From positions 16,175,059 to 16,239,058 of the forward strand of contig JAJEKV010000004.1 in NCBI GenBank assembly GCA_021234155.1: a stretch of 64,000 nucleotides of DNA, in the 5' to 3' direction. This DNA comes from Isoetes taiwanensis (Eukaryota > Streptophyta > Lycopodiopsida > Isoetales > Isoetaceae). Both the position numbers and the translations under genes were made by a program. The notes under the pieces are model-generated. The model made no database searches and was not told the DNA's origin. It saw only the letters and a program-made list of their open reading frames with translations. This document shows, one piece after another, positions 1 through 64,000 of this stretch (position 1 is the first letter of the stretch; each line of letters begins with the position of its first letter).

Positions 1-1160
1 TATACCTAGATATAGCCGATGATCGCCCAAACCTACTATTCATCAGTAAACTCTGGTCACACTCGCTCGATCCGTGATGCTCCAACCGAAAATAACCGGC
101 GGCGTAATCAAGATTTTCCTTTCGTAATTTACGCCCCCTGATTTGCAAGATCGGAGCAAAAATAGAGGAATATAATTGTGATCGTTCCATTCTAGCCATC
201 GATATACAGGATAGGCTATGGCGGGGATAAATCCTCCTCGGAGCTTCCATTCACCGTGTTGATTTAATTCGCTGCCTTTATGAATTCTTGAAAATGAGCC
301 TTCAATTAGTTATCCTTTGAAATTCGGGCTTTATATTGATAAACATGTTTGTGATTATTAGGTTGCAGCCCACTTCCGATTGATTGGGCATTCAGGCTGA
401 AAAACCGGATTAAGAAGGCCACTTATCTAGGTCCGTGCAAGATGCATATATTCGGGATTACATTATCCATGAACTATGATTTGACATGCAACTTTGGAGT
501 CTTTGATATGCATTGAAATGTGCATAAATCTAGAAGCCTACTAAATCAGAGCTATGTGATGACAGATTAGATGTAGTGTTTGATCGGGAACAAATATGGA
601 TGCTTTTATAAGACACGACCATATGATAATCCACCGTTTAACCGGATCGAGCCGCTATCAATGCCTTGACTTTTTGCTTCATCCGCGGGTGAGTTTTCTA
701 GTTATTTGGGTAGCTACAACTTGGCTTAATGAATGTTTCCCATTTTCTTGAAAGTGCATTGGGTATCCCGGGTTTATGATTAGTGTATGGATGAAATTGC
801 ACTTAACAACATCAGTGTTATGATTTCGTGTACATCCTTCTCGATTCTCCCCGAGGAAATTAAAGGCGGGAGTAGAACATGAAATTGATATTGTCCGGTC
901 TTAAGGTCTCTGGAGTTGTAAAAGATATCTTCCCACTTCATGGTAATTGTTATTTCTTATGCCTTTCATTGTTAAATATCAACATGTAACCAACGTTTGT
1001 TGGAGAAAGCAACAACCAAAATTTGGGACCGTAAACGATTAGCGGAACCATGGAATAAGTCTCTTGATTGAGTTGGTTTAAAAGCACGGAATGTATTTGC
1101 ACCATCACCATCCCGAATAGAGCTTTAAGAATGTATTTAGAGGGCAGATGTCATATGTTT

Positions 1161-1195
1161 AGAATAGAATAGAATAGAATAGAATAGAATAGAAT
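1161..1195. repeat. (AGAAT)n pentanucleotide microsatellite
   Basis: Seven consecutive AGAAT units are visible. The same pentanucleotide occurs at four other places in the window (10845-10860, 46981-47001, 50060-50081, 61586-61606, the two middle ones as the complement). At 10845-10860 it is the tail of a LINE, so this array may mark another, unrecognisable LINE end. Confidence 0.9.
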
Positions 1196-1203
1196 ATGAC
1201 CAG

Positions 1204-1318
1204 GACATCATAAATAAGTGAAACAACATATTTAAGCAGAAAAAGCATGTTTAGAGAAAGCATTAAAGGTGACGGGGACATCATAAATAAGTGAAACAAA
1301 TATATTTAAGGAAAGATA
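1204..1318. repeat. Tandem duplication, about 73-bp period
   Basis: The words GACATCATAAATAAGTGAAA and ATATTTAAG occur twice, starting at 1204 and 1277. The copies have diverged by several substitutions and small gaps, so this is an old local duplication. Confidence 0.75.
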
Positions 1319-3694
1319 GCATAGCTAACACCGGTCATTTTCAGATGAGATGATGTAAGAGACTTCTAGATGAATGGGCAATTGAATTGGGGTGGTCTTG
1401 CTTCTCACCCCATTGATGCCATCTATACATTCTTTGGTGGGAAGGTAATTACGCCCGTGCATATGTTGTCAAGTCAATAAATATCTCATACAAAATGTCT
1501 CGTGACCTATGGGCGTTACATCGTAAGGGACTGTAGTTTGTCTCCCCGGTTATCTTATGCATTTACTCTTAAAATAGAAGAGCCCTCGCTAAAGCCTTGC
1601 AAAGGGAAGGCATCGAGCAAGTTGTATGCTTCTTGGTTTCAAATTTATTTAATTGCTTCTTTTACTTTTACTATAGTCAATAAACAAGAGAGGAGTGGTA
1701 AACACTAGTGTCAATCAAGTTTCGGCCTCTTGTGCAGTGGACCTAGGTCTTGTGACTTCACCCAGCACTATACAAACAAAGTCAAAATTACTTAGCTTTT
1801 TATCTTCTTTTCTTGTCAGTTCCAAACCTAAAGATGCGCATATAATTTTCCAATGATGTGTTGGTCATCATGATCGTCATCCTCCAATGCTCCACCTTTC
1901 CATAAGTGGCATTGTATGCTTTTGCACTGTGAACATGATGCTAATTGCAAGGATATGAATGTGGTGGTTGAAAAGAATGGAGCTTAGACAAAAACACATT
2001 TAAGACTTCATAATGTCCAATGACCGCATATTTTCAGACTTTTCACTTGGAACATAGGTAGTCTTTTAGAAAACCAACATCGTTTATCACTAATCGAGAC
2101 AAGACATGAAATTATAGGTTCAATAAAATGAGCTAGGTCAAACAAGATATTGTTTTGCAAATATTGGTAGTCATTTCCTTCCGGGGAACGCAATTTTCAT
2201 AATCTACGGAGACCTAAGAGCAAGAATAAGAACTCATTTGCTACCATACTCGATATATTCCATAAAGACATCAGCAAGGATAGGGTCCACACCAGTGCTG
2301 TTTTTACTTGATTTTTATTAAATTTATTTTGTAAGTCTATACTGATCCATTCCTTTGGTTTTGTTGCAACAAAAAACTTGCTTCAAAAACTTAACAATCG
2401 TTAGGTGAATGATCCTCTTTTCCTCTTGTTTTTTTTTGTTTGCCTTGATAGTAAGTAAGATCTTGCATTAGTACTCGGTGAATTTCATTGCCATATTTGT
2501 GTTTTCATTTCCATATTATAAGGAGGTAGGCGGTCATTCCGATGTGGGTCCTTTTTTTCAGAGAACAATTTGATGGAGATAATGATCCGATTCATCAAGC
2601 TCACGGTAATGTTCGTGAGACCGTGCCATATAATGTATCCTCCATTGGTGCTTCGGGTTAACATTCTCCAAAAGTAGTCTTATGGATTATCATGCTCCTT
2701 TGTTCGAGATAATGAAGTCATTTTACATCTTAGAAATGTTCGCGTCTGACAAAGATTGGGTGTGATGGCAATATGCACGAACTGTGCATTGATGGTTTGT
2801 TTATATGATCAAGCAGGACATGGAGTTTGGAGCATGGCCCGGCAGCCATCCCGTTATAGAACATTTGCTATTGCTAGCAAAGTGGAAGTCATGCGTTTTT
2901 TTTTTTTATTTTTTATGCAAATATCTTGTCCTAACGTAAATTAGATGCCAACTTTTCGATCAGAACCGACTGGGGTGAAGGCCAAGAAGGAGATCCCAGC
3001 TTGAAATCCAACCAAGTTTGCCATAATGTTCTACGATAAATATATCTTTCTTCCGGATAATATGTCAAACTATATAAGAATCGCTTTTCTTTTTGTGGAA
3101 AAACAAACCGGATTGTTTCGATTTCATTAAGACTTTGGAGAAACATACATTTCGGAATTCTCCTAAAAACCTTCGCCAGAATCAAGAAAATTTTAGTGAA
3201 TAAGTGAAGATCAAACTTCTTTGAGTATAATATTGTGTATATGAAGTTAAATCATGTATTAAGTGGAAATGTTGTGCTAAACAACTTGCATCAATTGTTT
3301 CGATATGCCTTTGAAAGAGTTGACAAGTGTCATTATTTAATTAAAATGGGGTGCTAATGCAATCGTGGATTGCATTCAGGTTTGTATGGCTTGTGAATCG
3401 GCGATTCTTCTAAATGTACCACCCCTTAGAATTACATTGCACTTAAAAAGCAATGACAAAGCTACCCTAAACAAAGAGGAAAAATATAGAACATCAGTTA
3501 AGCAATCACAACGTGCAATGCGCTTAAAACTACCATACAAACATATTACATCGGCAGCCAATTTTTCAACACGAAGCCATTTGTTTCATCCATCCAAACT
3601 CAGATAGATAATGTAAAGATAACATCCTTTGGGACCAAATTGAAGCAATTGACATGCGGCATAGCTAGTTAGCTTTTATCTTTGGGTCTAGCGA

Positions 3695-3760
3695 GATAGT
3701 AAAGTGACCATTTCACATACACTCCCAGATAGTGGCGTGACCATTTCACATACACTCCTC
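3695..3760. repeat. Tandem duplication, 33-bp period
   Basis: The unit beginning AGATAGT and ending GACCATTTCACATACACTCC is present twice in direct orientation, from 3695 and from 3728. The copies differ at only a few bases. Confidence 0.8.
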
Positions 3761-6594
3761 AAACTATTACCACACCAACATCAACCTATATATAGGATCC
3801 GCTGAACATGACAACCTATTAACACAAACATATCAAGAACCTATGAAAACACACTCTCGGGCCATCTGAGGGCAACCCTCGCGGCGCTGTGACACCTTGT
3901 TTCTATTTTGTTTGATGCAAAAAAAAAAACCTACTGATTGACACTGAATACAAGAAATTTATCACTGCGGCCTTGTCACGCTAACATTTTCTTTACCGTT
4001 TTGGTACAAAAGTTAAAAACTCCAAGTGTTATGGAGGACATTTCAAGATGAAAATTTTCAATTAAGACGGTAAGAGGAAAGGATATAGTTGAAAAGGCCT
4101 AAACTATCGTCCGTGGCTTTATAAAAGCAACATTATTTTCATTTCTCTTTACCAACTCGACGTCCAAAGATTATAAACATTATTTTGTTATGGAAAAGAG
4201 GGCATTTCAAGATGAAAATTTCCCTTCGTCAAGTTAAATGCATCCAAAAAAAGAGCTTGAATGATATTAATGTCCCTTGGCTTTTAGGGCTTTTAACTTG
4301 TCTCCATATAGAATGTATGTTGGATCAAAATGATGTTGATCAAAATGATGTTTAATGATGTTCATGTCCCTAGCTTTTTAGCTTGTCTCCTTATAGAAAT
4401 ATCTAGCATTATAACAGGGGGTGTTTTTTGTGTTTTTGTCTTGTTTTTTCTAAGGTTTTCATATGATTTGGTGGCCATATTCATCCGGGTGTACTAAATA
4501 GTATTTCTAGAGTGCACCCTTTTGTTAGCCGTTGATTTTTAGAAAAGGGGCAAATCCTGTGGTGAATATCCTCCATTAGTTTTTAGGGTTTTTAGGGTTG
4601 TGTGGATTAGGGTCCTGGTCTAGTTTTTTAGGGTTGCTAGGTCGGCAGGGAATCTCTGCCTAAATCGAGCTAAAAATCTATTATCTTATCTATCTACTAG
4701 CCTATGTTTTTGTTAATTCTCGCCATGGCGAGGCAAGGCTCAAGAAGGATATTTTAGGGTTAATTGAAGAAGGGATACTTTAGGGCGTGTCTACGGGAAG
4801 GGAAGGGGAGGGGGTCTCAACAAAGCTAGATCAGATTTATTTTAGGTTAATTGCGTTCTGCAACGGGCTTCCCATCAACGCCATGAGATGAAGGCCGAGT
4901 CTATCAATCGGGATAATGGATCTCGAAGCGGATCCTGTTCCTCACGAAATTTTGGCTTCTACACAATTGGACACTTGATATTTCATATGATTTCGTGCTC
5001 TTGGGTTTCTAGGCGGATCATACTCAAGCTCGGTGTCGGTGGCTACTCGCTTTGTTCTTTGAGGTCATTTTTACATTTTACTTATCAATGGTGATGAGCA
5101 ATACGCCCAGGAGTCTCACTGGGAGCCTCAATTGGAGTACTATTATGGAGCTAGGTTTATTAATTCTGTTTTTACTTCTTGGGGGTTCGAAAATGATTGA
5201 AAATTGATAATTGTGTGAAAAGGATCGAGCACTTTCGGAAGGGTGCCTTTAAGCCGCTTCGTTACGTAAGGATGTATGATAACCGCCTTGTCTCTCTTGC
5301 TAAAGTATGCATGAATGGCTTGCACCTTTGCCAATTCGTGCGAGAATGAGTTAAAGCGGAGGAGGATCTAAATATACGGATGGCTTTGCATATTCTTGTG
5401 CCCTCTTCTCCAAGTTATTATCTATAAAGTTCTATCCGAAGACTCGATTGGTGTTTTTCGCTTGAAATAGATCAGAATGGTAATGAGAACTCAAGAAGAG
5501 TCACCGAAGGTCATGATCGTGGCGTTCAAATCGGAAAAGGTACTCAATGCTAACTTAAGAAAAAGGTATTTCACTTTCTCAATCCATGATTTATAATTCT
5601 TTGGACATTTTAGGTTTATTGACAATGTTTGGAGAAACTCGATGTAAAATTTGTTACATATTGAGGTGGGTAACCTGTTGCATCTGAAGTGGCTGCAGGA
5701 ACGAATATAGAGAGGAGGCTAAAGATTATATGGACGAGAGAAAACTAGTTTCCTAGCATAAGCGAGATCATATTCACATGCTAAATCAATGAGAACGACC
5801 TTTAGCAAGAGAAGCGACCAGTTCTACAACTGTTCTACCTCATGTTCTTCAAATGATCTAGATTGCTTTTATTCTTAAGCGGGGAAGAAGTGCTTTAGAA
5901 GATGGGTTCAAGCACAAGTCGGCCGTCACCTACACAAATTGTGTCGAGAATTTGTTCATGTAGTTATTTTTCCTTGCGCAAAAAACTATAAGCATAAAGG
6001 CTCCTTAGGCAACTAGAACTGCTTTAAGAGGACTCAAAAGATACTTGTGCTGTTGGGATTCTACCATTTGTATCTTGGGATTCTACCACTTGAGGTTTCT
6101 AAACCCCGAGATTTGCGTAAGCCCAAATCGCACGAGAGATTTTTCTCGAGGACATTTGATGAGTTAATGTCTTGAGTTAGTGTCTTGAAAATTGCTAGCA
6201 ACATTTTTGAGAAACTTAAAGTGATTGAGTTAATGTCTTGAAAGTGTTCATTATCTTTTGGTGTTGAATTTAAAACCTATATGATAGTGTATATGTCCGT
6301 CTTGTCATTGTTAGCATGTTTCTAAATTCTTAGTTTTGTTCTGCCGCACTTGTTCTTTTTAGAATTGGTCTTGAACTAATGTTTTCTGTTTTTTTAAATG
6401 TGTTACCATTTGTCTATTATCTATATGGTATTATGTCACACTTAATATTAGGACTGGGAATGTAATGGCTTGTTTTTAGCTCTACTACCATTTTCTATTA
6501 TGATTCATATGCACTAAGGAATCTCCATGCACGGATATTATATGCACAATATTACATGCACTAAGGAAACTCGATGCATAATATTACATGCACC

Positions 6595-7003
6595 TCTACA
6601 CCATTTTAAGGCCCTCAAGGCCAAAATTTTTTAGTTAACACAAACCATTAACACACAACTACACCATTGCATTTGACACATTTAAATTAAAATCCCCTTA
6701 AACCCCCTTTGGTTTGGGTGCATATTCACACTAAAGTTATATAGGGCGGCAGAGCCCCAAAACATTTACAATACATGTACAAAATTAACACCATTAAGTA
6801 CATTCTCTCAAACCTTATAGTATTTTGTAAACCTTAATATACAAGAGATACAAAAACTTGTACATGCATACCCCACAAACGAGGTTCGCTATGTACGGTC
6901 CAGATCTTGGAATAAAGGGCAAATATGCCCATGTCAAGCCTCGACTCTGTTCCTGAGTAACCCCCGTGTGAATATGCACCCAAACCAAAGGGGGTTTAAG
7001 GGG
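6595..7003. mobile_element. Foldback/MITE-like element, copy 1
   Basis: The left arm contains CCCCTTTGGTTTGGGTGCAT followed by ATTCACA near 6706-6730. The right arm contains its inverse (GTGTGAATATGCACCCAAAC, near 6968-6990). The outer arm words (GGCCCTCAAGGCC, AACACAAACCATT, GACACATTTAAATTAAAATC) recur in the copies at 39.8, 45.0 and 51.3 kb. The interior, including a stretch near TACCCCACAAACGAGG, is the reverse complement of the interior of the 39.8 and 51.3 kb copies. The right arm stops at about 7003, so this copy is truncated there. It has no coding capacity and must have been mobilised in trans. The superfamily is not identified. Confidence 0.75.
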
Positions 7004-7210
7004 ATCCAGCGGGTTCCTAGCTTAAAACCCTTGGGGCCATGATGCATGGCTGCCACGATGCATGGCTGCCACCATGCACGACAACTCATGCCCATAGGGG
7101 TCGTGATGAGGTATGCATGGTCATGCGCGATGATGGGATCGTTGGGACGTTCCTAGCTTAAAACCCGAGGGGTATGAAGATGGCGGATGTACACAAATCA
7201 AGGGGATCTT

Positions 7211-7347
7211 GTGTGACGATTAACTATCGTGTCCTGGGCGTGTGATTTGGTTTCGCCCAAATCATCGTGGCCTTTCTTGTTAGGGCTGCATGCCTACCAC
7301 CTCCAGGTAGTGGGTTCGAGTCCCGCCCCGGTCTTTAAATGTGCCGG
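7211..7347 (+). repeat. tRNA-like SINE module, copy 1
   Basis: The module starts GTGTGACGATTAACTATC, has a small hairpin (a TTTGG stem closing on CCAAA around 7246-7262), and ends with GGGTTCGAGTCCC then TTTAAATGTG. Positions 7313-7323 match the Pol III B-box consensus GGTTCGANTCC exactly. A second copy lies 304 bp downstream in the same orientation. I could not fold a full tRNA cloverleaf and the A box is unclear, so a tRNA-derived SINE is the best reading rather than a tRNA gene. Confidence 0.5.
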
Positions 7348-7514
7348 TATGATTTGGACAACTCATGCCCCAGTGGTGTGGGCAACTCGTAATAGGGTTG
7401 GGGGTCCGGATGGTTGTCATCACACTCCCGGTGTTCGGTCCCTTGCGGATCGAGTTGGTCCGCCCCAATTCCCCGGTTGCAAGCCTTCAAGGAGGGGGGC
7501 CTTGAGGGAGGATA

Positions 7515-7650
7515 GTGTGACGATTAACTATCAGGTTTGGAGCGTGTGATTTGGTTTCGGTCCAAATCATCGCGTGGGCCTTTCGGTTAGGGTCGCTAAT
7601 GCCTACCCTCCGTGTAGTGGGTTCGAGTCCCGTCGGTCCCTTAAATGTGA
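7515..7650 (+). repeat. tRNA-like SINE module, copy 2
   Basis: This is a direct repeat of the module at 7211. It shows the same start, the same hairpin (GATTTGG with TCCAAATC), and the B box GGTTCGAGTCC at 7620-7630, ending TTAAATGTGAC. The sequence before copy 1 and that after copy 2 also share words (CATGGTCATG.., CGATGAT.., CTTAA..CC..AGGG), so the repeating unit may be larger than the tRNA-like part. Confidence 0.5.
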
Positions 7651-8059
7651 CATCTTGTACAAGGTAACACTTTCGATCATGGACGATGATAAGATCATCT
7701 TTAATGGTCCTTAAGCTCAAATCCTAAGGGCCATGATCGAGTGCAAGATAGGGGGTAACCTTGAGCTAGTAGTTCGGCTCAAGGAGGTTGGGGGGGGAGG
7801 GTAGGGGTCCCTAAAATCACAAACTTATTGACTAAACAAGCGTAATGTGCTACTTGTGCAGCCGGTGAAGGGGAGCATGGAGGAGGGAGCACATTACGAG
7901 AAGAAAAATAGTCATAGATTTTAGACTTAACTATGCACTCCTAAATTTGTTGTGATAATATTATGTGTGCAAACTTTTACAATAATAGTTGTTACGGCCC
8001 TTGATCTTCGAAGAGGTTCAACTAGCATGGTCCTGGCTACAAGGTTCGTTTAACAAATT

Positions 8060-8470
8060 ACATTGATTGCCGATGCATCCTCTTGGCGTCCTATCCCAAT
8101 GCATGGCTCCCGGCTAAGCAGAGGGCATTCCATCTTGGTTACGGTTGGCTCCTATGGTCGATATGGGATCGCATTAAACACCACATCTTTCGGGGCATTT
8201 ATTCATGCATGTGGTGTTATTACGATGCCGAGAAAAAGATCTTGACGGTCTACAGTGTTCCTTCCTTGAATCGAGAAATGATGGAACGACGGATTCGATA
8301 TCTTCGAGTTGATTCTAGCGTTAGTCTCCTATTACGGAGTAAGTACATTGTGCTCTAGGCCCGTACTCACCGTAATATCTTTTGTGCTTACACAGTTAAA
8401 TGAGACATGTAAATTTTGTACTTTTTATCCGATTAATAAACTTTTTGGCTTTCATCCTTCAAAAAAAATA
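8060..8470 (+). pseudogene. LINE 3'-terminal fragment
   Basis: An open stretch near 8083-8358 encodes a tract with LLWSIWDRIKHHIFRG. This resembles the conserved LLWSIWxxRNxxIF segment found near the C terminus of plant L1-like LINE polyproteins, just after the zinc-binding domain. It is followed by a non-coding tail ending in an A run at about 8459-8468, as expected for a poly-A LINE. No reverse transcriptase lies upstream, so this is a 5'-truncated copy. The assignment rests on one motif plus the tail. Confidence 0.4.
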
Positions 8471-8878
8471 TAAAATGAAATATCCATGATATATTGCTGA
8501 TAAATGGGAATAGAGTTGCTGCATGTCAAAAATAGACCTCATTGAGCGTTGCTGAATGATTAAAGTATAACTAATGCAATTAACTTTTTGCAGCAAGAAT
8601 ATTCAATTTTGAAACAGGAAAAGCAAGTGCCAACACACAAAACCACTGACTATTGTGAGTCCACTTGGATTCATCAAGTTTGGAACTGAAGGGTGGATTA
8701 GGATAACCTATAGAATAGGTAAATCAAATGATTTGGTTGTCCATAGGATTCTAAGCACCCTGCTTTTTTACTTTTGTAAATATGAAGCGTCTGTTAAGTT
8801 AACCAACTCAATGAAAGTAGATGCGATACATTTGATATTCTGCAGTATGAACATGGCACCAGCATACTTTGCATTCTA

Positions 8879-9085
8879 TCCTAACTACAACGTTTTGGGA
8901 TCCAAAGCAATGGTCTTATATTCAAGCCTCTATTTTTGTTTGTTCCTTTTTCAAAATTGTGACAAATTTTTTTATTTAAATTATTTGTTTCCATCCTGCC
9001 CTATCTACAATGCTTTGATATCCAAATTAACGGTCTTATATGTATATTTCTTTGTTCCTTATCTTAAAGGTATGACAAATTCTTT
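8879..9085. repeat. Tandem duplication, about 118-bp period
   Basis: A segment reading CCTAACTACAACG, then GATCCAAAGCAATGGTCTTA and a T-rich tract ending GTGACAAAT recurs from about 8999 as CCCTATCTACAATG, GATATCCAAATTAACGGTCT and ATGACAAAT. Identity is roughly 75-80% by eye. A 148-codon open frame at 8655-9101 crosses both units, but it shows no conserved domain and is probably accidental. Confidence 0.65.
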
Positions 9086-10844
9086 AGCTCTTTATTTTTA
9101 ATAGTAAACATGTTTACATCATATCTGCACAAAAATAGAATGTTAACTTCTAAAGTACACCATGTGTTCCTCCATACATGTGCAAACATGAACTAGATAT
9201 GAATAGGAATGATGGTTACATGTAGCACTCATGGTTACATAAAACAAAAGAGTTGGGTGCTTGACAATTAAAGAGATAAGATACAAGTGTTCGTCTTAAG
9301 GATGAGAATGAGTTATATGTCATTTGAGGCCAAAGTTCCTAAGTGTCTTTCTTCTTCATCTTTATTGTGTATTTCTTGGATACCTTATGTACAAAGAACA
9401 AAGAGAAATAATCAACTAAAGTTTTTAATGTGCCTTACAAGGTGGTGAGACTAATGATGTAGGAGCCTAGATCATTGCCTTTGCAATTATATTTTGGAAA
9501 GATAACAAACAACTTACATTGATTTTTCTTTTGAAGGATCTCCTTTTTATTGACAAGAACAAAGGCGCAATATACAATGCTACAGACAGGGAATAAAACC
9601 CTAGTGGATAGGCTGATCCAACTAGGCACACACCGTCTATGCATAAGAGGAACTTCTGATTTTATGCACCAACATTAGCTTTTACTCAAAGTTTAGTTCT
9701 AAAGCCAAAAGTTTATTGCTTTTTTTTATGTTCTATGCTTAAGGCGGTATCATAGCATAAACACATTTTGAAAGTCCATGTCTATGTGGAAACAATAGCT
9801 TATTTGAAAGTTGCCCTCCGTTCTTTAAGCTACAATTATGACTCCAATATTTTTCTTAATGGTTGCCTTTATCTATAGTGATGTCCATTTGATGATTATT
9901 ACATTCATTGAATCTGATGATGATGTAACATTGGATTAGACTCACATGCAATGAATACAACAAACTAGAATGGTTTCCTAATGGTTGTCACCATAGTAAA
10001 GCATGCTCCTGCTTCAAAATATAACAAAGAACAACTGTGCTTTATAGAAGTAAACTACTATTTCTATAATTAGCCGACATCTACTACTTCTATAATTAGT
10101 TGGACATTAGCAGGCAATGCGTGGGCACGTTTTCTAGTACATCCATATTTAGAAAAACAATGGTTAGAAGCATTAAAAACAATAGCTAGATTTAAGTAAC
10201 ACGTGATGCTATATTGAATAACATGGGTCCTCGCGTATTCACGGTGTCTCATTTTTAGTGTCCTTTTTGTCCACCCAAATTAGCACTATTTTTTAGTATT
10301 ATGGGAGGAGGAAATTCAAAATTATTGAGAATATCGGGGGTGGTTGATTTCCCCTTTCTCGAGGGAGAGATCTCGTTTCTTTCTCTCCATCCATTTTTTT
10401 GTTCGGGCTTCTTGTGATCAATGACTAATGGCAAGGCAATTGGCGAAAATGGCGTTTTGTAGAAACAACGGCAAGATGAGGCAACAATTGTCAAATGAAA
10501 ATTTAGATTGGAGATCTGAGCACTCAAAAAAGCAATTGCAACATGCGACCTCCATAATCACAAAAACGTTTTTGAATTTGCCGAGTTCGATGTCTACGAG
10601 ACGAGGAAGAAAGAAGTATGGCATCTAGTGGAAACGACAAAATTATGCGAGGTTGCGGTGTCGATAAGGAAAACATTGTTCCATGAGTGAAATTGTCAAT
10701 AGCATCAAGAAACCATACAGCATGTGAAAAGGTGGAGTCAATGACAAATTAGCAAGCAAAAAAAGCAAACATTTGTCATGGCACTTGGGAAAGGTCGGCA
10801 TGGCGACAAAAGATTAGTTTGCCAAGGCTTTAGAAATTCATCAA
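9086..10844. other. Intergenic sequence, nothing recognised
   Basis: No conserved coding signal was found on either strand. Around 9520-9560 a T-rich stretch followed by TCTCCTTTTTATTGACAAG could be the reversed 3' end of a poly-A LINE. Open frames near 10255-10628 overlap on both strands and carry no recognisable domain. Confidence 0.5.
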
Positions 10845-10860
10845 GAATAGAATAGAATAA
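10845..10860 (-). repeat. (GAATA)n tail of the minus-strand LINE
   Basis: Read on the minus strand, the LINE end GACGTTAAAAATTATT runs directly into TATTC units. The array is the simple-sequence tail of the LINE whose 3' part occupies 10861-11422. Confidence 0.75.
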
Positions 10861-11422
10861 TTTTTAACGTCCCACGGAGACCAATAGGTCATGGGACCCA
10901 TACAATGGGCTAGTACAATCATTACTACTAGGATTAAAAACCCCTGCCTCGAAAGGTTTTCAAGGGAAAAACCTTTGCGGTAATGATGATACTAGACAAG
11001 CGAGAGATAATGACTCACGAGGGCTCGAGAATTGCAGGCGATTTATCTAGAACCTCAAATATGTATAATGCCAAGTCATGCACAAATGATGCTACGAGAA
11101 TTTGTGGGCGTGGAATGGAATGCTAAGGTCAAAAATGATTAGGACTATCTCAAAAGCGGGGCAATTTCGGAAGAGTATGACTTTCATCTTCAATAACACC
11201 ATGGCGGCAAAGGCACATAGTCTCGCTTCTCAGCGACAATTGCGGCGCTCCCATCTACATCTCAATCAAGTAGCACTGTGGGACCCCCGTGAATTGATGC
11301 AATAGCTACAAGCTTGTTCCTGGACAATGAAGCAAGCAAATAAGCTTGGGGCCCCGGTGCCAAGGTGGGATTTATGTGTGCATGATAATGACCGTTTTCA
11401 CTTGGGCCAAAGTAAGCTGCGT
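10861..11422 (-). pseudogene. LINE 3' part (C-terminal domain and 3' UTR), outer part of nested pair
   Basis: Read on the minus strand, this continues the LINE whose reverse transcriptase lies at 18066-20150. The two parts are separated by the Ty3/Gypsy element. A fragment translating as MCLCRHGVIEDESHTL matches the C-terminal zinc-binding pattern CxxC-(x)n-VEDExH of LINE ORF2 proteins. The 3' UTR ends in a hairpin (GACC-AATA-GGTC, 10879-10890), the motif GACGTTAA (complement at 10864-10871) and a (TATTC)n tail. The reading frame is broken by stops. The same end structure occurs at 28453-28481 and 54493-54527, which fixes the 3' boundary well. Confidence 0.7.
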
Positions 11423-11792
11423 TGTTAGAGTGCGAACTCTAACCTTGCAAGAAGGATGAAAAACCCAACAATCCAAGCTCAATCTATCAGATCAAGGCAA
11501 TGCACAACACAAAGAATCATCATCTCCATAACTAGATCAAGCAAAATGCTCTCCCCAATACACCGTCTTCCTCTGTTCTTCTCTTCTCTCACTCGCTTTC
11601 GATAATGTCGGTCATCATCATCCCACAATGCATACGTGCAAATATCCTGCGTGCATGCGCAGTATATCACTCCATATACGGTATATACAATCTCCTATAC
11701 CACCTCAATAATGGTGAGTGTGGCGAGTGGTAAGTGGTGACCAATGTGGTGAGTGGTGGCGAGGGTGTGGTGGAGTGGTGACCACCCCAATA
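11423..11792 (-). repeat. 3' LTR of the Ty3/Gypsy element
   Basis: It matches the right-hand repeat along its length, including TTGCAAGAAGGATGAAAA, CCAACAATCCAAGCTCAATC and CCTATACCACCTCAATAATG, with scattered substitutions. A G-rich tract of GTGGTGA-like words fills 11708-11785. In element orientation the LTR starts TATTGGGG, where the other copy has TGTTGGGG. An 86-codon open frame over this tract is an artefact of the repeat. Confidence 0.8.
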
Positions 11793-12190
11793 GCAGTGGC
11801 GACCAGTGGCGGAGAACCCACGACAAAACATAGTAATATGGTCCTTGGGACATGTCCCCAAATGACACATTTACATGTATGTTTAGAAAGAAAATGGATC
11901 GATACAAACAAAACGGTCCAAAATGACAGCGGTGACGAAACAGAGCCCTCAGAATCTGTGGCAAACTTTGAAAGCTGATATCTTGAGTTCCGAACTCCGT
12001 TTGACCTGCACCATAGCTCGTTGGATTCAGATCGCCCGAAACACACGTTTTGATGTAGGATAGATTGTGTATTATGGAACTGTCACCATCTGTTTTACAG
12101 AAAAACGACCTGCTGTAACCCAAAAGTTCTCCACAAATTCTCTATAATTGGAGCTATACCAAATCTGAATCCCTTAGAATAGCACTTCTC
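11793..12190 (-). other. Spacer between integrase and 3' LTR
   Basis: This is about 400 bp of non-coding sequence internal to the retrotransposon. Overlapping minus-strand frames here show no domain. No clear polypurine tract abuts the 370-bp LTR; the best purine-rich tract on the element strand is at 12185-12194. The segment may be degenerate 3' UTR or, under the longer-LTR reading, part of the LTR. Confidence 0.4.
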
Positions 12191-12895
12191 TTTCAAAATA
12201 AGGCCTGAGATCCTTGCCATTTCTGGGATTAGGCAACAATTCCCCTTCTGGAGTCATCAAGTAGAAAGCCCCACTGGTACCTCTTTATCAATCAGAAATG
12301 GGTCTTCCCATGGGCTTTGAAATTTGGATAGATGCTTCTTAGTGGTCCTGCACAACACCAATTGGCCTTCCTCCAATGGATTAACAACCTGTAACCTGTC
12401 TTTGAGAAGCTTTACTTTCTGTTTATGCCTCATATTGAAGTCTGATGCTTCTTGTCTCATCTCTTGCAATTGCAACAAATCATCCATCCTATTATGCACT
12501 TGATTTGGAGTTGGAACTTCTCCTAAATTCTCATAATAAGGTAGCTCCACAAATGAACACAAAGGAATGTCCAAATGAATAGGCATCACAGCTTGCACTC
12601 CATAAACCAATTCAAATGGTGTAAATCCTGTAGCCAACTTGTAAGTACACCTGAAACTCCATAAGGCACCTGTCAAGGCTTCATGCCAATTTCTTTGATT
12701 ATCCTTCACTGTTTTATCCAAGATAGCTTTCAAATTTTGTTAGTAGACTCAGTTTGTCCATTTCCCTGTGGATAATAAGCGAAGCTTGCACATGTTGAAC
12801 ACCAATCTTTTACATTAATCGAGCTACTACTTTCCCCATGAAATGGGTTCCCCATCAGACAAAAGAATGGTTGGAACACCAAACCCGAGACCAGC
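12191..12895 (-). pseudogene. Integrase C-terminal part (Ty3/Gypsy)
   Basis: The 158-codon frame at 12257-12733 has the integrase signature WHEALTGALWSFRCTYK followed by TGFTPFELVYGVQAVMPI, the end of the catalytic core in plant Gypsy elements. An alternative frame extends it through PWEDPFLIDKEV and, at 12190-12280, TPEGELLPNPRNGKDLRPYF, typical of the integrase C terminus. Upstream, LGFGVPTILLSDGEP (about 12850-12895) and GVQHVQAS are pieces of the core around the second catalytic aspartate. The H2C2 zinc-binding domain and the region of the first aspartate are missing: RNase H-side sequence joins core sequence at about 12895. The enzyme cannot be functional. Confidence 0.8.
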
Positions 12896-14560
12896 AACAC
12901 ACCTTAATAAGAGACCTTCCATAGTCCTCTTATAAAGAATAGCTTCATGCACCACATAACCAGCTGCTTGTACTCTAAGAGCATGCTTTTGTTGCTTTGA
13001 AAATGATGAAGGATAAGTCTGATCTTGTAAATACCTGTATATATTGGCATACCAAAGATCCACGGTCTCAATGAACCCTTGTAATACTCCATTATCCTGA
13101 AATGCTACTTGCTGGTCTGTTTCCTCTTCTATTTCAACACCACTACTCAAATAGGCACTTGGATTATGAGCTCCTTGAGCTAACTTAACATACTTCAACT
13201 CAAATTCTTGTATGATAAGAGCCCATCTTGTAAATTTAGGATCTTGGACTGTCTTGTTGTAAATGCATGGCAGCGGGTTCACATCCATATGAATGTAAAC
13301 ATAATTGTACATTGCTGAATTCCATTGTGAAGGAAGAAGATAATGTCTAAATTTATTCAAGGCCCACTTCAATGCCAACCCAAGATGCTCCACATGAGTC
13401 CATTTCTGTTCTTGTGGAGTTAACACCGCTAGCATAGTAATTCACATCATAATGCTTTTGCTGATTTTTTCGACATAGTGTAACAACCAAAGCTTGCTCC
13501 CAAACTGTAAAGAATAAATGAAATGGCTCACTCATTCTTGGAGGAATCAGCAAAGTTCTCTCTTTTAATTGTGCAAGGCACCATTCAAATGCTTCTTGAG
13601 CATCTTCCTTCCATCTAAAACGTTGTCCCGCTTCATACAATCCACAAGTGGGTGGGTTACTTTAGCAAAATTATGCAAATACCTCCTACTAAAACCGAAG
13701 TTGGCCATATAAGCTTCTCACTTGGGATACATTTGTAGGTGGTTTGACCTTCTCCAAGGCTGCAATCTTACCATGATCCACTTGTAATCCCTTTTCTCAA
13801 AACATAATTGCCCAATAGTTTTCCTCCTCTAGTGAAGAAAATACACTTAGCAGATTCAAACTTATGCCATACAATCGGCATCTTTCAAGAACTTTTTGAG
13901 ATGATCCAAGTGATCCTTCTTGGATTCGAAAAACTTTGTTAAGTCATCTATAAAGACTCTCAAAAGTCTAAAATATCATGAAAAGCATATGTCATCTAAA
14001 TTTGAAATGTGGCTGGAGCATTTGTGAGGCCAAAAAGGTAATACCTTGTAAGCATAGATGCCAAAAGGTGTTAAAAAGTCATTGCTTGATGTGGTGGATA
14101 GATTTGGATCTGATTATATCCCGAGTAACCATCCAAGAAAGAATAAGCCTGATTTCCTGCAACAATATCCAACAAGGTGTCTATAAATGGTGTAGGAAAA
14201 TGATCTCTTTTGGTAGCTTTATTGAGATCCCCTCAGAATCAATGCATACTTTCGGATTGAGTTATTTGGCTTTCTCTTTGGTACAATAGAACTGGATCCA
14301 ATCGAATTTGGCTTTGGTACAATAAATTCCGCCTCTAAAAAGCTTCATGACTTCAACCTTTACTTGCTCCTCTATTCTTTGGACTCATTCTACGTTGAGC
14401 TTGTTGGACTGGTTTTGATCCTTGTTTCAAATCAATAGTATGAACCACAACCTCTGGTGGAATGCCTTTCAATTCTTTGTAATTTTTGCCAAAACATCCC
14501 CAATTCTCTTAACAAAGATATCAAATCACGTTCCTCTTCTTGAGTAAGATCGCCTCCAAT
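12896..14560 (-). pseudogene. Reverse transcriptase and RNase H (Ty3/Gypsy)
   Basis: Translated on the minus strand in shifting frames, the block gives the familiar order. YKELKGIPPEVVVHTIDLKQ leads into reverse transcriptase at about 14420-14480. AYSFLDGYSGYNQIQIHPP, FGLTNAPATFQ and KLLGNYVLRKGI mark the palm domain (about 13750-14200). RFRWKEDAQEAFEWCLAQLK with TLLIPP marks the connection and start of RNase H (13560-13640), then LALKWALNKFRHYLL and FTRWALIIQEFELKY mark RNase H (12990-13400). The family uses these enzymes to copy its RNA into DNA. The expected active-site YIDD box is not intact: the region near 13920-13960 is scrambled by stops and shifts. Several frameshifts and stops show that the copy is dead. 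Confidence 0.85.
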
Positions 14561-14603
14561 AGTAACCAATTCTTCTTGATTTCCTTGAGAAATATTGATG
14601 TTC

Positions 14604-16400
14604 TTAACGGAATGTGGTGACTGTGATGAATGTGGTGAATGTGGTGACTGTGGTGAGTGTGGTGACTGTGATGAATGTGGTGACTGTGATGACCGTGGAT
14701 GAATGTGGTGAATGTGGTGACTGTGGTGAATGTGGTGCGTGTGATGACTGTGGTGACTGTAATGGATGTGGTGGATGTGATGAATGTGGTGCATGTGGTG
14801 ACTGTGATGACTGTGGTGAACATGGACTGATCTGATTTACCTCATCCTCCAGAATGTGCGCATGCCACCAAGCTGCTTGTCCTTGTATAGTGGGCTGATT
14901 TCTGTTTACCCCATCCATGCTTGATGTCAAAATGAGCATCTCTACTGGATCTTGATCAATTCCTTGCTGAAATAAAGTCTCCTCAATGGTTCTTTGAATG
15001 GACTCTTCCTGCATGTTGACAAGAGTCTCTTGTAACTCATCTTCACCAATACTTTCAAGTCTTTGGATATACTTATCTGCAACTTCCTGCTGTAAATGAC
15101 ATATTTCCGAATTTTGGGTACCTTTTAACCACTTGTACAAAGTCTTCCCTGTCACCCACTTCCAAGACATGAAAACAACTAAGACCTTGCTCAAAGAAGG
15201 ATTGCAAAGAAAGGTACCTTTTGCTGATTTCAAAGGATGATCTATAGTAACCCTGTGTTCTCCTTGAAAGATGTTCATTTCGCGCTTCCTCCATGAAGTC
15301 TCAGCTTGTACGGCATCTAACCATGTACGGCTCAGCAACAAAGTATAAGTTTCAGCATGCACACTCTCTGGAAATTTCAAAACCATGAAATCCAAGATTG
15401 CTTCCACCTCATAAACCTTGCATAAGACATTTCTTATGACTCCCATAGGCTGCACCTTCATTTGATTGAATGCTTTGAGCATCATAGTTGTCGGTTCCAT
15501 CATTTTCAATCCAACTTGAAGCATTATATGATAAGGCATTACATTCACTCCGCTGCCGGTATCTATGTTGGCATCTTTGATTAAATATCCATTAATACTC
15601 ACATCACAAAGAAATGGCCCTGGATCCTTGGATTGCCGGGCTGGTGGCTCCATTCTACTCTTATTGGTATCATTTGAGATGATTTGTTGGACTGAAATTT
15701 CTGATTTTGTTCTTCCTCCTAACTCTTGCAACAAATTTGGAGAATAATGCATCAATTGCTCCAAAGTAAGTGTAACTTTAGTGGCCAAAACTTGGCTGAT
15801 CACATCATCTTCATTTTGAACTTCCTCATCCACCATAGGAGGCATCACTATGGGCTGATTTTCTTCTATAGACTGAAACTGTTCTGTGGGCAGCACATTG
15901 AATTGCACCTTCTTAGGTGCTGATACCTTCAAAGCTTGTCCCTTCAAAGCCTTTGGAAAAGAGGTCTTAGTCTTCTCTGCAATTGGCACTACTCTTGGTT
16001 CTTGCACCACCTTTTGTGATCTTGTAAACGATTTACTTCTCCAATCTCTTCTTCTTCTTTGAAATGGGTCACTATCTACCTCAACGAATCCACAATTTAC
16101 TACTAATTTTGCCTTCTCTTGCTTCTTAAGCTCCTCAATAAGAGCCTTAACTTGAGGATTATCAATGTACTTTTGCATCTTGAATGCGAACATCATTATT
16201 AGGAAGAGGTGCGATTCAAACACTTGTCGCCTTGGTGGATACTTGTTGGTTGCCCATTTCGGTTTCCCATGAATTTTCCAACAAGTAGTCTCATCATGCT
16301 TGAATTTATCATATAACTTGCAATACAAATGAGCCTTACTTGGATACCATCCTGTTTTTACGCACCATTTGTGTAGAACCCATTGGAGCTTGTTGGGCAA
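14604..16400 (-). CDS. Gag-protease ORF fragment of the Ty3/Gypsy element
   Basis: This 598-codon open frame is the longest in the window. The first 60 residues hold a cysteine-poor zinc-knuckle-like stretch (CKLYDKFKHDETTCW, with Tyr in place of the second Cys). Around residues 280-300 lies the aspartic protease active site IDTGSGVNVMPYHIM (the D-T-G triad), with LLSRTWLDAVQAETS downstream as the second half of the protease. The final 70 residues are a low-complexity tract of SPQ/SPH repeats encoded by a minisatellite, after which the frame stops in the same array. In this family the protease matures gag and pol. The upstream gag and downstream reverse transcriptase are in other frames, so frameshifts split the polyprotein. 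It remains open but is probably not expressed as a useful product. Confidence 0.8.
   Translation of the reverse strand: MPNKLQWVLHKWCVKTGWYPSKAHLYCKLYDKFKHDETTCWKIHGKPKWATNKYPPRRQVFESHLFLIMMFAFKMQKYIDNPQVKALIEELKKQEKAKLVVNCGFVEVDSDPFQRRRRDWRSKSFTRSQKVVQEPRVVPIAEKTKTSFPKALKGQALKVSAPKKVQFNVLPTEQFQSIEENQPIVMPPMVDEEVQNEDDVISQVLATKVTLTLEQLMHYSPNLLQELGGRTKSEISVQQIISNDTNKSRMEPPARQSKDPGPFLCDVSINGYLIKDANIDTGSGVNVMPYHIMLQVGLKMMEPTTMMLKAFNQMKVQPMGVIRNVLCKVYEVEAILDFMVLKFPESVHAETYTLLLSRTWLDAVQAETSWRKREMNIFQGEHRVTIDHPLKSAKGTFLCNPSLSKVLVVFMSWKWVTGKTLYKWLKGTQNSEICHLQQEVADKYIQRLESIGEDELQETLVNMQEESIQRTIEETLFQQGIDQDPVEMLILTSSMDGVNRNQPTIQGQAAWWHAHILEDEVNQISPCSPQSSQSPHAPHSSHPPHPLQSPQSSHAPHSPQSPHSPHSSTVITVTTFITVTTLTTVTTFTTFITVTTFR
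14613..14826. repeat. GTGGTGA-type minisatellite inside the retrotransposon coding region
   Basis: About 210 bp of TGTGGTGAC/TGTGATGAA words with a dominant 9-bp period. Because the period is a multiple of three, the minus strand stays open and encodes SPHSPQ-like repeats, while the plus strand encodes a cysteine-rich open frame (14614-14835). Both are consequences of the repeat rather than evidence of two proteins. A similar GTGGTGAGTGGTGA tract lies in both LTRs. Confidence 0.85.
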
Positions 16401-17115
16401 TTGGAGCTTGTGGCATCATTGGCACTTGTGGCATGATAGGTGCTGCTTGCATTGGTTGAATAGGAATAGGTGGTGCTTGTTGCATAACAGCAAATACCGG
16501 ATTGGCCCTCTCAAAGAATCTATTCTCCCTACATTCTTGATCATTATGGCCCTTGATTTGGCATCTTGAGCAGAATTTCAGCAATCTACATGTAGTATCG
16601 AATGCCCAATAGACCCACAATACTCACAAGTAATAAACTGAACCTCCCTTGACTTCTCACCAATTGTAAGCTTAGAAATCTTGGCTGCAACATCCTCATT
16701 TTATGCCACGAGCAGCAACTCCATGAATGTATCCCAGCTTATCTTCACCTTGAGAGCATATTTTGTGCCTCTAGCAACGTTGTAGGCTGTTTAGCCTTCA
16801 CCTTATGAGCAATAGCTCGTTTCAGCCCCTTCACATACCATTGAATATCCATTTCATCACTCCTTACAATCTTCCAATGAACCACGGCTTTGAGAACCGC
16901 AATTTACCTCTCGATTATACTCTCTAATTGATTCATCTTCCTTTTGTGTAAATTGGTCCACCTTTCCATAGTCTTATCCTTACATGGACTTCTTGATAAT
17001 TAGCAATGAAAGCTTCCTTTAATTCCTGATATGTCGTGGTATCTGGCTGAGTTTGTGCCCATTCCTCCACTTGAATCTTGCAAAGAACTATGAAACCAAA
17101 GCAAGTAATCAGCAC
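16336..17115 (-). pseudogene. Gag with CCHC zinc knuckle (Ty3/Gypsy)
   Basis: Minus-strand frames at 16336-16620 contain CSRCQIKGHNDQEC, an exact CX2CX4HX4C zinc knuckle that binds the element's RNA, followed by a Pro/Met/Gln-rich tract (PMMPQAPIAQQAPM). At 16933-17115, WAQTQPDTTTYQELKEAFIA is typical of the retrotransposon capsid domain (W-x-TW/TY-x-EL-K-x-F). Stops and frameshifts separate these from each other and from the protease ORF. Together they define the gag region at the 5' end of the element, just inside the right LTR. Confidence 0.75.
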
Positions 17116-17680
17116 AGTAACTTACATTGGCAATACCTCTCAAACTTCACAATATGCTTCAAAGGATCCCGATCCACGGATCATCAAACTTTGGAATCCC
17201 CATTGTCGAAAACCCCATACCATAGGTGGTAATACAACCATCTCTCGGGCCGCTTCTTGGGTTTCTTGAAATTGAAAACGAAATGGAATCTCCCTTCAAT
17301 TTGAAAAACCAAATTGGATTACCTTCTAGATCGGGTAAATGGAATCAAAACCTCCGGAATTGAGAATTAGACCTGGATCTGCTCCAAAATCTGAAAACGA
17401 AATTGAATCTTGATGCAATTTTGAGCCCAAAGATTGACTCCACCGGTCCCCTTCTTGTTACGATAGAGCTTGGTGGGATATCCTTCTTACTTCTCTTGGG
17501 CATAAAACTATGCTCCCTTTGTCAAATTGTACCCCACAAATCAATTCTGCAAGAAAATCCTCTTCACCCAAGAAATTGCTCCTTCCTCAATGGTGTCGTT
17601 CTTTACCGACGCATCACCAATACCAATGGTAACAACTCCTTTTTCAATGGAAATTTTTGCCGATCAATGGTGCCGAGCAC

Positions 17681-17692
17681 CGTGGTACGCCA
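17681..17692 (-). promoter_or_regulatory. Primer-binding site
   Basis: Three bases inside the right LTR, in element orientation, lies TGGCGTACCACG. Plant LTR elements place a tRNA-complementary site starting TGG exactly here. I cannot name the tRNA with confidence. Confidence 0.55.
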
Positions 17693-17695
17693 AAT

Positions 17696-18065
17696 TGTTA
17701 GAGCCTAAACTCTAACCTTGCAAGAAGGATGAAAACCCAACAATCCAAGCTCAATCTATCAGATCAAGGCAATGCACAACACAAAGAATCATCATCTCCA
17801 TAACTAGATCAAGCAAAATGCTCTCCCCAATACAATCGCCTTCCTTTGTTCTTCTCTTCTCTCACTCTCTTGATAAGATAATACGGTCATCATCATCCCA
17901 CAATGTATACGTGCAAATATCCCAAGACAGCGTGCGTAGAGATATCACTCCATATACCTGTATACAATCTCCTATACCACCTCAATAATGGTGAGTGTGG
18001 TGAGTGGTAAGTGGTGACCAATGTGGTGAGTGGTGACAGTGTGGTGAGTGGTGACCACCCCAACA
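17696..18065 (-). repeat. 5' LTR of the Ty3/Gypsy element
   Basis: The direct repeat of 11423-11792. In element orientation it begins TGTTGGGGTGGTCACC and ends GAGTTTAGGCTCTAACA. The 370-bp length equals that of the left copy up to the shared end point. It would carry the promoter and polyadenylation signals, but no clear TATA or polyA signal can be assigned by eye. The GTGGTGA tract lies at 17990-18058. Confidence 0.8.
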
Positions 18066-20150
18066 TCGTCCCATATCTTTTGAAAAAAACGACCATTGAG
18101 ATATTGTTGCAAAAGCTCGGGATCAGAGCCGGCAAGCATCAGTGCTGCGGGTTGCAATAAATAGCAGGCAAACCATGTAGTGCAATGCTCTTTCCAATAG
18201 CACCAGGAGATTCAGCCATGGCAAGTGCAAAGAACGGGATACCTAACATCATCCATGTGGTGCACGTTATGATATAGTGGAGATGGCGCTTCATGGCGAG
18301 AATGTTGAAGAGGCCAAAACCTGTCTCTTGTAAAAAAGAATAGCATAGGGCACCGTTGTTTTAACTCGAGGTGTAAGTGAGAAAGGACTTTTGCACCTGC
18401 TCCAAGCTCTCCCAAGCACTAGCACTAATGGCAAGCCCCCACACTTCGAACCATACAAGAAAAGGCTCTACCAAAGCCCAAAACAAGTGGGCTTTTCCGT
18501 GGCCAATCATGAATTTCTCCTAAAACAATTGTTTTGCATTGCATAGAGTGCTCTCCATCCAGTAGCCACACCGCTTGGTAATACACTGCTTTGTTCCCAA
18601 AGTGTGTTCTTACAAATTCTACACCAAGATACTTGTAGCTATCTACAACTTCAACTTCGCGGCTATCATAATGCATAAGGGGAACATTGTGACGAGAAGA
18701 TTGAACTACCAAAAAGCTTGGTCTTTTGAGATTAACACGCAAACGTGTGTTCTCACAAAAACTGCAAGGCGAAAGCATGTAAATGTTGCCGCATACTAGC
18801 AGCAGTATGTGCGGTGAAACATCATCGGCATACATAAGTTGCCTAATGATATAGTGTGCCAAATGTGGACCTCCGCGCCATGATTATCAAGCCATTCTTC
18901 CAATTGATCAACGTACAAGCCAAAGAGTGTAGGAGATAAAGGGCAACCCCCGCCGAACTCCAATATTGCTAGTGATTTGAGTACCCGATCGCCGAAATTT
19001 AGCAAAAACACTTTCATAGAGCCGATAAACCGCATTTTGAAGATCTTGTGGAACCCCAAGTGCACGCAAGCTTTGCGCTAAAGAAGCTCGCGTGGTACTG
19101 TATCAAAAGCGTAAGTAAAATCCACAAAGCATATCAGAGGTCTTGTTTCGACTTGACTATGTTCAATAAGCATGCGCAATGTGAAAATATGGTCTATTGT
19201 AGAATGGCATGGACTAAAGCTCACTGGCCCTACATCATGCGTACACCAAAGATGTTACGCCCATGATGTCAATCTGCTTTCTCAAGAAGATTGGCTAAGA
19301 GCTTTGAAAATATGGAACTTACCATGATCATGCGATAATTAGAAGGGTCATGCTTATCACCGCTTTGTAAATTGGTACAACCTTAATGACGTACTCGGGG
19401 TTTACGCAAGCCTTCTTGCAAAGCTTGATTTAAAAGAGTAGTGATGATTGGAAGCAATAGCGGACCCCCATTTAAGAAATTCGCTTGCAAACCTTGAAGA
19501 TCAGGAGACTTGCCATTAGATAGATGCCGCATCCTTCTTTGACTTCTTCTTACGTGAATTGAAGAATATCACCTACCAAAGGAGGCACGTAATTAAGGAT
19601 CCCGGGATGATCATATAAGCGGACCAATCGCTCATCCCATTGTTGCATAGAAATATGTCCAAGAGTAGGAGGTGGTCGATATAATATTTTCCCCCGGAAG
19701 GTCCGAGGCTCACGAGCAGTAATTCAAACATTTGCTTCGATGCTCAAAGAAGAAAGCGTGCCTTCTTGCGCTTCAAAACAGACTTATAATTCTGAATGGC
19801 ATTATGTCGCGATATCTGGCTCAACTATCGTTCGCGAATTGTTTTTAAGCCGCTTGCAGTCTTCATCAAACCGAGGCATTTCTAAGAAAGGATTTCCTAC
19901 CAAAGATGAGCAACACCAAGTATGCGTGTACCAAAGCAAGAGACAAGTATAAGCAAAGCATCAAGAAATGCGTGCATTACGCTCTTGAAGAGTTGGGTAA
20001 TCCAAAATACACGCAAGCCGCCAGGATCTAATGTCCGTTCATATTCAAAGATCTAGAATAAGTCAAGTTTAATGCGAGGGGCAAGAGCCCTGGATAGCAA
20101 TGGGTTGAAGAGGTGGAAGCTGCCACTTTAATGACAAATCCAAGGAATTG
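18066..20150 (-). pseudogene. LINE reverse transcriptase region, 5' part of the split LINE
   Basis: Read on the minus strand. The endonuclease-RT linker includes GHISMQQWDERLVRLYDHPG at about 19600-19660. The reverse transcriptase follows, with DKHDPSNYRMIMVSSIFSKL (about 19320-19390), GCPLSPTLFGLYVDQLEEWL (18890-18950), the catalytic LMYADDV (about 18815-18840) and VVDSYKYLGVEF (18600-18640). Such a protein copies LINE RNA at the target site. The GCPLSPTLFGLYxD and YKYLGV signatures differ from the plant L1 type seen at 20-26 kb, so this is a second LINE lineage. The frame has many stops and shifts. The sequence continues, across the Ty3/Gypsy insertion, into 11422-10861. The 5' end (endonuclease and ORF1) is missing or replaced at about 20150. 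Confidence 0.8.
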
Positions 20151-20895
20151 TTCCAGAGCTAAGAAGACTTTGTTGCAATTAGTAATAAAACGCATTGTGG
20201 GCTCTTGGGGAAGGAAGAAGAGAAAGGATTCCCCGAGCCTTCTAGCAAGTCCAGAACTTGGTCCTTGAAGTTTTTTGGCTTAGGGTTAGGTTGGCCAGGT
20301 AAGTGAGCTTTTGGATATGGAGGGCTAAAGGGGCCTTGGTACACGAGCAACAAAGGGTAACATGGATTGCAACGAAAGAGAGTCGATTGGGAATGTGAAT
20401 AGGCGGCTTGGGTCCCGAATAGAGGGTGGTGGGGCCTATCACGGGGCACAGGAACAGGATGTAAGGATGGAAAGGATAATGGTGCAAAGGGCGGTTTGTG
20501 GGACAAGGTACGGGGGGCAGGGGAATGAAAATCTAGGGCATGTTATGAATGAACTTTTTCGAGAAATGTCACATCCCATGCAAGCCCAATTAGTGGAAAT
20601 GATAAAGACTTTGACAGGAAAAGGAGGCAGAGAAACGAAAAGCCATTCTTTGTCTATGGTGATCAGCTAATTCCAACCATGGCGGAGAGTTCGGGTGAGA
20701 AGAACAAGATCTCAAACTATCTCTCCTATTCAAATGCAAAAGCCAACTGGTGCAGCCCATTTTGGATGAAGTTAACTTAGGGAACAAAGAAGAATGTTGC
20801 GTAAGGGGAGCACGTAATCGCCGGAATTCAGAGGTATTCCTTCCCTAAAGCATGATTTTGTTCCTAACAGATTAAAGGATCTTCAATCGAGAGCA

Positions 20896-21405
20896 GTGAT
20901 CGGGTGCATTAGGCATGAAGATGTCAGACTCTGTGATATCAGAATGGAACTAGTTAAGATGGGAAAGCATGTGAGTATTACGAGTATGTTTTGGCTTGAC
21001 TTTCCTTTCTTTGTAGTTGAATGCGGTGACACACAGACGGTTCAATTCTTGCTAAAGAAGGGGACCATATTCAAAGCCAACACCCAGTTCTACTTTCAAA
21101 AGTGGAATGCTAAATTCGATCCAAACGATCTTAAGGTGCTATACCATCCAGCATCATGCTCGGCACAGGGCCTTAGCCCTATGTATTGGCATGAGGACAT
21201 ATTCAAGAATCTGTTCTCTGGGATAGGGGAATACATAGGTTGGGAGGCAATTCCGGAAAGAGCCCCGAGAATATGGGTCCAATTGGATATCCTCAAAGAT
21301 ATCCCCAAAGAGCTGAATTACAAAGACTATTATGGAGAAGAAAAAGTTTTAAAGTCTGCGAAAGGGTCCTGGTCTGCGCCATTCCATGTGGAATTTGTGG
21401 ACTAA
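20896..21405 (+). CDS. LINE ORF1, DUF4283-like gag domain
   Basis: This 169-codon frame resembles the DUF4283 domain in plant L1 LINE ORF1 proteins. Features are a start like VIGCIRHEDVRLCDIRMEL, FFVVECGDTQTVQFLLKKGT, then FYFQKWNAKFDPND (the usual FxKWxPxFDP motif), followed by WVQLDILKDIPKEL (usual WVRLPGLPxE). The domain binds RNA in the retrotransposition particle. The ATG at 20896 may not be the true start, since matching sequence (PKHDFVPNRLKDLQSRA) precedes it in frame without a start codon. The next 300 bases encode a Lys/Glu-rich tail (for example KKQENKEPNN) in another frame. Host function is unlikely. Confidence 0.65.
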   Translation: MIGCIRHEDVRLCDIRMELVKMGKHVSITSMFWLDFPFFVVECGDTQTVQFLLKKGTIFKANTQFYFQKWNAKFDPNDLKVLYHPASCSAQGLSPMYWHEDIFKNLFSGIGEYIGWEAIPERAPRIWVQLDILKDIPKELNYKDYYGEEKVLKSAKGSWSAPFHVEFVD

Positions 21406-22811
21406 GACTACATGGAGGGGGAGTTTGTAAGGGTCAAAGAGTCTATAAACATGAAGAAATCCCTGAGCCAAAACAAAGAATGTAAACAAACTGCCTCTAC
21501 AATTCCTAAGGAAAATTGGACTCCAAAGAATGGGGGAGGAAAAAAAGAATGGCAAAGGTATATAAAAAAGCAAGAAAACAAAGAGCCAAACAACTAAGAG
21601 AAGAATTGGAAAAAAAAAAAATGGAAGCAAGCAAACTCGTAAAGGTGTGGAAAAAGAAAAGGCTAATGACAAAATGGCGTAAAAAGTCAAAGCCTTGGTC
21701 AAAAAATGGGAACAAATGATGAACCGAAAAGGAAAGACATGGTCCAACCAGATCTTTATGTATTACCCCCGCTCATCTTATGAGAGGTAATACCTTAACC
21801 ATAGCTGAACCCATCGCTCCACCCATTATCGCCTACCCCGAATCATCCGATTCCAGAGATCTCAAAGTGTGGGGGGACAAATCCTTTCAAGGGAGAATGT
21901 TCCGAGAGGAGAACAGATGAATCCAAATCAACCCGAACTTTTCTTCCCCAAAACAGATTAATGAGGATAAAGATCTTCATGAGGTGTTGCTGGAGCTAAT
22001 GGAGAGACAAGAGGATATGGATAAGGAAGTTGTGCCAAATACTCCTCCCGACCTCTCTACCAATGATGAACAAGAGGGTAAGTTTAAATTTTTTACCAAA
22101 TCCCCAATGGAATTTGACAAAAAATGTGAGGAAAGCAATCGAAACCGAGGAAATCAAGTTTTCCTCAAGTGAGACCACTGATCCTATAAGTCCCAAGGGC
22201 CAGGAGGTGGTTAACAACAAATAACCAGAGGTAATGGCCTAATGGCTGGAAATTGACTTTGTCAATAGGCCAATAAGACCATTAGACAAATGTGGATTTT
22301 GATGAAAAATAAGGGAGATAAAGAAGAAGACTTTTTTACACCAAGGAAAGGGACACAACAACCCTAGGAGTCCTCGGGAATTGTTAACAATCGACCATTA
22401 AGCCCGCCTAAATTAGATGGCCCGAAATTGTAAACAATAGACCACTAAGTCCAACGGGAATATCTTGATTGGTGTAACTAAAATCAAGACTAAGGATAGA
22501 GATGATGATAAATATTTTACATCGAGGAGGGGGACATTGATTCATTAGTGGGTTAGGGAGTAAGTATGACTGAATCTCCTCAACTAGATGGCCCGGTAAA
22601 TCGTTCGAGAAATGGAAGATAGGCCAATAAGTCCATCTAGGTGTATATTATCTGAGTTAAATGGTAACCAATTAAATATGGAAAAAGTGGAGGGAAAAGA
22701 AAAATTCTATACCCCACATACAAGGAAGAAAAGTACTAAGGTTGTCCATTTTCTCGATAATGACCGCCTTTGAATCGATAGAAGTCAAGGTAGAAAGAAA
22801 CCCGCAGATCA

Positions 22812-23592
22812 ATGAAAGTTGTTACATGGAATTTGAGAGGAATCAAAGGTCCTCTCAAAAAGGAAAAGGGTGCTTATTGCAAGAAAAGGAGATGAAAGCA
22901 GACATTGTTTTGCACAGGAACACATGTTACCAGAATTTGAGGCATCTAATTTAGGGAATTGGATTATGCCCAATGGAGACTCGATTTGGACCCCCGCAGA
23001 TGGCACTAAAGGGAGGTATTAGTATGGTGTGGAGAGGCTTCAAATGTGAGGAAAAGTATAAAGATAGTGGTGGAAGATGGACTGTTGCCATTTTAAAGAA
23101 AGGGAAGAATGCAATTGGAATTATAAATGTATATGCCCTCAACCGATCCAAAGAAAGAGAGCAAAACAATGGACACAAATGGATAATCGGTTACAAGCAC
23201 ACCAAAACAACAATTGGCTCTTGGCTGGAGATTTCAACAACACACCAAGTTGGGATCAAAAACTTGGTAAACAATTAAATATGACCAAAGGAGAAAGAAT
23301 GGCATGGGAAAGATTGATGGAAAACTTCATATATTCCCCATCCTCCTCTCATCAATACTCCCCGAGTAACAAAAGAAAAAGGGAGCATAGAACCTTTTGT
23401 CTGATGGACAGGTTTTATCTAAGCAATAATGGTCTAGAAGATTGGGATAACATGATTACCTCTTGTGATGTTGGTAACTCTATCTCGGATCATTTCCCTC
23501 AGTTTCTAGAAAGTATGGCCACTCCACAAAAGGGAGGATTCAATACACCTTTCAAATTTAATCTGGGGATTTCAATAACAAAAGTTTTGTGA
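22812..23592 (+). pseudogene. LINE endonuclease domain (EEP family)
   Basis: The domain starts with MKVVTWNLRGIKGPLKK at 22812, the standard N terminus of LINE apurinic-like endonucleases. After frameshifts come VWRGFKCEEKYKDSGGRWT, then WLLAGDFNNTPSWDQK (GDFN box) and SDHFPQF (catalytic SDH). The usual early catalytic glutamate (QET) is lost around 22900, where the frame is broken. The enzyme nicks target DNA to prime reverse transcription. It is split over at least three frames, so it is inactive. Confidence 0.8.
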
Positions 23593-23617
23593 AGACTTCA
23601 CAATTTTCTATAATCAG

Positions 23618-24127
23618 TTGCCCAGGGTCACCCTGACTGAATCAATGAATGCCTTTGTGCAGAATCTCAAGAAAATAAAAGATTGGGTTAAAGTTTGGGG
23701 AAAGGAGTGGAATAGAAAAAAGAAAAAAGAGAAGCAGGAAGTCTATGAAGCCATGAGGGAAACCAGACAATTTTTGTTCCAGGATAAAAACAATAAGATG
23801 TGGCAACAAAAGGAGACAGAATTGGAAATCAAGGTCAAGAAGATTGAAGAGGAAGAAGCCAAAAGTTTGGCAATTAGAAGCAAATGCAAATATTTGAATG
23901 AGATGGATGATGCTGGATCAGCCTTTTTCTTCAGGACAGCCAAGAGTCGTATATTAAATAATGGAATAGTAGAGGTTGTGGATGAGCAAGGAAAATCACT
24001 GGATTCTCAATCAGAGATTCGTAAATATTTCCACAAAGAGTACCAAGCTCTTTTCAGCAACTATGAAGTAGAGAGTAAAATAATTGAGGACTTCTTCAAG
24101 GAATTGCCCAAGGGGCTTCTAAATTGA
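23618..24127 (+). pseudogene. LINE ORF2 linker between endonuclease and reverse transcriptase
   Basis: A 169-codon open frame. It contains a basic, coiled-coil-like stretch (KIKDWVKVWGKEWNRKKKKE and a Glu/Lys-rich tract), then LNEMDDAGSAFFFRTAKSRI. That last part matches the conserved WLxxGDxNxxFFxxxxKxR box of L1 ORF2 linkers, with WLREGDRNT changed to YLNEMDDAG. It ends at a stop before the reverse transcriptase begins in another frame. Confidence 0.7.
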
Positions 24128-24179
24128 AGACAAAGACATGTTGAAAACTCCGGAGAGAAGGAGATAGCCGAGACTTTAA

Positions 24180-25420
24180 GGTCAATGGCACATGGTAAGA
24201 GCCCGGGTCCGTGATGGATTTCAACCGTAATTCTATGTGGAGTTCGAAAATCATGAAGGATGACTTCATAAAGTTTATTCAGGGAGCATGGCAAGCCGGT
24301 TTCTACATCCAACAATTAATCTTTGGTCAAATCACTTTGATTCCTAAAGTGGGGTGTCCAATCAATATAGGAGACTGGAGGCCAATATCTTTGACAAATA
24401 CCACTTATAAGGTACTAGCCAAGATCCTTGCTAATGATTAAAGGCTTGCCTTATAAATGTTATAAATCCATGTCACCGCCTTCCTCCCTCAAAGGCATAT
24501 TCTTGACAATTATATTGGGGCTATCAAGGACTACATTGGAATAAGTTGTCCAAGCAAGAATGCCTACTGCTCAAATTGGACTTCAAAAGAGCATATGATA
24601 CTATCAGTTGGCAGTTTCTGGAGAAAGCCTTTAGTTTCAGAAAAGGTGTATCAAAAAGTCTTGGGATTCAACTCGACAGCAACCTCAGCTTTAATTGTCA
24701 ATGGTGCAACTACTGACAAATTCCAGTGTAGGAGAGGGGTAAGGCAAGGCTGCCCTTTAGCCCCTTACCTTTTTCTGATTGTTGCAGAAGTACTTACAAA
24801 ATTAGTACTACAAATGCAAGATAAAGGAGATATCCAATCATTGCAACTACCAAAAGGGGAAGGTACTTTTTCCATAATGCAATATGCTGATGACACCTTT
24901 GTGTTTTTGAAGAAGGAAGGAGAAAGTCTCCAAAAATTTCTTGCAGCAATGGAGAGATTTGGACTGGTGTCTGGAGTTTGCTTGAACAAAAATAAAAGTG
25001 CTATTATATTGGATTCTGAGGAGGAAACCATGCAAGGGATTAAAGTGTTAAGTAAAGATGCAGGTACGATCATATTAGGTATTCCTTTGGCACTAAACTC
25101 CACCTTGAAAGGCCTATGGGATCCAATTGTAACCAGGATCAAAAAGAAGTTGGGATCATACTCCTCCTCTCTGTCCTTAGCAGGCAGAATTCAAATAGCA
25201 AATGTTGTTATAAAAAGACACTCACGATATTTCTCCTCTACTGTAATAGGGGATAAAGCATCATATGGTAAGATCGGGCGGTTATCGTGAAATTCATCGG
25301 CGGGGGTCCATAAAGTTTCATGGAATGATCTAACTAAGCCCAAGAAAGAAGGTGGGATGGGATGCAAAGATTTATTTCTACGTGCACAAGCTCGGGTTTG
25401 CTAAGATGATTTGGAGAGCC
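24180..25420 (+). pseudogene. LINE reverse transcriptase (L1-like)
   Basis: Motifs in order: MAHGKSPGP (about 24186), ITLIPKVGCPINIGDWRPIS and LTNTTYKVLAKILAN (24330-24440), LLKLDFKRAYDTISWQFL (24565-24615, containing the first catalytic Asp), FQCRRGVRQGCPLAPYLFLI (24720-24780), and YADD at 24883-24894 within MQYADDTFVFLKKEG. Then come GVCLNKNKSAIILD, LGIPLALNSTLKGLWDPIV, and SWNDLTKPKKEGGMGCKDL near 25322-25380. This is the plant L1 type. The 231-codon frame at 24595-25290 preserves the core including YADD, but earlier and later parts are in other frames and broken. Confidence 0.88.
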
Positions 25421-25845
25421 ATCTGGAATAATTCCCCATCCCCGCCAAAAAGCGGTTAGGTAATCGGGTGTTAGAGTCTTACACCGTTGGCAGCCATAGC
25501 CTCAAGCACCATTACCGATTCTGCATTCTTCCAATTTAATCCTTGCCCTAATACCTCTTCCATCCTTAGAAGAATGTTTCCGGGCTTGGAATATGGCTCT
25601 CTTTGCTATAAGCCTCCAATTATTGACACGAGCCAAAGGGATAAATTTCTTTTGGCATCGGTGTATTGTTGATAGTGAAAATAATTGTCTGGCACTAATG
25701 CATCCCCAGAAGTACACACAATGGAATCAGGCTGGATTGAGACAGATTGGGGATCTCTGGGATGAAACACATGGATGGAAGTCATGGGAAATAATAGCAG
25801 AGTTGACCAAAGGTTCAAATCTAGACAAATGGATATACAACAACT

Positions 25846-26220
25846 GTGATGGAAAAAATCAAACATGTGGATGAGTTAGCTAGTACCACCAATCGGTGGC
25901 ATCTAAAAGGTAAAGAAATATACTCGGTCAGTCTGATATACAAAGCTTTAATCAGTCACAAACCTTCCAAGGCAAATCTGCTTTGGAATTGTGAAGAAGA
26001 GATACTGGCAGGTGTATGCAAAAAGGGATGGAAAAGCTACAATGCAAATAAAATCAAAACATTCAGATGGCTGATCTTACATCAAGGGCTAACAACTAAC
26101 TACAAAAGGCATAAAATGGACTCTAAAATATCGATTATTGTCCATTGGGTTGTGGTGAAATAGAAACATTCAACCATGTGTTCCAATGTCACGGGATTAT
26201 GGAATTTCGAATTGGTGGTA
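25846..26220 (+). pseudogene. LINE ORF2 C-terminal zinc-binding (zf-RVT-like) domain
   Basis: WHLKGKEIYSVSLIYKALIS and NANKIKTFRWLILHQGLTTN (25890-26100) match the region before the zf-RVT domain. Just downstream, in another frame, CPLGCGEIETFNHVFQCHGI gives the CxxxC...ETxxHxxxxC zinc pattern (about 26140-26200). This is the usual end of plant L1 ORF2. The frame shift at the zinc site again shows decay. Confidence 0.75.
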
Positions 26221-26864
26221 TTTCAGTCCATAAAGGTACAATTGGAGATGGAGGTCTTATAGACTTCCTCAACACGTAGATAACGTAATTTTATGCACCA
26301 CAAGATCACTAGGCTGCGGGTCAATTTGGAAACAGGGTGAATAGGGTGGCTATGGAAAACAAAAATCCCAACATCATATGGCTAAAACAAACATTCTGGC
26401 AGAATTAGCAATACTTGGAAGTAGTTGGCACATAAGTCCCTGAAAGGGAAAAATTATGACACAGGATGGAATGCCTTTGGTAGATTTCTGTGGTAATTAT
26501 GATTTCTTTGTTCTTAATCTAAGCGCCGATGATGATATGTTACCGCGAGGATGCCATGAGGAGACCGGAATAGATGGGGAGCAGTCGGTGTGGGATGGGA
26601 GTAGCGTAAGACTCCTGATAATGAAGACACAACTGGCAAAGATTGAAGAAGAGGAGCTCTTCATACAATTAAAACAGAAGTCATACATGCGGTCCTCCTA
26701 AAAGAATCAAGAGGTCGGAAACATGGAGGCATAATAACCTTAGGCCTTATTTTATGAACATGTTCCATAAGTGGCAGCAGTAAGAGAGAGGCTCATGTCC
26801 TCTTGTTTCGGATTTCACAAATTACCCGTTAGCGGCAAATTTGATGAGCCATCAATATCTTTCG

Positions 26865-28430
26865 CCCACTTTATTGGCTCCCAAATTGAGTCAACATGTT
26901 GCCGGGTTCGCCTTGAACCCGAAAATCGCCAGTGAATCCGTCACTGGATTCGCCCAGCGAACCCCTGGGGGATGGCATAACGGGTTCGCGGCGAATCGCC
27001 TGATGGCATTCTTTGCCTGGTTCGCTTTGGGCTAACGCGAAACCCCGATTAAGTGTCGGCGCGGCCAGCGGGATCGATGATCAAGTGGGCCCTTAACCCC
27101 ACACTGGTTCGCTCCGGCGAACCCTGTGAGATCCGTCTGAGCCTGTCGGTGCGGATCATACACTTGAAGGTTCCCCGCCGTTCGAACAAAAACGTGGTTT
27201 TATTGTGGGCTTTGGGGGTTTTTTTGGCTCATTAGAATCGTGTGTTGGGTGTCTATTTGCGTCGATTACACGAAAATGGAAGAGTAGGTAGCTCTTCCGA
27301 TCCAAATTTTGCATGCTTGAAAGGCTAGAATCAAGTAACTGGGTAGTAATGCAGAATAGTTGCTTCACGGATCCGCCCCTACGCCAGTGCTAGGATTCTC
27401 CAAGCTTGTGCAAAGCGGTGTATCCCGTGTTTATTTCGTGGGTTTTGCCCATTTGAGCCATACAAGCGGGCTGGCGATTCCATAATATATACATTTTTTT
27501 TCCGCCTCGATCTTTTCCTTTTGTTACTTCGCCCCGAGCCCAATTCTTATAATCCTTTTTCCTTCCGAACCGGAGCGTAAGAGTAAGATTTGGGAGAATA
27601 AATTATCGGGCCATCATCGCTTTGAAAGGCTAGGAATTGGGCGCTAGATTTGGTGATGATCTTACGCTTTGTGTACAAAAGAAACCGGTGAAGAATCCCT
27701 ACAGTATGGGATGAACCACTCTTTAAATTCCCCTAAGAGAGCAGGAGGCGAGGAGGGGCAGGAGGTGATAGATAGCTGGGCCCATTCAGGCTAACTCCTC
27801 GATGGCCCCCGGCCAGGGTTAGATGGGGCGAACTCCTAAGCAGCCAACTTTATTATGGCGCTACGACCGAAAGTGTAGCCCCCGCCGGGTTCGCAGGCGA
27901 ACCGCTAGGTAATAAATGCCCCCTCACGACATGTAGCCTCACGGGTTCGCCGGGCTTAACCCAAGCAGGGGTAATAAATGCCCCTACGTAATAAACGCAT
28001 CGGCCATTCGCCACGGTTGGCTAACTCCGGTTCACCCGCTGGGCTAACCGTTAGGGTGTGCCACGCTTGGCGCCCACGATCAAGATGGCGGGTTCGGGCG
28101 GGGTAGAATCCCGGGACCGCCTCGGCAGACTTTTCCCGTGGCGCTTGGCTTAACCCGTGGCCTTTAACTCAATTTCGAGCCGTCCACAATCAATATCTTT
28201 TGGCGTGAACAAGGCGCACAAGGATTCACGACCATGCAGATCTAATTGATGCACAATGAGAACCGTTTTCAAGTACTTAAACCGTTTATGATTTTGATAT
28301 CAGATAAGTTCTCTCTATCCGGACCATGATCAGATTTTTTGGCACTATTCCTAGTATTAGGAATGTGTTTTTCCTCTTGATATACCTTCTATGGTATATT
28401 CCCTATTTATGTAATCTTTAAGTATGAATA
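26865..28430. other. GC-rich block with recurrent GGTTCGC/GCGAACC palindromes
   Basis: No gene recognised. The block is clearly more GC-rich than its AT-rich neighbours, mostly up to about 28150. It repeats GGTTCGC and its complement, often as small hairpins: GGGTTCGCCTTGAACCC (about 26905), GAATCCGTCACTGGATTC (about 26933), GGTTCGCTCCGGCGAACC (about 27105-27122), GGTTCGCAGGCGAACC (about 27889). The words GTAATAAATGCCCC and GGGCTTAACCC or GGGCTAACC also recur. Two short open frames (26841-27035 and 27053-27235) lie on it but look accidental. It may be an LTR or a MITE cluster of unknown family. Confidence 0.5.
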
Positions 28431-28446
28431 GAAGGAAGGAAGGAAG
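28431..28446 (-). repeat. (GGAA)n tail of a minus-strand retroelement
   Basis: Four GGAA units adjoin TTTTTAACGTC. On the minus strand this is GACGTTAAAAATTTC followed by TTCC repeats, parallel to the LINE tails at 10845 and 54535. Confidence 0.75.
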
Positions 28447-29880
28447 AAATTTTTAACGTCAAAGCCGGAACCCAATGGGTTATGGGACCCAATACAAAAG
28501 AGAGGGCAAAAGCCCAGCCGAAACTCGGGGGACCAAGCCCCCGTGACCAAACCAAAAGGCCGGAAGCCAAAATCAAGCGTGGGGACTAGCCCGGACAGGA
28601 GAACGGGGGACTATGCCCGTAGCAAATCACAATACTAAAATAAAACAAAACAAAAGGGCCTAAGCCCCAGCAGATCTCAAGTCAAATCAGCTACACGTAC
28701 AACGCCCATGGATCAAGTGGCGGTGATCCCGAATGATAGCTGGCCGCCTCTATACAGCCCACTTGCAAGCGATTTAGCCTCGCGGACTCGACATAATTCA
28801 TCCTTCCGCCGCATGAGTTGTCTTTGGGGTAAGATCTTCCCGGGCCGGAGAAGGAGGTCCTTGCAAGTGATTGCCATGGCGGAGGATGTGCAACCTAGAT
28901 AAAGCATCCGAAACTCCACTAGCAAATGGCCGAGGGGCTGCCAAAGCCGTACGCTCAACTCGACAAGCCGAGAGAATGCCATCACCAGTATATTGCATCA
29001 CCTCGAAAAGAAACGTCACCTCAATCACCCACGAGGGGTGTCGCTTGCTTCCTCCAAACCCACAATGCATAGGTTCGGTGGCTAATGGGCGCCATGTGGC
29101 CCGGTCGAGGGCGAAAAGCTGACCGCGGTGGGAAAAACAACCTCTGGATGACAACCGCGGTGGGCATGCGTGTGGTATCATCTGGGCAGGGGCTAGGCAT
29201 CCACATGCTCAGCGCTTCCCCCGCGGGAGGTATGCAGCGGTGTAGCACCGTGCAGTTGCAATCAATCCGCCCCGCCGCATCTCCAAAGATTCTAGAAGCC
29301 GGACCCAGCTCTTCCCTGGGCGGGCACCGAGCCATGTGCTGTGGAGTGTGACTTGGATTGATGCCGCGTATCCCAATCCAACAAATCACGGAGGCAAACA
29401 ATGGATCGTGAAAGCATCCATCCTGGTCGAAGGCCGCAGCCTAAAGATGGTTCCGGAAGTTGCGTTGTTCGGGTGTGTCCGGGTCTACCAAGATAGGGCG
29501 CCGAGGCCAATGATGAAATTTTTCAAGATAGGGCGAATCGTGGGGTCATAGGGCCGACGTAACCGCTCAGCAGCGTAATGAGATTCTTCTCTACGGTCTC
29601 CCGCCATACGCTTGATCTTACGTGCCATGCCGAGAACAAGGCAACCCAGAAGGAGCGGGAACGAGGCAAGTGAGGGAACAAGCGAGGGAAGACAAATGGG
29701 GTTTTGGGGTGCCAAAGTTTAAGGGGGTCTCGGCCTAAAGGGTGCTTAGAATCCAATTTGGGGACTGAAGCATGCGAGCACCTTCGGGGTTTGGGGTTTT
29801 GGGTCTAGAGAGAGATCGAAAAACCCTAGAGAGAGAAAGCCACAAAAGAGGGCAAATCAAGGGGTCTAATGCAAGGGCGG
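28447..29880 (-). mobile_element. GC-rich LINE-related retroelement sharing the GACGTTAA 3' end
   Basis: The 3' end on the minus strand has the hairpin AACCC-AAT-GGGTT type (28469-28481), GACGTTAA (complement 28453-28460) and a (TTCC)n tail. It is therefore mobilised by the same machinery as the LINEs ending at 10861 and 54527. The 5' side (about 29800-29870) begins with CTCTCTCTAGGGTTTTT, a common retroelement 5' UTR style, followed by a start MARKIKRMAGDRREESHYAA (about 29630). The following 1 kb is open in pieces on both strands, but I recognise no endonuclease or reverse transcriptase. It could be an internally deleted LINE or a non-autonomous passenger. Confidence 0.5.
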
Positions 29881-30155
29881 AGGGGCGATGCTAAGAGCAA
29901 TCTTTGGGACACAAAGCGGTCCAAAATAATTCAAAGCAATCCGTAACTCCGGTACCTATGGCCGATCGTGGATGGAAATCCTTTTGCCGCCCCGAGGCTT
30001 GGCTGGTAACCTGAGTAGAGCGGAGCCGATCCGATTCTCAGATCTTGATGCTAACTCCACAATGAAGTTACATGAGCATGGCTTTGGTGACTGGTATTTG
30101 AGGGATAGGGACTGAAGTCACACCTTGCCTCCAAAAAAAAAACAAAAAAAGGGCA
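29881..30155 (+). other. Sequence ending in a poly-A run, possible retrocopy end
   Basis: The segment ends in an A-rich run at about 30134-30150 after GACTGAAGTCACACCTTGCC. No open frame or known repeat was recognised. It may be the 3' end of a SINE or processed transcript. Confidence 0.3.
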
Positions 30156-33100
30156 CGCCAGGCCGTGGTAGAGCAAGATCAAGTTAAAAACTATGACAAG
30201 GGCCAAAACAAGGTAACCAAGTTTCTCATCTTGAGGTTAAGTTGAACGTGTATAGTTACAACTTATAGACTTCAGATAATATGAAAAATTTGCACGCAAC
30301 TCTTTGTAATACTTGAGTGCATAAATGAATTTGCATCAATATCATTCTTTATGACTCTTGCTTTTATGTGTATTATGATGATCTATAAATAAAGGCATTG
30401 CAAACAATAGAAAACTAAGGCAAAGTGCTCTTGTGAGTGCATTTTGAAAGTTCACATGCTAGTGCAATTGTAGTGGGCCTTCCCTAAACTTTGATCTACA
30501 CATGCATAGTTTAGGTGCAGGGTCATGGTTATTGTAACATTAATGCAGCACTATTTGGATATCATATTTGCACCCCACAAATTACGGATCAATTGAACTA
30601 GGTGTTGTGATGAAAAAAATGGTTGAAGACGGAGGAGAGTGGAGGTAAACTTTTTTATCTCCCGACATGCTTTGATCATTATGCAAATAAGAAGTTTAGG
30701 CAATATTTTTTATACAAGAAATCAAAGTTTATTTGGAATGGCACAAATAGTAGATTTCATGCTTCACACATATTTATGTTGGCTTGCTCTAATTCTCATG
30801 TGAATGTGTAATGTCAAACTAAAATGTGCAACATAAAGTAACAAAACTATTAGTCAATTTGATTTGTAAATACTTTCGTGTGGTTTATAATAACAAAGCC
30901 ACAATTAATGCACCAAACAACTTATACCCATACATCCGGAATTTGTAAGAGCCTATGCTAGGCATGGTCAAGCCCTGTATTATCACTTTCACACCTCGGG
31001 TTTACGCATCATAGAGGCCGAGTTTCTTCAACGACTAAACTAAAAAATTTCACTCAAATATTTTAGCATATAGTCTAACATGCTATGTACTTTATATACC
31101 TTACAACAGAAGCGCACTCAATATGACCAATTACATATGCCATGGTGACAATGGCAACCAATCAAAGACACATCCTAAATAGAAGTGCTTTTGCTATCCT
31201 CTTGATCTCTACATGTAATTTGCATTATCACCTTGTTAAGAACAAGATTTAAAAATAAAAGAGGCATGAAGAATAATGATATAGATTTAAATGGATAAGG
31301 AGAAGGTTGTAGAGGTTTTTCAAGTAACAAAGCAACAATATCTATTTTATATTCCAAGTTAGTGGATGTTACCTATAGTACTCATTTGGATTCCATAATT
31401 CAAGAATTGAATTATCGATTCATAAGTAAGAAATGATGATCTTATCCACGCCCAACTACATCTAGAAAAATAAAAGGTACAACCTTTGCAAAGCCTTAGT
31501 CCAATAGAAGAACACATTACAAATAGAAGAATTCTACCATCCGCATCATCCCGAGTCCAAAAAGAAGAATACATACATGACAAATGAGTTTCAACTTATT
31601 CGCCTTGACATGAACACTAGTTTTTTGAAAAGCATTTGATGCACAATGGAAGGAAAAAATGTTGAAGGGCGAATTTGTAGAAAATGCGATTTTGGTGATC
31701 GCAGGAAGATCAAGTAACAGGAAAAGGCTAGCAATCTAGGAAATATCAAAGCATACTCAGTAAATTGTAGCTATAATAATCTAGAAGAACTACAGCTTAT
31801 GTACATTCAAAAGCTAAAGTTTGTATGAATAATTGTTGACCTTGCTACAAAAGCTGTAAAACATGGCACCTGATAGCTGCTCGCAAATCTCAACTGATTT
31901 CAATTGCTCAGTTCTGAGACAATGCTAAAGTTTAAAGCATTCTCAACACCTATTTGAATAGCTGATCCGATGGCCTTACTTGCAGGAACAAATAAGCATG
32001 CTCAACTCTAGCCCTCTGCGGATCTTATCCACCCAAATGCATGTTGAAAAGCTTGATAGTGCAGGACACGAACTTACAGATATGGCAAACACAAAGGCAA
32101 TAAATCAATCTTCAGCATTCTTATCCAATAAAACCATCAATGCTTTATGATGTCTTACATGGTAATACCATTTACTGAGCCACGAAATTGGAGCTACAGA
32201 GTTCGAATTCAACTTCCAGGATTCATAACGATATTTTAGCAAAATAAAGATTGCTGATCCTCCAACCTAAAGAAATAATAGATGTTAAACTAGTGATGGA
32301 TAGAAGTGAAGAAAAAGAAGAGATATGCTACAATGCAAGTCTCCTCAGACAAGATGGCGGGAGCTTGTGGCATTTTCGGAAGTTTTAGATGTTCCGCAAA
32401 AAGTACGTGAAAGCAAAGATTGATACTTCTCAGCGATGAGAGGTTTGATGGATGGCTTTGTTTTGTGCTGCAAGGGGGAGTGGTCGGCATGGTTCGCTAG
32501 TCAGTGCCAGCAAAAAAATGGTCCACAAGGAAGTTTGGTGCATATGCAAAGTTGAGCGAGAATAAACTTCCAATAATCTTCAACCATGAGAACATGGAGG
32601 AAGAAATGCAAGAGTTGTTAAGCTTTTAGGTTGGCCGTTTGACCGTTGCATGATGTCTTTTAGTTTCCTAATATTCGTGAGATTAAAGGCCAGATATGAC
32701 GCGGTTTGCTATTTACGGACTTTGAGATGAACTCGAAATAAGATTGTAACACGGGAAGCAAGAGAACTTTTGCGGTGAAGTACAAACAATTAAACAAAGG
32801 AAGAGCTCGAGGAAATGTTTCTCACGATCCTTACCTTTTCATTCTCGCCAAATCCTAATTCCCGCAAATAGAGATCCGAGCCCTTATGGAGTCAAGCTAA
32901 AAACATCAAATGAAAAGGGTGTAGCGGGCTTGGGATTTTCTCCTAAAAATATCTCGATCTTGTCGCCTTTATCTCACTTTGGAGAGGGCAAGCATTCGTC
33001 ATAGCTGCTTACAAAAATTAGATCGAAAATTATTTCAAGGGGGGAAAAGTCAAATGAAACAGAGTATATGATTCTTATCCGCCATCGCCAGACTCATCAT

Positions 33101-34310
33101 GTACGCTTCAAGCTTTATTTTCTCGAACCCTAAACCCTATTTCAAGTGTAAATCGTATCTTTGGCGAAGGATTGAAGCAAGATCTTTGCTTAAAAATAGG
33201 GGATCTGATTAGAAATGCCCTCAAGAAATAAAGCGCCTTTGAATGGTAAAATGAGTCTACCTTTTGCCGATAATCTTTGGGAAGCATCATTATCTGATCG
33301 AATCCAGGCGAATATGATATCCTCCAGAACAAATCGTGGATGGCAAAAGCCTGAAGCAACTTCCTGCAAGAGAAAATATCAGTACAGGGCCTTAAAAGAG
33401 TGCGGGATAAATAAAGCTAAGCCCAAAATGATTTTATCTGCCATAGCCGCAATATCTTGTGTCAATCGCCATGGCTGGAGCTTCAAACAGTGGAAGAATC
33501 AAGCTTTTAAACAGGGAGGGGGGCATGCACACTTCCCCACAGGCAACAACAATACACATGCAGCATGCATATGCATGCAAGAAATGTTACGAAGCAAGAA
33601 TGGCCATAGCCGGAGCTCCAGCCATGGATTTTGTTTCAGCACTATAGAATGAAATAAAAATTTAAGCCGTGGATTTTGTTTAAGCATTCCCGCTTAAGTT
33701 TGCTTCCGATCACGAAAAATGGTAAGCTATGTAACCAAGATTTGCAGTCGAAGAAACGATGGATGAGAAGAGGGAGCAAACGCTGCAGACTTATTTCACG
33801 AAAGCCAGGATTTCTTTCTGGTAAAAGGAAGCGAAGCAGGGGAGAGAAATGGTAGAGGAAGTTGCGAAACCCATTCCCATCTCCGTGATAGTCATTTTTA
33901 ATTTTCATAGCCCTAGATCTTACAAAATAGAGATCTAACGGTGATAGTCAATGCCACATCAGTATTTTGTGAGGTGGAGGCTCCACGTGGATAGGCTAGA
34001 ATTGCAAGAAAGGGTGTAGGCTTGGTTAGGGCGTGCGTAAAAAAAAAAAAAAAAAGTTGTGGATTATTGGACAAACTACACGGAGTTTCGCCTAACTTCA
34101 AGGACGCGGATCCGGTAGAGGAAAATATCCTAAGCATCCAACACATTACCTTGATGTGAGCCGTATACTATCGTAGATCGGGTTTTTATGAAGTCTTTTT
34201 CACGTTTACTAATACTAATATTTTTATAAGTTTTGAAGTATTGATTCTAATATGATCCGCTAAGGGAATTAATCTGACGTTCTTCTCGTGGTGGCAAGTT
34301 TTAGTGCTAT
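30156..34310. other. Intergenic sequence, nothing recognised
   Basis: No conserved domain was seen on either strand. A 145-codon plus-strand frame at 33215-33652 overlaps two others and has no motif. A run of 17 A residues lies at 34040-34056. Confidence 0.45.
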
Positions 34311-34317
34311 TGATGGT

Positions 34318-34671
34318 TGATAATGGATCATTTTTGATATAGTGCTAAGGTTTCTCACCTTTATAATGTTCGTGCCACGTTTAGTAATTGTGTTGATGTT
34401 AGTGCCCTTTGTTAGTGATTTTTGTAAATGGCAGTGCTAATATTACTAATTTCGTTAATGTTGGTGCCACTGTTAGTAATTTTGTCAATGTTAGCACTAA
34501 ACTTAATCTGTAGTTAGTGAAACACCACCTACCACTACAGATTAGCAATGCTTTCATCTCAATGTCCTAGCACTGGTTAGTGGTTTGGTTTGCTAAGGGT
34601 TATGTTGTAATGCTAATGGAATCAGTAATTAGTTTTAAGTTGCTATTCATTAGCAGTTGTTTTTTCTAGTG
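34318..34671 (+). mobile_element. CACTA (EnSpm)-like 3' terminus
   Basis: The segment ends GTTTTTTCTAGTG at 34671, the inverse of the CACTAGAAAAAA terminus of plant CACTA transposons. The 300 bp before it are full of direct and inverted subterminal words such as GTTAGTGCC, GTTAGTAATTTTGT and TTAGCACTAA, as expected for the transposase-binding region. I could not find the matching CACTA 5' end or transposase, so this is a solo end or a truncated copy. A 3-bp target duplication (GTA on the right) cannot be tested. Confidence 0.5.
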
Positions 34672-34736
34672 GTATTAGCATTAGCATTTACTAAGTAGTT
34701 TTCTATTCTTATTCTGCAGACAGAATTCTTCACTAG

Positions 34737-35171
34737 TTTCAAGCAAGACATTCAGATGTTCAAATTAAGCAGAGAGCCTTCGAGAAATTAAAGCCTTACT
34801 TTATTGTAAAGCTATCTGAATTCAATACATGTTGTTGCGTCTATCATGAGAGGATGTCAATGCTGAGGGAAGGGGTGAAGAACATGAGGAAAAAGTCCAT
34901 GGTGCATGGTGCAGATTGCACTTGTGAGTACAAGATATGTGACCACACGACAAGCCAAGTAGGGTGCAATGCAGCAAGACATGTTTGGCAGTCTAACAGT
35001 GACATGTGGAGAAGCATGGTTTGCCTAAAGCCTGAAGGTGTGGAGTGGCACAATGAAGCATGCTTGTCAGGAACCTGCAGCAATTGTGGTGTGGACAAAA
35101 TCAAGAACACGGAAGTTACATGGAGCAAGGCGAGAAGAGTCACCAATGTAATGTCATTAAGAAGAGGTTGA
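34737..35171 (+). pseudogene. Cysteine-rich ORF of unknown function (CCC-x2-H type)
   Basis: The frame is open from 34737, after an in-frame TAG at 34734, through the first ATG (34854) to 35171. It encodes QRAFEKLKPYFIVKLSEFNT, directly followed by CCCVYHERM. Later come CTCEYKICDHTTSQVGCNAA and CLSGTCSNCGVDKI. The FxxLKPxF...TCCCxxH and CxxGxCxNCG arrangements resemble a recurrent eukaryotic ORF with several zinc-site cysteines that I recall as often found in repetitive DNA, but I cannot name the family with certainty. A possible splice acceptor (TTCTGCAG) lies at 34711-34718. It adjoins the Helitron helicase remnant (from 35185) and follows the CACTA end. It may be part of a third element or captured by one of these. 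Confidence 0.45.
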
Positions 35172-35184
35172 AGCAAGCGGTTGG

Positions 35185-37025
35185 TATGTAGGATACATTT
35201 ACCGCTGCCTAAAGTTGGTGGGGCATTTTATTTAAGACAAATATTGTTACATTGCTCGCAAGGACATGGGATGAATTAAAGATTGTAGATAACCAACATT
35301 ATGAAACGTAAACAACTGTGAAAAGAAGGTTTTGCGTCAAAGACACAACAATGCGGTGCTAGTTATGGAGGAGGTAGTTCCTTTGTCACTTAGTCCTAAC
35401 AACTTCATTTCCTTTTGCAATGTTGTTACTTGACCAAAAACTAGCATTTGATTTATGGACCAAGTTTCAAGTACCTATGAGTCCTGATTTGATGGATGAA
35501 TGCCCAAATAATAGTATAACCGCTTTCAATGAATCTTTGCATTTAATTATCAATATTTTGATATAACATGGCACTAGCATCCGCGGCATTTGGTCTTCAA
35601 TTGCATCAACGCATTGTAAGAGACGTAATATGTGAAATGGAAAAATTTCTAATTGCACATTATATTTAAGTGCTACAATGCAAAATTCGAGAGTACTATG
35701 ATGGATAATCGGCTAGACATATATAGGTTCTCAAGATAATGGCTAGAGTTTCCACAAAATAATGAAGCCATTTTCATAGATGGAAAAAGCGGGCACAGGG
35801 AAAGACATATCTCTTAAAGCTGCTTATATTTGCTATTACGTGGCAACAAAAACATAGTTCTTCCATGTGCTACGACGGCACTTTCAAAGACTATTGTATC
35901 CAGGAGGACGAACAACACACTTCAGATTTTTGATTCCCGTGATTGAAAACAATGTTGGGATTCACTCAATGTTGGAGCAAGATTTGGGAGCGACACAAGC
36001 GCTCATTGAGGCAAAAGTTATTTTTCGAATGAATTTCCAATGGCTAATAAAGCTGCCATAGAAAGTGCAAATTTTACCGCAACGATTGTGTGGAAACAAT
36101 CTTCCTTTTGGGAAAAATATTTCATCACACGTGGGGACTTTAGATAAGTTGCACCCATTGTCAAGGGAGGAGGAAGAATTGCAGCATTTGATGCATCTAT
36201 AAAGTCATCATCATTGTGGAGGATTTTCCAAGTGTTAAGGTTGAACCAACCAAGACTTAATGCACGGAGATCCGTAACTTGTGCGTTTGTTGACAATATT
36301 GAGAAAATTGGGAATAAGCCACGGTGATGCTTGATATTTTTAACATAATTATTGACATTGGAGATGCATCCGAGTTTCTTTATCCATCTAGGATTCTCGC
36401 CATACCCAAGTACATGTAAGAAACAAAATTTTTATATCGCTAATCAATAAACTCGTTGACAACCCGGTGATGGTATATTGGAAAAAGTTCCTAATCCCGA
36501 TAGGCCATATTATAGTCATGATCATATCATCGAAAGCAAGATGAGTTAATACATGATCATCCATATGCGACCTCAGATTTTTTTGAATAACTTACGCACT
36601 GGATTTCCTAAGCACGAATTGAGGCTTAAAGTAGGGCAATATGCTACATAATGAAAAGACTAGACATGGAAAAGGGTTTAGTGAAGAATCACGGGGTTGT
36701 AGTTGAATCAATGCATGAAAAAGGTCGTGATGGTGAGAATGTTGGATGACACTCAACCGGAAGGGAGTATATACCCGATTTCTAGAGCATATTTCTTCTA
36801 TAAACGAGGAAAATCGTCCATGGATTATTCACAAATGTTAGTTACCTCTTCAGCTATCGTATTATTGATACGTTTAATAGCCGCCAACGTCTTACCTTAG
36901 ATCGTATCGCCATTGATCTTCGTGACAAATGTATTTGCACATGGTCAATTGTACATGTCCTTCACTCATGTCCAAAATAGGGAAGATGTGTTAATACTTC
37001 TATCCCTTAAAATACGACAAAATCT
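35185..37025 (+). pseudogene. Helitron Pif1-like helicase remnant
   Basis: Plus-strand translations in shifting frames give the conserved order of a Helitron Pif1-type helicase. GGAFYLRQILLHCSQGH and DELKIVDNQHYET (35205-35320) are the pre-helicase region. AFDLWTKFQVPMSPD follows near 35445 with one base shifted. FIDGKSGTGKTYLLKLL is the Walker A site (35771-35820, one base lost). LYPGGRTTHFRFLIPV lies at 35885-35940 and EFPMANKAAIE at 36031-36063 (Walker B, the preceding Asp mutated). GDFR then a stop then VAPIVKGGGRIAAFDASIK and SSLWRIFQVLRLNQPRL cover 36135-36260. PKHELRLKVGQY (about 36610) and VFAHGQLYMSFTHVQN (36931-36978) mark the C terminus. The enzyme unwinds DNA in rolling-circle transposition. 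No Rep endonuclease was found. Confidence 0.8.
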
Positions 37026-39282
37026 ATTGTGAATTTGTGTATAAGGAACTTCTCTTATGAGGTATGTTCTTCTCTTTTTGTTGATCAACAATTTACTACA
37101 CCGAGATTTATATTATCTACATTATCCAAAAGTGAAAAATGATAGATGAACCAACCATTTTATTGAAATTACAATATCATTAAGGTAGGTTCACTACATC
37201 ATTTTGATTTATAAATCGTGACAAAAATATAGTCAACTTCATTTACATATCAATCATCTATGTTTAACATGTGTTATGTCCTTTGCCGTGTCAAAAGGAA
37301 AGAAGAAAAAGAAAAGTCTCATATTATATACAATAGATATTGTCTTTGCCTAATTATCGCATGATGATTCCTCTTACTCAAATTTCTTAGAAAAAAGCAA
37401 AAGAATCCCTATCTCATTATAACTTTAACTTAGTGGTTAGACTATTGGTTAGGGTGTCCCTCCCCCTCAGAGGCCGTACTCATCGTCCTCTCTCCAAAGA
37501 ATACAACACCACATGTTGCCAACATCGTCTAGAAAAAGCTCCTCCGCTTAGAAGGTACACTTTCTCCATCCATTCTCAAGACATGTTCATGCTCTTCATT
37601 TTTTTATTTTGATAGAGAGCATGCCCACATTCATTATAAATGAAGGGTATGCTTTCCTCAACCCTTTTTCGTGCGGTCCAAGATCGTATATAAAGGGCTG
37701 GAGTTCAAACAAAGTAAGTCTCTATGGTGATGTGCATCTGTCAACCCCTTGGAACCCCAAAAAAAAACTGGTCGAAGTCTAGCCTATACTAGTCTCAACA
37801 TCAATCAAGGTCAATCCCTTTAATTGTCTTAGCATCCTGATCTTGTTCAGACCAATAACAATATCGATACTTAATATCCTAGGTAGGAAACATGTCTTTA
37901 CCATCATTTCATTGTGTCCACCACAATCTTACTACTTTTACAGTCATGGTTAAAAACAGGTCCAAATACTCATTCAAACTATTTTTTCTATCGAACACTA
38001 TTAATGGATCTTTTAGATCTATGACCACACTCTTGTTTTAGTACCATGCGGGTGCAACTAAGCCTATCTGCGTATTTTTTTTCCTTTTCCTTGGCCGGAT
38101 ACCTTTGCTTCTTTTTTTAAAAAAACTTAAGAATTTCCAACATTCGGTAAAATCACGACCTATTTTTTGAGTAAACCATTGTAGCCTTTACAAAGCAAAA
38201 GACATGTTATCATGTATTTATGATCGTGCAAAAAAAGCCACTTATACTATTCAATGGAGCCTTACAAATCCCCTTTTTTTTGTTTTATTACCATATAGTA
38301 TCTTTTTATTAGCTAGAATCCGGACCTTTAAGTAGATGTATCAAGCCATTTATTAAGACAATCGAGTCCTATGCTATACAATAAACATTATGCTAAGCAG
38401 TTTTTACTTATCTTCCACACTATGCCATCAATCATTTTAAACCACCACATGGATTTCCAAAAGGAGAGATGTAACATTATATGATGTAACATTATATTTC
38501 CGGAATCGGAACTATCACATACCTCATATGTTCAAACTATTCAAGCGTAGTCAAGTAAAACACGTTCTTTAATCCCAATAAAATCTATTTAAAAGGAACA
38601 TTGCAAGCGGATATGTTATATAGATAATGTTTCGAAAACCGCCTGACCCTTAAGTATCCAAAGCAGCAAAGAGTCTTTAGGCTTGTGCTTTATGCATCCT
38701 CAAAATTAATGCAAACTATAGTAATCGGAACCTTTTACCGTGATTTTATCTTAAAGCAAACTATTTTGCAAAGTCCGGACCTAACAAAGGCCCAATGATC
38801 ACTCCCATTGTCTTCACGTTTTTAACCCTTGAGTTCAACATGTAGGCGCAACTGGGACAATAGAAAGCACAAAGGGAAGAGGTGCACTGCGGCCAGTCAA
38901 TACAATGTTAGCCAAGAAATGGGTGACATTGCAATGGCCAAAAGGTACCTTGGGTAATCTCGCTTATGGCTTATGTTACCCTTTGCCTTTTTTGTCCAAG
39001 CACAGCTCAAATCCAACATAAATATAAAAAGAAAAAGGGAAGAGTGTGAGTATTTGATCTCTCAAACTGTGAAGGAGGTCAGAGCCCTTATTCAAAAAAG
39101 AATGGTTACATTCCTCCCGCACATCATTTTTGTGAATTTTCATGAGTATTGAGAGGTAAAATGGTCACGATTACTACTATATTACACCGTGATTTCGTCT
39201 TGATGGACACCAACTCCTCATCGGGGTGAGTTTTGGAATAAATCCATCCACATCCACCACTAGGAATTTAGCAGTTACTATT
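37026..39282. other. Intergenic sequence, nothing certain
   Basis: No protein match. Around 37425-37480 the text TTAACTTAGTGGTTAGACT resembles a Pol III A box, and the sequence after it (GGGTGTCCCTCCCCCTCAG) recalls tRNA-derived SINEs, but no B box follows. A possible reversed LINE end (T run, then TTATAAATGAAGGGTATGC) lies at 37600-37660. Confidence 0.4.
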
Positions 39283-39545
39283 TTTTGGCATTTTGGTATT
39301 CCCATTGAACTGCTTGTTGCCTCGCATGAGCTTCCCCCTTTCCTTTTTCGTGCTATAATGGCATCTGGCTAAGAACCGGTAATGGCGCCACTAATATCCC
39401 AACGGTTCAAGTTTTTGGCATTTTGGTATCCCATTGAATCGCTTGTTGCCCGCATGAGCTTCCCCCTTTCCCCTTTTTACGCGCCATAATGGAGTCCGCA
39501 GAAATACATTGTTAATGGCGCGCACTAATATCCCAACCGTTCAAG
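39283..39545. repeat. Tandem duplication, about 129-bp period
   Basis: TTTTTGGCATTTTGGTAT, CATGAGCTTCCCCCTTTCC, GCC/GCTATAATGG and CACTAATATCCCAACGGTTC all occur twice in order, from 39283 and from 39412. Copies are about 85% identical by eye, with small indels. Confidence 0.8.
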
Positions 39546-39821
39546 TAGTTAACACATTCTTCCTCAATGAGTTCTGCCTCGCCATCTTCGGACTCGAGTC
39601 GTAAAACTTTCCATCACGTATCATAATCCATGTTTCTATTTACACCAAAGATCGACCCTAAATCCAAAAGCCCGGAAACAAGAAGAACTTAAGAGCTCTT
39701 CAATTACACCAGCATTAAAGATGTGGAGGATTACTTGGTAGATCCGGCGCCCACTTCAAACCATCTATTTACACTATATTTGTCTAGTGAAAAGTCATTT
39801 GCTACACAATCCCATGCAAAT

Positions 39822-40449
39822 GCACAAACCATTAACATCAACATATAAAAATAAAATCCCCAACACATAACAACCAACACATAACAACCATTGATATTAA
39901 CAACCAACACATAATTACCATTGACATTAATTAACACAACCATTGGGTCCAACACATTTAAATTAAAATCCCCTTAAACCCCCTTTGGTTTGGGTGCATA
40001 TTCACAGGGGGTGACTCACGGGCAACGAGAGAGTCGTTGGATAGGCATATTCACCCCTTATTCCTTAATCTACACCGTGACGTAAAGTTCCTCATTTGTG
40101 GGGTATGCAAGTACAAAATTTGCTATCTTGTATAACAAGATTCACAAAATACTATAAGATTTCAAAGCGGAATACTATATGGTGTTGATTTAGCGGCGCG
40201 TGCAAAATACAATTATGAGGGCTCTCGCTGCCCTACGCCACCCCGTGTGAATATGCACCCAAACCAAAGGGGTTCAAGGGGGATTTTAATTTAAATGTGT
40301 TGGACCCAATGGTTAATGTTAATTAATGTCAATGGTAGTTATGTGTTGATTGTTAATGTCAATGGTTGTTATGTGTTGGTTGTTATGTGTTATGTGTTAT
40401 GTGTTGGGGATTTAATTTTTATATGTTGGATGTTAATAGTTTGTGTTGC
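39822..40449. mobile_element. Foldback/MITE-like element, copy 2 (best preserved)
   Basis: The left arm (39822-40011) and right arm (40241-40449) are inverted repeats of about 190-200 bp. Left words GCACAAACCATTAACATCAA, CAACACATTTAAATTAAAAT and GGTTTGGGTGCATATTCACA all return inverted on the right. Homology with copy 1 extends beyond the right arm into AATTTGGCCCCTTTAGGGCC up to about 40490. The 229-bp core has no open frame of note. The arms carry an internal minisatellite-like run of TTATGTGTTGGTTG words. It is non-autonomous, and the transposase source is not in the window. Confidence 0.8.
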
Positions 40450-40740
40450 AAAAAAAAAAAATTTGGCCCCTTTAGGGCCTTAGGGACGCCACCGGTGTGA
40501 CAAAAATTTTAGAATTCAAACGAGAAAAAAACTAGAATTCATTTGAGGCTTTTATCACCGTGAGCTTTTGAATTTGATCACAATAAAACAAATAGAACAT
40601 AAGTAAAAGTTACCATAAAGATATAGCAGATTGATCCCATTATTCCGAAGTCGTAAAGTTTGCAACACCCATACTCAAACATTTTTCAACTGGAATTTAA
40701 GAGAGAGAAACATAGAGAAAGAAGGGAATGAAGCGAACAA

Positions 40741-40945
40741 GATATCCATGGCGATGGCGGTTTAGTAATCAAATGAAACCCCCCCATCGGGCCCAAAACC
40801 CAGCGATTGTCATCGGATGATAAAAAAAATGAGAGGCGAAAAAGATATCTATTGCGGTGATGGTCTAGTGGTCAAGCCATTGGTTATGGGCAACCTCCAC
40901 CAACCCCAAAACCCATTGCTGTCGTCATCGGATGATAAAAAAAAA
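40741..40945 (+). repeat. Head-to-tail pair of SINE-like units, 102-bp period
   Basis: GATATC(C/T)AT, GGCGATGGCGGTTTAGTAAT or GCGGTGATGGTCTAGTGGTC, and CATCGGATGATAAAAAAA occur twice, from 40741 and 40843. Each unit ends in an A run. In the second unit TGGTCTAGTGG fits the Pol III A-box consensus. No good B box follows, so the SINE reading is tentative. Confidence 0.5.
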
Positions 40946-43900
40946 GGAAAAAAAATAAGGAGGAATATAAACGTCAGCGGTTTAAAAGTGGAAAATCATT
41001 ATGGTCAATTATAGCACCCATTTTTCCTCTGGGCATAAAAATGTATGGCAATAGTCAGGTTCAACTCTTGCATATTTTCAATCTATGTTCTCAAATCATT
41101 ACATGATCTAAGCATTTGTAGCATATAAGTGAAGATAAGAGGATTGAGAAAGAGAAATGTTCGCCTTCTTGTAACATTTTATACTTATTTCTTGGAAAAA
41201 ATGAGTTCTATGGTTCAGTTGTTCTTTGGGTTTAATTTAGTTTTAAGTCTAGGGCCTTGTATTCTTTCCAAGGTCTCAAAAAGCATAGCCTAGATGTTGC
41301 TGCGTGGTCGCTTATTTCATTATACTTTTCGATTGGTGGATCCCGGGTCTTGCACCATCAATTCCTTGTTTTTTGGTGCATAGGTCGTTTTAGGATGCTT
41401 TACTTGAGCCTTGTTGCTTGGAGCTTTTGAGTTGTTGATCGTAGAGCTTAAGACTTTTATTGTTTGGTGTATTTTGTGTGGTTCTTGCTTGAGCCAAGGT
41501 AGTTGTGGAATAGGTTAGGTTGTAAGATGTGTTGTTAGTCTAGGGTGCATTTCTTTGTCTCCCCCGGGTTCATTATGCGGTTTTGAATGGTCGACCCTTG
41601 TTTGGTCTCCATCCTTTTCAGTTTGAGGTTGATAGGGTTTGAAAGGTGGATAAGTTGCTTTCGGGTGCATTGTTCTTAAATTGATTAGTTGGTGGTGGCA
41701 TGTTTTAGGTTTGGTTTTTGATTCTTTTGTGGTTCTTGAGTTCTTCTTTTCGATATGTTTGATTGTGTCCATGTTAAGGTGTAGGGTATAGTTTTATGAC
41801 TATATGAAAACAACTAGTCTTGAAGAATATGGGAACTCCCATGTTTCAACAATTGTACACACTTTGTATAGGTTAGATTTATGGTTCAAGCTCATATTAA
41901 GAAGCTCCAAATCTTATAATGAGCATGAGACTTAGAAATCTAGCTTGAACATTGGAGTCAAATAACAATTCAGCACATTGTTCCGTATTAAGATGCAATG
42001 AGAATATGCCATAGCATTGAGAAAATCCAAGTATTATGCTTAGTGGGAACCTCTAACCATAGCATTACTCTTGTTTTTATTCCATGCAGGCACAACCAAG
42101 ATATTTGACTCGGCACTACCTAATTATAACATGAGGTTCTCGTATTTTACTCCACTAGATTGAGCACTAGATTAGAATGGGACTTTTGATTGCAAATAAT
42201 CCGCTCGAAACATCACTCCTAGCCATTGAAATTAGTATGTTTGTAGGTTTGCTTGGCAAGTATATTTGAAGGTTTGCATGGCATTGTGATGCAACCAACA
42301 TGTAGTCTCGAGTTATGGCCAATCACGTCTTCATTCTTTTATTTCTTTATAGTTGTAACAAGATACAGTAAAGCAGGATGGATACAAGATCTCAAAAGCA
42401 ACACAATTAACAAAGTGTAGCAATCTTCTTTTTTAAAATAGTAAGGCTTTGGACTTTGTGCTGGAATGCAGATGTAGGCGTATCGCGAATCGGCGTATTC
42501 GCCTTGCGGTTCCCCTTGGGCATCGTGGTTGCCGGCATTGAATGCGAATTTGAAACCGGTCATGAATACCAACAAGCTCGATGAAGTCTTCGGGTTTGGA
42601 TGATTCTTCACTACTCTCCCCCTGAAGTTTTTCTTCATTGTCTCACCGCCTCCTCATCTACAATTTCTCCCTAAAGCCGTGAGTTGCATTCTTGATGAGT
42701 TCGAGCTTGGTGCATGTCCATGATCGGCGGGGGGTGAGATAGGCTTTGAATGCTTTAAATTCCTACCTTCACGATTGTCTCTTTTGCAGATTTTTTATTT
42801 ATCTTTTTGGAATTCAAGTAGCATTGGCGGCGTCCCAAGATCCACATCGCAATCGGTTTCCATATATCAAAACATTTGACAAGTTCATTATTTTTGCACA
42901 CATCCAAATCCAATGCATGGCAATAAGAAACTCAATAAGCTCGAACTTCCGGTCTAAAGCTTATGCATTGGTACTGGCATTGCAAAGCGTAGAAACAACC
43001 TTAGGATGAGCCGATAGCACCGCAAAACGGGCTAAGCGCCATTCCTTTTTTCGGGCCTCGCACTCGATAGAAAGGCATAGTTCAAATTCTTAGTTAAGTA
43101 GTGCTCACGTTTAAAGCTCTAAGGGTAAATTCGTGGCAAAGGGCCGGGAAGAGCGGGGCTACTTCTTTGTGTGGCGCTGTGTTCTGCCCTAGTTATCGCA
43201 GATACCGTATGTTCTTCCTATTATTTGCACTCTGTTTGAGCGACTAATCATTGTATGCCTTTGTAAATCCCTGTGCGGGAATAGGAAGAGGAGGTTTCGA
43301 CTCATCTTAGACCCACTTTGCTTTGGCCTCTCATGTTCTCGGCCTCTCGGTTTTAATTTAGATTCCAAAGAACCTTGTTGAAGTTCCTTTCAAATCAATT
43401 TAGGTAGGTCTTAATTAATGTGCCTACAAAGTGGGTGGAGGGTGAGAAAGCTTTTGCTGATTTTATGTTCAAATTGAGCATTTCTTATCTATTTCATTCC
43501 AAGATTTAAAGGACCCATCCGCCTTCTCCCAATTCTTCAACATATAGCAGATTTCCGGTTTGTTGAGAACCTTCCATTAGATTTATAGAACTGAAATTTA
43601 GGAAGCCCCCCTTAGCTTCTTGGAAAGCCGTGGCCTAGAAGATTGGCTGACCCGGCCAGTTCAGATTCTCTCATGCCTTCATCTCATAAGAATCGGCTGA
43701 AGAATCAGCTCCTTGAATGTTTGCAGCAGATTATGTAACCTGCGGTAGCAAATTCGTGGTGGTATAATTTGATTATGTAACTTGATTTTTGAATTTTTGA
43801 ATTAGCGGCCAGATTATATAACCCAAAGGGCTTATGTGGCGGCATTACTCTTCTATCGCACCTTAGATTTATATCTTTCTTATTAAAAAAGAGCGGTGTT

Positions 43901-45042
43901 GGTATTTGTGCCAAGAACGCCACATGTGTGAGATGCATGCGGCGTTCCCTCTTCCCCGGGATTATTTTGAATGCATCGTCGATATCGTGTTTGGAGGTTA
44001 GGCGGCTTTTGATATTTCCGTGTCTATATACGTGCTTTTGATAGGAGGTTAGGCGGCTTTTGATATTTCGATGTCTATATCGTGCTTTTGATATTTCTTC
44101 CGCTCTCAGCGGCTTATCTTTCCTTCTGGCTGCTTTGATCTTTCTCCGTACCGGCATTTGGATTAGACCAAGATCCGAATGGTTCTAGCCTCCGGAAGGG
44201 GCCAAGTTTTAAAGCAAATAAACTGCCTATTTCTTCTAGCAAGGCAGCTCTTAATCTATGTTCGGATGTTTTGCATCATCGCCGCGATAAGAATTTATTC
44301 TTTCAAAGGAAAAATATCATTTTGCAACTATTTTTTACCGATCACGCATTTGCGGCTAGATCTTGTGGAATTGAAGACCGGAGGCATCATTTGCAACAAC
44401 GATTTTTGTATAGAAAACTTTTTTTTTTTTTTTTTTTTTTGAAGGCAAGGAGACACCATGAAGGTGCCATTTTTATATTATCGAGGAATAAAAGAGTACA
44501 TGCATCAACAATATGGGAAGTTACTACAGAGAGCATACCTCAACATCTTCGCTTCCCATAAGCTATGCTTATTCAAAACTCCTTTTAAGGGTTAAATTGG
44601 AAATATTTTAGCAAATCGGATAGCCCTCTTATGGCTTGATAAAATTAAGCACAAAAGCGGGTAAGTAATCCTTTCTAGGATTTAGTATGCTCTTGGATTT
44701 GTGACAGCGATGGATTGGAGAAAAAAAATGTCTCTATCGCTTTAACTTAGATTAGATTGCGTGCAAGCATTTTTATTTTCTGTTTAGAACTTCGACTTTG
44801 TAGGGAGGGAGGTTATCTTGATCTCCCATGTTTCTTCTCAAGTGCCAAAAATAACATGGCTATGGGGAATGGAGATCATCTATTCGAGGTAGTTCTCTGG
44901 ATTAAAGTTTTGCATTCTCGAATTTGCTTTTCATGTCGGTGTAGAGAAAGGTGAACTGCATTTCTTTGTTGATGATTTTTTTATGAGTATGATCTTGCAT
45001 CTTGATTTTTTTTTTTCACATGTCTAAGAAAAAGCAAGCTAA
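40946..45042. other. Intergenic sequence, nothing recognised
   Basis: Open frames (for example 42746-43009 on the plus strand, 43705-44157 on the minus strand) show no recognisable domain. The second one crosses a local duplication and is biased by it. A 22-base T run at 44419-44440 followed by GAAGGCAAGGAGACACCATG may be the reversed poly-A end of a retrocopy. Confidence 0.4.
43993..44095. repeat. Tandem duplication, 51-bp period
   Basis: GGAGGTTAGGCGGCTTTTGA, then TATTTC, GTCTATAT and CGTGCTTTTGAT, occurs twice, from 43993 and 44044, nearly identical. The minus-strand translation therefore shows a repeated RHxNIKSRLTS peptide. Confidence 0.85.
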
Positions 45043-45138
45043 AATATGCACCCAAACCAAAGGGGTTTTAGGGGATTTTAATTAAAATGTGTTGGATGCA
45101 ATGGTTTGTGTTAATTAATGTTAATGATAGTGATGTGG
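45043..45138. mobile_element. Foldback/MITE-like element, copy 3 (single arm)
   Basis: ATATGCACCCAAACCAAAGG, then GATTTTAATTAAAATGTGTTGGA and ATGGTTTGTGTTAATTAATG, match the right arm of the copy at 39.8 kb. No partner arm was found nearby, so this is a solo end. Confidence 0.75.
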
Positions 45139-47320
45139 TGCGGGCCATAGGATGGATAGATCCAGAGCGATTGAGGTGGTGACCTCGTTTAAAATATCTT
45201 TGCCATCGGTGGGCAATGCATTTCCAAAACATATGGATGCAATCTTATCGTTGTTATAAACGCCATGCACCTTAATGAAGTTGGTGCCATCGCCAAAAAG
45301 GACTTCATACGAGGAAGATTTTTACATTTTAGAAGTGGTTCACAAGTCATAGAAAAGAGATCAAAGTTCCTATTGACTTGATCCTAAGCCCACAATAGTG
45401 TTTGATACTGTACACTTCTAATAAATTGAACCTGGATGATAGAAGTTTAGAGCCTAAAAACATGCTTCCTTTGTGTATCAAGAATATGGTTGTTGACAAG
45501 GATATGAGGCTATTAGTTTCATCTTCCAAAGTTGCATCCAGATATGGGTCTTGACATAAAATTTAATGCATAAGGGACAACCTTTTAATACATTATAACT
45601 TAAACTATCTCAACCGCTGCTGAACTATTCATGTTGTTTAATTTAAAACATCAATGAACAACTCATGTCTTTAGATACACGTCAAGCATTGCTTTTATAG
45701 AAAGAAAAAATCTACTTCCTTCACAACTGGCCTATAGTCTTGTAACCCACTAGGAAATGTTTGTCTATCACTAATTGATTATTCCTAAGCCACCACCATA
45801 ACCATTGCCATTAAAGGCCATTCCATACGCTAGTTGGTAAGCGCCAACAAGTATGCCACTTTGGAAGGTAAAGGAAGTGTTAAATGAAAGAAGCTTATTG
45901 GGATTTGCCGGGGTTCACGAAGGTGAACTAGCATGTAATACAAGTGGCCAACAATGCCAATCCCATTTATTAAAGTGAGTTCCACATGATGAAGATATTG
46001 GCTTGCATCTCCACGAAATTTGAGAATCAAGAAGAAGAGATTGCTTGAAAAAGTTAAGTGCCTCTTCAAGATATCCATGCTATGCATAAGTGTCATAATT
46101 CATATCCATGAGGCGATCTTTATCTTACTAGTAAGAGGGATCTATATTCGAATCGAGAAGAGAGAAACAAAATGCATCTAATTGGAATTGATGTTTTACA
46201 TTAATCTCAATCGAGTATTGAGTTTAGAATCCAATGCAAAATGGAAGTATGAATATATATTTCTCATATCAATATTAATTTATAACATAGAATCAAATCG
46301 ACATAGAAGCTTAATAGCATATTACTTAGGGAATAGAAAGCCTTTCATAATATAGCATGATAATATATTAATGAAGAAAGAAACTTTACATAGTCACTTG
46401 CCCTTTGGGACCACCAAAAATATCGTAGCCTTTTTCCTAACATCCTAAGGTATTGTAACTCTTTCTACACCGGAATAGTTTTGGAGTTCACGAGTACAAT
46501 ACACTATCAAAGTCTAGCCAAAGATCACGATCACTTGGATCTCTTCGCAGATTCTTTGTCCAACAATCGATTATCGTTCTTTATCCAAGATAGGTATTAG
46601 TCATTTGATGCCTTTGGAAAACCACCATTCCGCATGGCCCTTATTGAAGTTAATATGACTTCCCTCTTTGCAAATATCGGAGATGGTATATCCCAATCAC
46701 ACATGATACGTCTCTATCTCTGCTAATCTTATGAACCAACATCCTTCCTAGGACCAACATAGTGTTGGTGGTCGAGGGCGGAGGAGCCATCGGCTTGCAA
46801 ATATAGAATACTAGTAATGGTGCGTTCTTTATGAGGCGATTATTGGGTTCAACATGGATTCATATGGCATTAATGATGTGCAATTTGGGCTTCAAAATTT
46901 GTATAGTATTTTTATATCATAGAGACCTTGATGCACGGTTTCAATCTTTGGCGTGCCTACAATTCTCTTCCCTTTAAAAACTATTCTATTCTATTCTATT
47001 CCTTTACATTATTTTTTTTTTCTTGTCTTCACATTAGAATAAATAATGTAAAAGGCAATATTTGGGTGATGTCATGAACCTATAAATGATAAGAATGGGT
47101 ATGTCGTAACTTTAACCGAGAACACGCCAATGAACTTTACCCAAATGGATCCATGTATGTTGCAAACTCTTCATCTACCTCTTTGACGTCACCGTGTTGC
47201 AAACCCAATATTTGTTGTTTGGTGCCTCAGAACAACTCATATTGTTCTAAGTACTTCAAAATAGCTTTGGTTCATACTCTCGCAATTGATCCCAAATAAC
47301 TTAGGTGTCATGAATTAATT
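45139..47320. other. Intergenic sequence with a possible PPR-like scrap
   Basis: Mostly unrecognised. At 46035-46096 on the minus strand the translation reads YA(stop)HGYLEEALNFFKQ. This looks like the YAQHGxxEEALxxFxxM motif of plant pentatricopeptide repeat proteins, with CAG changed to TAG, but no second repeat could be read, so this is weak. A (TATTC)n array is at 46981-47001. Confidence 0.3.
46981..47001. repeat. (CTATT)n pentanucleotide microsatellite
   Basis: Four units follow TTTAAAAA. The same array with the same left context recurs at 50060, and the LINE end at 10860 has TTAAAAATTATTCTATTC, so this may be an eroded LINE tail. Confidence 0.8.
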
Positions 47321-47582
47321 ACTATCAATGAACTACCTTCAAAACCATAGTATTCAAATTTCTGTCATTGTGTGGGCATCATTAATAAATTCATATCATT
47401 GTGTTGGCATCATTAATAAGTTTGTTTGTTTTCCGACAAAAGTTAATAGGTTTACTATCAATGAACTACCTTCAAAACCATAGCATTCAAATTTCTGTCA
47501 TTGTGTGGGCATCATTAATAAATTCATGTCATTGTGTTGGCATCATTAATAAGTTTGTTTGTTTTTCTGACAAAAGTTAATA
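47321..47582. repeat. Tandem duplication, 133-bp period
   Basis: ACTATCAATGAACTACCTTC through GACAAAAGTTAATA is present twice, from 47321 and 47454, almost identical (a handful of substitutions, one inserted T). Each unit itself contains two sub-copies of CATTGTGT(T)GGCATCATTAATAA. Confidence 0.9.
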
Positions 47583-47875
47583 TCTCATTAGCATTCAAGA
47601 AAAGGTTGTGAAAGTATATATTTTGTTGTATAACTACAAAAGAATTGAAATCTAAGAATAAGTACAATATTTGATACACTTGATGCATTATTTGGTACTT
47701 GCATGTAAATGTCTAAGAATGAGTACAATATCATAGAGGCCTTATTGCTACTTGCATGCAAAGGTGGTTAAAAAAATTTGCTTGTTCAACAATAAAGCAT
47801 GAGAATAACTATAGAAAAGTCAAAGTTGTATATTCTGGTATTCTAAGTGTAGTACTCTCCAATAATATTTCATTT

Positions 47876-48118
47876 CATTTCAGCAATTTTTTTGCAACAT
47901 CTCTCATCTATTGGTATTTACTTCTTCATTTCCTAGCATAAACGGAACATACTTCTTGTTCCATATTGGCATCTCTTAAATATAAAGTAAGCTCATCATT
48001 TCAGCAATTTTTTTGCAACATCTCATGTATTGGTATGTACTACTTCATTTCCCAGGATAAATGGAACATACTTCTTGTTCCATATTGGCATCTCTTAAAC
48101 ATGAAGCAAACTCATCTA
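47876..48118. repeat. Tandem duplication, 121-bp period
   Basis: CAGCAATTTTTTTGCAACAT through GGAACATACTTCTTGTTCCA and ATTGGCATCTCTTAAA recurs from 47881 and 48002. Copies differ by about ten substitutions and small indels. Confidence 0.85.
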
Positions 48119-49521
48119 AGAAATGGAAGCATGAAGGTGTTAATTCGCATCAACTGCATCATAAAATCACAGATACTTCCATTCATAATTTGGCATTGAA
48201 AAATTGGAAGGATTTCCATTCATAACTTGGTAGTCAAGGTTTGAAATCTTGTGCACATCATCATGTGTAAACAGTAAGGGACTGCAAACAGTATAAAAGA
48301 AGCTCAAAGGGAAGAGCAAGCCTATGATATAATGTAAGACAACATCAGTAAGTGCTTTTTGCAGTAGTTACGAAGCAGTAGCTGCATGCGAAAGAAGATA
48401 ATGTGGACATATAATGTCATGCCAGTAATCTTTCTACACACACTATGCAGAGCCCTTACAATTAGAGAACTTTTATAAGCGAGATTGTTTTGAGTTCTGA
48501 GTCTATAAGAATCCATCCTCAAAAAATGCTCGTGTTGCAGACCTAAGCTTTGCATCAACTGTGTGATTTGAATAACACATGATTACAGGGCTTGAACTTG
48601 TTATAGAACAAAGCATAAAAGTGAATCAGTGGATCTGAAAACTTTACACACACCTTCAAAATGCAAAGACACAATATACTGTTAGAAAGGAAATGTGAAC
48701 TGCAGAACCCAGAACAAAATACATCTCATCTTGCTCCAATATGCAAATTCAACTATGCTAAAAGATCTTAGTTTTAAAAATAGTGTAAAACACATTTAAT
48801 TAGCGTGCAATAAATAGATACAAAACTGAAAAGAAAATCCTTACTGGAAGATGCTTGTCCTTTGCTCCAACCAAATGGTTCTATAAGGGTATGTAGCAGT
48901 CTCTCTGATTTGCAGGAAGAATGGAATGTCTTCTGTATGCCCAACTGATCTAGGATTTCCTGCTATAGCATCCTCTAAACATTCCTGTGTTGTTCTTTCC
49001 GTCCACCTCTAAGCTATTGCAAGCCCAACTATGCAAGCATAATAAACTTCCTAAGAGGCCCATTTTCATCCATCGAAACTCTCCTATTTCATTGTTTGAA
49101 ATCCAGATCTCTCAAGCTTAAAAGCCCATACTATCACTGGAGCGACATCTGCAATTTCTAGAAACCCGTCAGTATGCAAAAGCCATAACCAGACATGGCT
49201 GAGGTTTTTGCCGATGCTAACATTTTATGAAAGAAAAACATTGCTTTATTCAAGCATCCTCTGCCAGAAGCCCTCCAGTTCGTGGCTCTTTGCCAAGTAA
49301 TGGCTCCCGAAAAGCAATAACGGATAGCTGATGCTAGAGGAAAACCTATTTCTTTTTTTACAAACTAAACCTTGAGTTCACGTAATTCTAGCCGCCTTTA
49401 CTATAGCATGACATAGCCATAGCGGCCTTGAAGCCGTTTTGTCTTGCAAAATTGCTATCACTGAGCTGAAGAGGAGATCGCCATCGCCAGAGCAGGGTTT
49501 TTTTTTCTTGGTCTTGAGCTT
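48119..49521. other. Intergenic sequence, nothing recognised
   Basis: AT-rich with no domain match. A minus-strand stretch around 48850-49010 has a plausible splice donor (CCA|GTAAGG near 48840), but its translation contains a stop and matches nothing I know. Confidence 0.35.
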
Positions 49522-49660
49522 CATAATCTTGCCATTGAGCTATCGTGGCCGTTAAAATTTTAGGGCAAAATATTCTAGACCACCAGATTTACATAATCTT
49601 GCCATTGAGCTATCGTGGCCGTTAAAATTTTAGGGCAAAATATTCTAGACCACCAGATTT
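49522..49660. repeat. Perfect 70-bp tandem duplication
   Basis: CATAATCTTGCCATTGAGCT through CTAGACCACCAGATTTA is repeated from 49522 and 49592 with no difference visible. Such identity implies a recent event, or an assembly artefact. Confidence 0.9.
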
Positions 49661-50957
<1,297 letters not shown>

Positions 50958-51300
50958 TCATCATCTCTAGTAAGATCAGAATTATTGAATTAAGCCTACC
51001 CTTGGATCGGGACTGACTAGACTTAGACTAATGGTAGGCCTAATTCCATTCCACTGAATGAAATAGTTAGGAGTGAAAGCACCATAGGCATGCATATTTC
51101 TTTAATGGGCCTTGGAATAACCTGGGTTGAATCACGGAGGCCTTGACCATTACATAACCATTTTATATTCTAATAATTGTTAAATATGATTTGTTTTGTC
51201 GTATTATTATTATGATCATCATAGTTAAATATGTGTTATGGTTGTTATGTGTTATGTGTTATGGTTGTTCTTTATTAGGGCCCAAATTTTTTTTTAATAT

Positions 51301-51560
51301 AACAACCAACACATCACTATCATTAAGATTAATTAACACAAACCATTGCATCCAACACATTTTAATTACAATCCCCCCTAAACCCCCTTTGGTTTGGGTG
51401 CATATTCACAGGGGGTTACTCACGGGTATCGAGCTATTGGATGGGCATATATGTCCTTTATTCCTTGATCCGGACCGTACATAGCGATCCTCGTTTGTGG
51501 GGTATATTGTACAAATTTTTATATCTTGTATATTGAGGTTTGTGAAATACTATAAGGTTT
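51301..51560. mobile_element. Foldback/MITE-like element, copy 4 (left arm and core)
   Basis: AACAACCAACACATCACTAT, CATTGCATCCAACACATTTT and GGTTTGGGTGCATATTCACA give the left arm. The core then follows copy 2 (ACTCACGGG, TTATTCCTTGATC, TTTGTGGGGTATATTGTACA) up to about 51560. The right arm is missing. Upstream at 51225-51290, TTATGTGTTATGTGTTATGG and GGGCCCAAATTTTTTTTT resemble the outer arm of copy 2, hinting at a rearranged tip. Confidence 0.75.
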
Positions 51561-52389
51561 GAGGCCATTGAATCAATATTCAAGGCTTTGACATTAAGTT
51601 TAGTTGTTTTCAATGCAGCTTCTTGGCAATGCCATCGGATGTCGTTTTCGGAGTTCCATTTCTACATTTTTTGCTACCCACAAGCTTTCTAGAAGCTTCG
51701 ATTAGATTCTTAGGGTTCATGTGTCTTTGCAATTCTTATTTATTTGCTCATCTACAACTTCTTTCTCTGACTCTATTTGCATCAAATATGCATACATAAG
51801 TATTTTAGATTTGCATGCATATACCAATAGCAAACTTTAGTTTGTCTTAGTTTTGGTAATGGATTTTTATTTTGTCGGCTTGATGTTGGACTACAAATAT
51901 ATTGAAAGCCATGAGATAAATGCTAGAGAGATTAGCTTGATGAGAGAAAGATTAACTTCGGCAAGTAGAATTCTAACATCTAAAACTTTGCTTTTATTTG
52001 TCTTAGATTTTCTGAAGTTGTCGGGTTATTTTCACAGAGCGGAAGCGGTTGGGACTCCATTAATTGGGTCTTTGTGGATCTTGGATTAACTAAGGTCTTT
52101 GTCGTGCTTGGAATAACTAATGTGGCCTGAACTGCATTAGCTAGGTGATTTTCTTCTCTATAGAATTATAATAGAACCTCAAGAGTTCATTGTTCCTTAT
52201 TAGACTTTTCCTTTGCAGGCCACCACTATTTCTATCATCTTCATTCAAAGCATTTCTTTCTTTGAAGCCAAGAGTTTACATTATTCACAATGTGCCAGTA
52301 GGTTTCCATATATTTATGTGTTTTTAAACAGGTAATTTATTTGGTTGACAAGTTTGTTATGTTGTTTTGCATTTTGTTTTTAATTCTTT
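51561..52389. other. Intergenic sequence, nothing recognised
   Basis: No domain seen in any frame; T-rich. Confidence 0.4.
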
Positions 52390-52470
52390 CAGGATGACGA
52401 TGGCGGTGGCGATGGCGGTAGCGGCAAAGTGAGTCGGGACAGCCCGACTGAGCGTCGATGATACTTTTTA

Positions 52471-53390
52471 GTGTCAACGACCACCTTTCCTTTGACACTT
52501 TTGACGTTTTTGACGTGGTTTGCTTTTCGAGCTTGGCTCGTTGATCAACCATCACTGGCAACCCCCTCACAATTCTACACTCCCGACATGTCTGTTCAAG
52601 ACTCTCTGGCCCCGATTGACACACCAGTTCAATCACCGATTGGGTGCAATGCAGGAGTTGGCACTTCCTATTCACCCACTGCTGGACCAGACATAAGGAT
52701 CGAAATCTCTAATAGACATCTGAGTGAAATGCTTTACAGAATGCTCAGAATTGAACTGGTAAGCTTGAAGGCTAAGGTGGTAGAGCATGACTCTAGAATA
52801 ATGAGTTTGAAAGCCACTGTGGCAGAGCAGGAGAAGGAAATTATCAGCATCAAAGCACAGTCAAATCAAATTGACAAAATTGAGGAATTACAGACAGTTG
52901 TTAAGGAACAACAGGCAGAAACTAATAAGTGGGTTGAAGTGGTTAGGAAGCACAAAACTACTGAATCATTAAATGATATGAAAATGCCATTTCAGCCACC
53001 TTAGAAGAAGAGCAAAGAGAGCCCATAAAGCTCTCAATATCAGAGTTACAGGATTGAAGGATTTATCAGATCCTTCCAAAGCAGCAAGTGATTTTATCCA
53101 GCATAATCTGGATGTCCAAGATCATGAAATTGGTAGATCCTGAAAGGTGAACAATGGAACTCGCAGTCCAGCATTGATTTTCCGCTTTTGATCAGCAAAA
53201 AGGAGGCTAGAAGCTTTGAAGAGAAGGAGGAACTTACAGAAATTCTCAGATATTTTCATGGATGAAGATCTAACCATGATGCAAGTGGAACTTAAGAGGA
53301 AGTATTTAGAAGAAGTCACGAAATCTCGGAAAGAAAATAAGTGGGCTGTTTATCGGGATGGCTGAGTGATCATCAGGGACAAGCGTCCCA
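52471..53390 (+). pseudogene. LINE ORF1 (coiled coil, RRM-like, C-terminal domain)
   Basis: The open part (52471-53004) has a low-complexity N terminus, then heptad-like coiled-coil sequence (LKAKVVEHDSRIMSLKATVA, IDKIEELQTVVKEQQAE). After a stop or frameshift at 53002 the next frame reads AHKALNIRVTGLKDLSDPSK and AASDFIQHNLDVQDHEIGRS, the RRM-like core. Another frame gives PALIFRF, RRLEALKRRRNLQKFSDIFM, DEDLTMMQVELKRKYLEEV and KENKWAVYRDG, the C-terminal domain of trimeric L1-type ORF1 proteins. Such proteins coat LINE RNA as trimers. The true start may be a later ATG (MSVQDSLAPIDTP, about 52588). It is dead because of the stops. Confidence 0.75.
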
Positions 53391-53539
53391 AATAGGGATT
53401 GAGGATTATCATAGGCTCGTTATCGCTGGCAGTCTGGAATTGCAACGGGAAATTATGGAATACGCCGTTTGGACAGTCACAAGAAGGTAAAAAGACTTCC
53501 CTGATTGGCATACGTGTCGTCTAAAACATTGGCAGACCA

Positions 53540-54130
53540 AGGTAAGCGCTATTAGTTCTTAAGGACATCTAAATTGTTTGAGGAGATGGGTTTCTCTATG
53601 GGAAATATCCACCTTTTCAATACAGTATAATGGATAATAATCTGAATTTTACTCAGCGAGAAATCAGTCAGCTTATACGCCATGACTTGGAGTATCTTTA
53701 TATCTCAAATACATGGGTGAATCCGTCAAAGATCTGCTTGCTAAAAAGAAATTCTACAAGGATAAGGTTTCATCATAAGGCCGGATATTTAGATATTGAT
53801 CTGCGCAAATAAAGTGAGATACTCTATGGGGCGGTTTAGAGTATCATCTCACCAGTTGGAGATTGAGGTTGGTAGGACGAAAAATATTAGTCGTGAGGAT
53901 CAGATGTGCCCAATGTGCAATCTAAACATGGTTGAGTCAGAAGAACATTTTATTTTTACCTACACAACCTACTACATTACTAGAGGCGGTATCATTGTCT
54001 TTTTAATGACCCCACATTTCTACGACAGCTGGTAGAATATTACGATTTTAAATGTGTGTCTCACTTTGTATATGAAATATCTCTAGACGGGGAGAAATAT
54101 TCTCAAACAAAAGAATCCAAGGCCTGAAGC
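53540..54130 (+). pseudogene. LINE ORF2 C-terminal fragment with zinc-binding motif
   Basis: KLFEEMGFSMGNIHL and REISQLIRHDLEYLY lead into YSMGRFRVSSHQLEIEVGRT, KNISREDQMCPMCNLNMVES and EEHFIFTYTTYYITR. This is the typical RLSSHxLxIExGR...RxCxxC...VExExHFxxxCxxY ending of LINE ORF2 outside the plant L1 group; the last Cys is replaced by Thr (FTYTT). No YADD or endonuclease precedes it. The frame is interrupted at 53810. Confidence 0.7.
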
Positions 54131-54492
54131 AAACAAAATAACTAATTTCTTTTCACACGAGGTCAAATGATGATAAGATGATAGTGGACTCATCATCAAG
54201 AGAAAGTATCGACCCTAAAGGGTGACTTTGGCAATGTTTAAGAAGATAAAACGATCGTGACCATGAAACATAAAAAGTCTTTCGAGAAGAGGCCAAGCAT
54301 CAAGCATCAAAGCAAGCTAAGAAGGGGTATTATGAATTACTAAAAGAATCACAGAACAAATGGGCTATCTCCATCAAACCCTGCGAAAGCAGCATTCTTA
54401 GATTTTCAATTGTTAAACTTAATATTTTTGTTTCCATACTTTAGATAACAGGAGGGTTTTCCTCACGGAGGTCCCTGTTCGCTTTGTGTTAT

Positions 54493-54527
54493 GGTCTCAT
54501 AGACCCCGGGTGGGCCCGTGACGTTAA
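54493..54527 (+). promoter_or_regulatory. LINE 3'-end hairpin and GACGTTAA motif
   Basis: GGTCT-CAT-AGACC (54493-54505) can form a 5-bp stem. After 14 bases comes GACGTTAA (54520-54527) and then the simple-sequence tail. Equivalent structures lie on the minus strand at 10879-10890/10864-10871 and 28469-28481/28453-28460. By analogy with L2/CR1-like LINEs, such a hairpin is the likely recognition site of the element's reverse transcriptase. Confidence 0.6.
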
Positions 54528-54534
54528 TAAATCT

Positions 54535-54578
54535 TTTCTTTCTTTCTTTCTTTCTTTCTTTTTTCTTTCTTTCTTTTC
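54535..54578 (+). repeat. (TTTC)n tail of the LINE
   Basis: About ten TTTC units with one longer T run directly follow GACGTTAATAAATC. Confidence 0.9.
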
Positions 54579-54840
54579 AGTTCAATGCCAACATTGTTGA
54601 ATCTGCGTAGTTTGGCTTGGCAGTAATATAGACACTGCTAGAAATAGACACTCATGCAAAACTTATCTTTTTTTGCTTGAGGTGATGCATTGTACTTCTA
54701 TGCCTTTTCCTGATTTGTAGATACTTGTGTTGTCTGGGGTATATGTGGTTGCAGATGGTTTAGGAGGGAGAAAAGTAATGTCCAGAAATATTGTCTTTGT
54801 ATGAAGTAGGTGTTCTTGCATTTCTATTCTCCGAATCGAT

Positions 54841-54949
54841 ACTTTCTAATATTAGATGTTTTTTATTAGTAGTCTAATATTAGATGTTTTATTAATAAAA
54901 ACATCCGATATTATACTACTTTCTAATATTAGATGTTTTTTATTAATAG
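54841..54949. repeat. Palindrome flanked by direct repeats
   Basis: TAATATTAGATGTTTT (54875-54890) pairs with AAAACATCCGATATTA (about 54898-54913). The segment is flanked by near-identical direct copies of ACTTTCTAATATTAGATG (54841 and 54918, 77 bp apart). It could be a tiny foldback element or a local rearrangement. Confidence 0.6.
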
Positions 54950-55382
54950 ATCCGATGTCGCTTTGCAATTTTTTTCAATCTCGGAGGTTTTCTATGAAAA
55001 GATGAGATTAATATACAAAACAGAAAGTCGCGAGACCACATGTCCAAAAACTTTTATGTCTAAAGATTCACGAGTCTTTGGTGAATCTGAAACAAAGGAA
55101 ACAAGTGTTAAATTAGAATTTGTTCTGCAAAAGGTAGTATCTCGATGGTGCTATGACAATATTATTTCTATCTTCAAAAGTGACATAAATTTGAACAAAG
55201 CAATTTCCTATTGCAAAGTACAAAAGTATTTGGATTTCTTTGGATTAAAAGGCAAACTTGGCTATTGTATGACATGTTTTCTTCTATGCATGAATATTTG
55301 TATTAAAGGCACTATAGAACTTCGAGGAGTTAGTATTGCTCCCTTGGATTGTTGCCAAATGGAAAGTGAAGACCCCATCTAG
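54933..55382 (+). CDS. Unrecognised 149-codon ORF
   Basis: The frame begins MFFINRSDVALQFFSISEVF, contains a Lys/Glu-rich middle (TESRETTCPKTFMSKDS) and a Cys/Leu/Phe-rich C-terminal part (LGYCMTCFLLCMNICIKGTI) that could be one weak membrane segment. I recognise no domain. The start lies inside the palindromic repeat at 54841-54949, which argues against a conserved gene start. Upstream is the LINE tail and downstream unannotated AT-rich DNA. It may be chance, or the end of an unknown repeat. Confidence 0.2.
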   Translation: MFFINRSDVALQFFSISEVFYEKMRLIYKTESRETTCPKTFMSKDSRVFGESETKETSVKLEFVLQKVVSRWCYDNIISIFKSDINLNKAISYCKVQKYLDFFGLKGKLGYCMTCFLLCMNICIKGTIELRGVSIAPLDCCQMESEDPI

Positions 55383-56865
55383 AGTGATCCCATTGTTGAT
55401 TGAATGGGGCGGCGTTTGCGGCTTCCACAATATTCAGGAAGCCATTTGGAGGATCATAATAAGTGGGTTGGATGTTTTATAACTAATCTAGAATGATAGC
55501 ATCCGCCATGAATTTTCATTGCCGTTGGAACTTGGTAATATTTCTAAGCATAAGGCTTTCAAAGCTTGAACATGATTTTTTGAACCGCGAATCGGGCCTT
55601 TAACATGAATTTTGCATGATTCTAAGAAACCTATCTATAGTACACCCACACAAGCCCGACTTTATTTGGTCTCATTATCCTTTTCTCGAGATGATTGGTA
55701 CACTTATCATTCTCATGTGTGTATGCTGGTTGTTGCAGTGAATAAAATAAAATGTACTGAAACTCAAATTCTAGAAGTTGAGGATTTGCTTCCAAAGAAA
55801 ATGCCGCAATAGCATGCAACAACAATATGCATGCAGCATTTGCCTTACAGGTATGAAATGCAATGATCTGAGGTGTTTCATCATTAAGAATTATAGTGAA
55901 AACAAGGGCATAAGTGATTAGTAGAATTAAAATATTTTATCAGAAAATTATTTCTAGAGATAACCATATATGTATATGTCTTTTAAGGGGAAATTAATAG
56001 ATCATTTTTTGGCAGCATGAGATAGATCTGACCACAAAACGAAACATTAATGAACATAAACTCTCATAGACATCAACATTTGTGACCAGTTATTTAAAAC
56101 TTTTGAGACCCATCCACATCAATGCAAACAACTTTAGAATCAATTTGCATGGAAGTCTATACTCACTTTTCCCAATGAGGCATCTATGGTGCACAAGTAG
56201 AGGAAGGGTTGTAAGTTTTAGGGCTTAGAGGTTTATGGTATCATCAACCAATGAAAGAGCTGCTGAATCAAGCCACAAGTACTACTCCAGGTTTAGGACT
56301 TTGGGTTTAGGGTTCATGGGTTTATGCTTTTAGGATTTAGGGTTTATGATTTATGTTTTCATGAATGATGAAAAAGTAAGAGGTGTAGCATGCAACTCAT
56401 GAATGGGCATGCAATAATATATGTGAACCATGTCATCACATCATAGATATTTCATTGCTTATATTTGGTTAGCAAAACTAGGACTACTATGTTGTGTGCA
56501 AAATATGTAGATACAAATGTGCTTAGACTTGGGAATGGACAAAGCATAGGTTGCATGAATATGCAACGAATAAATTTCTAGCTTTCATAGAAGGAGACAA
56601 TTGAGTAGCCAAGTTCTATATTTATCAAGTACAGTTCCTTTAAAGATGGATAATACTAAGAAACCTCCACCTATAAACTACAGTACACCTATACATTCCA
56701 CACGTCCAAGACTAATGCCCGGCATCGCCGCACATGTTTCTAGTCTATATTATTTTCTTAAATGCCACGTTGTTGCTACATGCTGAGAAACCTTAGTAAC
56801 ACTTGCATTCATTGTGTTTATCTTAGCTTTCATTAACTGATATCAACATATACGCGAAGAACAAC
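55383..56865. other. Intergenic sequence, nothing recognised
   Basis: No domain match. At 56293-56355 several GGGTTTAGGGTT-like words occur, reminiscent of degenerate plant telomere repeats, but they are irregular. Confidence 0.4.
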
Positions 56866-57369
56866 AACATGGTATCGCGAAGAATTGTTGAGGCTTTGGC
56901 AAATGTCAAGATTTTTTGCGAAAAAGGTGGGAGGAACGAAAGTTCGTGGAAGAAAAAGAGACATTAAGTAAGTTATATGATGAATTAGAGGAGCTTAAGA
57001 AAGTGGGTACGGACTCTTTTTAGATTGCAACAGGTTATTGATGCTATTCGTGGTCTTGAAGTGGCCCAAATTCAATCGGCTTGAGTTAAACTGGATTAAC
57101 CCGGCCGAAAAGATGGAGATCGTTGTAATAAAATTTTTTTAGAGCTTCCAAAGCGGAAGAGGTATGCAGCTACTATGCACTCTTTATCTCTGTTGGATGG
57201 GAGGGTAATGACAGAGCCAAATGAGATTAAGATCCCCTTACTCAATACTTTGAAACTTTTTTTAAGGTCAAACACTTGCCTCATGAAGATGTAATGCGAG
57301 GATATTGTGCTTTCTAAAGGTTCATGCAATTCTTTCACAAGCGGAATCTCAATTGTTAGAGGCCCCACT

Positions 57370-58480
57370 TTCCATGTCGAATTGCGGCGGCAACATTTGA
57401 GTTAACCCCGGATAAATGTCGAGATATGGATGGTATCCACAGAGAATTTTTAAAAGGTATTGGGAATGGGCCGTCGGTAAGCATTATGGAGGCCTACAAA
57501 GATTTGTGTACTTCACATCAATTTGATAGGATTTTGAATCTGGGTTTGATTTCTCTTATTCCTAAAGTGAAAGAACCCGTGGAGCATTCATGATTGGGCC
57601 CAATAACTTTTCTATCTACTATCTATAAAATTATTGCAAAAGCCTATCGAGGAAAAGACTTAAGCAGTTTTGGGATTGAGAATAGATGCGGCTCGGTCGG
57701 GCTTTCTTCCGTGTCGACAAATTTTTCATAATATAGTGGCAAGCATATGAAGGAGTTCATTGGGCCCAATGTTCGAGTCAAAATCTTCTATATTTAAAAT
57801 TGGATTTTGCTAAAGCTTATGATAGTGTGAAGTGGACTTTCTTGGATGCCATGCTTTTTGAAATTGGGATTTGGAGTGCAGTTTTAGATCTATGATGCAA
57901 AAATGTTGATTTACGCTAAGGGGGTAGTCTTGTATCATGAAGAACCATTGGTGCTTTTTTCCAATTGAGCGTGGAATAAGGCAAGGTTGCCCTTTAGCTC
58001 CTTTTTTGTTTACTATAGTGGCCGAAGGACTTTTGCAACTATTGCATGAGGGGCTGAAAAAGGATGGTTTGGTAAAGGGATTATTATTGGAGGAAGGTGA
58101 ATGAGGTTTTGGTTAATGGTTTTTGCATTTATACCTTCTTGCTAGTGGATGGTGTGAAGAGAATAATGTCGCGGATAATCAAAAAGATTTTGGATATATT
58201 TTCAATTGCATCCTGGCTGTCTCCTTTAATTGGGCTAAGTGTAGTGCTTTATGGGTGGGGAAGGAAGCAGGTTGCATTTTTTAGGAGTCCCCTTTGGTTT
58301 AGATATTGACATGAATGAAGCATGGGATGAAATTATCTTAAATTTACAAAGGCAAAGCGATTTGGTGGAGAGGTTCAAAGTTATCCTTGGCGGTAGAATT
58401 CAAGTAGCTAAGTCGATGATTGAACAATACGCATATTTATTTGGTTTCGGTTCTATTGGCTCCGACTTCTAAGTTTGCGA
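57370..58480 (+). pseudogene. LINE reverse transcriptase (L1-like), second copy
   Basis: NLGLISLIPKVKEP and ITFLSTIYKIIAKAY, reconstructed across frames, cover 57540-57640. LKLDFAKAYDSVKWTFLDAM lies near 57797-57855 and ERGIRQGCPLAPFLFTIVAE near 57965-58025. The YADD box expected at about 58115-58150 is destroyed: sequence there reads IYTFLLVDG. Downstream, FLGVPFGLDIDMNEAWDEII and VILGGRIQVAKSMI are well preserved (58275-58430). Loss of the catalytic box and many frameshifts make it inactive. Its VRQGCPLAP-type signature is the same as that of the LINE at 20-26 kb. Confidence 0.8.
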
Positions 58481-59495
58481 GAGATAAAAAAAGATTGTAA
58501 TGAGATTTTGTGCGGTGTATGCCAGATCAAGGAGGCAACGTGAAGGTGGCGTGGAAGAAATGTATGTTGTTTAAACAACAAGGAGGACTTGGTATGTTGG
58601 ATCTTTCTTACGGTAAGGTCTTAGCTTCTAAGCTATTGTTCATTTGTTGAAAGATGATTGTGCATCACCGTGTATGAAGTTACTTAAAACAATCGTAAAA
58701 AGAAGTGTATGGTTTTCATAAGCGAGGTGTGAGAATTGAGCTCCCTTGGGCATTGTTATATCCATTGAAAGCTTCTTCACATGCCTCTCATCTTGAAAGG
58801 CTTGCCGCCCGAAGGTAGTCCAACAGTGATTACATTTGATTGGGAAGCTTGTCTCCGGGGCATCTTCCCCTTTTCTGTGGTTGCCTTTGTATACTCATGG
58901 ACAACTACACCCGGTTATGTAGAATGCATCGCGCATTCCCAAAGCGAGGTGGAGGAGAGCAGGTATTATTTCTATTGAACATTGGTATTTTGGTATTGAC
59001 ATTGCTCCTTGGCAATGGTTTGATGGAGACATATGGGTTGTTGGATAAAGATATCGGATATGGGCTATGTAGCAAGTGCTCTTCCTCTAATTAAGAAGGT
59101 GGGTAACAAGAGATGCCGAACTTTGTTCAAGGTATTAAAGAAGGTAAAAGAAGCTAGTGAGTTCATGCTACAGATTGCTACCTCCTCTAATACTTTATCA
59201 CCTTCTCGAAACAAGGGATTCACTCATGTATAAGGGGGATATGCCATCTGGCGTGCATGGGGTGGCAAAAAACCCCCCAGATATGGATCTTTAAAAGCAA
59301 ATTTTGACCCCTTTCGAATAAAAATTACCTAGGATAGTGCAAAAATACCGGAAAAGGACCCCCGTCGAAATGGTATGTACGAAAATGGGTCCAAAACCCC
59401 TTCCGGTGCATGCGGATGGGTTATACGCCCAAAGCGTGAACCCCTTGTCTCGAAAATGGCGCTTAGGGACTTTTGCCTTCTCATGGCAATCCATC

Positions 59496-59690
59496 CGGAA
59501 CCTTGTTTGGTCTAAATATAATCCTCCAAAGGTAAATGTTCTACTTTGGCGGGTGATTCATCGCTCTTTGAGAGTTAATGAGATGGTTCATCGCTTTAAG
59601 CGGGGAGTAAGCCCACTTTGCCCAACAATGTGTGATTGCATTGAAACATTGGACCTTGTTTTATATTTATGTGCAGGTGAGTAGTCTTAG
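59496..59690 (+). pseudogene. LINE zf-RVT-like domain, second copy
   Basis: RNLVWSKYNPPKVNVLLWRV, IHRSLRVNEMVHRFKRGVSP and LCPTMCDCIETLDLVLYLCA match the plant L1 C-terminal zinc-binding domain (W...PPKVxxFLWR...CPxC...ETxxHxxxxC, with the His replaced by Val). It is open within a 115-codon frame from 59337 that starts in non-LINE sequence. Confidence 0.8.
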
Positions 59691-60414
59691 GTCACGGCTG
59701 CATTCTCTTTTGGATTATCTTTGGATAGTCGGCACTTTCTTTTGGGTATTTATCCAAATCGGTTGCTTCTAAAAGGATTGCATTTCACATGGCAAAGTCT
59801 TGGCTAATATGGAGTGTATGGAATATGAAGGCTAAGAAAGGATTTTTATGATAAGTTTATTTCTTCTCGGTGGTGCTTCCACCTAAATTAAGTAGAAGTT
59901 GTATAATTCGGATCTCCAATTGGCACGATCGTATTAAAATTCAATATGGAGTGATCATCTAAAAGTGATTGATGCTTCAGGGACATTTCTTACTTACGGA
60001 AGTACTTTGTAATATTTTGAGTGTATAATAATATGAAGTAAAAACACGTTCAAAAAAAATATTCTAAGCTTTAGCAAAACTTACATTAAACAACTCAAGG
60101 GATTTGAATCCTAGTATTTCCGGTTTCACTTAAACATAAAACTTCTCATCCAAACAAAATAGCTTGAAGCTTAAACTCTTGCAGCTTGACATAAATGTAG
60201 ACACCAAATTGTGGCCATTAGTGTTATGGAATTGAAGCACAATAATGGTCAACCATTATTATGTCCTTCAAAAAAAACTTTTTCGATGTAACTATTACAA
60301 AGATCTAAACATAGAACTTGATTTTAATAAATGCTCATTTTCGGTTTCTATCCTTTATTTTATTCATCATTGAATATTTATTTACAAAGAGATGGCTAGA
60401 GATTCGGCAACGCT

Positions 60415-60985
60415 GTTCGCAAAGCCATAGATAACTCCAATTATGAGCCCAAAAGATCCTTTCTTTTAATTTGTTAAAAGCACGGGCAAAGGACAAAAAG
60501 CTATCAAATTGTATTATGGGAAGGACCTTCTTTCGAACCCCAAGCTTTGAGCCACATTACTTAAGCTTCCATAGATATGACACCCAAACTTGGTCATATA
60601 CTTCACATCATTATCTCCAGGGGAAAGTCTGGATCCATGAGCACAAAGAAGTCATCTTGTGAGTCGGCAAATCTTGGCAAGAGAAAAGCTTGAGCAAGTA
60701 TGCAATGTCGTATCGCCACTAAAGTGATCCGGTTGAGGCTCCCATTGAAAGAAACATGTGCTTGTGAAAAGGCCTAACAAAGTCATCATGTGGTATGCCA
60801 TATAGTTGAAGATAATCAAAGTTGATGCCATTTTGGCATAGAAAATCAATGGAGTCTTGAATAGTCATCCACATCAAATCAAACTGGAAGTTGAATTCCC
60901 GTAAATAGGGAGGAATCTACCATGATCATCAAAGAATGTGAGGCCCAAAGGTTTGGATGATCTTGAGCGTGTTAACATTCTTTTG
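60415..60985 (-). pseudogene. CAF1 (CCR4-associated factor 1) deadenylase pseudogene
   Basis: Minus-strand translation, with frame changes, gives LKIIQ (about 60960), LTFFDDHGRF, REFNFQFDL, IQDSIDFLCQNGINFDYLQL and YGIPHDDFVRPFHKHMFLS. It goes on to HSG-YDIAYLLKLFSCQDLP (about 60690-60730), KYMTKFGCHIYGSLSNVAQS, LGFERRSFP, FDSFLSFARAFNKLKERIFW and GVIYGFA. This is the order of the CAF1 RNase D-type exonuclease, the catalytic subunit of CCR4-NOT that shortens mRNA poly(A) tails in the cytoplasm. The N-terminal part with the first DxE catalytic pair is missing. At least three frameshifts are seen and no introns. Plant CAF1 genes are often intronless, so a retrocopy and a decayed duplicate look alike. 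Confidence 0.8.
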
Positions 60986-62439
60986 CAATGATTTCAACAA
61001 AAATGGACTTATTCTGATTTAATAGATAGCACTTCAAAGGATGCCATTATAAGAATTTTTATATTGTTTAATTCTTCTTGATTGTTATAATTTTTATAAG
61101 TTTTTATTATATAAGTTTATCTTTAAATTAGAACTATAATGGTTGTCAAAGAATGAAAGTACTTTTCAAACTAATTTTCACTTGAAACTATTTAGAATTA
61201 GACATTTCAAAATATAAAATTTCAATTTTCGGTGATTTAACAAATTAAAATTTGCCAATCATGATAATTCTTAAATGAAATCGATGGTTTAATAAGTGGT
61301 TGACTTAAAATTCAATATGAGAATTTCACAATTGACAAACTTTTAATACTTTAGGAAAAGTTTTAAGTTGAAATTAATTAAATGATAAAGTTAATGTTTT
61401 AATAATAACTATTAAATAATTTTATTATTGATGAAATAAAACATAATTAATAATAAGCTATTTAATTTTTTAAGACATAGGCGTCATTACTTAATTAATT
61501 TCAATCTAAAGATTCTTCTATAAATATTTCTAAAAAATAACATTTTAATCATACAGAGTTTATTTTAGATTAAAATTTAATTCTAAATAGAATAGAATAG
61601 AATAGAGTAAAGTGAAAATTAGTTTAGAAAGCAATCTTATAATTTAGTAGCCATCATACTTTTGATCTAAAGGTAAATTGAAGCAATTTTTGAAATCAAT
61701 AAGAGTTGAAAATACTTATAATCTTATCATGGCATCCTTGAAGTATATCTATTAGATTTGAATAAGTCCAAATTTTGTTGAATATGTCATAATGTGGGGT
61801 AGTGCATGAAAGGCCCCTTGCTCATGTGGCTAGGGGTTGCACGACTACCTGTGAAATTCAATGTCATTTGCAACATTAGAGTAGTGCTTGTAAATGTTAG
61901 ATATATGTTGCAATTCGGTCTCAGTTATATCTCCATACTTGTATTCGTTGAATGAGGTGATCCACTTCTTTGTTAAGACTATCAAAAGCAAAATCCATGC
62001 CACAAGAGAAGAGTTTCTAAATGCGGTCAAGACGATGCGTTTTTCAATGCCCACCTGAACTTTATAATGCCCACTGAACTTTATATCCGCGTTTTATATC
62101 CTTTTTTTTTGTTGAAGAAAAAGGTAAATGGGAGGAAAAAAGGTAAATGATATTTTCATTAAAAAAGGTCAAAGTTATATGCGTTTTTGGTTAGAAGATA
62201 TTTTTGGGCTTTGCGGTGCGACTTGCAAATCGAAGCCAAAGTCTAGTTTTAGGGGCTGTAGCCATCATCGATTTGTTGGCTAAAATTTACTTTCGAAAAG
62301 GAATCATTCTTGCGACTCTTTTCGCAAAGCCCGGATTTGAGGAAAATTTCGTGGATTACTATAATGCTTAAATGCCTCGGACATTCACTTAAAAGACATT
62401 TCCTAGTTTGACATGTATGGCGGTTATTTTCTTTAATAT
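60986..62439. other. AT-rich intergenic sequence
   Basis: Very AT-rich between 61060 and 61620, with no coding signal. A (AATAG)n array is at 61586-61606. Exons further 5' of the kinesin pseudogene were looked for in 62160-62440 but not recognised. Confidence 0.45.
61586..61606. repeat. (AATAG)n pentanucleotide microsatellite
   Basis: Four units, fifth occurrence of this pentanucleotide in the window. Confidence 0.85.
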
Positions 62440-63866
62440 AGATCTAAGAATGAAACAAGCTGCCGACATTTTAAAGCGGCAAGCATATCAATTAGTGCAA
62501 AATTTTGAAATGCTTTACAAAGAAGAGCAAGTTTTAAGGAAGAGATACTTCAACATCTTTGGAAGGTACATATAAAGGATAATATTTGTGAAATAGGCTC
62601 AATTAGGTTGCTAATTTCTTTATTTGCCTTAGATATGAAAGGGAAGCTTAGAGTGTATGCTGTTTTAGGAGGCCTACGGTTGAGAAAGAAAAGGTTGAAA
62701 ACCGAAGATGGTTCTTATCATCCGGATGAATTCACCTTGGAGCACCCTTGGAAGGATGGACAAGTCAAAAAGCACAAGTTTGATCATGTATTTGATGGGC
62801 GTAAAATAAATTATTATTTACGTCCATGACCTATGGGTCTTTGTTGGACGTAAATAAATTATTATTATTATTATTATTTGATGAAGAAGCAAGCCAAGAT
62901 GCTATATTTAAAAATACAAAGGTGTGCATCTTCTTCATAACTATAATGTATGCATATTTGCATATGTTCAAACCGATCCGGAAAGACTTTCACTATCTAT
63001 GGCAATCAAGAAACCCAGGGCTTACACCAAGAGCAACTAAGGAACTTTTTAAAAAGCGTCCGGAACACGTTCTCTTTTTCATTGAAGGTGCTAGTTGTTT
63101 TGCACTCTAGAAGCCTATCATTAAGTTGTTTTACCCGTGCAAATGATTGAAATGTTTTTTGGGTGGAACCAGCCTACATCTGCCGGAACTTTTACAGGAT
63201 ACTTTTAGTGGACTTGCTTCTTCTAAGGAATTTTAAAGGCGTAAGCTTGAAATCAAGAAAGATTGAAGGTAAAATAGTCCATTTTATCCGGCATTACTAC
63301 TTGTTCCCTTTGTTTTAATTACGAGGACATGGTGGTAGTGGAAAATGCAACTCTTGTGCCGGTGATTACAAGGGCTGACTTAGAAACAATAGTAATGTGG
63401 AGTTGAAAAGCGGCATACATCCGGGACCCAAATGAATGCGAATGTTCTCGCTCACATTTGATACTATCTATTATAATCGAGTACAAACATGCAAACTCAG
63501 TCCGTTGTGAAAGGCAAAGTAAGATAAGAAAAGACACATTTACGCTTTGTAGATTGGTTTTCTTTGGTTTGAAGTTAATATAAATCCCATCAATTGCGGT
63601 GAGTTTTGTGGACTTGGCTGGTTCCCAAAGAATAAAAACAATTAAAGGAGGCCCAAAGTATAAATAAGTCCTTATCTCAGAGACTTTGGGACGCGTTATT
63701 AGTTCACTGGGCCATAGGAGAGCGGCACATACCTTATTGAAATCACAAGCTTACCATTCTTATGAGTGATTCTCTTGAGGAAATGCAAAACGCGGCTCAT
63801 GTTTGTCAACATATCTCCCCACGAGTCAAATTTGGATGAGACTCACAACTCTCTCCGGTATGTGAA
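62440..63866 (+). pseudogene. KCBP-like kinesin (kinesin-14) motor-domain pseudogene
   Basis: Exon pieces read: neck helix LYKEEQVLRKRYFN (about 62510-62555), an intron (62566-62632, GT...AG), MKGKLRVY and DEFTLEHPWKDGQVKKHKFD (62635-62790). An insertion follows, then EEASQDAIFKNTK (62884-62922), SGKTFTIYG (remains of the P loop GQTGSGKT, about 62980), PGLTPRATKELF and FSFSLK (to 63087). Next come LEIKKD (63245-63265), MVVVENATLVPV (63329-63365), RSHLILSI (about 63450), FVDLAGSQRIK (63604-63638), AQSINKSLS, NHKLTILMSDSL and ISPHESNLDETHNSL (to about 63857). This is the minus-end motor of plant KCBP (ZWICHEL), a calmodulin-regulated microtubule motor acting in division and trichome shape. Multiple frameshifts, a partly lost P loop and a lost YLVQSAVDGYN segment show decay. 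Retained introns mean it is not a processed copy. Confidence 0.88.
62798..62874. mobile_element. 77-bp palindromic insertion with 9-bp target duplication
   Basis: The insertion carries inverted arms AATAAATTATTATTTACGTC and GGACGTAAATAAATTATTAT around a short loop (CATGACCTATGGGTCTTTGTT). It is flanked by the direct repeat TATTTGATG at 62789-62797 and 62875-62883. Removing the insertion and one repeat rejoins DHVFD with EEASQDAIF in frame, the expected KCBP sequence. A 9-bp duplication is typical of Mutator-like elements; 8 bp (hAT) is possible if the first base match is chance. Confidence 0.85.
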
Positions 63867-64000
63867 CTTTTAGAACCATCATTCAATTAAATTGGGATTA
63901 TGTCTTAATTTTGGGACAAATTTTATATTGCATGTTTTTTATAGCATATTCAAATTCACACATTTCGTGTCAAAAGTATGAAAACGTAATACCATATTAC
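63867..64000. other. Window end, probably intron or spacer after the kinesin exon
   Basis: The KCBP motor similarity stops at a plausible donor (CTCCG|GTATGTG near 63857). The rest is AT-rich without recognised coding. Confidence 0.4.

Follow-up and report, generated by a model that had tools for sequence, protein, structure and literature searches.

A shared terminus followed by different tandem repeats in candidate LINE 3' ends of Isoetes taiwanensis

A shared terminus and its tandem arrays

The window analyzed here is a stretch of 64,000 nucleotides from Isoetes taiwanensis. It contains four copies (A, B, C, and D) of a sequence end in which the octamer GACGTTAA, or GACGTAAA in its place in copy D, is followed by an A/T-rich joint and then by a tandem array of short units. 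With a probability of about 0.6, we consider them to be decayed, truncated, or broken copies of related LINEs, whose 3' end would be recognized by the element's enzyme and whose tails would be made by slippage. LINE ends with a recognized structure and with repeats other than poly(A) are known, and varied tails are known from other LINEs and from SINEs. The initial annotation had reported copies A, B, and C, and we found their coordinates, stems, GACGTTAA, and tails base for base as described; copy D was absent from it. The features of the four copies are as follows.

54486-54533, plus strand: 3'-terminal region of copy A, with stem GGTCT/AGACC, GACGTTAA, and joint TAAATC
54493-54505, plus strand: stem GGTCT-CAT-AGACC of copy A
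54520-54527, plus strand: GACGTTAA of copy A
54534-54578, plus strand: interrupted (TTTC)n tail of copy A
10860-10905, minus strand: copy B, with outer stem GTCCCAT/GTGGGAC, inner stem GACC/GGTC, GACGTTAA, and A/T joint
10890-10879, minus strand: inner stem GACC-TATT-GGTC of copy B
10871-10864, minus strand: GACGTTAA of copy B
10844-10859, minus strand: (TATTC)3.2 tail of copy B
28447-28496, minus strand: copy C, with stem AACCC/GGGTT, GACGTTAA, and A/T joint
28481-28469, minus strand: stem AACCC-ATT-GGGTT of copy C
28460-28453, minus strand: GACGTTAA of copy C
28431-28446, minus strand: (TTCC)4 tail of copy C
62798-62857, plus strand: copy D, with outer stem GTCCA/TGGAC (longer in the fold), inner stem GACC/GGTC, and GACGTAAA
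62828-62839, plus strand: inner stem GACC/GGTC of copy D
62847-62854, plus strand: GACGTAAA of copy D, replacing GACGTTAA
62858-62878, plus strand: (ATT)7 tail of copy D
62789-62797, plus strand: left copy, TATTTGATG, of the putative target-site duplication of D
62875-62883, plus strand: right copy, TATTTGATG, of the same putative duplication, sharing 4 bases with the tail end

An array was counted when a unit of 3-6 bases was present in at least 3 copies and over at least 12 bases, starting 2-12 bases after the site. An array followed GACGTTAA in this way at 3/3 sites, against a background of 308 out of 127,864 positions (0.24%). The number of GACGTTAA sites was ordinary by itself, with three sites against a shuffle mean of 1.2, and 11 out of 100 shuffles reached three. 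Among the 18,271 octamers with 3-12 occurrences, three had at least three array-followed sites, and GACGTTAA was the only one of the three with every site followed by an array. The remaining two octamers overlap one another, and each was array-followed at 3/6 sites; judged by position, a tandem duplication accounts for two of these sites, spaced by 133 bases, and a third meets copy A's own tail from the opposite side. For the form GACGTWAA, 4 out of 6 sites enter an array within 2-12 bases, and one remaining site is the palindromic partner inside D. All four copies have an array beginning 2-12 bases past GACGTWAA, after the A/T joint, and in this sense the tails begin at a fixed point of the element. 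The consensus of the terminus over the four copies is GACGTWAAWAAWT, with GACGUUAA as its core and an A/U-rich joint.

The near-expected count of the octamer would suit a chance explanation, in which a common octamer happened to adjoin unrelated microsatellites. This explanation is extremely unlikely, since the association of octamer and array is far above chance, B, C, and D are similar to each other, and D is flanked by a direct repeat.

Copy D as a putative insertion

Copy D was found by a local-alignment scan with B, which returned 62800-62880 on the plus strand, where GTCCATGACCTATGGGTCTTTGTTGGACGTAAATAAATT is followed by (ATT)7. D aligned with B at a local score of 46-48, and 20 shuffled windows gave B no more than 42. 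D appears to be an insertion of ~77 bases. One copy of a 9-base direct repeat lies immediately before it, and the other overlaps the end of its tail. About 0.014 such matches would be expected over the range searched, by an arithmetic that ignores the A/T-rich context. Given the position of this repeat, at the start of D and at the end of its tail, the array probably arrived as part of the inserted element.

Direct-repeat searches at the other copies gave one chance-level 9-mer match each, with an estimated ~0.13 (A), ~0.25 (B), and ~0.19 (C) matches expected by chance over the range. The match of C starts exactly at the end of the tail and would mean a 3.4-kb element, in which no LINE coding sequence was seen.

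By eye, the left end of D (62798-62815) looks like its own 3' end repeated imperfectly in direct orientation. It could have arisen from a template jump during reverse transcription.

Sequences upstream of the copies

LINE-like remains were recognized by motif before copies A and B. The remains before B seem to be interrupted by a probable LTR retrotransposon.

52462-54035, plus strand: LINE-like remains before A, consisting of ORFs assigned by motif
52462-53004, plus strand: coiled-coil ORF, ORF1-like
52982-53365, plus strand: possible continuation of the ORF1-like ORF
53793-54035, plus strand: piece with MCPMCNLNMVESEEH, a Cys/His-like motif of the ORF2 C-terminus
18064-19700, minus strand: RT-like remains of LINE B, by three-frame reading, with shifting frames
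10872-11422, minus strand: presumed continuation of LINE B past the LTR retrotransposon, with the C-terminal LCRHGVIEDESH motif and 3' UTR
11422-18063, minus strand: probable LTR retrotransposon nested in LINE B, with LTRs of ~370 bases
11422-11790 and 17695-18063, minus strand: LTRs of that element

Going by their motifs, we take the ORFs before A to be ORF1 and the end of ORF2 of a LINE; a Pfam search of these ORFs gave no family above its cut-off. In LINE B, a three-frame reading found the RT-like motifs FVDFTYAFDTVPRELL, GCPLSPTLFGLYVDQLE, YADDV, and VDSYKYLGVEF at ~19.4-18.1 kb, and the C-terminal LCRHGVIEDESH motif lies at ~11.2 kb, with a 3' UTR running from there to B. Similar motifs occur in other plant LINEs. 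Pfam RVT_1 matched the RT remains with an E value of 0.064, which is below the cut-off, and two pieces of these remains had no match in PDB up to E 10. Assigned by motif, copy B seems to be the end of a LINE that was split by an LTR retrotransposon. No target-site duplication was evident at the flanks of the LTR retrotransposon, and thus LINE B is continuous only putatively, by this reading. Pfam found no family above cut-off in two ORFs of the LTR retrotransposon. Its 603-codon ORF (14604-16415) has a degenerate 9-base tandem repeat, GAATGTGGT, at one end (14610-14820).

Two ORFs upstream of C matched no Pfam family, and nothing LINE-like was seen there. The region of 26400-30100 is G+C-rich and has short open frames. 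In 2-kb steps, G+C is 47-53% across 26001-30000 and 30-44% elsewhere in the window. A search of a plasmid collection gave no match for 26.4-30.1 kb.

The three copies first reported had been called LINE 3' ends with different tails. The LINE-like remains before B and A and the direct repeat at D speak in part for this identification, but the remains are assigned by motif only. Rfam at gathering thresholds and a tRNA gene search each gave 0 matches. Protein searches of IMG/VR found 10 stretches fitting the pattern of A's C-terminal piece and two fitting that of B's RT piece, with a relative confirmed in none of them. Two DNA patterns matched 0 stretches in IMG/VR, while a third, of 16 bases, matched 15, and chance matches are expected at such a short length. 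A pattern search of GTDB genomes gave 0 matches. An end with GACGTTAA was not met in the available literature, which was searched by words.

Relationship among the copies

Judging by their sequences, B, C, and D are related. B and C aligned with a local score of 59 (the shuffled-window maximum for B again being 42), and leave-one-out profiles run over the window recovered B with an E value of 1.3e-7, C with 3.3e-5, and D with 4.6e-4. A has the terminus and the layout in common with these three, and a closer kinship is a candidate relationship.

When A was left out of the profile, only 13 bases returned, GTGACGTTAATAA, with an E value of 2. A scored 30 against B and 37 against C, within the range of the shuffled windows for A, which gave up to 39. 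The C-terminal parts of A and B scored 45 against a null maximum of 50 in shuffled controls, and A's C-terminal part scored 40 against B's RT part, where the null mean was 41. In the regions upstream of the ends and arrays, A and C aligned over 160 bases with a score that was reached by 0.5% of 400 random window pieces (28 pairs tested). Eight of the 28 upstream pairs were below 5%; in two of these, A was paired with an array site lacking such an end. Apart from its four source copies, a covariance model (R1) matched the reverse strand of D (E 0.14) and, at chance level, two other places (E 3.9 and 4.1).

There may be two LINE families, with B, C, and D in one and A in another that has only the short terminal motif in common with them; we rate this somewhat below even odds. 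A drops out of the leave-one-out test except for GTGACGTTAATAA, its scores against B and C are those of shuffled windows, and it is above 97% of random pieces with the unrelated array sites 1196 (0.0275) and 61605 (0.015) as well. Against this stand the 160-base alignment of A with C, the same layout, and the LINE-like remains. If there were two families, the common motif would come from shared ancestry of the recognized end or from convergence, and either would fit the mechanism proposed below.

Predicted structure of the 3' end

The initial annotation had described a paired hairpin whose two arms change together. We could not uphold this, since the covariation in the four sequences was within that of shuffles. 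The common alignment gave four predicted pairs, one with a double change; A breaks 2/4 and C breaks 1/4. The covariation score of 0.250 was reached by 61/500 shuffles, a test with little power for four sequences, and one double-change pair was reached by 255/500 shuffles of the four. Paired cells amounted to 81.3%, which was reached by 87/500 shuffles, while slid controls gave at most 62.5%; a control slid by +1 likewise yielded one double change. Among random 32-mers of the window, ~17-21% contain a perfect stem of 4 bp whose loop has 3-4 bases, and 4-7% contain one of 5 bp.

The three named stems were also considered as one homologous hairpin, and this was rejected because the alignment puts A's stem elsewhere than those of B and C. 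In B, the counterpart of A's stem is GGTC-CCAT-GACC, which lies 5' of the stem earlier named there by one unit. A G-rich hairpin further upstream, common to A, B, and C, was rejected as well, for its folds were inconsistent (z -0.80, 0.66, and -1.75).

Compared with 200 shuffles, the predicted folds of B (z -3.08, 1/200 as good) and D (z -5.23, 0/200 as good) stood out, and those of A (z -0.59) and C (z 0.11) were not beyond the shuffles. A's minimum-energy fold is a different and longer helix than GGTCT/AGACC. A structured 3' end is thus supported by folding predictions in B and D only. As noticed post hoc, the 3' arm of the longest helix in A, B, and D includes the GAC of GACGTTAA, and this is not so in C.

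Proposed origin of the tails

The tail units are TTTC (A), TATTC (B), TTCC (C), and ATT (D), and the A/T joints in front of them are of similar length. The tail has 94% matches in A and 100% in D, and those of B and C are exact runs; no copy (0/4) ends in (A)n.

We propose that the element's RNA would have a short structured region at its 3' end, with GACGUUAA and the A/U-rich joint as its close and the tandem repeats after them. The element's own reverse transcriptase would most likely bind this end, and target-primed reverse transcription would start in or after the joint. The enzyme would then slip on the final few bases of the template and add repeats to the copy. Since the repeats would serve merely as a priming and slipping track, the unit would be free to change, and it would do so once a copy with a mutated tail became the source. 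The part in front of the tail would stay fixed meanwhile.

Alternatively, the active element may have kept its tail unchanged. All the units would then go back to a single ancestral tail, for instance (TATTC)n, that was altered in the inserted copies by point mutations and by slippage during DNA replication. The copies do appear old and broken, and TATTC, TTTC, TTCC, and ATT are only a few changes apart. Furthermore, the AATAG class, to which B's tail belongs, makes up five of the seven pentamer arrays of at least 2.8 units in the window. However, the arrays are quite pure, so that a whole array would need replacing. We regard divergence after insertion as possible though rather unlikely.

The dominance of the AATAG class also bears on its other four arrays, which have no GACGT end.

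1160-1196: CTATT/AATAG array
46981-47001: CTATT/AATAG array
50062-50081: CTATT/AATAG array
61586-61606: CTATT/AATAG array

These arrays might be further tails of the same machinery, left by SINEs or other LINEs. TTAAAAA precedes CTATT at 46981 and 50062, much as in B, and the unit class is dominant among pentamers. The array at 1160-1196 has a 9-base direct repeat, TCTAAACAT, whose copies are 96 bases apart and which, as in D, shares 4 bases with the end of the array; ~0.04 such repeats would be expected by chance in the range searched, and the same place holds a 73-base tandem duplication. Some upstream pairs scored above 95% of random pieces, among them D-46981 (0.0275), 46981-61605 (0.0425), A-1196, and A-61605, but one or two of 28 tested pairs would fall below 0.05 by chance. 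Besides lacking the GACGT end, the arrays have no match to the terminal profile. Direct repeats of 8-9 bases lie 618 and 807 bases off at 46981, 61605 has one 8-base repeat 437 bases away, and 50062 has none of at least 8 bases. It is quite unlikely that these four arrays are tails of the same machinery.

Building on slippage at a recognized end, these copies might even represent a land-plant LINE of the stringent type, in which the terminal structure would include the GAC of the fixed GACGUUAA, a possibility raised by the folds of B and D, and in which the tail unit would drift freely. Such a LINE would have written several microsatellite classes (ATT, TATTC, TTTC, and TTCC), and the excess of CTATT arrays in the window would be part of its output. 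We consider this extended proposal unlikely. If the pattern of one end with varied tails held genome-wide, it would provide a natural series of one recognized RNA end with many tail units. One could then tell the requirements of a LINE reverse transcriptase (the structure and GACGUUAA) apart from a feature that it tolerates (the tail), and certain microsatellites of a plant genome would have a named source. Both parts are already in print as principles.

Comparison with known retroposons

The RandI/Dualen clade, which has both an APE and a restriction-like endonuclease, resembles some of the present copies in its tails. In the available part of PMC3747384, the tail is (ATT)n or (CTATTT)n in all eight RandI families of green algae and (ATT)n or (CTTT)n in the SINEs that share RandI ends. 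RandI/Dualen and the Chlamydomonas SINEX-1, -2, -4, and -5/6 thus include the units of D and A and come near that of B, and they too carry different units on related ends. However, (TTCC)n is not listed in that part of PMC3747384, and a likeness that rests on tails is not diagnostic.

In the same part of that paper, (A)n is the tail of 224 out of 233 L1 families of flowering plants and the other nine have no repeat (PMC3747384), and the present copies differ from that (A)n type. The earlier remark that a plant family with a changing tail unit would be unusual is to be read beside both the flowering-plant L1 families and the green-algal RandI elements and SINEs, whose tails vary. RTE tails are given there as (TTG)n or (TTGATG)n (PMC3747384). 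An RTE-like (TTGATG)n tail was considered for TTGATGAA after B and TTTGATGAA after D and was rejected as a coincidence, since D's sequence is repeated target and has no second unit.

A plant L1 lineage with a conserved 3' hairpin and compensatory changes was described by Ohshima (PMC3747384, available part). The monocot L1 lineage ME1/1a (LINE1-1_ZM, ZmSINE2, and ZmSINE3) is like the present copies in its short 3' hairpin with a variable stem and in its conserved bases 3' of the stem, and stringent recognition was proposed for it. It differs in its compensatory changes, its 3' flank CGAG, its loop UCU, and the (T)n or (A)n tails of its SINEs, whereas the present copies have GACGTTAA as flank, microsatellite tails, and covariation within that of shuffles.

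In zebrafish L2 LINEs, recognition of the 3' stem-loop by ORF2 has been established (PMC4176376, available part). ZfL2-1, ZfL2-2, and UnaL2 are of the stringent type and have a short terminal repeat unit, and their 3' stem-loop binds ORF2 and is required for retrotransposition. These are animal elements of the L2 clade in which recognition was tested, while the present likeness is an analogy drawn from sequence alone. In Aedes, a SINE with changing tails was attributed to slippage retrotransposition in the part of the report available (Tu, Li and Mao 2004). As here, one retroposon has changing 3' tandem repeats, but it is an insect SINE.

Other features of the window

The window also contains one L1-type LINE that was identified with Pfam.

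20818-26160, plus strand: L1-type LINE in several broken frames

Matches above cut-off were DUF4283 (20818-21405, E 1.7e-6) and RVT_1 (24466-25290, E 1.5e-14), and those to an endonuclease (23068-23592) and zf-RVT (25825-26160) were below it. DUF4283 is typical of plant L1 and points to a land plant as the source of the window.

Repeats with AATCCCCTTAAACCCCCTTTGGTTTGGGTGCATATTCAC or a close form of it are found at 6663-7005, 39839-40428, 45034-45140, and 51300-51563. The one at 39839-40428 has three nested pairs of inverted arms that are 92-96% complementary, in the manner of a MITE. An exact 70-base tandem duplication lies at 49522-49661, and tandem duplications of 133 bases (96%) and 119 bases (90%) lie at 47319-47582 and 47875-48116, respectively.
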